Of a DNA stretch of 41,436 nucleotides, positions 1-41,436 are shown in pieces. Location of the stretch: positions 1 through 41,436 of the forward strand of contig JAGLPP010000136.1 of assembly GCA_023137315.1 (NCBI GenBank), written 5' to 3'. The notes beneath the pieces are model-generated. The model worked only from the letters and a program-made list of their open reading frames with translations, had not been told where the DNA came from and ran no database searches. Each line of letters begins with the position of its first letter. The stretch's first letter is position 1. The translations under genes and the position numbers were made by a program. Source of the stretch: Bacteriovoracaceae bacterium (GTDB lineage: Bacteria > Bdellovibrionota > Bacteriovoracia > Bacteriovoracales > Bacteriovoracaceae).

Positions 1-2
1 GT

Positions 3-143
3 TGGCCAGGTGAAAATCGACAACTGGGCAAGTCTGGCATTTTGACTATAGGTGCCTGTAATGAAAAGATAATTACTTGTGTTTATGATTTTTGTCTTGA
101 ACATTCGATGGTTCTTGAGCAAAATTTTCCCTCTAAAGTCTGA
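3..143 (+). CDS. C-terminal end of an unidentified protein (partial)
   Basis: An open frame runs from the window edge to a TGA at 141-143 and gives 46 residues, ending in HSMVLEQNFPSKV. It contains two Cys in a CNEKIITC stretch and reads like normal coding sequence, but it is too short to assign to a family. The stop codon overlaps the palindrome at 140-154. The start lies outside the window. It could be a chance open frame; the lack of any other candidate in the first 180 bases and the tight spacing to the next gene favour a real gene end. Confidence 0.4.
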   Translation, partial: WPGENRQLGKSGILTIGACNEKIITCVYDFCLEHSMVLEQNFPSKV

Positions 144-154
144 CACCATGTCAG
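140..154. promoter_or_regulatory. Palindrome CTGACA-CCA-TGTCAG before the MerR-type gene
   Basis: A perfect 6-bp inverted repeat with a 3-nt spacer ends 27 bases before the ATG of the regulator gene at 182. MerR-type regulators often bind dyads in their own promoters, so an autoregulatory operator is possible. The core TGACA/TGTCA also occurs in dyads at 23186-23216 and 28132-28146. The site overlaps the upstream stop codon, and it might instead be a short attenuating hairpin. Confidence 0.35.
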
Positions 155-181
155 GCCCGATAATCAATTCATAGGAGTTCA

Positions 182-1114
182 ATGATTGATATGAGGATAG
201 GAGAAATTTCAAATCAAACAGGAGTAAGCCAGAGAATGATTCGACATTTTGAATCTTTGGGGTTGCTTTCACCGAAAAGAAGTGGAAGTTATCGGGTCTA
301 TACAAACCGTGAGTCAGCATTGATTTTGAAAATTAAGGAGCTTCAGGCCTTGTGGTTATCTTTAAAAGAAATTAGAGTGGTAATAGAAGAACCTAAAAAG
401 GGCCTCGAAAATAACTTACTTCAAGCTTTTTCGAGAAATAAGCGTCAGATTCAAGAGTTCGAATGTAAAAATGTCTCAATTTTGAAGTCTCTTCAATCTC
501 TAACATTAAACTCCTCACTTGAGAAATTACTACAGGAGGGATTGGTAATGGAATTTGTAAAATCATTTGAAGAAAAAAATATTATTCGTGGTAATATGCC
601 CTACCTTGAAGTCCTATACGAAACCTATGTCCATCTCAGTGTCGAGCACTGGGAAAGTAATCATTTAAAGATATTACACTCAACCGATTTGATGCATATA
701 AATGAGGGGATAACTGAGGGGCATTCACGCGATCTCAAGATTCTTGTCTCATCTGAGGAACAGCAATTTAGAAATGCATTTGTATTTCTTCTAAGTCCAG
801 AGCTAATAAAGAAGATTACAGGAAAAGATATTTCTATATCCAATCTTGAAAATGAAAAAGAGCATAATTTACAAATCACCAAATGGGTTGGTGATGCAAT
901 CAAAACCTTTAACCATGCATGGAATGCCACATTTACAAAAATTGAATTGAAAAATCTTGGAATGATTAAAGAAAATGAAGAACTAAAAAAGATTTATCAT
1001 GATGACGAAATAATTATAATTACAAATATGTATACAGAGGGCGAGAAAGAGAGATTTTCCATAGGGCTTCCCTATAGGTTCGTTTCGATTGTTTATAATC
1101 TTCTTAAAAGATAA
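182..1114 (+). CDS. MerR-family transcriptional regulator with a long C-terminal domain
   Basis: A 310-residue protein whose first ~75 residues are a MerR winged helix-turn-helix: RIGEISNQTGVS, then RMIRHFESLGLL, then the SYRVYT wing and a second helix pair with LSLKEIRVVIE. A dimerisation coiled coil probably follows (~75-110). Residues ~115-310 form a region I do not recognise. It is much longer than in metal-sensing MerR proteins and has no evident Cys metal site, so it is probably a ligand-sensing or accessory domain. AGGAG at 173-177 lies 4 nt before the ATG used here; ATG 191 is an alternative start. The next gene is convergent, so the regulator is monocistronic. Its target is unknown; the dyad at 140-154 may be its own operator. 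Family confident, ligand unknown. Confidence 0.88.
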   Translation: MIDMRIGEISNQTGVSQRMIRHFESLGLLSPKRSGSYRVYTNRESALILKIKELQALWLSLKEIRVVIEEPKKGLENNLLQAFSRNKRQIQEFECKNVSILKSLQSLTLNSSLEKLLQEGLVMEFVKSFEEKNIIRGNMPYLEVLYETYVHLSVEHWESNHLKILHSTDLMHINEGITEGHSRDLKILVSSEEQQFRNAFVFLLSPELIKKITGKDISISNLENEKEHNLQITKWVGDAIKTFNHAWNATFTKIELKNLGMIKENEELKKIYHDDEIIIITNMYTEGEKERFSIGLPYRFVSIVYNLLKR

Positions 1115-1261
1115 AATTACTAATTGTCTAAATTGTGAAAACAAATATTCAGTCGAACTTTTAGAACTCATTTGTTGATTCGCTTTAAGTCAGATTGAAT
1201 TAAGATGGGATTAAATTCATTATTACGAAATTTTTACGGGCCATTGATTGGATTCAATTTA

Positions 1262-2053
1262 TCAAAAAAATATCTCACTTTTCATGTATAAGATAGCTTT
1301 TCCGGATATTTCGATTCTGTTATCGTCCAGAAGAGTTATGAAAAGTTCTCCACCCCTGCGTGATAGTTGTCTGGCAACCATACTTTTTTTATTAAGTTCC
1401 CCGGACCAAAACGGCCCTAAAAAGCAATGATTTGACCCGGTAACCGGATCTTCATTTATTCCTTCTTGTGGGCAAAAGCATCTCGAAACGAAGTCAACAG
1501 ACTTTAATTTGGATTTGGATGTAACAACAAGGCTTTTTTCCAACTTCAGCAGTTTCTGCAGGTCTGGTTTTAATAACCTCACAGATTCCTCACTGTTAAA
1601 GACTGCCATTATCGAATGATCAGAAATACAATGAATGCTTGATGCTTTTTCGCCTAATATATCAACGTAGTCATTTGATAATTCGTTTACAATGGCCAAC
1701 TCCTGCGGGAAATTTAATATCAATGTATTCTTTTGTTTGCGTACATACAGTTTTCCGCTCTTGGAGTTAAAGCAAATATTGTCAGTTCCCGGAGTAAGAT
1801 AATTGAAAATGACAAAAGCACTGGCAATGGTGGCATGTCCGCAGAGTTTGACTTCCGTAGTTGGAGTAAACCATCTTATATAATATCCATCTTTCTCCTT
1901 TATAAAAAAAGATGTTTCAGAAAGGTTATTCTCCATGGCAATGTTTTGAAGAATTTTATCATCGGGCCACTCACGCAATGGGCATACTGCGGCAGGGTTT
2001 CCTGAAAATACCTTGTCTGTAAATGCGTCAATTTGGTATAGCTCTAAATTCAT
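1262..2053 (-). CDS. PhzF-family isomerase
   Basis: A 263-residue protein of the PhzF/diaminopimelate-epimerase fold. The N-terminal FSGNPAAVCPL loop, Glu46 in NNLSETSFF (the position of the PhzF catalytic Glu), the LCGHATIASAF substrate loop (~71-81) and the C-terminal EDPVTGSNHC signature are all present. The length is slightly below the usual 270-300. PhzF itself isomerises trans-2,3-dihydro-3-hydroxyanthranilate in phenazine synthesis, but most stand-alone homologues have unknown substrates, and no phenazine genes are nearby. It follows the aminopeptidase gene on the same strand at an 84-nt distance, so co-transcription is possible. Family strong, substrate unknown. Confidence 0.9.
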   Translation of the reverse strand: MNLELYQIDAFTDKVFSGNPAAVCPLREWPDDKILQNIAMENNLSETSFFIKEKDGYYIRWFTPTTEVKLCGHATIASAFVIFNYLTPGTDNICFNSKSGKLYVRKQKNTLILNFPQELAIVNELSNDYVDILGEKASSIHCISDHSIMAVFNSEESVRLLKPDLQKLLKLEKSLVVTSKSKLKSVDFVSRCFCPQEGINEDPVTGSNHCFLGPFWSGELNKKSMVARQLSRRGGELFITLLDDNRIEISGKAILYMKSEIFF

Positions 2054-2082
2054 TCAAATAATATACTAAGGTTGTATCCATA

Positions 2083-2107
2083 TTTCCAGCCTCTTCGTAG
2101 CTGGAAA
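2083..2107. other. 8-bp inverted repeat between the aminopeptidase and PhzF-like genes
   Basis: TTTCCAGC and GCTGGAAA flank a 9-nt loop. On the minus strand no U-run follows the hairpin (the homopolymer precedes it), so it is a poor intrinsic terminator. It could be an RNA-processing or mRNA-stability hairpin between two co-directional genes, or chance. Confidence 0.25.
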
Positions 2108-2137
2108 AAAATCCAAGATATTTCAAAAGATTGGTTT

Positions 2138-3442
2138 TTAATTATCTTTTGCAGAATTGAATACGCAGCTCAATATATTATAGAGATACCATGAATCCTT
2201 GTAGCCGGCGGTTTCACGGATGGAATGCATGCCGAAAGTTGGAACGCCAACATCAATGGTTTTCACTCCGATGTTTGAGGCCGTAATGGGCCCGATGGTT
2301 GATCCGCATGGCATGTCGGTGCGACTGATGAATTTTTGAACAGGTGATTCCGCTTTTCCTGCAATGTATGTGAAGTATGCGGCAGTTTCGCTTGTGGTTG
2401 CATAACGTTGGTTGTGATTGATTTTTATTGCAGGCCCGTGATTAAGAAGTGGTCCGTGGTTTTCCTCGCTTTTTTCAGGAAAGTTTGGATGAATGGCGTG
2501 GGCATTGTCACAGGAAACCAGCATGGAGTTTGCTATCATTCGGGAATAGGTCTCAAAATTTGAACAAACTCTTTGCAGAATATCTTTTAACATCGGGCCG
2601 CCTGCTCCAACGTTGGAACTTGAACCACATTCTTCATGGTCGTTACAAACCAAAAGCGTGTTTGTGTCATCATGATTTTCGATGATGCTCATAAGTCCGC
2701 AGTAGCAGCAAATGAGATTATCCAGTCGTGCTCCTGTTATGAATTCCCCGTTGATTCCAACGATTGCCGGTTTTTGGACATCATAAAAACACATGTCGTG
2801 ATCAAGGATTTTTTTGATTTCAAGATTTGGTGAGCTGGACTCAAGTTCTTTCATCAAAATGTCCTTGAAGGATTTGTTGCCCTTTCCGTGAATTTGTCCT
2901 AGAAGCGGAGGTAAATCTTTTTGTTTTTGGACTGATTTTTTATCGTTGGCATCCCTGTCAAGATGAATGGCCAAAGATGGGATTGTTGCAATGGCACGTT
3001 TGAAATCCAAAAGGGTACTTTGAATTTTTTCATTTTTATCGAGGTAAATCACCTTGCCCGCCATGGACAGATCACGGTCAAACCATGTTGTTAAAAGAGG
3101 TCCGCCATAAACCTCGACACCAAGCTGTAGATAATTGTTCGCAATCTTCTCCGCATTGGGTTTGACTTTCAGGCTTGGACTGTCGGTATGTGCACCGATC
3201 ATTTTAAAACCAAGTGCCGGATTGTTTTTCTTGCAGATAGTGAAGGCGAGAAGGCCTGAATCATTTCGAACGATAAAATATTTTCCTGAATCGATATTCC
3301 AGGTGTCGGATTCCTTGAGTTCATTAAACCCGTTTTTTACAAGAATTTTTTTCATGTTTGAGGTGGCATGAAAAGCAGTTGGGGAGTTTCCTATAAAGTC
3401 AATTAGTCCATGATTGAATGATTCAAGGTTGATTGCGGCCAT
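2138..3442 (-). CDS. apeB: M18-family aspartyl/general aminopeptidase
   Basis: A 434-residue cytosolic metallo-aminopeptidase that removes N-terminal residues from peptides; the length is normal for M18. Two-zinc-site motifs are visible: MIGAHTDSPSLKVKP (His85), the TTWFDRDLSMAGKV segment, GARLDNL (bridging Asp), NDHEECGSSS (Glu pair) and the C-terminal FGMHSIRETAG His. The GSTIGPITASNIGV stretch is typical of the family. An AGGAAA ribosome site precedes the ATG. The gene follows the EF-hand protein gene at 40 nt and precedes the PhzF-like gene. Family certain; the apeB symbol refers to the bacterial family member and not to a tested specificity. Confidence 0.93.
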   Translation of the reverse strand: MAAINLESFNHGLIDFIGNSPTAFHATSNMKKILVKNGFNELKESDTWNIDSGKYFIVRNDSGLLAFTICKKNNPALGFKMIGAHTDSPSLKVKPNAEKIANNYLQLGVEVYGGPLLTTWFDRDLSMAGKVIYLDKNEKIQSTLLDFKRAIATIPSLAIHLDRDANDKKSVQKQKDLPPLLGQIHGKGNKSFKDILMKELESSSPNLEIKKILDHDMCFYDVQKPAIVGINGEFITGARLDNLICCYCGLMSIIENHDDTNTLLVCNDHEECGSSSNVGAGGPMLKDILQRVCSNFETYSRMIANSMLVSCDNAHAIHPNFPEKSEENHGPLLNHGPAIKINHNQRYATTSETAAYFTYIAGKAESPVQKFISRTDMPCGSTIGPITASNIGVKTIDVGVPTFGMHSIRETAGYKDSWYLYNILSCVFNSAKDN

Positions 3443-3482
3443 TGTGGTTTCCTGTAATTTTTTTGTTTGATGGTTATAGTGT

Positions 3483-3797
3483 CTATTTATCGTTTAGATT
3501 GTCAATTCTTTCAAACCAATTGACATCATCATCGTTTTCCATGATTTTTTCAAATTCATCGTAATCAATGCTTCCATTTTTATCAGTGTCTGCAGGGGAA
3601 CGATTGCCTATGGTGGCACGGGTCTTTTTTGACTTTTCCACGGCAGGCAGACTTTTTTCGACAAGCTGTAGTTGTAATGCCTCTTTTTGGTCGTAGTCAA
3701 ACGTATCCTCGGCGGCGACTGCTGATTGTATAATGAGAATTCCCGCAATGATAAAGCATGGGAAAAAAAGTAGTCGTTTTAGTTGTGAATATTTCAT
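3483..3797 (-). CDS. Small secreted EF-hand protein
   Basis: A 104-residue protein with a Sec signal peptide (hydrophobic core ~9-27, likely cut near AVA-A at 28-29). One canonical EF-hand loop lies at residues 70-81: Asp70, Asp72, Asn74, Ser76, Asp78 and Glu81 occupy ligand positions 1, 3, 5, 7, 9 and 12. No complete second loop is seen, although the acidic tail ENDDDVNWFERIDN could be a remnant. It probably binds calcium in the periplasm or outside the cell. An AGGGGA ribosome site precedes the ATG. It is divergent from the secreted protein at 3960 and upstream of the M18 gene. The role is unknown. Confidence 0.72.
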   Translation of the reverse strand: MKYSQLKRLLFFPCFIIAGILIIQSAVAAEDTFDYDQKEALQLQLVEKSLPAVEKSKKTRATIGNRSPADTDKNGSIDYDEFEKIMENDDDVNWFERIDNLNDK

Positions 3798-3959
3798 AAG
3801 TCCGTCCCCTTATGGATGCGATTAACAAGTAATACTTTATCGGAACGGTCGGGAATTAAGTTGAGTGAAAAAGAAAGAAAAAAGACAACTTGTTGAATTT
3901 ACTAAGAGTAATGACATTTAGTAACTAACATCATTTAGATAAATCCCGATAAGTTGGTT

Positions 3960-5633
3960 ATGGTGCGAGTTCGTCTTGTATTTTTGCTAATCATTTTTTT
4001 ATCGGCAGGCTCAAATGCTGATATTGATTACAGTCAAATTCCTCAAGAGTGGGTAACCTTCTTAAAACATGAATTTATGAATATCGTTCAACGTCGAGAT
4101 GAAATAGTTCCGGAAACATCACAAAAGATTATAGAAATTCACCACATTGAAGTTCCCGAACAAAAGGCCGATTCGTTTAAATCATCTTTTTTGGATAAAA
4201 ACTCATCAAAATATGCCTATACGGAGAAGGATGGGAAGAAGTTTGTACGATTTTTTTTCGATAAATCCGCATTGGAAAAAAGAAAATTAAAACGATTAAA
4301 AAAATTATTTCCAGATCAGATAAAACAGGAATTTCTTGGAGTAAGACTTCAGGGGCACAGCTCCTACTTTGTCTGGAAACCGGATGATAAGACATATCGT
4401 CCTGTTATTTTAAAATTTCAAAAAGAAAATCATAATTTAAAAGGCATTCTTCGAAATGGAGTGAGGGTGAATGATTTTGTTGAAAAAACCCTTTTAGAAT
4501 CAAATAACAGTTCAATAGGATTTTTACCAGAGCGGTTTACAAGTACTTTTAAAATGAATCAGGGAAAGTCATATTCCTATCTGATAAGAGATCTGGTCTC
4601 TCCACATATTGCAGATAAAAGTGCACGTCTTGTTCCAATGCACGGATTATTGAGTCGCGGAGAATTGCTAAAAAATCTTGCCGCTAAAAAGAAAATGACA
4701 GTTGATGACTGGATAAGAAAAATATATATTCCCAAGTTGGCGGAATTTAGTGCCACAATAAATCTAGAGCACGGTTTCTATGTGGAAGGTCATACACAAA
4801 ATCTGCTTGCTTTTATAAACGAGGAGACAGGGGATCTTTCATCCATTGGATTCAGGGATCTTTCCGATGTCATGGTCGATTCTCATTTGAGAATCTCCCA
4901 GGGGAAGGCATTAAACTATGATCCTCAAAAAAGTATATGGAGCGTGGTGAATGAAAATTTTGTTGGTGCCGAAGTGGCAAAAAGACCCGGATACAATATT
5001 GGCATATACACCGGACAAAGTGTTTCAGATTTGTACCTTGATGAAAGAAAAAATGCGAAACTGACGCTCGAATTCATGGAGCAATATCAAAAAGCGGCAG
5101 AAAAAAAATTAAATCGAAAAATCACATTATCTCCAGATGCTAAAAAATATATTTTATTAATGGAGGATTATGCAAACGGCAGGGTTGATAATCTTCAACG
5201 GATATGGCCCAAGGAGCGGGGATGGGGGGAATTCATTGGTGCCATGTCTGAAATTCAACAGGAGATTTACGAAGAGTTTTTCAAGGATACGATACCATCC
5301 GTTACCGATGAAAGTTTTGTGTACAAGCAAAGTGTGCTGAAAAGGTTGTATAATAATCAAAAAGGGCGCAATTTGGTAACATATCTTGATCCTGGTGGCG
5401 TTGAAAAAAGTCGACCAGATTTTTTTAAGAAGATCCTGTTTGGATTTGATGGAAAGGGTATTTTTACTTATCATCCAAAAACAAAAAAAGTATTGAGCTA
5501 CGCGCATACAGTGTCGGATGCAAATATAAAAGTCATAAACAGTAATAAGTTGAGAATGTCGGTCTTGAAACAGGGTGGTTGTTTATCCAGACTACTTCGT
5601 AATTTATTACGTTCCACGGTTCCTGCAAATTAA
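3960..5633 (+). CDS. Secreted protein with IucA/IucC-like C-terminal motifs
   Basis: A 557-residue protein with a Sec signal peptide (RVRLVFLLIIFLSAGSNA, cut near residue 18). Residues ~260-310 read DDWIRKIYIPKLAEF, then HGFYVEGHTQNLLAF, then GFRDLSD. This is the order and spacing of the W...G.xxExHxQN...RD block in the C-terminal part of IucA/IucC siderophore synthetases and related kinase-like folds. KTYRPVILKF (~145) and YSYLIRDL (~200) may correspond to the N-lobe. Known IucA/IucC enzymes are cytosolic and use ATP, so a signal peptide is odd. The frame also has a TTG at 3954, six bases upstream; neither start has a strong ribosome site and ATG is preferred. No siderophore genes are adjacent. 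Function is not assigned. Confidence 0.7.
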   Translation: MVRVRLVFLLIIFLSAGSNADIDYSQIPQEWVTFLKHEFMNIVQRRDEIVPETSQKIIEIHHIEVPEQKADSFKSSFLDKNSSKYAYTEKDGKKFVRFFFDKSALEKRKLKRLKKLFPDQIKQEFLGVRLQGHSSYFVWKPDDKTYRPVILKFQKENHNLKGILRNGVRVNDFVEKTLLESNNSSIGFLPERFTSTFKMNQGKSYSYLIRDLVSPHIADKSARLVPMHGLLSRGELLKNLAAKKKMTVDDWIRKIYIPKLAEFSATINLEHGFYVEGHTQNLLAFINEETGDLSSIGFRDLSDVMVDSHLRISQGKALNYDPQKSIWSVVNENFVGAEVAKRPGYNIGIYTGQSVSDLYLDERKNAKLTLEFMEQYQKAAEKKLNRKITLSPDAKKYILLMEDYANGRVDNLQRIWPKERGWGEFIGAMSEIQQEIYEEFFKDTIPSVTDESFVYKQSVLKRLYNNQKGRNLVTYLDPGGVEKSRPDFFKKILFGFDGKGIFTYHPKTKKVLSYAHTVSDANIKVINSNKLRMSVLKQGGCLSRLLRNLLRSTVPAN

Positions 5634-5646
5634 ATTTTATACTTTC

Positions 5647-7722
5647 TCAAAAAAAGTACTTATCCGTCCATTTGTCGAGTCTTGTTTCAAGAAGTTCGTC
5701 AATTGCATTGAGTTCACGACGCAGAAAGTACCCCTTGTCCATGTTTCCGAGTTTTAAATTTTTCTTTTCCTCAAGAGGTTCGATGATCATTTCAGGAAGT
5801 CTGTCCTCTCTTTCTGCCGCCTGTAGTTCTTCCAGGGCGGGATGGAAGGTCACATATGTGTAGTCGGGGGTATTGATAAGAATTGCTCCACGGTCTCCGT
5901 ATGCGGAAGAGGCACCGCCATCAATGATGAATGCCCTGAGGTTTTGCGAAAGAATTGATCTGTCAACGGAGGGAACAGGTGTATGTCCCATGCAAATCTT
6001 GTCGGCATGAAATTCGGTTAAAATCCGGTTAAGAAAATTGTCGTTGTGAATATGTTTGTAATAGGAATTTTTTTTCTCTTCGTGGGTGGTGACTGGATTT
6101 GATTTTGCTTCTTTCTTGTCGAAGATTGCCCGCTCCAAAGTTGCCATCTTTGACTTGCAGAAAAATGGTGATTTCTTTCCGCACCAGAGAAACCAGAAAA
6201 ACATTTTTTCCCTTGTTGTTGTTGGATATTTATCAATATAAGTTTCGCCAATACGCTTGATATCACGCTGAACGTAGTTGAGAAGCTCCTTTCCCTTCAT
6301 ACCCTTGACTTCCGCAAGAGTCATCTCTTCGGTTGCAGGAAGTGCGGCGTGATAATAAACAGTGTTGTCCATCACCCTGTAGGTTTCTCCCTTTTGAAAC
6401 ATCCATCTGATGTCTTCATGGAGTTTTGGTAGTGTGCAAAATTGCGTTACAATATCATCAGCAACCTCTTTTTCCTCAGGGGTCAGTGCTTCCGGATTGT
6501 TCGAATCAATTGTTGGGAAAAAACAGTCTGTGTAAAGTGGATTTTCCGCCATATACGCCTTCCAGGCGTTGCTGTCTTCTGGCATATCGGTGCACATATA
6601 CTGCAGGAGGGCGGAGTAGTGTTCAAGATATGGCCGGTAATCAATATCGCCATTTTTTTTCAATGATTCCTTGAGCTGCAAGACAGTCAATTTGGATTCA
6701 AGAACGAGCAGAACCTTGGCCATCTTGGATGCAAGATCCTCCGGCCAGATGTCGGAGTTGCATTCCTTGATATATTTGCCGGTTGGTTTTTCCTTGTAGC
6801 ATTTTTGAGCAAAATTTTTAAGTTTGTCGAGATTGAATCCATAACGAAAAAGAAAATCAATATTACTATAGCGCATGGAAATTCTAAGGGCGGTCATGGC
6901 GCAGACCGGGTTTCCTATTGAGGCGCCGAGCCACAGTATATCGTGGTTTCCCCAGATGTAGTGAAGATCGGAATCGTTGGTCGGATGACCGAAATATGCC
7001 CTGTAAAACCTGATCAGTTTGTCAGAGCCGTCTCCTCTGTCGAAGGTGTCGCCAAGATTGATGTGTTTTTCAAAGCAGTTGAGAAGAATCAGTTTTATAA
7101 TGACAGAAACGGAGATGTTGTAGATATGCTCATTTCCAATAATTCCATCAATCAGTGAATTATAACTTCCACGATCCTCCTTGAAGAACAGTTTCAGGAT
7201 GTTTTCAAGAAACATTGGAGGTACGGCCTTCATTATTCTGTGCTCGTCGCCGCGGACAATAAGACGAAGTATTTTAAGTATGTCTTCAATGATCCTGCGT
7301 TTTGAGAGTCCGAATTTTTCAATTTCAGAAATGGTTTCTATGAATTTTTTAGGAACCGCTTCATTGAAAAATTTATGGGCCTCCCATTCACCCTTTTTCT
7401 CTGATTCGACATGTCTTTGAACCGAGTTGACCCTGGCCCGGTTTGCCAGAAGGAACAAGCGTTCGTATTTTTCGTAAATATTTTTTGAATAGGACGCACC
7501 AAGTATTTCCGAGATAATTATTCTAAAATATCCCATACCGGTTTTAAGCCAATGGAGATATTTTTCATATGAGCCGTGAAGGTCGGAATAGACACAATAT
7601 GCACGTGCCGATTTTTCAAGTTGTTTGTGAATAAGGAGTTTTCTGTTTATAAGGAATGGAACACTTGAGTTTTCATATTTTTCGAGACAGAAGTCCTTGT
7701 GTGAAAGGGTTGAAGCGGCCAT
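5647..7722 (-). CDS. fbp: Fructose-1,6-bisphosphatase class III
   Basis: A 691-residue cytosolic enzyme that hydrolyses fructose-1,6-bisphosphate to fructose-6-phosphate, the committed step of gluconeogenesis. The length matches the class III (Firmicutes-type) enzyme, which belongs to the metallophosphatase superfamily. Motifs in order: YSDLHGSYEKY (~45-55, Asp47 and His49), LGDTFDRGDGSD (~222), YIWGNHDILWLGAS (~255-268) and ICMGHTPVPS (~565), which supply the usual metal ligands. AAGGAAA precedes the ATG. The gene is divergent from the pyruvate:ferredoxin oxidoreductase gene, a sensible pairing for growth on acetyl-CoA and amino acids. The 3' end converges with the IucA-like gene with only 13 nt between them. 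Confidence 0.93.
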   Translation of the reverse strand: MAASTLSHKDFCLEKYENSSVPFLINRKLLIHKQLEKSARAYCVYSDLHGSYEKYLHWLKTGMGYFRIIISEILGASYSKNIYEKYERLFLLANRARVNSVQRHVESEKKGEWEAHKFFNEAVPKKFIETISEIEKFGLSKRRIIEDILKILRLIVRGDEHRIMKAVPPMFLENILKLFFKEDRGSYNSLIDGIIGNEHIYNISVSVIIKLILLNCFEKHINLGDTFDRGDGSDKLIRFYRAYFGHPTNDSDLHYIWGNHDILWLGASIGNPVCAMTALRISMRYSNIDFLFRYGFNLDKLKNFAQKCYKEKPTGKYIKECNSDIWPEDLASKMAKVLLVLESKLTVLQLKESLKKNGDIDYRPYLEHYSALLQYMCTDMPEDSNAWKAYMAENPLYTDCFFPTIDSNNPEALTPEEKEVADDIVTQFCTLPKLHEDIRWMFQKGETYRVMDNTVYYHAALPATEEMTLAEVKGMKGKELLNYVQRDIKRIGETYIDKYPTTTREKMFFWFLWCGKKSPFFCKSKMATLERAIFDKKEAKSNPVTTHEEKKNSYYKHIHNDNFLNRILTEFHADKICMGHTPVPSVDRSILSQNLRAFIIDGGASSAYGDRGAILINTPDYTYVTFHPALEELQAAEREDRLPEMIIEPLEEKKNLKLGNMDKGYFLRRELNAIDELLETRLDKWTDKYFF

Positions 7723-7829
7723 GATCGTTTCCTTGGTTTTTATTCATCATTATATGCGCAAAAAATACGGGGTGCCAACCAATACCGGCCACTTCAATGG
7801 GGGCAGTGCACGAAAAATTGTGGTGGCGT

Positions 7830-7927
7830 GAATGTCAAGATTGGATCAATTAAACCGATCGTCGTTGCCGTATCACACTGAATGGGGTTAGAATGTCCCC
7901 GAATTTCTTTAAATATTTTGGAATGTC
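7830..7927. repeat. Three GAATGTC direct repeats in the fbp-PFOR divergent promoter region
   Basis: GAATGTC occurs at 7830-7836, 7891-7897 and 7921-7927. The start-to-start spacings of 61 and 30 bases are close to six and three helical turns, so the copies would lie on roughly one face. The second overlaps a candidate -10 box. This arrangement would suit a regulator binding as a phased array and controlling both divergent genes. The motif is short, so chance cannot be excluded. Confidence 0.35.
7865..7894 (+). promoter_or_regulatory. Candidate sigma-70-type promoter of the PFOR gene
   Basis: TTGCCG (7865-7870) and TAGAAT (7889-7894) are separated by 18 nt; the -10 matches TATAAT in 5 of 6 positions and the -35 matches TTGACA in 4 of 6. 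The start site would fall near 7901, leaving a leader of ~54 nt before ATG 7955 with an AGGAG ribosome site. It overlaps the second GAATGTC repeat. Confidence 0.35.
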
Positions 7928-7954
7928 GAATCATTTACATTAAGGAGCAAAAAA

Positions 7955-10900
7955 ATGGCCATGAAAAAACAGACAATGGATGGAAATATGGCGGCAGCTC
8001 ATGTTTCCTACGCTTTTACAGAGACAGCTGGAATTTATCCGATCACTCCGTCTTCGGATATGCCGCAATATGTCGATCAATGGGCGGCCGGAGGCCGAAA
8101 AAATATCTTTGGTGAACCAGTCAGTGTTGTTGAAATGCAATCAGAATCAGGAGCATCCGGGACAATGCACGGATGTCTTCAGGCCGGTTCTTTGAGTACT
8201 ACCTATACCGCGTCCCAGGGACTTCTTCTTATGATTCCGAATATGTATAAAATGGCAGGAGAAGGACTTCCCGGAGTTTTTCATGTTTCCGCAAGACAGA
8301 TTGCCACTCACGCCCTTTCCATTTTTGGAGAGCACGCTGATGTCTATTCGGCCAAACAAACAGGTCTTGCGATTTTGGCCTCTGGTTCAGTTCAGGAAGT
8401 CATGGATATCGGTGCTGTTGCCCATCTGGCGGCAATAAAATCAAGAATGCCGTTTTTACATTTCTTTGATGGTTTCAGAACGTCCCACGAGATTCAGAAG
8501 ATTGATGTTTGGGATTATGACAGTCTTAAAACATTGGTTGACTGGGATTCGTTGCAGGCATTTCGTGATAATTCCCTGAATCCAGAGCGTCCTGTAACGC
8601 GTGGTACTGCCCAGAATCCTGATATTTATTTCCAGGCAAGGGAATCAGTAAATCCAAAGTATGCTGAACTTCCGAAAGTGGTTGAAAATTACATGGCCGA
8701 AATTTCAAAACTCACCGGCCGTGATTACAAACCATTTAATTATTATGGTGATCCAAACGCGGATCGCGTTGTTATTGCAATGGGTTCTGTTACAGATACC
8801 ATGAGGGAAACTGTTGAATATCTAAACAACAACGGTGAAAAAGTTGGTTGTGTTTCAGTTCATCTTTACAGGCCTTTTTCTGTAAAATATCTTCACGATG
8901 TTATTCCAAAGTCAGTAAAAACAATTGCTGTTTTGGATAGAACGAAAGAACCGGGTGCCCCTGGTGAGCCACTTTACATGGATGTGAGAGATTCCTTTTA
9001 TGGAATGAGTGATGCCCCGGTAATTGTTGGTGGACGTTACGGACTTTCATCGAAAGATACAACACCGGCACAAATTGTGGCGACATTTGAAAATATAAAG
9101 CAAAGTGAACCAAAGAATGGTTTTACAATCGGTATTACTGACGATGTGACTTTTACATCTCTTAACACCAAAGACAATCTTGATACAGTTCCCAAGGGAA
9201 CTGTCGAGTGTAAGTTTTTTGGACTTGGTGCAGACGGAACTGTTGGGGCGAATAAAAACTCCATCAAGATTATCGGTGACCACACTGATATGTTCGCGCA
9301 GGGATATTTTGCTTATGACTCAAAAAAGTCAGGTGGTGTGACGGTATCCCATCTTCGTTTTGGAAAAGAGCCGATTCGCTCCACGTATTTTGTCAATAAT
9401 CCGAGTTTTATCTCCTGTTCCGTACCATCATATCTCGATAAGTATGATCTTTTGAAGGGAATTAAAAGAGGTGGAACTTTTCTCTTAAACTCCATTTGGA
9501 ATGAAAATGAGGTTTTAAATCATATTCCCGACAGGATGAAAAAACAGATGGCCGACATGTATGTGAAGTTTTACATCTTGAATGCAACCAAGCTTGCTGT
9601 TGATATTGGTCTTGGCAACAGAACCAACACAATCATGCAGTCTGCATTTTTCAAGCTTTCCAACGTTATTGACTACGCTGATGCAGTGACTTTCATGAAA
9701 AAGGCAATTGAGAAAAGTTATGGCAGCAAAGGTGAGAATATCGTTAGAATGAATAATGAAGCTGTCGACCAGGGCGACAAGGGATTGGTTGAAGTGAAGG
9801 TTGATTCCGCATGGAAAAATCTGAGTGCTGATGGTAACGGATATCACGTCTACGGACTTGAGACGATAAAGGATGAGGATCTGAAGAATTTTACGGCAAA
9901 TATCGCCGCACCTATTAATCATCTTGATGGTGATAATCTTCCTGTTTCAGCTTTTGCAGGAAGAGAGGATGGAACTTTTCCGTCAGGAACCACTGCTCAT
10001 GAAAAGCGTGGAATCGCCGTTAATGTTCCCGAGTGGGATGCAGAGAATTGTATCCAGTGTAACCAGTGCGCTTATGTATGCCCTCACGCCGTTATCAGGC
10101 CATTTCTTTTGGATGAAAAAGAAATGAAAAATGCTCCGCAGGGGATGGTCACAAAAAAGGCGACAGGTAAGAGTGTCGCGAATTATCAATACAAGATTCA
10201 AATTTCACCTCTGGACTGCACAGGTTGTGGTGTTTGTGCCGATACCTGTCCGTCAAAGACGAAGGCACTCACGATGAAACCTTTGGAGAGTCAGCTTGGT
10301 GAAACAAAAAATTGGGACTATATGTCCCAGAACGTAAGCTACAAGACTGAACACTTCAAAACCACCACTGTAAAAGGGTCCCAGTTTGCGAAACCTCTTT
10401 TTGAATTTTCCGGTGCCTGTGGCGGTTGCGGTGAGACAGCTTATATCAAGCTTATTACACAGCTCTATGGTGACAGAATGATGATCGCCAATGCCACTGG
10501 ATGTTCCTCCATCTATGGTGGTTCGGCTCCTTCAACTCCGTATTGTAAAAATGAAGTCGGTAGGGGACCTGCATGGGCAAATTCCCTTTTTGAAGATAAT
10601 GCCGAGTACGGTTACGGTTTTCTTGTAGGACAAGGAAAGCTTCGCGAGAGGGTTGCGCGTCTTATGAGAGAAGGTATGGAAACTGTTGCTCCTGAAGTAA
10701 GGGAAATGTTCAAAGAGTGGCTCGACAATATGAACAGTGGAGATAAAACCAAGGAAATCCACTCAAGACTTGTTCCGGCCCTGGAAAAATGTGACAACGA
10801 ATCATGCAGGGAAATTTTGAAGCTCAAGGACCATATTGTTAAAAAATCAGTATGGGTGTTCGGAGGAGATGGTTGGGCATATGATATCGGTTATGGCGGG

Positions 10901-11500
10901 GTTGACCACGTTCTTGCGCAGAACGAAGACATAAATATTCTCGTTGTCGATACCGAAGTTTATTCCAATACTGGAGGACAGGCCTCAAAGTCGTCTCCAA
11001 CCGGTGCTGTTGCAAAATTTGCAGCAAGCGGAAAGAAAACAAGAAAGAAGGACCTTGGACGTATGGTGATGAGTTATGGTTATGTTTACGTCGCTCAGGT
11101 TGCCATTGGTGCAAATCAAAATCAATACATCAAGGCACTTACCGAGGCAGAGGCGTATCCAGGACCTTCGCTTATTATTGCTTATTCCCCTTGTATCAAC
11201 CATGGTCTTAAACAAGGTATGGATAAAGGGTTGAGGGAGCAGAAGGACTCTGTTGATGCAGGTTACTGGCAACTTTTTCGCTATAATCCAATGCTTGAAA
11301 AAGAAGGCAAGAATCCATTCCAGCTTGATTCAAAGGAACCGGATTGGAATAAATACAACGATTTTATAATGGGTGAAGTTCGCTATTCCTCATTGGTCAA
11401 GACGTTTCCGCAAGAGGCTGAAAGACTTTTTAAACAGGCCGTTTTGGACGCAAAATGGAGATACGATACCTATAAGCGTATGGCGGATATGATTTATTGA
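7955..11500 (+). CDS. nifJ: Pyruvate:ferredoxin (flavodoxin) oxidoreductase, single-chain
   Basis: An 1181-residue fused enzyme that interconverts pyruvate + CoA and acetyl-CoA + CO2 with ferredoxin or flavodoxin as electron partner. Domain order: N-terminal pyrimidine-binding domain with YPITPSS (~28-34); transketolase C-like/CoA domain (~260-400); gamma domain (~420-630); two 4Fe-4S clusters, CIQCNQCAYVCP (~699-710) and CTGCGVCADTCP (~755-766); and the C-terminal TPP domain with CGGCGETAY (~823) and GDGWAYDIG (~970), followed by the TEVYSNTGGQ loop. Length and motifs are canonical, and the full set of cluster cysteines implies a working enzyme. AGGAG precedes the ATG. A strong terminator follows, so the gene is probably monocistronic. 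Confidence 0.97.
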   Translation: MAMKKQTMDGNMAAAHVSYAFTETAGIYPITPSSDMPQYVDQWAAGGRKNIFGEPVSVVEMQSESGASGTMHGCLQAGSLSTTYTASQGLLLMIPNMYKMAGEGLPGVFHVSARQIATHALSIFGEHADVYSAKQTGLAILASGSVQEVMDIGAVAHLAAIKSRMPFLHFFDGFRTSHEIQKIDVWDYDSLKTLVDWDSLQAFRDNSLNPERPVTRGTAQNPDIYFQARESVNPKYAELPKVVENYMAEISKLTGRDYKPFNYYGDPNADRVVIAMGSVTDTMRETVEYLNNNGEKVGCVSVHLYRPFSVKYLHDVIPKSVKTIAVLDRTKEPGAPGEPLYMDVRDSFYGMSDAPVIVGGRYGLSSKDTTPAQIVATFENIKQSEPKNGFTIGITDDVTFTSLNTKDNLDTVPKGTVECKFFGLGADGTVGANKNSIKIIGDHTDMFAQGYFAYDSKKSGGVTVSHLRFGKEPIRSTYFVNNPSFISCSVPSYLDKYDLLKGIKRGGTFLLNSIWNENEVLNHIPDRMKKQMADMYVKFYILNATKLAVDIGLGNRTNTIMQSAFFKLSNVIDYADAVTFMKKAIEKSYGSKGENIVRMNNEAVDQGDKGLVEVKVDSAWKNLSADGNGYHVYGLETIKDEDLKNFTANIAAPINHLDGDNLPVSAFAGREDGTFPSGTTAHEKRGIAVNVPEWDAENCIQCNQCAYVCPHAVIRPFLLDEKEMKNAPQGMVTKKATGKSVANYQYKIQISPLDCTGCGVCADTCPSKTKALTMKPLESQLGETKNWDYMSQNVSYKTEHFKTTTVKGSQFAKPLFEFSGACGGCGETAYIKLITQLYGDRMMIANATGCSSIYGGSAPSTPYCKNEVGRGPAWANSLFEDNAEYGYGFLVGQGKLRERVARLMREGMETVAPEVREMFKEWLDNMNSGDKTKEIHSRLVPALEKCDNESCREILKLKDHIVKKSVWVFGGDGWAYDIGYGGVDHVLAQNEDINILVVDTEVYSNTGGQASKSSPTGAVAKFAASGKKTRKKDLGRMVMSYGYVYVAQVAIGANQNQYIKALTEAEAYPGPSLIIAYSPCINHGLKQGMDKGLREQKDSVDAGYWQLFRYNPMLEKEGKNPFQLDSKEPDWNKYNDFIMGEVRYSSLVKTFPQEAERLFKQAVLDAKWRYDTYKRMADMIY

Positions 11501-11531
11501 TGCTGATTATGGTGTAAATTATTACTTTGAA

Positions 11532-11568
11532 CCTCTTCCAAAAAGTTTTTTGGAAGAGGTTTTTTTTT
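11532..11568 (+). terminator. Rho-independent terminator after nifJ
   Basis: CCTCTTCCAAAAA (11532-11544) pairs perfectly with TTTTTGGAAGAGG (11547-11559), and nine T follow at 11560-11568. It lies 32 nt after the PFOR stop codon. It also sits just past the 3' end of the convergent acyl-CoA dehydrogenase gene, but only the plus strand has the U-run. Confidence 0.93.
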
Positions 11569-11576
11569 GAAGTCTT

Positions 11577-13340
11577 TTATCTTATTGACCAGTCCTTATA
11601 GATTGCCTCCATCCTTGGGGTGATCAGTTTGTCGTAGCGGAAGAAAAGATCGTGTCTGGATTCGTCCTTGTTGGCGTGATAGCAAAGAACACGCAGGGTT
11701 TCCATATATGAGAGTGCCTGACAGAGTGTTTCAGCATGAGTCATCAGAATGTTTACCCTGTCCATGTCCATCCATGCCTTTGGATTGAAAATTTTATTCA
11801 TTTCAGGCTTGAGACATTTGATTAAAAGTCCGATCATTTTTTTCTTGAACTCGTAATGTGATGATGCGAATCGTTTTGTGCAATCACTTTCGGCATTTAT
11901 GATGGCACCGATTGGATGGTTGAAAAAGATATTGGCAAAAAACCGCTTGGGGTCCTTGACGGCATATTTGACAATATCCTTTAAGGCCATAAGGGCCTGA
12001 ACCTGGCTTGTTCCCTCGTATAGAAGCGGGGCAAAGCTGTCGCGATGCATGCGTTCGACAGGATATTCCTTCATGAAGCCATAGCCTCCTAGAAGCTGGA
12101 TTGCCTTCTGGGTCAGATTTGTGGAGGCTTCACAGCAGTAGTATTTCAGAATAGGAGTTCTTTTTCTTGTCCAGAGGGCCGCATCCTCATAAAGTTTTTT
12201 CTCCTCATCGGTCAAATCACAACTTTCCTGCTGTTTGAGATCAAGTTTCTGAAATATGTCGTAGTAGGAGATGGTATCAACAACCATGGCACGTATGGCA
12301 TCCATTTCAGTTTCGTAGTCTTCAATGTTTCTTGCAAAAAGAGGAAGTTCGAGAATTGGTTTGTCAAACTGGATTCTTTCTTTTGCATATTCCTTCGCAT
12401 AATTAATGGCACCCTCCATACAACCCAGTGCCTGAATACCAACTGCCAGACGGGCCTCATTCATGAGATGGAGCATATATTTGAATCCCATGTTCTTTTC
12501 ACCGACCAGATGGGATTTGGAATTTTCATAGACCATTTCGCAGGTAAATGAGCCATGAAGGCCCATTTTTTCCTCGTTTTTTGTTACCTTGTAGTTTTGA
12601 ATTTTCTGGCCGTCATGTTCTATTTCCTGTTCGACAAAGAACATCGATATTCCCTCAAGACCTTCCGGTTCTCCTTTTATTCTTGCCAGAGCGTAACCGA
12701 GTCCACCGCCTGCGTTTGTGATAAAAGTCTTGGTACCGTTCAGGAGATATGTGCCGTCATCTTGCGGTGTGGCAGTTGTTTTTATTGCACCAACATCGGA
12801 ACCCGCTCCTGGTTCGGTTAGACACATGGCCCCGGAAATTTTTCCTTCGACTATTTTTGGTATGTATTTGTCTTTGAACTCTTCCGGGCCGAAGCGCAAA
12901 AGCATATCTGCAATTGAGGTAAAAAATGCTGTTTGAGTGCAGGATGACAGGCACGCTCTCGACATCTGTCCAACCATTATAAGATTGGTAAGGGCGGGAA
13001 GGTCCATTCCACCATGTTTTTTCGGCATGGTCAGACCGAAAACACCAAGTTCGATACACTCATTATATAGTGCCTGTAAATGCTCGTTTGGTATTGTCTT
13101 GCCATCTTTTACTTCACCGCATCCTTCCTTGTCGAGCGTTGCCGCCCTGTCCGCGACCGCAGTGGATGTCCATTCTCCGGTTTGCGTTAACAGTTCTTCA
13201 AGAAATTGGATGGCCTCCTCTTTTGAGTTGATGCCATCCTCGGTAGGAAACTTTGGAAAATAAAGAGGGATTATTTTGTCCCAGTTGATTGCGTTGTTAA
13301 AAAGCCACTTCCATTCTTTTTCGTCAGAATAATAGTTCAT
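11577..13340 (-). CDS. Large acyl-CoA dehydrogenase (FadE/DmdC-like, ~590 aa)
   Basis: A 587-residue FAD enzyme that introduces the 2,3-double bond into acyl-CoA. It has an N-terminal extension (~1-75), the FAD/substrate signatures AMCLTEPGAGSDVGAI (~175-190) and TKTFITNAGG, and LLYEGTSQVQ, whose Glu is at the usual catalytic-base position. An extra C-terminal helical domain (~470-587) makes it longer than the 380-residue type. This architecture is shared with 3-methylmercaptopropionyl-CoA and long-chain acyl-CoA dehydrogenases; specificity cannot be told here. AGGAGA lies 7 nt before the ATG. It is divergent from the thiolase/FadJ/Etf operon, whose electron-transfer flavoprotein would be its electron acceptor. 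Confidence 0.9.
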   Translation of the reverse strand: MNYYSDEKEWKWLFNNAINWDKIIPLYFPKFPTEDGINSKEEAIQFLEELLTQTGEWTSTAVADRAATLDKEGCGEVKDGKTIPNEHLQALYNECIELGVFGLTMPKKHGGMDLPALTNLIMVGQMSRACLSSCTQTAFFTSIADMLLRFGPEEFKDKYIPKIVEGKISGAMCLTEPGAGSDVGAIKTTATPQDDGTYLLNGTKTFITNAGGGLGYALARIKGEPEGLEGISMFFVEQEIEHDGQKIQNYKVTKNEEKMGLHGSFTCEMVYENSKSHLVGEKNMGFKYMLHLMNEARLAVGIQALGCMEGAINYAKEYAKERIQFDKPILELPLFARNIEDYETEMDAIRAMVVDTISYYDIFQKLDLKQQESCDLTDEEKKLYEDAALWTRKRTPILKYYCCEASTNLTQKAIQLLGGYGFMKEYPVERMHRDSFAPLLYEGTSQVQALMALKDIVKYAVKDPKRFFANIFFNHPIGAIINAESDCTKRFASSHYEFKKKMIGLLIKCLKPEMNKIFNPKAWMDMDRVNILMTHAETLCQALSYMETLRVLCYHANKDESRHDLFFRYDKLITPRMEAIYKDWSIR

Positions 13341-13384
13341 TTTTCTGTCTCCTGATGTCGTCGCTGTTGTGCTGTTATGCGTTT

Positions 13385-13397
13385 ATGTTAGTAACAT
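13385..13397. promoter_or_regulatory. Palindrome ATGTTA-G-TAACAT between the divergent acyl-CoA genes
   Basis: A perfect 6-bp dyad with a 1-nt centre in the 191-bp region between the acyl-CoA dehydrogenase and thiolase starts. Small dyads of this form are typical of TetR- or GntR-type repressors of fatty-acid catabolism, so it could control both directions. The same gap also holds a candidate TATGAT -10 box at 13478-13483. Confidence 0.4.
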
Positions 13398-13531
13398 TAT
13401 ATGATAAAAATTATTTTCCACCATCTATTTCTTTTTGATGCCTTGCAATTGGGTTGCGTTTTACCACTGTTTCGATTTATGATTTTATCGGATTGTTTTG
13501 ATCAATTTTTTGCAGAAACAGGAGGAAAAAA

Positions 13532-14827
13532 GTGACTTTAAAACCGGTTTATTTGGTCGAAGGAAGAAGAAGTCCGCAGGCGAAGGCTGGCATGGATCTC
13601 AAGGATGTCCAGGCCCCGTTTCTTATAAATTATTTGATACGACATATTGTTGATAAAACGGCCATACCAAACGACGTGATAGACGATGTGATAATTGGCT
13701 GTGTTGGAAATCCTGTAAAGTATCCAAACATCGGAAGGGTTATTGCACTTGAGGCTGGTCTTCACAAGAAAACACCTGGGGCGACCATTAATCGGAATTG
13801 TGCTGCAGGAATGGCCGCTATGGCTGAAGCACATATCAGAATTGGTTCTGGACGTGATAATCTTATTTTTGCCGGTGGCGTGGAATCAATGTCCAATATG
13901 CCTCTTATGTTCAACAAAAAAATGACAAACCTTTTTGCGAATCTTTTCAAGGCGAAAACACCTGTTCAAAAACTTTCAGTTCTGGCGAAATTCAGGCCGG
14001 ATTTTCTTGTCCCGATTATAGCAATTCAAAAGGCCTTGATAGATCCGTTTGCCAACGTAAATATGGGAATGACTGCGGAAATTCTTGCGCGTGAATTTGG
14101 AATAACCCGTAAGGAGCAGGATGAATATGCCAATTATTCGCACCACAAGGCGGCGATTGCGACAAAGGAAGGACGGTTTAAGGACGAGATTCTTCCAATA
14201 ATATATGGAAAAAATCTGGACAGGATTCTTGATAAGGATATAGGTCCAAGGGGTGATTCCAGTGTCGAGGGCCTTGCTAAAATGAGGCCTTTCTTTGATA
14301 AAAAGGCGGGAACCGTTACAATCGGCAATGCCTGTCCTGTCACTGATGGCGGTTCATGTTGGTTGATGGCAAGTGAAGAGGCCGTTAAAAAATATAATCT
14401 CGAACCGATGGCAAGAGTTGTTGATTGGCACTTTCACGGCCTTGAGCCGGAACGAATGGGAATGGGCCCGCTTTTGGCGATGGACGGTGTTTTTAAACGC
14501 TCAGGAATGAAGGTCGACGATATGGATGTCTTTGAGATTAATGAGGCATTTGCGGCACAGCTTTTGGGAGTCCTCCGTGGAATGACGGATAAAAAGGTTG
14601 CCGACTTTTTTGGAGTGGATACTTTATGGGGAGAGATTCCAAAAGAAAATCTCAATCCAAACGGCGGTGGAATCGCGCTTGGACACCCGGTAGGCTCCAC
14701 AGGAAGTCGTATTGTTGTCACACTCGCGCATGAACTTAAAAAAAGAAAGGCTAAATACGGCATGGCATCGTTGTGTGTCGGCGGAGGCCAGGGTGGCGCA
14801 ATGATAATTGAGAATCTGTGCAAATAG
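13532..14827 (+). CDS. Acetyl-CoA C-acyltransferase (3-ketoacyl-CoA thiolase)
   Basis: A 431-residue thiolase that cleaves 3-ketoacyl-CoA with CoA to release acetyl-CoA, the last step of beta-oxidation. Nucleophilic Cys90 is in TINRNCAAGMAAM; NEAFAAQ (~332), GGGIALGHPVGSTGSR (catalytic His) and the C-terminal CVGGGQGGAM (second catalytic Cys) are all present. The start is GTG, chosen because AGGAGG at 13520-13525 lies 6 nt upstream. The long middle segment places it nearer the FadI-type thiolases than the short FadA form. First gene of the operon, 15 nt before the multifunctional protein gene, with which it would form the trifunctional beta-oxidation complex. Confidence 0.94.
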   Translation: MTLKPVYLVEGRRSPQAKAGMDLKDVQAPFLINYLIRHIVDKTAIPNDVIDDVIIGCVGNPVKYPNIGRVIALEAGLHKKTPGATINRNCAAGMAAMAEAHIRIGSGRDNLIFAGGVESMSNMPLMFNKKMTNLFANLFKAKTPVQKLSVLAKFRPDFLVPIIAIQKALIDPFANVNMGMTAEILAREFGITRKEQDEYANYSHHKAAIATKEGRFKDEILPIIYGKNLDRILDKDIGPRGDSSVEGLAKMRPFFDKKAGTVTIGNACPVTDGGSCWLMASEEAVKKYNLEPMARVVDWHFHGLEPERMGMGPLLAMDGVFKRSGMKVDDMDVFEINEAFAAQLLGVLRGMTDKKVADFFGVDTLWGEIPKENLNPNGGGIALGHPVGSTGSRIVVTLAHELKKRKAKYGMASLCVGGGQGGAMIIENLCK

Positions 14828-14842
14828 GAAACGGAGTTGATT

Positions 14843-16960
14843 ATGACCTACAATAAGATATTGTTTGAAGTAAAAGGGGAGATAGCCTATCTGGGGTTCG
14901 GACATAATAACGAAAAATCCATGACGGTACTTGATAGTGAAAGCCTGAAGGATCTTGACGGTATTGTTTCTGAATTGAAAAAATCAGTGAAGGCAAAAAA
15001 GGTTGCTGGAGTGATTCTTCACACCCTGAAGAATGGATGTTTTCTTGCCGGTGCAGATATTAATATGATCGCATCCCTGAAAACAGAAGATGAAGCAGCT
15101 ACCGGGGCCGCTGGAGGTCAGAGGATTTTTTCCGATTTGGAGGATTTGCAGGTTCCAAAGATTGCCTGTGTTGACGGTGTCTGTCTTGGAGGCGGATTTG
15201 AATTGGTTCTGGCTTGTGATAAAATTCTTGCCAGTGATTCGAATAAAACAATGTTTGCACTTCCCGAAGTAAAGCTTGGACTGATTCCCGGTTTTGGCGG
15301 GACTTACAGACTTCCTCAAAAGATAGGTATACCGAATGCCATGGACATGATTCTAACAGGAAAAAATGTTCGAGCGAAAAAGGCAAAGAGGATGGGCCTT
15401 GTTTCGGAAATTTATGCAAAAGAAATGCTCCTTGAAATGGCATTGCGCCATCTTAAAAGCAAGGAAAAGAAAAAATCTCTTGGTAAATCCCTCAGTCATT
15501 TTGCCATGGATAATTTTGTCACAAGAAAGATTATTTTCCAAAAGGTGCGTGAGGCGGTTTTAAAGAAAACTAAAGGATTCTATCAAGCACCTCTTACGAT
15601 TATTGATGTCATGGAGTCGGGGATATCCAAAAGCAGAAAAAATTATCTTCCAAGGGAAGCCGCCGCTTTTGGCGAACTATGTATAAGTGACCAATCCCAG
15701 AATCTACAACACATTTTCTTTTTGATGGAAGGTACCAAAAAAATCAAGGGATCTGCAAAGGCCGGTAACCTTGATCGTGGTGCTGTTCTTGGTGCTGGAA
15801 CCATGGGGGGGGGAATTGCCTGGCTGATGGCCGATAATGGCATGTCTCCCATTTTGAAGGATATTAATTTGGAGGCACTCGAACTTGGACTCAAGCAGTC
15901 CGGGATCGTCTTTAAAAAAGCGGTTAAAAAAAGACAAATGTCCAATGATGATTTTGAAAGAAAGCAAAGATCAATCTCCCCCTGTCTCAACTACGACGAT
16001 TTTAAAAATACCGATCTTGTGATTGAAGCGATAGTTGAGAATATGGAGCTTAAAAAGAAGGTTTTTGCGGAACTTGAAAAATATGTGAGAGATGATACGG
16101 TGATTACCAGTAATACCTCATCACTTTCCGTGGCAGAAATGTCCTCGGCAATGGAAAAACCAGAGAGGTTTGCCGGACTTCATTTTTTTAATCCGGTTAA
16201 CATGATGCCGTTGGTTGAGATTATCACCCATGAAAAAACCTCACAGGAGGTTGTTGCATCACTTCACAAATGGGCCGTTAGGGTAAAAAAGACGCCTATT
16301 ATAGTTAAGGACGGGCCTGGATTTTTGGTGAACAGGGTTCTTATGCCATTTTTGAATGAGTCAGCTTATCTTTTGGAAGAGGGGCTTTCAATCAAGGATC
16401 TCGATCGTGCTGTTTTGAATTTTGGAATGCCAATGGGGCCATGTCGTCTTCTCGATGAAGTGGGATTTGATATAGGTCTTCACGCCTCCAATGTTTTACA
16501 CGAAGGACTTGGCGAAAGAATGAAACCATGCAGTTTTCTTTCAAGACTTGTTGATCAGGAATTTCTTGGCAAGAAGAATGGAAGAGGATTTTATCTCTAC
16601 GATGAAAAGGGAAAACAGTCCGGGATTAATGAGGAATTGGCGAGTAAACTGCCTTCCAAAACAATCAAGATGGATGAAGTTGATATTCAAAAACGGTTAA
16701 TCCTTCCCATGATCAATGAAGCGGCTAACATTCTTCACGATGGTATTGTGGAGAGTGCGGCACTGGTTGATGTTGGAGTGATTTTTGGATTAGGCTTTCC
16801 TCCGTTCAGGGGAGGTCTTTTAAGATATGCTGATTATGAGGGACTTGACAGGATTCTTGAATGTATTGAAAATCTTGCCAGCGGAGTGAGTGCTGTTCGT
16901 TATGAGCCGAGTCCGTATCTCAAGAATCTGGTTGAAAAAAAGAAGAAATTTTACGATTGA
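14843..16960 (+). CDS. Multifunctional enoyl-CoA hydratase/3-hydroxyacyl-CoA dehydrogenase (FadJ/FadB type)
   Basis: A 705-residue fusion catalysing the hydration and NAD-dependent oxidation steps of beta-oxidation. The N-terminal crotonase domain (~1-190) has the oxyanion-hole segment GADINMIASL and both catalytic Glu residues (GGGFELVLACD and ALPEVKLGLIPGFGG). A linker is followed by the dehydrogenase domain with the NAD loop GAGTMGGGIAWL (~320) and HFFNPVNMMPLVEI (catalytic His). A C-terminal domain contains NRVLMPFLNE and GFPPFRGGLL. The frame opens at TTG 14837, but GGAG at 14833-14836 is correctly spaced for ATG 14843. Size and order match FadJ/FadB. It sits between the thiolase and Etf genes. 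Confidence 0.94.
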   Translation: MTYNKILFEVKGEIAYLGFGHNNEKSMTVLDSESLKDLDGIVSELKKSVKAKKVAGVILHTLKNGCFLAGADINMIASLKTEDEAATGAAGGQRIFSDLEDLQVPKIACVDGVCLGGGFELVLACDKILASDSNKTMFALPEVKLGLIPGFGGTYRLPQKIGIPNAMDMILTGKNVRAKKAKRMGLVSEIYAKEMLLEMALRHLKSKEKKKSLGKSLSHFAMDNFVTRKIIFQKVREAVLKKTKGFYQAPLTIIDVMESGISKSRKNYLPREAAAFGELCISDQSQNLQHIFFLMEGTKKIKGSAKAGNLDRGAVLGAGTMGGGIAWLMADNGMSPILKDINLEALELGLKQSGIVFKKAVKKRQMSNDDFERKQRSISPCLNYDDFKNTDLVIEAIVENMELKKKVFAELEKYVRDDTVITSNTSSLSVAEMSSAMEKPERFAGLHFFNPVNMMPLVEIITHEKTSQEVVASLHKWAVRVKKTPIIVKDGPGFLVNRVLMPFLNESAYLLEEGLSIKDLDRAVLNFGMPMGPCRLLDEVGFDIGLHASNVLHEGLGERMKPCSFLSRLVDQEFLGKKNGRGFYLYDEKGKQSGINEELASKLPSKTIKMDEVDIQKRLILPMINEAANILHDGIVESAALVDVGVIFGLGFPPFRGGLLRYADYEGLDRILECIENLASGVSAVRYEPSPYLKNLVEKKKKFYD

Positions 16961-17006
16961 TTATATGAATTTAATAACAACATTATTTTTCTGAAAGGAG
17001 ATGGGA

Positions 17007-17798
17007 ATGAACATTTTTGTTTGTGTAAAGCAGGTTCCTGATACTGAGTCGAAAGTTGTTCCAAACAGCGATGGAACGTATATAGAAACAAAATCCATCA
17101 AGTGGATAATGAACCCTTATGACGAATATGCAGTTGAACAGGCCTTGCTGATCAAGGCAAAAGAATCAGATACAACGGTAACGCTTGTCAGAGTGGGTTC
17201 CATACAGGGAACAACAGAGGCATTGAGAACCGGGATGGCAATGGGTGCTGATGAGTCGGTTCTTGTTGAGTCCTCTGACAATCTTGATTCATACGCGGTA
17301 TCCAAGGCCATAAAAGGTGCAATTGAGAAATCCGGCAAAACTCCTGATATTATTCTTTGTGGCAAGCAGGCCGTAGATGATGATTGTTGTCAGGTTCCAC
17401 AACTTTTGGCACAGATGATGAACATGCCATCGGTGACTGAGGTCAATAATTACGAATTTAGTGGAAATGATCTAACTGTTAAACGTGAAATAGAAGGTGG
17501 GTCCATTGAGGTTTATGGTGTCAGCACTCCTGCGGTAATTTCCGTCACAAAGGGACTGAATCAGCCAAGATATGCCTCTCTTCCTGGAATAATGAAGGCC
17601 AAGAGAAAGCCTCTTTTAAAACTCAGTCTTGATGATGTGAGTGTAAGTGACGCGGATAGAAGGATTAAATACTCCAACGTCAGTCTTCCGGCGGAAAAAC
17701 CGGAAGGTAAGAAGTTTGATGCAACAGATGAAGGCAATATTGAAAGTGTTGTTTCAGAAGTTGCCGGTCTTCTTAGAAATGAAGCAAAGGTCATATAA
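17007..17798 (+). CDS. etfB: Electron transfer flavoprotein beta subunit
   Basis: A 263-residue small subunit of EtfAB, which collects electrons from acyl-CoA dehydrogenases. NIFVCVKQVPDTE at the N-terminus, WIMNPYDEYAVEQAL (~35), GKQAVDDDCCQVPQLLA (~115) and the LPGIMKAKRKP recognition loop (~195) are typical. The frame also has ATG 17001, but AAAGGAG directly abuts it; ATG 17007 has the normal 6-nt spacing and is used. It is 46 nt after the multifunctional protein gene and 27 nt before etfA. Confidence 0.95.
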   Translation: MNIFVCVKQVPDTESKVVPNSDGTYIETKSIKWIMNPYDEYAVEQALLIKAKESDTTVTLVRVGSIQGTTEALRTGMAMGADESVLVESSDNLDSYAVSKAIKGAIEKSGKTPDIILCGKQAVDDDCCQVPQLLAQMMNMPSVTEVNNYEFSGNDLTVKREIEGGSIEVYGVSTPAVISVTKGLNQPRYASLPGIMKAKRKPLLKLSLDDVSVSDADRRIKYSNVSLPAEKPEGKKFDATDEGNIESVVSEVAGLLRNEAKVI

Positions 17799-17825
17799 GG
17801 TTAATTTTAAAAAAGGAAGTGTATA

Positions 17826-18782
17826 ATGGCAAAGATATTGGTTTTTACAGAGCATGCCGGCGACGGCGTAAAAAATGTTACTCTTGAAATACTTGGAAAA
17901 CTTGAAGGACATAGTGTTGATGTGGCGGCCATAGGTGATATTGGATCAGATGGTTTAACGAATCTCGCCAAGTACGGTGCGGAAAATATTCATGTTCTGA
18001 AGGGTGGGGATCTGGATCAGTATTCACCCGAGGGATATGCGAATTCACTCAAGGATTTTATTGGAAATGGTGGTTATGATTATGTATTTGCAGGCAGTAC
18101 ATCTCTTGTGAAAGACGTAATGCCAAGAATTGCCGGAATGTTTGATGCAGGTATGGCGTCAGAGGTTGTCAACTTCGTCATGGACGGAGACACATTTAGT
18201 GGAACACGTCCGATGTTTGCCGGAAAATGTCTGGCGAAGGTTGAGATTGAAGGGCCAAAACCTCATTTTATAACCGTTCGTCCGAATGCTCTTGGAATGA
18301 GTGATAGTCCCAAAGCTGGAGCTGGAAATAAAAATGATGTTTCCGCTGTTGCCGGGGAAATCAAGGCGAAAATCAAGGAAATGGTAAAGTCCGATTCTGA
18401 TAGGGCCGATCTTACTGAAGCAAATGTTATCGTTTCAGGTGGTCGTGGAATTAAAAATCGTGAAAATTTTAAAATCTTAAACGAGCTTGCTGATCTTCTT
18501 GGCGCAACAGTCGGTGCTTCAAGGGCACTTGTCGATGCAGATGAAGCGGATCATTCCATGCAGGTCGGTCAGACGGGAAAAACTGTTTCCCCGAGTCTTT
18601 ATATAGCTTGTGGAATTTCAGGTGCAATTCAGCATCTTGCCGGTATGAGAACATCCAAAATTATTGTTGCAATCAATACCGATCCTGATGCGCCGATTTT
18701 CACAAAGGCTGATTATGGAATAGTGGGAGACCTTTTCAAGGTGGTTCCTGCCCTGACTGAAGAATTGAAAAAAATACTTTAA
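17826..18782 (+). CDS. etfA: Electron transfer flavoprotein alpha subunit
   Basis: A 318-residue FAD-binding partner of EtfB. The C-terminal FAD domain is intact: VSGGRGIKNRENF (~200), VGASRALVDADEADHSMQVG (~237), then QTGKTVSP, YIACGISGAIQHLAGM (~267) and the AINTDPDAPIF loop. A ribosome site (AAAAGGAAG) precedes the ATG. With etfB it would deliver electrons from the two acyl-CoA dehydrogenases here to an ETF:quinone oxidoreductase, which is not in the window. Confidence 0.95.
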   Translation: MAKILVFTEHAGDGVKNVTLEILGKLEGHSVDVAAIGDIGSDGLTNLAKYGAENIHVLKGGDLDQYSPEGYANSLKDFIGNGGYDYVFAGSTSLVKDVMPRIAGMFDAGMASEVVNFVMDGDTFSGTRPMFAGKCLAKVEIEGPKPHFITVRPNALGMSDSPKAGAGNKNDVSAVAGEIKAKIKEMVKSDSDRADLTEANVIVSGGRGIKNRENFKILNELADLLGATVGASRALVDADEADHSMQVGQTGKTVSPSLYIACGISGAIQHLAGMRTSKIIVAINTDPDAPIFTKADYGIVGDLFKVVPALTEELKKIL

Positions 18783-18801
18783 ATTTTAAAAGGATGGAAT
18801 T

Positions 18802-19947
18802 ATGTGGTTTTTTAATGATGAGGAACGTGAACTCCAAAAAATGTGCAAGGATTTTGCTATCAATGAGTTGGCGCCTGTAGCTACTGAGCATGATGAAAAT
18901 GAAACATTCAATATTGATGCCTTTAAAAAGATGGGCGAGCTTGGACTTCTTGGTATTACTGCTGATCCCGAGTATGGCGGTTCAGGTCTTGGAGCAACTG
19001 CTGCAACAATTGTTATGGATGAATTTGGTTATGCCTGTGCTTCATCAACCTTGAGTTATCTTGCTCATACAATTTTATGTGTGAATAATATTGAGGCCAA
19101 TGCAAGTCCAGAACAGAAGGCAAAATATCTGCCAAAGCTCATTAGCGGTGAACACATAGGTGCCATGGCCATGACAGAGGCGGATTTTGGTTCCGATGCC
19201 ATTGGTATTCAGACCAGGGCAAAGCGTGATGGTGATAATTACATTATTAATGGTAATAAAATGTGGATTACCAATGCCGAGCGTGCTGATGTGATTTATA
19301 CCTATACAAGAACTGGCGATGAGAAGAAAAATCTTTCAACATTCATTATTGAAAAGGATACTCCTGGCTACAGCTTTGGACGACCACTTCACAAGCTGGG
19401 TATGCGTGCTTCTCCCACGGGTGAGCTTGTTTTTGAAAATGCAAAGGTTCCAAAGGCTAATCTTGTTGGTAAAGAGGGCGACTCCGTCTATCACATGATG
19501 AAAAATCTTGATATTGAAAGGATTACGATCGCCGGTATTTCAGTAGGTATTGCAAGGGCCTGTCTTGATAATTGCCTGAAATACGCCAATGAAAGACACC
19601 AATTCGGAAAACCACTTGGTAATTTTCAGATGATTCAGAAAATGATTGCAGAGATGGCCACTGATATTGAAATGATGAAGCACTTTATATATTCAGTTTG
19701 CAAGGATTATGACAATGGCAACAGGGGAAAAGTTGTTGCTGCTGAAGTCAAACTGGGTATTCCGAAAATGGTTACAAAAATTTGCCTTGATGCCATTCAG
19801 ATTCATGGTGGTATGGGCTATTCAAGAGAGCTTCCGCTTGAAAGAATGCTTAGAGACAACAAACTTAATGAGATTGGTGCTGGTACCAACGAAGTTATGG
19901 TGATGATTATTGCCAGACAACTTTTAAAAGAGGCGATGCCACAGTAA
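18802..19947 (+). CDS. Acyl-CoA dehydrogenase, isovaleryl-CoA-dehydrogenase-like active site
   Basis: A 381-residue FAD acyl-CoA dehydrogenase of standard length. AMAMTEADFGSDAIGI (~114), KMWITNA (~153) and the C-terminal HGGMGYSREL block are present. The usual catalytic Glu near the C-terminus is replaced: the segment reads NEIGAGTNEVM instead of YEGT. Instead, Glu239 in NLDIERITIAG lies where isovaleryl-CoA dehydrogenase carries its base. This points to a branched-chain or long-chain substrate. It is 19 nt after etfA and 11 nt before the HMG-CoA-lyase-like gene, a neighbourhood that would fit leucine catabolism. Family certain, substrate inferred. Confidence 0.92.
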   Translation: MWFFNDEERELQKMCKDFAINELAPVATEHDENETFNIDAFKKMGELGLLGITADPEYGGSGLGATAATIVMDEFGYACASSTLSYLAHTILCVNNIEANASPEQKAKYLPKLISGEHIGAMAMTEADFGSDAIGIQTRAKRDGDNYIINGNKMWITNAERADVIYTYTRTGDEKKNLSTFIIEKDTPGYSFGRPLHKLGMRASPTGELVFENAKVPKANLVGKEGDSVYHMMKNLDIERITIAGISVGIARACLDNCLKYANERHQFGKPLGNFQMIQKMIAEMATDIEMMKHFIYSVCKDYDNGNRGKVVAAEVKLGIPKMVTKICLDAIQIHGGMGYSRELPLERMLRDNKLNEIGAGTNEVMVMIIARQLLKEAMPQ

Positions 19948-19958
19948 GGAGAGAATAT

Positions 19959-21089
19959 ATGCCAACTGAATATGATTATTGGAAAATTTTTCCGAGAATG
20001 CCAAAAAAGGTGACAATAGGGGATATTACCATTCGTGATGGTTTTCAACATGAAGAGAAATTTATCTCAACTCCTGCAAAGATTTACTATGCGGAGAAGA
20101 TGATTTTTGCCGGTTGCCGCGATCTTGAAATTACCAATCTCGGCAATACCTGGCTTATGCCACAGTTCAAGGATTCCGATGAGATTCTGGCATATTTTAA
20201 AGGAGATCGTTTCAGGAAAAAATGTGCCAAGCGTGGAATCAACCATGAGGATATCTGTTTTACCGCTGTTACCATTCGTGAAAAATCAGTTGATCGTGCA
20301 ATTGCCCTTAAAAAAGAGGGAGTCGGTCCTGACCGTATTCTCATGATGGTGTCCACAGAGGAGGAACATCATTTTGCAAACTCCGGTACGACCCTTCCTG
20401 ATTATTGGTCGGAGGCCGAAAGATGTATTAAAAAATGCAATGATGTCGGAATCAAGATGTGTGGTACTGTTTCCACTATCTGGGGGAGTCCAATTGGTGG
20501 AGCAACTGATATGAAAGAAGCAGTTGAGTTTACCAAACGTTGGCTTGATATTGGTGCTCACGATGTCGAGCATGCTGATCACGACGGTTCCGCTTCGGCC
20601 GCAGATGTTTATCGCTACTTTGCGATGATCATGGATGCGATTCCAAATCCGGAAAAACATATTGCTCATTTTCATGAGACCAAAAGAATGGCCTCGGCTT
20701 CTGTTCTGGCCTGTCTCCATGCCGGTATTACAAATTTTGAGGCAACAATTGGTGGTCTTGGTGGACAACCTGCGAATTTTTTGGATGATTGTCCGGTTCC
20801 AGGAACCGGTGAATATTATTATGATGATCCAAGATACGTCGGACTTGTTTGCATGGAGGATACTCTTGTCCAGCTTGATGAGATGGGAATTGATACCGGT
20901 TATAACATTGACAAGGTATTGGAGCTTGGCCGAAAGATGGAAAAAACCATCGGTAGGCGCTTAAGATCCGAGGCAATCATCAATGGCAGGACTTTGAAAG
21001 AGGGACATATGCAATTCGCCCGTCCAGATCTGGCTGATCGTAAAAAGAAGCTTGGTGAGAAACCGGGCCAGAAATTGCCATTGTCTTGA
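19959..21089 (+). CDS. HMG-CoA-lyase-like TIM-barrel protein, catalytic Cys absent
   Basis: A 376-residue DRE-TIM metallolyase family member. GDITIRDGFQHEEKF (Arg26, Asp27, Gln30) and AHFHETKRM (metal-binding HxH) match the active site of 3-hydroxy-3-methylglutaryl-CoA lyase. The GGLGG loop is followed by Gln-Pro where the lyase has its catalytic Cys, and about 30 extra residues (including a different Cys in DDCPVPGTG) precede the conserved MEDTLVQLDEMGIDTG helix. It may be a condensing or lyase enzyme with another mechanism. Last gene of the operon; AAGGAG overlaps the stop region of the preceding gene. Family good, reaction uncertain. Confidence 0.8.
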   Translation: MPTEYDYWKIFPRMPKKVTIGDITIRDGFQHEEKFISTPAKIYYAEKMIFAGCRDLEITNLGNTWLMPQFKDSDEILAYFKGDRFRKKCAKRGINHEDICFTAVTIREKSVDRAIALKKEGVGPDRILMMVSTEEEHHFANSGTTLPDYWSEAERCIKKCNDVGIKMCGTVSTIWGSPIGGATDMKEAVEFTKRWLDIGAHDVEHADHDGSASAADVYRYFAMIMDAIPNPEKHIAHFHETKRMASASVLACLHAGITNFEATIGGLGGQPANFLDDCPVPGTGEYYYDDPRYVGLVCMEDTLVQLDEMGIDTGYNIDKVLELGRKMEKTIGRRLRSEAIINGRTLKEGHMQFARPDLADRKKKLGEKPGQKLPLS

Positions 21090-21103
21090 CAGGCACCATA
21101 CAT

Positions 21104-23104
21104 TTATAAAAGTATGTATTCTCCTCTAACGGTTGAATGAGGTGATATTTTTCCCAGTTTCTGCAGGTTTTTAAGATCACGTTGAGCTGTACGTAAAGAG
21201 GTTCCAAAGTATTCAGATAAATGCTTTACATTAATTACATCTTTTTTTCGAAGATATTCGATAACAAATATCTGGCGACTATTTAAAAGATAAGAATTAT
21301 CTATTTCGGAAGTTATTAATGCAAAGGAAATATTACTTTTTCGTCGAACACCTTTTGGCATTATTTCCAGAACTGTTTGCCCAAGCAGTTTATTAAATTT
21401 ACGAACAGAGGAATGAATTTTGGGGTTATCTTCCAATGGCACAAAGTTATTCTGCCAAATCTTTTTATATAAATTTTCTTTTGAATCCTCAACTCTCTTT
21501 TCATAAAAAAAATAATTTAAAAGCTTTCCTGAGATGCTGTTCATGTCAATCTCAATATGTTCACCTCTTCGAAAAATACTTCCCAGTTTTTCTCTAATGA
21601 TTAAATCATAATTTTCAAAAGAAGGTTTTGAAAATCGGGGAAGAACCTCTTCTCCCCGGTGAGTATCGATAGCATGTAAGTTTATTCCAAGACCGTTTTT
21701 TAAAAACCTATTAAGAAATTGATCGTGACTTGCAAACAGCATTTCCCCATCAAGATGCCTTTTAATGGCAAGCAAAAAAGAATTGTCTTTTTTTACTTCA
21801 TCTGCATATTGAGAATAAAATTCCCTTGCTAATTGAAGATCATTAAGTTTATTAACTGCAATTCCAATACATATAAGACTATCCAACAAGAAATCAGGGT
21901 TCCATCCTTTGCGTAGATAAGTACGGCACTCATCAATATTTTCTTTTTTCAGGGAGCAAAGGGCCAGTAATAGTGATGATTTTGATATTTTATAATTATT
22001 GCTATCTTTGGTTGCCTGTTCCAGTTCCTTTATGGCAATCATTTCAGCTTCTTCGGTTTTACCTTCGAGCCAAAGAATCCATGCACCAAACAATTTTACC
22101 GTGTAGGAATTATCATTCGCAATAATTTTGTAGTGACGATCAAATATTTCCCTGGCAAGTTTTGGTAGTTTACAACGAATAGAAATATCCAACAATTCGT
22201 TTACTACAAATTCCTTTTCAATATATTCACCGGGTAATTCAACAAGCTCTTGAAGCTTTTCAAAAGCATTATCAAATTTACCTTCCAAAATATCGATTTT
22301 TGAAAAAAGAACCATACACTCAATTCTTCGAAAATGTTGGTCGTTACGGGCCAAAATGAGCTGTTTGAGATTAAGAGCAACATCTTTTGCTGTGGAAATA
22401 TTTCCATATTCAATAAGAATATCCAAATATTGAATTAATCCTCTGATCTTCTCATCATCATTGGACATGTTTGACTTGTAATCAGTGGCCCTTTTTAAAA
22501 AAGCAAGGGCCTTTCCATATTCACCAAGAGAAACAAATCTCCACGCTTTTATTGAATCAACAGAGGCATGTATTGACTGATATTCCAAACAATTAATTTC
22601 CTTGTTCAGTTGGTTGGTGATTATTTCCTGATGTAAATAATCACCAACACGGTGGTAATAACTGCCAAGTCTCAGCATGGATATCCACTTTGCATATTTT
22701 TCACCACAGTCATCAAGAATTTTTACAGCAGTTTTATAGTATAAGTGAGCGTCATTCAGTTCTTTTTTAAAATAATGAATTGATCCCAGTAATTGATATG
22801 CCCTGCCTTTTAAAAAGGGCCACATGAAACCATCTTTTTCAATTAATTCAAATAGTATTTTCAGGGATTGATCAATATTTTTTTTCAAAAAGAAACTATT
22901 GGCCTGAAGCATTTGATATAATGAATGCGGTATATTTGTTGCGATTTCAAATGAAGTATGGTGGTCCCCGATTGCAAGATAGGCATTTGCAATGAAATAA
23001 ATATCCAGCTCAGATATTTGCTTATTATCAATCTGATAGTCTGCAATAATTTGATTGTATTTTTGATAATTATCTAAATGGTAATATCTGCTGTCCTGTA
23101 GCAT
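21104..23104 (-). CDS. TPR-rich transcriptional regulator with two winged-helix-like regions
   Basis: A 666-residue protein I do not recognise by name. Residues ~30-450 are helical repeats with TPR-like spacing. A region at ~520-600 (LLNYFFYEKR, ENLYKKIW, SSVRKFNKLLG) resembles an OmpR/SARP-type winged helix. The last ~50 residues (NVKHLSEYFGTSLRTAQRDLKNLQ, split here as NVKHLSEYFGTSLRT plus AQRDLKNLQ) are a clear DeoR-like winged helix ending in the wing RGEYILL. No receiver or ATPase domain is seen. The frame extends to TTG 23122; ATG 23104 is used, though its GGTGGAG site is only 2 nt away. It converges with the acyl-CoA operon end and is divergent from a secreted-protein gene, with a long dyad between them. 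Confidence 0.68.
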   Translation of the reverse strand: MLQDSRYYHLDNYQKYNQIIADYQIDNKQISELDIYFIANAYLAIGDHHTSFEIATNIPHSLYQMLQANSFFLKKNIDQSLKILFELIEKDGFMWPFLKGRAYQLLGSIHYFKKELNDAHLYYKTAVKILDDCGEKYAKWISMLRLGSYYHRVGDYLHQEIITNQLNKEINCLEYQSIHASVDSIKAWRFVSLGEYGKALAFLKRATDYKSNMSNDDEKIRGLIQYLDILIEYGNISTAKDVALNLKQLILARNDQHFRRIECMVLFSKIDILEGKFDNAFEKLQELVELPGEYIEKEFVVNELLDISIRCKLPKLAREIFDRHYKIIANDNSYTVKLFGAWILWLEGKTEEAEMIAIKELEQATKDSNNYKISKSSLLLALCSLKKENIDECRTYLRKGWNPDFLLDSLICIGIAVNKLNDLQLAREFYSQYADEVKKDNSFLLAIKRHLDGEMLFASHDQFLNRFLKNGLGINLHAIDTHRGEEVLPRFSKPSFENYDLIIREKLGSIFRRGEHIEIDMNSISGKLLNYFFYEKRVEDSKENLYKKIWQNNFVPLEDNPKIHSSVRKFNKLLGQTVLEIMPKGVRRKSNISFALITSEIDNSYLLNSRQIFVIEYLRKKDVINVKHLSEYFGTSLRTAQRDLKNLQKLGKISPHSTVRGEYILL

Positions 23105-23185
23105 TGCTCCACCATAACTCAAATGTCTCTAATCGCAATTATAAACATCTAAATTTATAAAATAATGAAAAAAATTCATAATACC

Positions 23186-23216
23186 AACTGACATTTTTTA
23201 TTAAACGATGTCAGTT
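23186..23216. promoter_or_regulatory. Inverted repeat AACTGACAT-N13-ATGTCAGTT
   Basis: A perfect 9-bp inverted repeat in the 287-bp AT-rich divergent region between the TPR regulator and the secreted-protein gene. No U-run follows on either strand, so an operator, perhaps for the regulator next to it, is more likely than a terminator. It contains the same TGACA/TGTCA half-sites as the dyads at 140-154 and 28132-28146, but with a wider spacer. Confidence 0.45.
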
Positions 23217-23391
23217 AGAGCCTAACTAATTGTTTTTCCTGTTAATGATTTTTCAATTTTTCATAAAAATTTAATAAATATATTAATATTCAGTGAGTTA
23301 GTGATTTTATTTCATTTTATGTACCAAAATTCAAATTATGCGTATAAGTCCATCATTAATGTAAGCATTTTTCAAAAACAGGAGTTTGTAT

Positions 23392-24150
23392 ATGAAAAGA
23401 TGTATCTTATTTATTGCTTTATTTTACGCTGCTTTGGCGGTAGCTACTCCCGATTTACCATTAAAATTAAAAGAGGTAATCGGGCCGGATGAAGGTATCT
23501 GGGTTGGAAAATCATTTGATTTGAAGGTGGTTTTAGAGGGGGATGCCAGGGATTTGAAATCTCTTGATATTTTAACAGTTAGAATTGACGATCCAAACAC
23601 TGACTACAGGATTGGAGCAAAAATTGAAAATATTTCCAACAGCGAAGGGAAAAACACTTTTGTTTTTAAAAATTTGCTGATCAAGGAAGGGAAGCCTGCA
23701 GGAGATTATGAATTAGAATTTTATGGAGTTAAAAAAGGACATTCACCTCTATATCATGATGATATTTTTAAATATATAGTTCTATACGAAAAAGATATTA
23801 TACAAGTGAACAGTGATTCAGAAGCAGATATTTCAGCACCTGAGTTGTTATCTTTTAAACACAGCTTTAAGGATAACGTCGTAAAAATAGTTGTAAAAGC
23901 GAAAGACCAAAATAAAATTGAAAAGGTTCATGTGGATTTCCTGGTAAAAAGGGGAGAGGATCATTGGAGTGGAGGTTTTATTGGTTTGGAATACAATGAA
24001 AATCTTGACCAATGGGAGCTGGAATATACTCTTGATCCTGAAAACCAGGCATTTAAAACGAGTGGTTCAGTTGGAATGGAGGATTCTCTTGATAATTATG
24101 AGATTGTAGATGGTTTGGATAAAAAGGTAATTTACGAATATCAAAAATAG
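23392..24150 (+). CDS. Secreted protein of unknown function
   Basis: A 252-residue protein with a Sec signal peptide (KRCILFIALFYAALAVAT, cut near residue 18-19). The mature part alternates beta-strand-like segments: SFDLKVVLEGD, VRIDDPNTDY, YELEFYGVKKG and VVKIVVKAKDQ. This suggests two immunoglobulin-like or similar beta domains. An internal Cys is absent from the mature region. The frame opens at TTG 23386, but AGGAG at 23380-23384 spaces correctly to ATG 23392. It is divergent from the TPR regulator across a conspicuous dyad, so that regulator may control it. Function unknown. Confidence 0.65.
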   Translation: MKRCILFIALFYAALAVATPDLPLKLKEVIGPDEGIWVGKSFDLKVVLEGDARDLKSLDILTVRIDDPNTDYRIGAKIENISNSEGKNTFVFKNLLIKEGKPAGDYELEFYGVKKGHSPLYHDDIFKYIVLYEKDIIQVNSDSEADISAPELLSFKHSFKDNVVKIVVKAKDQNKIEKVHVDFLVKRGEDHWSGGFIGLEYNENLDQWELEYTLDPENQAFKTSGSVGMEDSLDNYEIVDGLDKKVIYEYQK

Positions 24151-24261
24151 AAGTTTTTATGGGCCCTTGGGAACAGGTGCCTTTTTGCGACCGTAGTTTC
24201 TTTTTATTTGTGAAAAGAGAATGTGCATATGGTAAGATAGAGATAAAAAGGAGTTTATTTT

Positions 24262-24507
24262 ATGGATATGTTACTTGCCAGGGATTTTTTGCTGTGGGCG
24301 TTTCTGATTAATCTGGGTTTTATGTTTTTGTGGTTTTTTATAATCATTTTTGCACATAATCTGATTTATAAAATGCATAGCAAATTCTTTCAAATTTCAA
24401 AAGAGCAGTTTGATGCCATTCACTATGCTGGAATTGCCTTTTACAAAATTGTAATTTTTACTTTTTTCCTGGTTCCTTACGTTGTGTTAAGTATTATTGG
24501 CCGTTGA
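24262..24507 (+). CDS. DUF6868-type small inner-membrane protein
   Basis: An 81-residue protein with two hydrophobic segments (~8-33 and ~58-78) joined by a polar loop containing SKEQFDAIHYAGIAFYK. The pattern of FLLWAFLINLGF, the IHYAGIA helix and a C-terminal LVPYVVL matches the small DUF6868 membrane family as I remember it. Function unknown. AAAAGGAG lies upstream of the ATG. Its last 14 bases overlap the end of the convergent crotonase gene. Confidence 0.65.
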   Translation: MDMLLARDFLLWAFLINLGFMFLWFFIIIFAHNLIYKMHSKFFQISKEQFDAIHYAGIAFYKIVIFTFFLVPYVVLSIIGR

Positions 24508-25321
24508 ATTCAGGTGTGCGTTTTTCCCTGAGTGCCTTAAGGCCTTCGACATGGTCGTCGGTTCTTTGAGTGATTCCCTGATATGCCGCCAGAAGGTCAA
24601 GATGGGAGTGGATGTTGTTTGTTCTGGCACTTTTAATGGCCTTTTTTGTCATGGAAATGGCAACAGGGGCGTTTCCTGCGATTTTTAATGCGAGGGATTT
24701 TGTCTTATCCAGCAGTTTTTCAGCATGGACAAGATGATTCAGGAGTCCGATTTTCAAGGCCTCCTCTGCATTTATAACCTCTCCAGTGAGGGAAAGTTCC
24801 ATGGCCTTGGAATATCCTACAATACGTTGTAGAAAAAAGGTGCCGCCGTCTCCCGGGATTAGTGCCAGCTTGGAGAAGGTTTCGCCAAATTTGGTTTTTT
24901 CACATCCAATCCTGATATCGCACATGCACGCAAGGTCACATCCGGCCCCTATTGCTGGCCCGCCAACCATTGCGATGACCGGAGTCTGCAATGATTCCAT
25001 GGTAATGGGAATTTGCTGGATACCCTTCATGTAACGGATTCGAAGTTCATTTGGATGGCCGGCGAACATTCCACTTTTTTGTTCCATGGCGGAAAGATCA
25101 CCTCCGGCGCAAAAACATTTGCCGATACCGGTTACTATGATGACACGTATATCGTTGTCCCAATCGGCATGTTTAAGAACCTTGCACAAATCCTCTATCA
25201 TTCCGTCTGAAAATGCGTTTGAGAAATCAGGGCGATTTAACGTAATCCAAAGAAGATGTTTTTCCCTGTTTTCACCTTTTCTTACCAGAAGATCATTGAA
25301 AGTTTCCTGATAAAAGCTCAT
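24494..25321 (-). CDS. Crotonase-superfamily protein (enoyl-CoA hydratase/isomerase-like)
   Basis: A 275-residue acyl-CoA enzyme. The oxyanion-hole segments GKCFCAGGDLSAM (~66) and GGPAIGAGCDLACMCDIR (~118) are present. The two catalytic Glu of classical hydratases are not: the first position is Asp (GAGCD) and the second falls on a non-acidic residue in FGETFSKLALIPGDGGTFF. The PGDGG Asp resembles the arrangement in PaaG-like isomerases, so an isomerase or another crotonase reaction is more likely than simple hydration. Its start overlaps the stop of the 121-residue protein gene by 4 nt (ATGA), implying translational coupling. Last gene of a six-gene minus-strand run. Confidence 0.88.
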   Translation of the reverse strand: MSFYQETFNDLLVRKGENREKHLLWITLNRPDFSNAFSDGMIEDLCKVLKHADWDNDIRVIIVTGIGKCFCAGGDLSAMEQKSGMFAGHPNELRIRYMKGIQQIPITMESLQTPVIAMVGGPAIGAGCDLACMCDIRIGCEKTKFGETFSKLALIPGDGGTFFLQRIVGYSKAMELSLTGEVINAEEALKIGLLNHLVHAEKLLDKTKSLALKIAGNAPVAISMTKKAIKSARTNNIHSHLDLLAAYQGITQRTDDHVEGLKALREKRTPEFNGQ

Positions 25322-25683
25322 ATTCCCTGCCTGGCGATAAGTGCCGAACCAATGGCGGCAATTATTTTATCATCAGATTTATTGTCAGTAGTGCCAGTTG
25401 AGGCAATGGATGGAGCATATGTTTTGAGTTCTTTTTTTCGCGTTACCTTGAATTTTTCAACCTTGATGTCGCTGCCAAATGCGTTGGTTGTAAAAGAGTC
25501 GTTATCAGTGTGAATCAAGGGAAGGGTGTGGTTTTTGTTATTTTCCGAAATAATAATTTCGTCATTTTTCAAATCTTCAAGATTAAAAAAGTATTTGGTT
25601 CCATTCAATTCAATTGTTACTGAATTTTGTGTTCCCTCTATTAATTTATACTCTATCATGTTTCCATTTAATTTTAGTTTCAT
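25318..25683 (-). CDS. Small protein, possible biotin-carboxylase accessory
   Basis: A 121-residue protein not confidently recognised. Residues 1-80 form short beta-strands (VTIELNGTKYFFNLEDL, then IIISENNKNHTLPLI) resembling the beta-barrel that precedes the biotinyl domain in biotin-dependent carboxylase subunits. No biotinylation motif (AMKM) follows. It ends in a Ser/Thr/Asp-rich linker and a short helix, DDKIIAAIGSALIARQGI, like tails seen in OadG-type accessory proteins. It is 17 nt after the 48-residue gene and overlaps the crotonase start by 4 nt. The assignment is a weak inference from pattern and context. Confidence 0.55.
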   Translation of the reverse strand: MKLKLNGNMIEYKLIEGTQNSVTIELNGTKYFFNLEDLKNDEIIISENNKNHTLPLIHTDNDSFTTNAFGSDIKVEKFKVTRKKELKTYAPSIASTGTTDNKSDDKIIAAIGSALIARQGI

Positions 25684-25700
25684 TTTCTGTATGGCCTTAC

Positions 25701-25847
25701 TTATACGTTTCTAAAGTTCATCAGGGTTTCCCATGGTGATGGATTTTTATTTTTTTGTCCGTTTTTTTTGTTTCTGGATAGAAGGTATGCAGCAATAATG
25801 AGTGCTTTTTGTTTTTCTGTCATATTTTTCACTTTTTTCTTTTCCAT
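25701..25847 (-). CDS. 48-residue protein resembling acyl-CoA-carboxylase epsilon/OadG-like small subunits
   Basis: An ATG at 25847 opens a 48-codon frame ending in TAA at 25701-25703; AGGAAA lies 5 nt upstream. The protein is a basic start, a helix (EKQKALIIAAYLLSR), a Lys/Asn-rich linker and a tail with PSPWETLMNFRN. The pattern of a short helix with ALxxAAxxL, a polar linker and a Ser-x-Trp near the end is that of actinobacterial acyl-CoA carboxylase epsilon subunits. The next protein ends in a similar IIAA helix. It sits 22 nt after the bactofilin gene. A real but normally overlooked small gene is likely; its role is inferred only. Confidence 0.6.
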   Translation of the reverse strand: MEKKKVKNMTEKQKALIIAAYLLSRNKKNGQKNKNPSPWETLMNFRNV

Positions 25848-25869
25848 TTTTTATTTCCTGTTCGATCCA

Positions 25870-26226
25870 TTAGTCGTCGTGATCGCTGGTGTGTCCCTCA
25901 ATATTGAGTGTTGCACCGGGATGAACGATAAGATCATGCGCTCTTATTGTCCCAAGTAGAGTGGCCGACGGATAAATAGTGGCCCTGCCGGTTGCCTGCA
26001 ATATTCCTTCAAAGCTTCCATATATTTCAATGTCGTGGCATTTAACGGTTCCCTTGAATGATCCCTCCCGTTCCACGCATAGAGGGGCATTGTCTGTCAT
26101 GACAAGTTCACCTTCCACAATTGATCCAAGGAGAGTCGGGCCTTTTAGATGAAATTCACCTTTTATTTTTGACCCCTGTCCCCAGAAGGAAAAATCCTGT
26201 TCCTTGATGTTTATATAATCAGTCAT
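25870..26226 (-). CDS. Bactofilin
   Basis: A 118-residue polymer-forming cytoskeletal protein. The centre (~18-110) is a right-handed beta-helix of short repeats with regular hydrophobic and Gly positions: IKGEFHLKGPTLLGS, SFKGTVKCHDIEIYG, GTIRAHDLIVHPGA. Flanks are short, as in other bactofilins. Bactofilins polymerise without nucleotide and recruit cell-wall enzymes or set cell shape. The start overlaps the stop of the upstream membrane protein gene by 4 nt. Lying after an L,D-transpeptidase and a membrane-anchored coiled-coil gene suggests a scaffold linking the cytoplasm to periplasmic peptidoglycan remodelling. Confidence 0.9.
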   Translation of the reverse strand: MTDYINIKEQDFSFWGQGSKIKGEFHLKGPTLLGSIVEGELVMTDNAPLCVEREGSFKGTVKCHDIEIYGSFEGILQATGRATIYPSATLLGTIRAHDLIVHPGATLNIEGHTSDHDD

Positions 26227-26975
26227 TTTTTTCGCTCAAATTTTTCAAGTTTAATGTCTTGTTTATGTATTAAATCACCCAGCCTTGAAAAGAGAAGAAT
26301 TTTAAAAAGTATTTTTCCATCCATCGATGTGGCCGGGAAGGTGGCATGAACAGGTCTGAGTTTTTCAAAACCAAAATATTCTCCACGGTTGAAAATCAGC
26401 TCAATTTTTTCGTCTGTTAAACTTTTGTTTGGATAGAAGTGAACGCTGTTTGCAATTTTCATAATAACAAACAAGAATCCGGCCTGTCTTTTGCCGGTTC
26501 CTGAATTATTAACAAGATTAAATCTCAAATGGATTTTGTTGTTCTTGATATCGGGATTGATATTGGTGGTATTACCAGGACTCATTACCAGTATGGTTGA
26601 TCGATCTGATTTATCCGTTTGTCCGGAGGTAAAACGAACCATATTAAGTATACTGAGGCCTTCTTTCGAGGTTGAAGCAAGCTTGTTCTGAAAATCGGAG
26701 TTCATTGTCTCCAGTTTCTTATGCTTGATGGAAAGTTCCTGGTTTTTACTTTTCAGTTCGATTATTGTTCTGGATTCTCTTCTTTTGATGAAATTTTTAA
26801 TATTTTGAAAATAAATGGCACCTATGATGATTGAGGCAAGAGAGAGTAGTGCTACAATGGGAAGGACAAAAAAGTATATCCTAAGCATGGATTTTGATAT
26901 CTCAAAATATTTTGGTGAATTTTGTTTCTCATAAAGAATGAATGAAAATTTGTTTTGGTTTTTATCTTTGGCCAT
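26223..26975 (-). CDS. Membrane-anchored coiled-coil protein next to bactofilin
   Basis: A 250-residue protein with a cytoplasmic N-terminus (~1-30), one transmembrane segment (~32-55, FFVLPIVALLSLASIIIGAI), a periplasmic coiled coil (~60-100) and a mixed beta domain (~125-245). Many bactofilin loci encode such a protein, often with an M23 peptidase domain; none of the M23 metal motifs is visible here. It lies 3 nt after the L,D-transpeptidase stop codon and overlaps bactofilin by 4 nt, so the three genes are almost certainly co-translated. It probably bridges bactofilin and a periplasmic partner. Confidence 0.72.
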   Translation of the reverse strand: MAKDKNQNKFSFILYEKQNSPKYFEISKSMLRIYFFVLPIVALLSLASIIIGAIYFQNIKNFIKRRESRTIIELKSKNQELSIKHKKLETMNSDFQNKLASTSKEGLSILNMVRFTSGQTDKSDRSTILVMSPGNTTNINPDIKNNKIHLRFNLVNNSGTGKRQAGFLFVIMKIANSVHFYPNKSLTDEKIELIFNRGEYFGFEKLRPVHATFPATSMDGKILFKILLFSRLGDLIHKQDIKLEKFERKK

Positions 26976-26978
26976 GAA

Positions 26979-28073
26979 TTAATTTTTACCGATATTTTTT
27001 TCTTCATTGTCGAAGAATCTCATTGAGGGCCGAAAAGCAACCTGCCCTGTCGATTGCTGTTCCCGTCTTCCAGCGATACTTCGGTCGTCCTGATTGTCGG
27101 GCAATCCTTTACTCATGGCCATTCCAGTCTTGGACCAGCGTTCAGACACTATCTTCCAATTATAGTAATCGTCTTTTTTCAGATAAAGGATCTTTTTGCC
27201 AATATCGTTGATGGTTCTTGACTTGTATTCCTGAAGGAAGGTTACAGTTGCGTAATTTTTTGTTTGAATGATGGAAACATTTTTTAGATTTATGTCAGGT
27301 AGTCCGGGATTATTAAAAACCGATCTTTTGTAGATCTTGAATTGCTTGAAAGAACCTCTGAAATGGTCGGAAAATTCAGTTTCGTGATAATGGCCAAGAT
27401 ATTTATCAAGATTCTCGTTTTTCCAGGCATCGGCCCAATTGATGACAAAATCATTTATGATTTTTCGATTTCTGTCCCAGCTTTTTTTGTTTAGGAAATT
27501 TAATTCATGAACAATAACGATCATGGTTTTATTAAGTTCAATATATCTGGAAACATCTTTAAGATCGTTGTTGGCGATGACTATACAACCTCTTGAATCA
27601 AGTCCCTTGTCAATTCTTGTTTCGTCGTTGGTTGAATGAAGCCAAATGCCTCCTCCGGTTTTTCCACGCTTTCTGTCGATCGGGTTCGGGTAATCCATTA
27701 CGAATGATCCTATACCGTAAATTTCCCCTTCCTTTCCATAGCGTTTGATTAACTGCTTTTTTGTTATGAAGTTGGTTAGTTGATAGATTCCTTCGGGAGT
27801 TCTGTAATCACCTTGAAATAATTTATTGCCACTTTTTTTGCCGGTGGCCATCTGATAGGTTTTTATAAGATGTGGATTGGAGTCTGAATTTTTAAAAAGA
27901 TATAATTTGTGTGTTGCTTTTTCAGCAATCAACAGATGATGTGAGAAAAAATTATCGAGGTACAGTAGTGGCATTGGAAGAAAATCATCCGATGCATGAA
28001 TCAGATCGACGCGTAACGGTAAAACCATTCCTGAAACGAGAATAAGTATGAAAAAAACCCGTAACCAATGCAT
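26979..28073 (-). CDS. L,D-transpeptidase (YkuD fold) with C-terminal NTF2-like domain
   Basis: A 364-residue periplasmic enzyme that forms or exchanges 3-3 peptidoglycan cross-links or attaches molecules to peptidoglycan. It has an N-terminal signal peptide (~1-27) and the YkuD domain (~45-185) with WLHSTNDETR (His146) and LDSRGCIVI (Cys163 nucleophile). A second domain (~205-315) with INWADAWKNENLDKYLGHYH and TFLQEYKS resembles the NTF2-like domain fused to many YkuD proteins, possibly for substrate binding. The active site looks complete. First gene of the minus-strand run; upstream is the divergent acidic coiled-coil gene, with a dyad at 28132-28146 between them. Confidence 0.9.
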   Translation of the reverse strand: MHWLRVFFILILVSGMVLPLRVDLIHASDDFLPMPLLYLDNFFSHHLLIAEKATHKLYLFKNSDSNPHLIKTYQMATGKKSGNKLFQGDYRTPEGIYQLTNFITKKQLIKRYGKEGEIYGIGSFVMDYPNPIDRKRGKTGGGIWLHSTNDETRIDKGLDSRGCIVIANNDLKDVSRYIELNKTMIVIVHELNFLNKKSWDRNRKIINDFVINWADAWKNENLDKYLGHYHETEFSDHFRGSFKQFKIYKRSVFNNPGLPDINLKNVSIIQTKNYATVTFLQEYKSRTINDIGKKILYLKKDDYYNWKIVSERWSKTGMAMSKGLPDNQDDRSIAGRREQQSTGQVAFRPSMRFFDNEEKNIGKN

Positions 28074-28131
28074 GTTTTAACACCCGATCAATTAGCTCAA
28101 CTCATTATATATTTATCCCTATAATTCTAGT

Positions 28132-28146
28132 ATGACAAAGTGTCAT
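28132..28146. promoter_or_regulatory. Palindrome ATGACA-AAG-TGTCAT
   Basis: A perfect 6-bp dyad with a 3-nt spacer in the 229-bp gap between the L,D-transpeptidase start and the acidic coiled-coil gene. It has the same geometry and TGACA-N3-TGTCA core as the dyad at 140-154. It is well placed to control either or both divergent operons. Confidence 0.42.
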
Positions 28147-28302
28147 TTTTCAATATTTAAAATAGGTTCTGAGGCCATCTTTTCCCTCAATTGAAGTTAT
28201 TTTGTCATTTGGTATCATAAAAAATGAAGTATATTCATTGTACAGTATTCTCATCTTTTGTGGTGAAGTAGCGGGGAAGGCCATAAAAATCGGGAGGTTC
28301 CC

Positions 28303-29709
28303 TTGCCTGAGAAAAAAAAGAATGACACCAAGGTTGTCGAAACACTTGAAAAGCATAAACAAGACGGTGATGCGCTTTTGTGTCTGGATGGTTCCCTGAA
28401 CAAGATGGTTCAGGCAAAATTTGATAATTCGGTTGTAGGGAGTGAGGTACCTGGATTTGAAAATGATGAAATTGAGAAATTTGACGAGGAAGTAGAGGAA
28501 GTTGAGGAACAGACAAAATTTTCAAAAGAGGGGATTTCCGTTGATCTTTCTGACAATGAGGAAGCAGATGAAGAGGTCCCTCTGGAAGAGTTTGATTCTT
28601 GTGATGATAGTGAAGAAGATGCGCTGGAAGAGCTTGATCTGAGCGGTGATAGTGAAGAAGAAGATGCACTGGAAGAGCTTGATCTGAGCGGTGATAGTGA
28701 AGAAGATGCGCTAGAAGAGCTTGGTCTGAGTGGTGATGATGAAGAAGAAATCGCAAAAGAAGAAGATTTGTTTTTTCCCGAATTGGGAAAAGGTGAGACA
28801 GGGACTGCTCCTGAAGAGGATTTTGAATTAACGAAGGTGAATGTTGAAGAAGAACTTGTTGATCAAATCATCTCAGAAGCGGAGGAAGAGGAAGAGGTTG
28901 AGTTTTCTTCGATAATGTGTTCCCTGGATACGGATGCTGTAGCAGAAGGTGAAGAATTTGATGAATCTGATAAATCTTCTGACGAATTCGAGACAGTAGA
29001 GGAAGCAGACAAGACAGATAAGATTGAATGTGATGTTGTTTCCGATAAAGGTGTACAAGAGGAGGAGCAGGATGCCACTCCAAAGATGAATGTCACCTAT
29101 AATGAGTCGGAGTTGGTGCGTCTTCAATCGACAATCAGACTTCTAAGGGAGGAAAGGGAAAAGAATCTGGCCGAAGTTGAACAAGGTAAAACAGATAAAA
29201 GGGCCTTGGATCAGGAAAATTTATCCCTTAAGGCTGAGTTGGATGAAACGAAGATTGAGATGAGTATTATTAAGCGCAGATACGAAGAGGAAGTTTTCGA
29301 ATTTAAACACAGATTTGATCTTGGAGACAGTAAAAGAGAGATCATGGAAGAAAAGCTCAAGAAAAGCCAGGAAGAACTCTTGAGTCTTGGAGGAGCGGTA
29401 CGAATCGACCTTCGCAAGGTAAAACAAAGAGAAAAAGAACTTGAAAATCAACTTGAGCTTGTTCAAATGGATACTGTTTCACAGGTTCAAGGCCGTGATA
29501 ATAAAATTCTCGAGCTTAAAAGAAAAATTGACTCATTGGAGTTCAATATGGAAAATACCGCTATCAGGGAACACAGAGCAAAGGAAGATAATAGAAAGTT
29601 GAAGGAAAAACTTCAAAAAATCATGAAGACTCTCAGGGGTTCCATCCATGTTCTGGAAGAGGATTTGGAGATAGAGGAAAATTTAATTCATAAACCTAAA
29701 GATGTTTGA
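28303..29709 (+). CDS. Acidic repeat and coiled-coil protein
   Basis: A 468-residue cytoplasmic protein with no signal peptide. Residues ~40-260 are very acidic (Glu/Asp-rich) and contain tandem ALEELDLSGDSEE units at ~93-150. Residues ~265-455 are a long charged coiled coil with heptad-like Leu spacing (LLREEREKNLAEVEQG, LKAELDETKIEM, LENQLELVQM). No enzymatic motif is seen. The start is TTG, the only start in this open stretch, with GGGAGG at 28292-28297 five nt before it. It lies 15 nt before the diguanylate cyclase gene. A scaffold or localisation role for that signalling protein is a guess. Confidence 0.75.
   Translation: MPEKKKNDTKVVETLEKHKQDGDALLCLDGSLNKMVQAKFDNSVVGSEVPGFENDEIEKFDEEVEEVEEQTKFSKEGISVDLSDNEEADEEVPLEEFDSCDDSEEDALEELDLSGDSEEEDALEELDLSGDSEEDALEELGLSGDDEEEIAKEEDLFFPELGKGETGTAPEEDFELTKVNVEEELVDQIISEAEEEEEVEFSSIMCSLDTDAVAEGEEFDESDKSSDEFETVEEADKTDKIECDVVSDKGVQEEEQDATPKMNVTYNESELVRLQSTIRLLREEREKNLAEVEQGKTDKRALDQENLSLKAELDETKIEMSIIKRRYEEEVFEFKHRFDLGDSKREIMEEKLKKSQEELLSLGGAVRIDLRKVKQREKELENQLELVQMDTVSQVQGRDNKILELKRKIDSLEFNMENTAIREHRAKEDNRKLKEKLQKIMKTLRGSIHVLEEDLEIEENLIHKPKDV
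28580..28749 (+). repeat. In-frame tandem repeats within the acidic protein gene
   Basis: Four diverging units of about 42-45 bases encode (A)LEELDLSGDSEE-type peptides. The second and third are almost identical at DNA level, including the GAGCGGTGATAGTGAA stretch. Units differ by whole codons, so changes in copy number would keep the frame. Confidence 0.8.
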
Positions 29710-29724
29710 TTCAGGGGATTTTTT

Positions 29725-30738
29725 ATGAAGCAGGAACTTGGAAAAGAAGTTCGTTCCCTTGTGGATTTTATGAGTTCATGTGAAATATGGGAGGAAGAGG
29801 AAAGTCTTTTTTCAAGCGTTGATAATTATTTTCTTTCAAACTTTGATGAATCATCCCATTTTGTTTTTTCAGTTCCATTGGAACGGCAAAAGTCGATTGA
29901 AAACGTTACTGATAATGATATTCCCAAGGGAAGACTTAGGACAGTGTGGAACAAGGATTTGGCAAAATCCGTGGCACAAGATCAAATAATCGAAATGATT
30001 CGCGAGGTGAGGTGGTGTACTCCACGTGGTATTTTGTTGGTGAAAAAGTCAGTACTTGAAAAGGAGTTCCATATATTTCATTACGGAAGTACCGACGAAC
30101 AGGACTATTTTGGAGTTGTTTCTGCCAGTGATAATCTTAAAAAATCAGAATTTATTTTGGATCATCTTGTTGTTTTTCTGGGCAAATGCTTTGAAAGGAT
30201 TCAAAAAATAAAAACATTGAAAGAGGCGAGTTCACTTGCATTTATTGATGATGTCACCGGTTTTTACAATCATCGAAAACTCTCGAAAGATATGGATTAT
30301 CTGGTGAAAAAGTATGAGAAAATCAAAGGTGGGTTTTCAGTCCTTTTCATGGATATAGATCATTTCAAGGATGTTAATGATGGTTGGGGACATATGGTTG
30401 GTACCAGACTGTTACACGATTTTGCTGTTCTGCTGAAAAATCTGGTGCGTGAAACCGATTATATGTACCGCTATGGAGGAGATGAATTCGTAGTGGTTTT
30501 GACCAGCACACATAATGTGGAGATTAAGGCAATAGGTGAGCGTATTTTAGAGGGAGTCAGAAATGCGCCCTTCAAGATAAGGGACGGTAGTAAATATTCA
30601 CTATCCGTTTCGATAGGAGTGGCGGATTTTCCGACGGACGCAAAAACCGGCAATGAAATTATTGAAATGGCGGATAAAATGATGTACTCGGCTAAGACAA
30701 CTGGAAGGGGAAGAGTCTGCATGGCGAATAAAATATAA
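29725..30738 (+). CDS. Diguanylate cyclase (GGDEF domain)
   Basis: A 337-residue protein that would make cyclic di-GMP from two GTP. Residues ~175-335 are a full GGDEF domain: AFIDDVTGFYNHRKL start, FMDIDHFKDVND metal site, and the intact RYGGDEFVVVL active site with GGDEF at 251-255. The inhibitory I-site RETD (242-245) lies exactly five residues before it, so product feedback is expected. Residues 1-170 have no recognised sensor; a GAF-like fold is possible. AGGGG precedes the ATG by 7 nt. It lies in one operon with the acidic coiled-coil protein and the metallophosphoesterase. Confidence 0.93.
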   Translation: MKQELGKEVRSLVDFMSSCEIWEEEESLFSSVDNYFLSNFDESSHFVFSVPLERQKSIENVTDNDIPKGRLRTVWNKDLAKSVAQDQIIEMIREVRWCTPRGILLVKKSVLEKEFHIFHYGSTDEQDYFGVVSASDNLKKSEFILDHLVVFLGKCFERIQKIKTLKEASSLAFIDDVTGFYNHRKLSKDMDYLVKKYEKIKGGFSVLFMDIDHFKDVNDGWGHMVGTRLLHDFAVLLKNLVRETDYMYRYGGDEFVVVLTSTHNVEIKAIGERILEGVRNAPFKIRDGSKYSLSVSIGVADFPTDAKTGNEIIEMADKMMYSAKTTGRGRVCMANKI

Positions 30739-30750
30739 AAGTGAGGATTG

Positions 30751-31845
30751 ATGCTTATATTGGTCGTAAGTGATTTTCACATTGGCAGGGGACGCTACTT
30801 TAAAAATGGTCAGTTGAATATTATGGAGGATTTCTGTGAAGATGAAAGATTCCATGAGTTTCTTAATTACTATTCTTCAGGAAAATTTTATCTCAAACAT
30901 ATTCATTTGGTTTTAAATGGCGATATCCTGAATCTTTTGCATGTGGATATTGACGGGATTTTTACCCATATTATTGATGAAGAGATTACCATCAAGGCCG
31001 TTCGTTCTGTTATCGCGGGACATAAGAATTTTTTTGATGCGCTTACCATGTTTTTATCAAGGCCGAATAAAAAAATAAGCTATATTATTGGAAACCACGA
31101 TGCGGCCATGGCATTTGAGGGGGCGCAAAGAGTTTTCAGGCAGGAAGTTGGTGGTGCGATTGATTTTTTATTCAGTCTTACTGTTGATGGAGTTCATATA
31201 GAGCATGGACAACGTTTTGAGGCAGCAAATTCAGTACCAACGAAAAATTATTTCATTTCCGGGCCAAACGGAAAAAAAATACTGAATCTTCCATGGGCAA
31301 GTCTTTTTGGTATTTTGGTCATACCTAAATTGAAAAAGGAGAGGCCCTATCTTGACAAGATCAGACCAATGGCTGCTTACGTGAAGTGGTGTTTTTTCCA
31401 TGATTTTCCATTTTTTTACAAAATGGTGAAGAAGATTTTATGGTATGTTGTCAAGACCAAGTCAAGTTATTACACAAGAACGAATCGCAATTTTAAAACG
31501 ACGGTGAAACTGTTGAAGCAGATAACCCTCTATCCAAGGTATGGGAGGTTTGCCAAACGAATTCTCAGTAAAAGAAAAGATGTCCATACGGTTATAATGG
31601 GCCATACTCATATTGCGGAATGGCGCAAGTATCCCGAGGGAAAATATTATTTCAATTCCGGTTCGTGGAATGTAATTCCTTCTGTCGATGTGGCCCAGCA
31701 TGAGGATGTCTTGAAATTGACATATATTTTAGTGGATATCCATTCGAAAACAGGGACACTCAGAGAGGCCAATATGAATACATGGTATGGTAAATGGCGT
31801 CCTTTCAAGGAAGAAGTGTCCTCTACAATTCAAAAAAAATATTAA
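30751..31845 (+). CDS. Calcineurin-like metallophosphoesterase
   Basis: A 364-residue protein with the five metallophosphoesterase blocks: VVSDFHIGRG (~5-14), LNGDILNLL (~52), IIGNHDAAMAF (~108), IEHGQRFEA (~148) and IMGHTHIAEW (~280), followed by YFNSGSWN. This gives a complete di-metal site. A UDP-2,3-diacylglucosamine hydrolase- or nucleotidase-like role is possible but not shown. The frame opens at TTG 30748; ATG 30751 is preferred, downstream of GAGG. It starts 12 nt after the diguanylate cyclase stop, so the two are probably coupled; whether it acts on nucleotide signals is unknown. Confidence 0.87.
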   Translation: MLILVVSDFHIGRGRYFKNGQLNIMEDFCEDERFHEFLNYYSSGKFYLKHIHLVLNGDILNLLHVDIDGIFTHIIDEEITIKAVRSVIAGHKNFFDALTMFLSRPNKKISYIIGNHDAAMAFEGAQRVFRQEVGGAIDFLFSLTVDGVHIEHGQRFEAANSVPTKNYFISGPNGKKILNLPWASLFGILVIPKLKKERPYLDKIRPMAAYVKWCFFHDFPFFYKMVKKILWYVVKTKSSYYTRTNRNFKTTVKLLKQITLYPRYGRFAKRILSKRKDVHTVIMGHTHIAEWRKYPEGKYYFNSGSWNVIPSVDVAQHEDVLKLTYILVDIHSKTGTLREANMNTWYGKWRPFKEEVSSTIQKKY

Positions 31846-31908
31846 AATCCTTCCAGAGTGTGTGCCATTTAGTGGTAAAAATTACAAATTGATTTACATA
31901 TAGCCTAA

Positions 31909-31923
31909 TAAGTGTGACACTTA
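31909..31923. promoter_or_regulatory. Palindrome TAAGTGT-G-ACACTTA
   Basis: A perfect 7-bp dyad with a 1-nt centre, 31 nt before the ATG of the secreted protein at 31955 and 63 nt after the metallophosphoesterase stop. It is likely to lie in or just after the promoter of the small secreted genes. It has no U-run, so it is not a terminator. Confidence 0.42.
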
Positions 31924-31954
31924 GCGTAAAAACAAGACAAACAGGGATAAAAAA

Positions 31955-32380
31955 ATGAACAAGCTGGTTATTGCAATATCTTTCTTCTTTATTCTTAGTA
32001 CAACCTTTGCATCAGAATTGTGGCTACCAGATGGATTTTCCTGGAACGACAGATATACGAGTGTATTGAATGAATTTAGCGATACCTATGAGATGCCGCC
32101 AAGTGAAACAGAGGATGGAGTTTATACTGGTATTTTGGCAGGAGAAACGCCTGTTGGATATATGTTCACATTTTGTAATGGTAAGCTGATTGGAGTTTCC
32201 GTTGCCCACGAAGTTAATTCTTCAACGCCGAGTGTATCGGATATCAATAATGATGAAGGTTATACCTCAACATACATGTCCAAAAGTGGCAATTGGACAA
32301 TTATCGAGTCAGGATTGACTGGATATCATGTCATCAATTGGGAGAACGGACTTGGGATTAGAATCCCGACCAACAACTAA
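31955..32380 (+). CDS. Small secreted protein of unknown function
   Basis: A 141-residue protein with a clear signal peptide (KLVIAISFFFILSTTFAS, cut after ~19). The mature part is about 120 residues, mostly beta-like (SGNWTIIESGLTGYHVINWENG), with aromatic residues and a single Cys in MFTFCNGK. I recognise no family. AGGGATAAAAAA precedes the ATG, and the dyad at 31909-31923 lies just upstream. The next gene encodes another small secreted protein on the same strand, 83 nt on. Confidence 0.65.
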   Translation: MNKLVIAISFFFILSTTFASELWLPDGFSWNDRYTSVLNEFSDTYEMPPSETEDGVYTGILAGETPVGYMFTFCNGKLIGVSVAHEVNSSTPSVSDINNDEGYTSTYMSKSGNWTIIESGLTGYHVINWENGLGIRIPTNN

Positions 32381-32463
32381 AAAAAAGATATACCATCCGG
32401 TTTTTTTCATGTTAAATTTCCTAAAAATAAAAAAACGTACAAGCGATTATCGAGGAGATTTGG

Positions 32464-32886
32464 ATGAAGACACTGGTACTTGTAATTTCTTTATTGTCTG
32501 TATTGCCCGCATTTTCACATCTTTATACGGGGAAATACCAGGGTGTTACTCCAGAAGGAAAAACCTGCGAATTTATAATTAAAGATATCGCAATACATGA
32601 TAATATTTATCATCCATTCAATCAGAAAATCACCTTGAGCTATAATGATCGGGAATTTTTTATACAGGTTACTCCTGAAGTGGATGTTTCAAATAACAAA
32701 ATCAGCTACAATGCATATGTTTTGACTGGTGCCAATGGAACTATTTACGGAGAAGAAGCCTTTGTTCTTTATTTCAACAATGAAGACAAGCATCATGGCC
32801 CAAATCGCGCGGTAATACTTACTGATGATTATCGTCTGGAAGAAGTTAAAAAGATCAAATGTAACAATCTTAGCTATACTTGGTAG
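32464..32886 (+). CDS. Small secreted protein of unknown function
   Basis: A 140-residue protein with a signal peptide (KTLVLVISLLSVLPAFS, cut near 18-19). The mature region begins HLYTGKYQGVTPEGKTCEF and is rich in beta-strand patterns. Its two Cys (about residues 38 and 135) could form a disulphide. GAGGAG lies upstream of the ATG. It is followed by a strong hairpin at 32897-32925. No family recognised. Confidence 0.65.
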   Translation: MKTLVLVISLLSVLPAFSHLYTGKYQGVTPEGKTCEFIIKDIAIHDNIYHPFNQKITLSYNDREFFIQVTPEVDVSNNKISYNAYVLTGANGTIYGEEAFVLYFNNEDKHHGPNRAVILTDDYRLEEVKKIKCNNLSYTW

Positions 32887-32896
32887 ATTCGCAAGA

Positions 32897-32925
32897 ATAA
32901 CTGCTCACAAGGAGTGAGCAGTTAT
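32897..32925. terminator. Hairpin between convergent genes, probable terminator
   Basis: ATAACTGCTCAC and GTGAGCAGTTAT form a perfect 12-bp stem with an AAGGA loop, 10 nt after the secreted-protein stop codon. Only a weak T-rich stretch follows on the plus strand and none on the minus strand. The position between convergent genes supports termination. Part of the arm (AGCAGTTATT) is repeated at 32931-32940. Confidence 0.6.
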
Positions 32926-32935
32926 CTTTAAGCAG

Positions 32936-33391
32936 TTATTTCTTTTTGGTTGTTTTTTTCTTTGTCACTTTTTTTATCGGTGCTTTTTTAGCAACTTTCT
33001 TTTTGGCGGTTTTTTTCTTGGTTACTTTCTTTTTGGTAGCCGGTTTTTTTCCTGCAATAAATTCGTTTTTAACATATGTTTCAACTTTCTTTTGAAGTAC
33101 GGACAATTCCTTTTTGTGTTTTTCCACGAATTTTTTTGCTCTTTTGATTTCAGCAGTAAAGGCCTTGTCGATTAATTTTTCAATCTGCTTTTTTTCCATT
33201 ATTAATTTTTTCTTAAAAGTGGTGATATCACCCTTGAGAAGTTTTTTAAGATCCTTTTCCGTTTTTTTTGCGTAAATTTTTACTGTTTTTTGAACTTCCT
33301 TGATCTTTTTTTCGTCAACATAGACGTGTAGTTGTTTTTTAAGTTTGTTCCAGCTGGTCAAAAGAGTATTGAGTTGTTTTTTATTGGTCAT
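32936..33391 (-). CDS. Lysine-rich protein with histone-H1-like tail
   Basis: A 151-residue, strongly basic cytoplasmic protein. Residues ~1-112 are helical with many Lys and few other features, probably a coiled coil (KKEVQ-type helices with VKIYAKKTEKDLKKLL). Residues ~113-151 are a low-complexity tail of KKxTKKK/AKKK units (KKPATKKKVTKKKTAKKKV and so on), like eukaryotic histone H1 tails and bacterial Hc1/AlgP-type proteins. Non-specific DNA or RNA binding is likely. A GGAAA ribosome site precedes the ATG. It follows the NAD-synthetase-like gene at 57 nt. Confidence 0.75.
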   Translation of the reverse strand: MTNKKQLNTLLTSWNKLKKQLHVYVDEKKIKEVQKTVKIYAKKTEKDLKKLLKGDITTFKKKLIMEKKQIEKLIDKAFTAEIKRAKKFVEKHKKELSVLQKKVETYVKNEFIAGKKPATKKKVTKKKTAKKKVAKKAPIKKVTKKKTTKKK

Positions 33392-33448
33392 TTCCTTCCC
33401 CTTGTTTTCAGATAAAAGTATTAATGAAAAAATATGGATAACCTCTGC

Positions 33449-34243
33449 TCAGAATGCATTTAATTTGTATACTTTGTCAATAATGTCACTTGGTATCCCA
33501 AGTGAAGTGATCTCATCCCTGTCTTTCTTTTGATCGTGGATAAGAGTGAGTACAGTATCCAGATCATTTTGATTTTTTAAAAGGTTGTCCGGGTTTTCAT
33601 CGTTTACTGATTCAGTAAGCGATGGCCTCGATATAATTTCTTCAGGGATTATATTGTCGAATTTTCCGCTGACGTAAGTTGCCAGATTTCGAATCTCACT
33701 GCGATATATTCCTCCAAGTGGATAACAGAGATTTTCAGGTGGAATTGATGACGGAATATTTGCAGTTAAAATATCTGATTTGGTTGTACTATGAAGCACA
33801 AGGAGATTTTTTTGTATCGCGAAGCTCCCCAAAATGATGTTTCGCAGGGATTGAACCTGATTTGCCGTTGTTTCTTCAAGAAGTGCCATAAAATTTTCAC
33901 GCAGTGCCGTCTTGATGGTGCTTACCATGAATTTTACAGGAATTGTTTGAATTGAAAATCCTGTTTTTTCTGCGGCCATGTATGCCAGGTCGTAGCTTTC
34001 CGTTGCAGTTGTGGCCGCTGGCATGAAAATGGCCATGTCCTTTGAAGGTTTACCGGAGATGGAGGCCAGTTTTCCCAATGCCATTGTCAAAGAGGAGAGG
34101 ACTCCACCAGAGGCAGCAACCAGAAAACCCTCGCAACCGGTTTGTTTTTTTCGATGTACAATATTTTGTAAAATTTTATCCAGAATGTTCCGGCAGGTTT
34201 CTTCTGTTGGTATCTTGAATGTATTAAAATTTTTTTTATTCAT
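33449..34243 (-). CDS. Degenerate NAD-synthetase-like protein
   Basis: A 264-residue member of the N-type ATP pyrophosphatase fold. The layout matches ammonia-type NadE: LVAASGGVLSSLTMAL at the P-loop (~41-56), a MPAATTATESYDLAYMAAEKTG block, an N-Q-x-Q-x-x-R segment (~128-134) and a C-terminal region with LCYPLGGIYRSEIRNLA. Key residues are changed: SGGxDS is SGGVLSS (Asp replaced by Leu49), and GTGNxSE is HSTTKSD (151-157). The Tyr-Gly-Asp of the metal/deamido-NAD site is absent. An inactive or repurposed NadE paralogue is the best reading. It is divergent from trmFO by about 35 nt. Confidence 0.7.
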   Translation of the reverse strand: MNKKNFNTFKIPTEETCRNILDKILQNIVHRKKQTGCEGFLVAASGGVLSSLTMALGKLASISGKPSKDMAIFMPAATTATESYDLAYMAAEKTGFSIQTIPVKFMVSTIKTALRENFMALLEETTANQVQSLRNIILGSFAIQKNLLVLHSTTKSDILTANIPSSIPPENLCYPLGGIYRSEIRNLATYVSGKFDNIIPEEIISRPSLTESVNDENPDNLLKNQNDLDTVLTLIHDQKKDRDEITSLGIPSDIIDKVYKLNAF

Positions 34244-34278
34244 GGACCTCTGCGTCGCCGACCATACCTAAAGACATA

Positions 34279-35682
34279 ATGTATAGGAGTATGATAACAG
34301 ATGAATATATGAATAAAACCAGAGGTAAAAAAGTATTGGTTGTTGGAGCGGGGCTTGCGGGATCTGAGGCGGCTTTTTTTCTTGCCAGGCATGGTATTGA
34401 GGTTGTTTTAGTCGAAGCGAAGAAAAAAACACCAAATCCGGCCCAAAAACTTGAGACGTATGCTGAACTGGTTTGCTCAAATTCACTTAAATCCATGAAA
34501 CCCGAAACTGGACACGGCCTTCTTAAAAAAGAGATGGAGGATCTTGGTTCACTGATCCTGGAGGTTGCCAGTGAGGTTACAGTTCCGGCAGGAAACGCCA
34601 TGGCGGTTGATCGCGTGGAATTTTCGAGGATTATTACGGAGAAATTAAAAAATTCTGATAAAATCACTATTGTGGAAGAGGAAGTGGCTGATCCCGTGGA
34701 TTTTGCACATAAGTTTGATTGTGATGATGTGATTGTCGCTTCCGGGCCTTTGACAACAAAACCGCTCGAGGATTGGATCAGATCCATTATCTCCAAGGAT
34801 GATTTTTATTTCTACGATGCCATTGCCCCGGTGGTGGAACTTGATGGACTTGATCTTTCCAAACTTTATTTCAAAGACCGATATAAAGATCCGGTTAACG
34901 ATGATGTCAAGGCCGATTATCTGAATGCCCCTTTTAATAAGGACGAATATGAACGTTTTATTGAAGAGCTTTTAAAGGCCAACAAGGTACCGGCGCGTGA
35001 TTTTGAAAAGTGGGTTTTTTTTGAAGGTTGTCTTCCAATTGATCTTATGGCCGAAAGAGGTGAGGATACACCAAGATTTTCATGCATGAAGCCTGTCGGG
35101 CTCGAAAAAGAGGATGGTTCCCGTCCCTATGCTGCTGTTCAACTTCGCCGTGAAAATCTTCCCGGTGATGCCTTTAACATCGTTGGATTTCAAACCAGGC
35201 TTACCTACAAGGAGCAGCTTCGGGTGTTTAGAATGATTCCCGGTCTTGAAAATGCAAATTTCATTCATTATGGTTCCGTTCATCGAAATTCCTTTTTACA
35301 TTCCAAAAAAGTTTTGAATTTTGATCTTTCTTCAAAAAAATTTCCTGATTTATATTTTGCAGGCCAGATAACCGGGGTGGAAGGATATACCGAAAGCGCC
35401 GCTATTGGGATTTATGTTGCTTATCAGATTGTCAGGAAAATAAATGCGGATGAAGTGAAACAATGGCCATGTGAAACAGCTATTGGTGCTTTGATAAATT
35501 ATCTTATGACCGCTGACAAGCCAAGACCAAATAACATTCATTTTGGACTCCTTCCGAATGTGGATGTTAAAAAGCCAAAGCGTATTTCCAGGCAAGAATA
35601 TAAAAAAATGAGAAAGATGATGGTATATGATCGTGCACGTAAGGTTTTTGAATCTTTTTTTCATGATTATGTGTTATTTTAA
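34279..35682 (+). CDS. trmFO: TrmFO, folate-dependent tRNA (uracil-54) methyltransferase
   Basis: A 467-residue flavoenzyme that makes m5U54 in tRNA using methylene-tetrahydrofolate. VLVVGAGLAGSEAAFFLARHG (here VLVVGAGLAG plus SEAAFFLARHG) is the FAD-binding fold. VCSNSLKS (~63), FEGCLPIDLMAERG (catalytic-loop Cys), QLRRENL, the AGQITGVEGYTESAA block and the ALINYLMT end are all characteristic. Typical length is ~435-450, so the first ATG may be upstream of the true start. ATG 34309 (MNKTRGKKVLV) is the alternative; AGGAG at 34285-34289 suits neither well. It is followed 33 nt later by the UXS-like gene. Confidence 0.93.
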   Translation: MYRSMITDEYMNKTRGKKVLVVGAGLAGSEAAFFLARHGIEVVLVEAKKKTPNPAQKLETYAELVCSNSLKSMKPETGHGLLKKEMEDLGSLILEVASEVTVPAGNAMAVDRVEFSRIITEKLKNSDKITIVEEEVADPVDFAHKFDCDDVIVASGPLTTKPLEDWIRSIISKDDFYFYDAIAPVVELDGLDLSKLYFKDRYKDPVNDDVKADYLNAPFNKDEYERFIEELLKANKVPARDFEKWVFFEGCLPIDLMAERGEDTPRFSCMKPVGLEKEDGSRPYAAVQLRRENLPGDAFNIVGFQTRLTYKEQLRVFRMIPGLENANFIHYGSVHRNSFLHSKKVLNFDLSSKKFPDLYFAGQITGVEGYTESAAIGIYVAYQIVRKINADEVKQWPCETAIGALINYLMTADKPRPNNIHFGLLPNVDVKKPKRISRQEYKKMRKMMVYDRARKVFESFFHDYVLF

Positions 35683-35715
35683 ATCAGTCGAATTTAAAAA
35701 ACAGAGGTGAGGCAG

Positions 35716-36702
35716 ATGAACGCAAAAAAATCATCAAAACAATTGGAGCTTTCAGGGAAGACTATTCTTGTCGCCGGAGCGGCGGGTTTTATTCCTTCGC
35801 ATTTGAGCGAATTCTATCTGAACAAGGGAGCGAAGGTAATTGGTATTGATAATTTTATAACAGGCAGTCGCTCCAACATTGAAATACTTTCGAAGTATGA
35901 GAATTTTAGATTTCATGAGGCGAATATTTTTGAAAAGATGCCAACATTTGCAAAGCAAAAAATTGATTATATATTTTCTCTTGCATCTCCTGCATCACCA
36001 ATAGATTTTTCCGAATTGCCTGTTGAAATAATGAGGGTTAATTCAGAGGGAACACTCCATCTTTTAGAGCTGGCGCGCGAAAAAAAGGCACGTTTTTTGG
36101 AGGCATCCACTTCCGAGGTTTACGGTGATCCGGAAGTGCATCCGCAGGATGAGAGTTATCATGGAAACGTCAATATTATCGGACCGCGTTCCTGTTATGA
36201 TGAATCAAAGAGATTTGCTGAATCCCTTACAATGAATTACCGCTGGTTTTATAATGTCGATACGAGGATTGTGAGGATATTTAATACCTATGGCCCAAGA
36301 ATGAGACCAAATGACGGGAGAGTTATTCCGAATTTTGTTGGTGAGGCATTGCGTGGTGAGGATCTTATTGTTTACGGAGATGGTTCTCAAACCAGGTCCT
36401 TTTGTTACGTTGAAGATCTTGTTTGTGCTTTGGATATTGTGATGTTTTCAGACGTCTATACACCGATTAATTGTGGAAATCCGGATGAATATTCCATTCT
36501 TGATTGTGCCAAAAAAATTGTGAAAATTCTTGGGAGCAATTCCAAGGTGATTTGTAATAACAAACTTCCAAAGGATGATCCAAAGAAGAGAAGGCCGAAT
36601 ATTGCCAAGCTTCAAGGGATTTCGGATTTCAGTCCCAAAGTCAGTTTCGATGAGGGTATCAAAAAAACCGCCGAATACTTTAGGAATTATTTAAAAAAAT
36701 AA
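35716..36702 (+). CDS. UDP-glucuronate decarboxylase-like extended SDR
   Basis: A 328-residue NAD-dependent nucleotide-sugar enzyme, closest in pattern to UDP-glucuronate decarboxylase, which makes UDP-xylose. Catalytic RSCYDESKRFAE (Tyr161, Lys165), STSEVYGDP (131-139), the RIFNTYGPRM substrate segment and the YGDGSQTRSFCYVEDL block are present. In the NAD loop the third Gly of GxxGxxG is Pro (GAAGFIPSHL, Pro27), which is unusual. GTG 35707 also opens the frame; ATG 35716, 8 nt after AGAGG, is used. It could feed cell-surface polysaccharide together with the UGPase 2.4 kb away. Confidence 0.85.
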   Translation: MNAKKSSKQLELSGKTILVAGAAGFIPSHLSEFYLNKGAKVIGIDNFITGSRSNIEILSKYENFRFHEANIFEKMPTFAKQKIDYIFSLASPASPIDFSELPVEIMRVNSEGTLHLLELAREKKARFLEASTSEVYGDPEVHPQDESYHGNVNIIGPRSCYDESKRFAESLTMNYRWFYNVDTRIVRIFNTYGPRMRPNDGRVIPNFVGEALRGEDLIVYGDGSQTRSFCYVEDLVCALDIVMFSDVYTPINCGNPDEYSILDCAKKIVKILGSNSKVICNNKLPKDDPKKRRPNIAKLQGISDFSPKVSFDEGIKKTAEYFRNYLKK

Positions 36703-36765
36703 AATGTAAATTCAGCAGGTTATGTAAAGTTCGGAGATTTATTCAATAATATTTGACTAAAACAC

Positions 36766-36792
36766 TAAAGTAATCAAAGAAAATTCCGTTAT
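36766..36792 (+). promoter_or_regulatory. Candidate sigma-28 (FliA) promoter of the flagellin gene
   Basis: TAAAGTAA (36766-36773) and TCCGTTAT (36785-36792) are separated by exactly 11 nt. The sigma-28 consensus is TAAAGTTT-N11-GCCGATAA; the matches are 6 of 8 and 5 of 8. The ATG at 36813 follows 20 nt later, leaving a leader of only about 14 nt that still contains the AGGA ribosome site. Confidence 0.65.
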
Positions 36793-36812
36793 GGTTAATA
36801 AGGCAGGATGCA

Positions 36813-37646
36813 ATGAGCATACGGATAAAAACCAATATAATTGCTCAAACTGTTCACAAGAATCTGCGAAAGACGTCAGAAAAACGCTTTGAACAGCTTG
36901 AGAAACTTTCCTCTGGAAAGAGGATAAACAGGGCCAAGGATGATACGGCAGGATTGTCAGTGGCCGCTAAAATGGATGCCCAGGTTCGTGGATTGAAAAT
37001 GGCACTCAAAAATGCCAACGATGGAGTTTCTTTCGTTCAAACAGCAGAGGGTGGACTTCATGAGATAAGCAATATTCTGGTTCGTTTAAGGGAACTTACA
37101 ATTCAATCCGCTTCGGATACGATTGGCCAAAATGAAAGAATGTCTGTGGAGAAGGAATATCAATCACTCATGAGTGAAATTGATAGAATTTCAGAGGCAA
37201 CGACCTTTAATGGTACCAACGTGATCAACGGACACGGCCAGGGCCATCTTTCATTCCATGTAGGTGCCAGTGCCGGGGATGAAAATATAATATTATTTGA
37301 TTCCGATAGTGCAAATACCTCGCTGGAGGCAATCGGGATTGATGGGACAACCATAAATTCGAAGAATGATGCGAAGGGGGCCATTTCTGATATTGATACG
37401 GCCATTAATGGTGTAAACTCCCAGAGGGCGGAGCTTGGTGCGGTTCAAAGCAGATTGCATTCAACTATCAATAATATTGAGATTCAGACCATTAATCATG
37501 ACAAGGCAAGATCAATTATTGAGGATGTTGATGTTGCAGATTCTTCATCGAAGCTGATATCCGCCAATATTCTTTCGCAAGCAGGGACGGCCACACTTGC
37601 GCAGGCAAACATGCAACCGATGTCTGCCATGAAGCTTATAAAATAG
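36813..37646 (+). CDS. fliC: Flagellin
   Basis: A 277-residue filament protein. The N-terminal D0/D1 region (~1-150) carries KLSSGKRINRAKDDTAGLSVA, split here as KLSSGKRINRA plus KDDTAGLSVA, and the ANDGVSFVQTAEGGLHEI block. The C-terminal region (~200-277) has INGVNSQRAELGAVQSRLHS, SRSI-type SIIEDVDVADSSS and the ending QANMQPMSAMKLI. The variable domain is nearly absent, so this is a short flagellin of the ~270-residue class. A sigma-28-like promoter lies upstream. No other flagellar gene is in the window. Its stop codon is 2 nt from that of the convergent lipoprotein gene. The gene symbol is by family only. Confidence 0.93.
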   Translation: MSIRIKTNIIAQTVHKNLRKTSEKRFEQLEKLSSGKRINRAKDDTAGLSVAAKMDAQVRGLKMALKNANDGVSFVQTAEGGLHEISNILVRLRELTIQSASDTIGQNERMSVEKEYQSLMSEIDRISEATTFNGTNVINGHGQGHLSFHVGASAGDENIILFDSDSANTSLEAIGIDGTTINSKNDAKGAISDIDTAINGVNSQRAELGAVQSRLHSTINNIEIQTINHDKARSIIEDVDVADSSSKLISANILSQAGTATLAQANMQPMSAMKLIK

Positions 37647-37648
37647 TT

Positions 37649-38332
37649 TTAATAATCATTGGAAGTGGTAGTCAGAACTTCAAGGTTTGCGCTTCCCTCG
37701 CATGTCTTTTGTATTTCACGTTTAAGCACAAAACCCATTGGAACACTCTTACTGCCGATTTTTCCACCTGTTGTGACAAGGAATTCTTCTTTTTCAAAGG
37801 GAAGACTTTTGTGATTTTCATAATCGCAAATCTTGACTTGAATCGCCCATTCGTTTACCGAGAAGGTAAACTGTCTTTCCGTGCTACCATCAATGGGAAT
37901 TGTATCAGGCGGAATATCCCATCCATCGGCCATATTGCAAAGCCTGTAGAATTTAGTGTATTTGTCTGTGACGATTTTAGTGTCGAAAGGGCCAGTATAT
38001 GCTTCGGTGAGTTCTGGAGCTTTAAGTACATTATGAAAAACCAACACTGTTCCTGATCGTTTCACTGATGCATTTACATTATCATCGTTGGTGATTTTGT
38101 CGTTGCAGTCGCTTCTATGTACTTTAAAGTTGAAAGGTCGTCCGGTCATCTCTTCTGTTTCACCTTTTTGTTTCAGGGCATCGCATGTTGGTTTAACCAT
38201 TTCCTGCATTTGTGCCACAGTGAAGGCCTGTGGATTACGTTTTCTGTCGGAACTTTTGCTGGATTCATTTTTAAAATCACCACATGACGAGATCATGAGA
38301 ACTAATGACAGGATGATTGGATGGTAACGCAT
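37649..38332 (-). CDS. Predicted lipoprotein of unknown function
   Basis: A 227-residue protein whose N-terminus (RYHPIILSLVLMISSCGD) is a lipoprotein signal peptide with Cys16-17 as the likely lipidated residue. The mature part has a Ser/Lys-rich spacer, then a mixed domain with further Cys residues (TCDALKQ, SDCNDKI, LCNMADGW, KICDYENH, KTCEGSA), possibly paired as disulphides. The frame extends to a GTG at 38344, but GGAGGA lies between it and ATG 38332, which is the better start. Family not recognised. Confidence 0.72.
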   Translation of the reverse strand: MRYHPIILSLVLMISSCGDFKNESSKSSDRKRNPQAFTVAQMQEMVKPTCDALKQKGETEEMTGRPFNFKVHRSDCNDKITNDDNVNASVKRSGTVLVFHNVLKAPELTEAYTGPFDTKIVTDKYTKFYRLCNMADGWDIPPDTIPIDGSTERQFTFSVNEWAIQVKICDYENHKSLPFEKEEFLVTTGGKIGSKSVPMGFVLKREIQKTCEGSANLEVLTTTSNDY

Positions 38333-38413
38333 TTTTTCCTCCACGAAATCTTTACGCCTTCTTCTCGGTATAATGGCAAAATAATAAAGTAAAGTAATAT
38401 GATCGGTCTTTTA

Positions 38414-39049
38414 TCATGGATTTGCAATATCCAGAAATTCAGAGAGGATCATGGCAGTGGCGCCCCAGACCTCCCTGCCGTGAAAATCAAAATAGGGAAT
38501 GAGGTGTTGGCATCCCCTATGGTGCCGTGTCGTTAATTTTTGCTTCGTTTTGTCTGAAAGCTCTCCCATACTGACAGTGAAAATGCAACTTACCTCCATG
38601 GGACATGGTTTGAATTCAGGTCTCTTATTTAAAACGCCAACGATCGGATGGACCAGAAATTTGCTGATGGGTATTGGAAGCGGGGTCAGTCTGCCAAGTA
38701 TTTGTACTTTTTCCGGATTAATTCCGGTTTCCTCTTGGGCCTCCCTGATTGCCGCATTTTCCGCTGTTTCACCGTGTTTAATCCGTCCTCCTGGAAGAGC
38801 TATTTGTCCTCCGTGGGGCAGTCCGTCCTCGGTTCTTTTAATGAGTGGAAAATGCCAGGAACCGTTTTCCTTGAACAAGGCGATTAAAACTGCGGCCTTC
38901 GCGTATTGATTACAGTCGTCTGGAAATTTCATTGAGGTTTTGTCCTGGGGACGTGGTCTCATGCGATCAAAGGAATTCCTGCCGGGAAGATTGGAATCCA
39001 GTATATTTTTTCTCAGTGTTGTAATAAAATCTAAATTTTTCTCACACAT
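38414..39049 (-). CDS. Nudix hydrolase, CoA-pyrophosphatase type
   Basis: A 211-residue enzyme with a perfect Nudix box, GRIKHGETAENAAIREAQEE followed by TGI (G-x5-E-x7-REUxEExGU). Upstream LPHGGQIALPGG corresponds to the motif of the NudL/YeaB CoA-diphosphatase subgroup, so hydrolysis of CoA or acyl-CoA to phosphopantetheine derivatives is likely. The frame runs 65 codons further upstream to 39244, but that part is Ser/Leu low-complexity and lies over the UGPase gene; Met at 39049 (MCEKNLDFITTLR) is the better start. It is divergent from the UGPase gene by about 70 nt. Confidence 0.82.
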   Translation of the reverse strand: MCEKNLDFITTLRKNILDSNLPGRNSFDRMRPRPQDKTSMKFPDDCNQYAKAAVLIALFKENGSWHFPLIKRTEDGLPHGGQIALPGGRIKHGETAENAAIREAQEETGINPEKVQILGRLTPLPIPISKFLVHPIVGVLNKRPEFKPCPMEVSCIFTVSMGELSDKTKQKLTTRHHRGCQHLIPYFDFHGREVWGATAMILSEFLDIANP

Positions 39050-39119
39050 GATACGATAATTATATGTTATGGGATATTGTTTGTGAATAAGGCCGCATCT
39101 TAAAAGAAGAGGAAATTGT

Positions 39120-40886
39120 ATGACACAGAAGCTTGACAATAATCTGGAAAAACTTGTTTTTGAATATGACACTCTTGCCGATAATGATAGGGAGAGGCTG
39201 CAAAAAGAGATCAAGGATGAGCTTAAGTTTGATGATCTGAACATGGCCTATTTTCTTGCCTTGTATAAAAAATACAAAAGGGATGATAACGATAAAAAAC
39301 AGGTTTTTATCCATGAGGATAATCTTCCTGGAAAAGACAGGGTTGGTATCGAGATTGCGTGGCCTACGGCGATTGCTCCAAGGGAGCTTATGAAAGAGTT
39401 GCCGTATCGACAGTATTCGGATCTTTTAAATGAGATTGATCCGAAAGAGGCAAAAAATTGTGCGGTATGGATTAAAAAGATGCAGGCGGGGACAGGGAGT
39501 TCCATAGTTAGAAATAGTTATCTTTCGCAGAAGCTTCATAAACCGTTGGAAGAGGTGAAAATTGGTGCCAAGGGAACCGATCTTTTTATTGAAACGCAGG
39601 ATGGGAAGCTCGTATCCCTGGCCGAGATTCAACTTATGCAATCCATTCATGATGCAAAAGAGGGAATTTATGGAGGGATAGCTCTTCACGATATCGTGAG
39701 CAATGAAACGGAAAAACCGTTTGATGCCATTTGGGATAAACCGTGTCCATACGAGAATGGAAAAACATATTCGCAGATTGTGAATGAAACAGACGATATT
39801 ATCCGCTTCAAAAAAAGTTTTCAGTACCACATGCCAACTATTGATGAAGAGGGTGAGATATCCTTTAACAGAGTTGCACCTGGAGGCCATGGCCTTTTTG
39901 GTGTGGATGCAATAAGGGCGGCGTATATTGACGAGCTAAGGCCGGATTTTCCTGGAAAAATTCTTATATCCTCCATCGGTAATGGTGAAGATCTTGGAAG
40001 TTCTCCTGATCCGGTAATGGTGGCGTGGATGGCAAAAGAAAAAATTCCAATCGCGATGGTGACCACGACGAAAACAAATATTGATCTGAAGGGTGGGCAG
40101 ATTTCCATTGTTAAAAATGAAGATGAGAAGGTTTTTGTCACAATAATTGAAAAGGCGCAGGCGGAGGAAAGCAATCAGATCAGGCTGTTTTATGATTTGG
40201 GCCTTGGTAGTGATGATCATGAGGCCTTTTTCAATACCAATATGGCACTTATCAACTACACTGTCCTTACCCCAATTATTAAAAATCTTATTGATGAGAT
40301 AGGTGAGGATGCCTTTATGGAGGTGATTGCCCCCGATCTTATACAGAACGTAAAAAAGCAGGTGGATACGGATGGGAAGGAAAGAAAATATATGCAGCTT
40401 GAAGGGGCCATGGGGTCGGTGATTTTGAATCTCGACAGATATTGGAGAACAAAATATGGAAAACCACTTGTTCATATTTTGAATGTGCATGCTGTGGACA
40501 GAACAGAATTTTTCTCACCTATAAAAACCGGTTTTGATTTTTTTATGCAGCTTGCGTCCGACCGTTTTAGCCTCGAATCAAAAACCTTCAGACTTGTAAA
40601 CCATACGCCGGGTAAACTCCCATTGGTTGATTTAAAGGATTCCTGGTACAAGGATGTTTTAAATGTCATGCAGGCTTTTCACGGTGTGGCCGTGAAGGAT
40701 CTGATAGAGCTGTCAATTGATGGAATAGTTGAATTGCAGGGTATCGAGCTTTCCGGCAGTGTGAAAATTGAGAACAAGTCAGAAAAACCAATAAAGCTCC
40801 ATGAGCTTTTGGCAGAGAAGGGTATTTCAAAACTTGAGAATATGACTGTTATTGTCGGGATTGATGGACTGCTGAGTGTTTCGTAG
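39120..40886 (+). CDS. UTP--glucose-1-phosphate uridylyltransferase, eukaryote-type UDPGP family
   Basis: A 588-residue enzyme expected to make UDP-glucose from UTP and glucose-1-phosphate. The UDPGP family blocks appear in order: IKKMQAGTGSSIVR (~119-132, the GGxGTxMG nucleotide loop in variant form), GAKGTDLFIETQDG with LAEIQ, RVAPGGHGLFG (~255), SSIGNGEDLGSSPD (~285), TTTKTNIDLKGGQ (~325), FFNTNMALIN (~375), YMQLEGAMGSVI (~420) and FFSPIKTGFDFF (~465). The C-terminal part is the beta-helical tail. Sites are recognisable but diverged (AGTGSS for GGLGTS; NGEDLG for NVDNLG). GAGGAAA precedes the ATG. The UXS-like gene could use its product after oxidation to UDP-glucuronate. Confidence 0.82.
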   Translation: MTQKLDNNLEKLVFEYDTLADNDRERLQKEIKDELKFDDLNMAYFLALYKKYKRDDNDKKQVFIHEDNLPGKDRVGIEIAWPTAIAPRELMKELPYRQYSDLLNEIDPKEAKNCAVWIKKMQAGTGSSIVRNSYLSQKLHKPLEEVKIGAKGTDLFIETQDGKLVSLAEIQLMQSIHDAKEGIYGGIALHDIVSNETEKPFDAIWDKPCPYENGKTYSQIVNETDDIIRFKKSFQYHMPTIDEEGEISFNRVAPGGHGLFGVDAIRAAYIDELRPDFPGKILISSIGNGEDLGSSPDPVMVAWMAKEKIPIAMVTTTKTNIDLKGGQISIVKNEDEKVFVTIIEKAQAEESNQIRLFYDLGLGSDDHEAFFNTNMALINYTVLTPIIKNLIDEIGEDAFMEVIAPDLIQNVKKQVDTDGKERKYMQLEGAMGSVILNLDRYWRTKYGKPLVHILNVHAVDRTEFFSPIKTGFDFFMQLASDRFSLESKTFRLVNHTPGKLPLVDLKDSWYKDVLNVMQAFHGVAVKDLIELSIDGIVELQGIELSGSVKIENKSEKPIKLHELLAEKGISKLENMTVIVGIDGLLSVS

Positions 40887-40907
40887 TATGTGGTGTATAT
40901 AATTGGC

Positions 40908-41332
40908 ATAAAAAGAAATCTGAAGAATGTCATAGAAAAAGATCTGAAAGAAAAATTCGTTTTTTATATCCGGCCCAAGGCAAGTTGGTAAAACAACTTT
41001 AGCTAAAGAATTTGTAAAGAAGAGGGGAATATATTTAAATTATGACGATGACGATGATCGAAGAGAAATTCTCGGCAAGCATTATCTAGGCAAAAAATTT
41101 GTATGCATGGATGAATTTCACAAATTTGATCGCTGGAAGGCGCATATAAAAGGGAGTGTATGATAAATATAACGAGGAACTTAAACTTCTGTTAACTGGT
41201 AGCGGCAGATTGGATATTTTCCAAAAATCCGGGGACAGCCTGTTGGGGTGATACTACTTGCATCATTTACATCCTTTTTCTCTTTCTGAGATTAATGGTA
41301 CGGATACAAAATTCTTATCGAAATGTGGTTAA
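40908..41332 (+). pseudogene. Broken AAA ATPase gene (AAA_14/DUF4143 family)
   Basis: Three frames are needed to read one protein. 40908-40967 gives IKRNLKNVIEKDLKEKFVFY. From 40966 a second frame gives ISGPRQVGKTTLAKEFVKKR (Walker A) and FVCMDEFHKFDRWKAHIKG, ending at TGA 41161. From 41159 a third frame gives YDKYNEELKLLLTGSGRLDI, then SLLG, TGA (41249-41251), YYLHHLHPFSLSEI, and stops at TAA 41330-41332. Two frameshifts, one nonsense codon and loss of the DUF4143 half show decay. These ATPases are widespread, poorly understood and often horizontally moved. The start is ATA, probably a mutated start codon. Confidence 0.88.
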
Positions 41333-41353
41333 GGATAAGTATGCAGAGGTCTA

Positions 41354-41436
41354 TTAGTTTTTGGTATAAACCAATCCAAATTTATATCCATTAAGATCCG
41401 TAAAGTATGTGGCATACCAATGATCATCCTCTCCAT
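41354..41436 (-). CDS. C-terminal end of a VOC-family (glyoxalase/dioxygenase-like) protein (partial)
   Basis: The minus strand gives 26 codons from the window edge to TAA at 41354-41356: GEDDHWYATYFTDLNGYKFG followed by LVYTKN. The H-WYATYF-D-x-(D/N)-G-(N/Y)-K-x pattern is the usual last strand of vicinal-oxygen-chelate proteins, with the metal-binding region upstream outside the window. It starts beyond the window, so function and length are unknown. It faces the decayed ATPase gene. Confidence 0.55.
   Translation of the reverse strand, partial: GEDDHWYATYFTDLNGYKFGLVYTKN

Follow-up and report, generated by a model that had tools for sequence, protein, structure and literature searches.

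The locus considered here raises the question of why, in a bacterium of the family Bacteriovoracaceae, genes of cell-wall morphogenesis are followed at close spacing by a crotonase gene and two small carboxylase-like genes, and what these small proteins may be doing in the cell. The window, that is, the whole stretch of DNA analysed (41,436 nucleotides), contains a run of six open reading frames on the minus strand, described in an earlier note, and a check of the reading frames reproduced both the coordinates (Table 1) and the gaps of 3, -4, 22, 17, and -4 nt. The six genes are considered to be real because they have homologues, the morphogenesis trio in the loci of 33/33 relatives, and the 48-aa and 121-aa genes in the sister genomes. 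Pfam matches were recovered for the L,D-transpeptidase, or LDT (YkuD and Cds6_C NTF2-like), the bactofilin (Bactofilin), and the crotonase (ECH_1), with no significant Pfam match for the coiled-coil, 121-aa, and 48-aa proteins. The 22-nt junction between the bactofilin and 48-aa genes offers scant space for a terminator.

Table 1. Features of the window, with their coordinates and the supporting observations.
Feature	Coordinates	Strand	Observations
EtfB-EtfA-acyl-CoA dehydrogenase-HMGL-like genes	17001..21089	+	Synteny; 73-82% identity
Crotonase / enoyl-CoA hydratase	24494..25321	-	Overlap of 4 with 121-aa gene; ECH_1 E 2e-57
121-aa protein, BT beta-barrel and new C-terminal helix	25318..25683	-	Gap of 17 to 48-aa gene
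48-aa protein with helix and hook of the BT domain (Trp39, FRNV end)	25701..25847	-	Gap of 22 to bactofilin gene
22-nt junction	25848..25869	-	Bactofilin never followed by acyl-CoA genes in 33 relatives
Bactofilin	25870..26226	-	Overlap of 4 with coiled-coil gene; Pfam Bactofilin E 9e-16; 31-55% identity, loci of 33 relatives
LmdC-like membrane protein (coiled coil)	26223..26975	-	Gap of 3 to LDT gene; AlphaFold2 model; 33/33 loci
L,D-transpeptidase (YkuD) with Cds6_C NTF2-like domain	26979..28073	-	Pfam; 43-56% identity, 33 loci

The LDT, coiled-coil, and bactofilin genes form a unit that is conserved in all of the relatives inspected (33/33), with the coiled-coil gene placed between the other two. 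The LDT has an SRGCI catalytic motif at residue 160, and the AlphaFold2 model of the coiled-coil protein (mean pLDDT 89) presents an N-terminal beta-hairpin, a long membrane/coiled-coil helix, and a beta-sandwich. This unit resembles the BacA-LmdC module in that a bactofilin adjoins a bitopic protein with an N-terminal beta-hairpin, a membrane span, and a coiled coil, as seen at the 33/33 loci and in the model, although it differs in having an L,D-transpeptidase as its third gene and a beta-sandwich in place of the M23 peptidase. Neither Pfam nor the model revealed an M23 domain in the coiled-coil protein, and the fold search with this protein returned generic beta-sandwich matches only.

The remainder of the run has a different origin. 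The crotonase is orthologous, with 49-61% identity, to the gene that closes the leucine operon in the relatives, an operon that encodes methylcrotonyl-CoA carboxylase (MCC), and the 48-aa, 121-aa, and crotonase genes together are a displaced piece of this operon. The beta subunit (MCC-beta) is intact on another contig (C155) of the window genome (G000; PF01039 E 1e-155), where it shares 82% identity with its counterparts in two sister-genus genomes, G017 and G158, and the three form a single clade in the MCC-beta tree, with support of 100/99. In G017 and G158, the reduced 48-aa/121-aa pair adjoins the intact MCC-beta gene, and the EtfB-EtfA-acyl-CoA dehydrogenase-HMGL-like genes are convergent to the MCC-beta, hydratase, 48-aa, and BT genes, which means that the 48-aa and 121-aa genes of the window keep the ancestral side.

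The six-gene run is, then, two unrelated gene sets that are joined in this genome only, as in one of the two readings offered by the earlier note, in which the two may also share a promoter: the morphogenesis unit and the acyl-CoA genes are separate in all of the relatives examined. The other reading, in which bactofilin and LDT remodel the wall under joint regulation with the supply of acyl-CoA, draws on the common strand, the tight spacing, and the finding of no terminator-like site on the minus strand. However, the conservation of the gene neighbourhood, which the earlier note itself had proposed as a check that could refute it, showed the run kept as a unit and acyl-CoA genes following the bactofilin in 0/33 relatives, and the leucine operon is the known home of all of the acyl-CoA pieces. 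Operon coupling of the two sets is rejected on the synteny, and it is hardly credible that they are co-regulated. A misjoin of the assembly, in which the 48-aa gene truly follows the hydratase gene on C155, is a possibility to be entertained with some reserve, given that this contig stops 13 nt past the hydratase stop codon, at the site of the 48-aa gene in the sister genomes, and that chance would place a contig end 20 nt or less from a given site in ~0.3% of cases. Even so, the end of C155 and the window have no common sequence of 14 nt or more and no repeat was found at the junction, which speaks against a repeat-driven misassembly, and the M16 pair, the usual successor of the bactofilin, has other genes as its neighbours inside contig C156, as expected from a real rearrangement. 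A misjoin is compatible with all of the other readings of the gene set.

The description of the small proteins in the earlier note as carboxylase-like was borne out: they make up the BT (scaffold) domain of the alpha subunit of MCC. Judged by its alignments, the 48-aa protein is the C-terminal end of the biotin-carboxylase (BC) subunit of MCC, from which the catalytic domain has gone. In BLAST searches, it matched the C-terminus of the 494-499 aa BC subunits of the relatives (E 6e-5 to 6e-4, 29-44% identity), it can be aligned with the BC tails from 20 relatives, and homologues of equal length with 47-49% identity are found in G017 and G158, whose genes have a dN/dS of 0.14. The hook Trp, which is known to be buried in the beta subunit (PMC4673880), is conserved. 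The possibility of an independent AccE/epsilon-like subunit was rejected, since the relatives have BC genes at the same operon position, and the protein aligns with their C-terminal tail.

The 121-aa protein is the BT beta-barrel (approximately residues 1-85) of the biotin-carrier subunit of MCC, and has no biotin domain, given that the chain stops before the MKM biotin domain. The profile match to the carrier N-termini has a probability of 95 and an E of 2e-8, while the model has approximately eight strands and a terminal helix, and, among PDB folds, its 21 best matches all belong to MCC, PCC, or ACC, with modest E-values (best 0.04, Foldseek). The dN/dS of the 121-aa genes (G017 vs G158) is 0.16, and both small genes are under purifying selection. 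The new C-terminal helix spans residues 102-118, and may be homologous to the OadA-docking helix of OadG, a proposal that is supported, if more weakly. In a matrix scan of 2341 C-termini, two OadG proteins ranked first and second and a third (from G039) approximately 50th, and an equal ranking was reached in 5/2000 column shuffles; the match covers 13 Ala-rich residues, and the likeness had already been noticed ahead of the scan. The tail of OadG is known to bind OadA (PMC7274780; PMC2881705).

The true point of interest of the locus, invisible to the earlier note, is the absence of the catalytic parts in a genome that is itself devoid of biotin carboxylase. Profile and protein searches located BC in 125/129 genomes of the family, and none in G000, G017, G158, and G011; the BC domain of MCC is absent from both the operon and the whole genome of the window bacterium, and FabD is retained in the BC-less genomes. 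These genomes are drafts of MAG quality, 85-95% complete, and the loss is unlikely to be an artefact of a single draft, given that the two sister-genus genomes with the same reduced genes are also BC-less. In a separate scan, 21/80 loci had no match to the BC references used, many of them on short contigs or from distant phyla, and this is not read as absence. An OadA-type (5S-1.3S) oxaloacetate carboxyltransferase, with intact catalytic and biotin motifs, occurs in 6/129 genomes, that is, all four of the BC-less genomes and 2/125 of the others (Fisher p 1.4e-6, a value that overstates independence, given that G000, G017, and G158 are one lineage). The gene order is oadG-oadA-oadB in G011, G028, and G039, while in G000, G017, and G158 the OadA-type gene adjoins MCC-beta, with no oadB or oadG beside it; the OadB of G000 lies within the Mmd operon on contig C212. 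The window genome encodes 12S-type and 5S-type carboxyltransferases and a biotin carrier, without BC, and its MCC-beta adjoins the 5S-carrier fusion.

Given this, the docking-domain remnant probably couples MCC to a new carboxyl donor, oxaloacetate. The main reading, to which we assign a probability of approximately 0.5, is that the 48-aa and 121-aa pair is an adaptor that docks OadA on MCC-beta, forming an ATP-free oxaloacetate:methylcrotonyl-CoA transcarboxylase. Domain content, the loss of all BCs, OadA co-occurrence, gene adjacency, and purifying selection were computed, and from these we infer the binding, the reaction, and its direction. The MCC alpha subunit would have been cut to its docking (BT) domain, divided over two genes, with the 48-aa protein providing the hook, whose Trp would insert into MCC-beta, as well as the BT helix, and the 121-aa protein providing the beta-barrel, its biotin domain swapped for a short OadG-type helix. 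The BT would grip the MCC-beta encoded on C155, while the tail of the 121-aa protein would grip the association domain of the OadA-type protein, which has the 5S carboxyltransferase and the biotin carrier in one chain. OadA would shift the carboxyl group of oxaloacetate onto its own biotin, whose arm would, in turn, hand the group to MCC-beta, so that oxaloacetate and 3-methylcrotonyl-CoA would yield pyruvate and 3-methylglutaconyl-CoA without ATP or bicarbonate. The corresponding evolutionary scenario, the conversion of a carboxylase into a transcarboxylase by the deletion of its ATP-using half and the grafting of an OadG-type helix on the BT scaffold, giving a new predicted complex, is put forward tentatively, at slightly less than an even chance. 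The BC-less bacteria may also make malonyl-CoA by the same oxaloacetate route. Also counted against the adaptor are the separation of the 48-aa/121-aa genes from MCC-beta in the window genome, where their co-expression is presumed, and the possibility of another malonyl-CoA route or a borrowed carrier.

Such a carrier could come from the Na+-pumping methylmalonyl-CoA decarboxylase, Mmd, whose complete operon on C212 (MmdA-OAD_gamma-carrier-OadB), with its own biotin carrier, was found when the window genome was examined for it. Carboxyl exchange is reversible, and MCC-beta and the BT remnant may decarboxylate, or borrow the Mmd carrier, like glutaconyl-CoA decarboxylase, although this is unlikely, since neither the move of the OadA-type gene to a position beside MCC-beta nor the presence of an OadG-type tail in the BT protein would be explained. 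Neither the gain of OadA next to MCC-beta, nor the complete disappearance of BC, nor the tail is accounted for if the BT remnant is a chaperone or assembly factor that only stabilises the MCC-beta hexamer, leaving the carboxyl donor unspecified; this is a very doubtful reading, even though BT is where the alpha and beta subunits meet (PMC4673880). The small genes might simply be decaying, functionless remnants of a lost carboxylase, as suggested by the loss of both catalytic parts and by an evolutionary rate ~5x that of MCC-beta. This is rather improbable, however, given that three genomes from two genera have both frames open, with dN/dS ~0.15, cuts at the domain borders, and a conserved new tail.

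The adaptor model, if true, would exemplify a modular enzyme that changes its energy source through domain loss and helix grafting, it predicts a reaction, methylcrotonyl-CoA transcarboxylation, for which no report was found in the open-access literature, and it raises the question of how malonyl-CoA is synthesised without acetyl-CoA carboxylase. The clade lacks any BC, yet retains FabD and MCC-beta, together with a bare docking domain that is under selection, within a family that is BC-positive in 125/129 genomes.

For the acyl-CoA genes, three known systems provide the closest comparisons. The 3-methylcrotonyl-CoA carboxylase of leucine degradation (alpha6beta6) shares MCC-beta, the hydratase, the BT helix, the hook, and the barrel, but here the BC domain is missing, the alpha remnant has no biotin domain, and the BT is divided between two small genes and has acquired a new tail. 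The methylmalonyl-CoA carboxytransferase of Propionibacterium (12S/5S/1.3S) likewise combines a 12S-type carboxyltransferase acting on acyl-CoA and a 5S-type one acting on oxaloacetate with a biotin carrier, without BC, whereas here MCC-beta takes the 12S place, a single OadA-type chain holds both the 5S part and the carrier, a putative adaptor derived from the alpha subunit is retained, and the activity is predicted from the genes. The oxaloacetate decarboxylase Na+ pump (OadA-OadB-OadG) is similar in its OadA-like protein, the putative donor here, and perhaps in the OadA-binding helix of OadG, to which the tail of the 121-aa protein may be related, but here there is no adjoining oadB or oadG, and the tail is carried by a soluble BT barrel rather than by a membrane anchor.

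The six-gene run of the earlier note was confirmed in the window sequence in its coordinates, strand and spacing (see table), and a scan of its minus strand for a terminator-like site found none. A bactofilin query was searched against 78 related genomes and the gene neighbourhoods were then read, and the L,D-transpeptidase (LDT), coiled-coil and bactofilin genes were found together, in the same order, in every locus, accompanied in 29 of the 33 by the window's divergent gene for a 468-aa protein. Conservation of the whole run was not borne out: in none of the relatives does bactofilin have the 48-aa, 121-aa and crotonase genes downstream of it, and the run, as posed in terms of bactofilin/LDT genes coupled to acyl-CoA genes or of two unrelated modules on a shared promoter, is an arrangement confined to a single genome. 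In most relatives, the next gene after bactofilin is on the opposite strand; as a rule it opens a pair of genes for 450-470 aa proteins resembling M16 peptidases, a likeness judged by eye rather than by profile.

Features of the window and of two other contigs of the same genome (G000)
Feature	Location	Coordinates	Remarks
LDT gene	window, minus strand	26979-28073
Coiled-coil (LmdC-like) gene	window, minus strand	26223-26975
Bactofilin gene	window, minus strand	25870-26226
48-aa gene	window, minus strand	25701-25847
121-aa gene	window, minus strand	25318-25683
Crotonase gene	window, minus strand	24494-25321
LDT, LmdC-like, bactofilin unit	window	26223-28073 (LDT and LmdC-like part)	loci L041-L080; 33/33 family loci inspected
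468-aa, GGDEF and metallophosphoesterase-like genes	window	28303-31845
672-aa protein gene	window	21104-23122
Symporter and 70-aa genes	C155 (L086)	5223-7274
Methylmalonyl-CoA decarboxylase operon	C212 (L087)	7324-10854

The leucine operon of the relatives is ordered methylcrotonyl-CoA carboxylase (MCC) beta, methylglutaconyl-CoA hydratase, biotin carboxylase (BC, ~500 aa), biotin carrier (~165 aa), HMG-CoA lyase and crotonase, the last being the orthologue of the window crotonase (49-61% identity). The similarity of the 48-aa protein to BC is confined to the tail, past the catalytic domain. The 121-aa protein, in turn, resembles the carrier over the carrier's N-terminal part alone (profile probability 95, E 2e-8), and ends at the expected start of the biotin domain. 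In the fused alpha subunit of the relative G028 (665 aa), the corresponding stretches are flanked by the BC domain and the biotin domain. The two proteins jointly are the BT domain of MCC alpha, with its helix, hook and eight-stranded barrel. The hook tryptophan, which is buried in the beta subunit of geranyl-CoA and methylcrotonyl-CoA carboxylase (PMC4673880), is retained at the corresponding position in the short proteins of G000 and its sister genomes, G017 and G158. AlphaFold2 predicts approximately eight strands, plus a terminal helix, for the 121-aa protein (mean pLDDT 64). The 21 PDB chains that fit this model best all come from MCC, PCC or ACC, with modest E-values. A possible regulator is encoded between the acyl-CoA gene sets of the window, a 672-aa protein that combines TPR repeats with a DeoR-type helix-turn-helix at its C-terminus.

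In G017 and G158, which belong to another genus, the order is MCC-beta, hydratase, 48 aa and 107/106 aa, and the catalytic part of BC and the biotin domain are missing, as in G000. In the MCC-beta tree, the three group as a single clade (support 100/99), within a family in which the full operon is the rule. Comparing G017 with G158 gives dN/dS values of 0.14 and 0.16 for the two short genes, against 0.03 for MCC-beta; these values are rough, as synonymous sites are almost saturated. For the genomes with reduced MCC, the analysis shows the domain content, the loss of genes, their adjacency and the selection on them. The M16-like pair of G000 sits within another contig, beside a different neighbour, which points to rearrangement at the bactofilin edge; given that contig C155 ends 13 nt past the hydratase gene, the bactofilin/48-aa junction could be either a real rearrangement or a misjoin. 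The carboxylase finding is untouched by this question, since it rests on three genomes.

The BC profile PF02785 is present in 125 of the 129 family genomes, and was not found in G000, G017, G158 or G011; a BC protein query drew no match in G000 and, in G017, G158 and G011, weak ones at most. The sole biotin carboxylase of G028 is that of its MCC alpha subunit. FabD is retained in all four BC-less genomes, so malonyl-CoA is probably still needed. The carboxyltransferases of G000 are two, MCC-beta and the MmdA of a complete Na+-pump methylmalonyl-CoA decarboxylase operon (MmdA, OAD_gamma, carrier and OadB), and this pump might, absent any BC, be its source of malonyl-CoA.

Near MCC-beta in G000, G017 and G158, a divergent gene encodes a protein of ~597 aa with a 5S-type carboxyltransferase, a PYC_OADA domain and a biotin domain, the expected motifs being intact. 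This OadA-type protein occurs in six of 129 genomes, including all four that lack BC (p 1.4e-6, which is optimistic given their relatedness). In G011, G028 and G039 (L225, L226, L227), it is the OadA of the oxaloacetate decarboxylase pump, encoded in a complete oadG-oadA-oadB operon, whereas in the MCC clade its gene has lost the oadG and oadB neighbours. A Na+:solute symporter gene (611 aa) and a 70-aa gene separate it from MCC-beta in G000, and not in G017 or G158.

A new C-terminal helix, of pattern AAIxxAxxAR, is common to the 121-, 107- and 106-aa proteins. Its likeness to OadG tails was spotted before a matrix built from the three tails was scored against every C-terminus of the retrieved loci, 2341 in number. 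The best score went to the OadG of G028 and the second best to that of G011, and a third OadG ranked approximately 50th; column-shuffled matrices equalled this ranking in 5 of 2000 trials. The OadG tail holds the association domain of OadA (PMC2881705; PMC7274780), and the structure that they form together has been compared to the PT domain of pyruvate carboxylase. The likeness of the two tails is suggestive of homology. The simplest reading is that the BT protein pair is an adaptor, its BT domain binding MCC-beta and its tail OadA. Oxaloacetate would load the biotin of OadA, and MCC-beta would consume the carboxyl from that biotin, giving an ATP-free transcarboxylase, although we infer the binding, the reaction and its direction; alternatively, MCC-beta may work with the Mmd carrier, or in the reverse direction.

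The 468-aa protein (acidic and repeat-rich), GGDEF protein and metallophosphoesterase-like genes are divergent from the LDT-bactofilin unit, and are co-conserved with it in most relatives. The modelled coiled-coil protein comprises a beta-hairpin, a long helix and a beta-sandwich. It resembles LmdC, whose hairpin binds bactofilin (PMC10945521), in the hairpin and long helix, but lacks the M23 domain, with the beta-sandwich in its place, and the unit is a three-gene variant of the LmdC-bactofilin module, conserved in the family. Among the open-access papers searched, none describes anything matching the carboxylase remnant, and the remnant represents a new variant, in which the logic of a transcarboxylase would be assembled from the parts of MCC.
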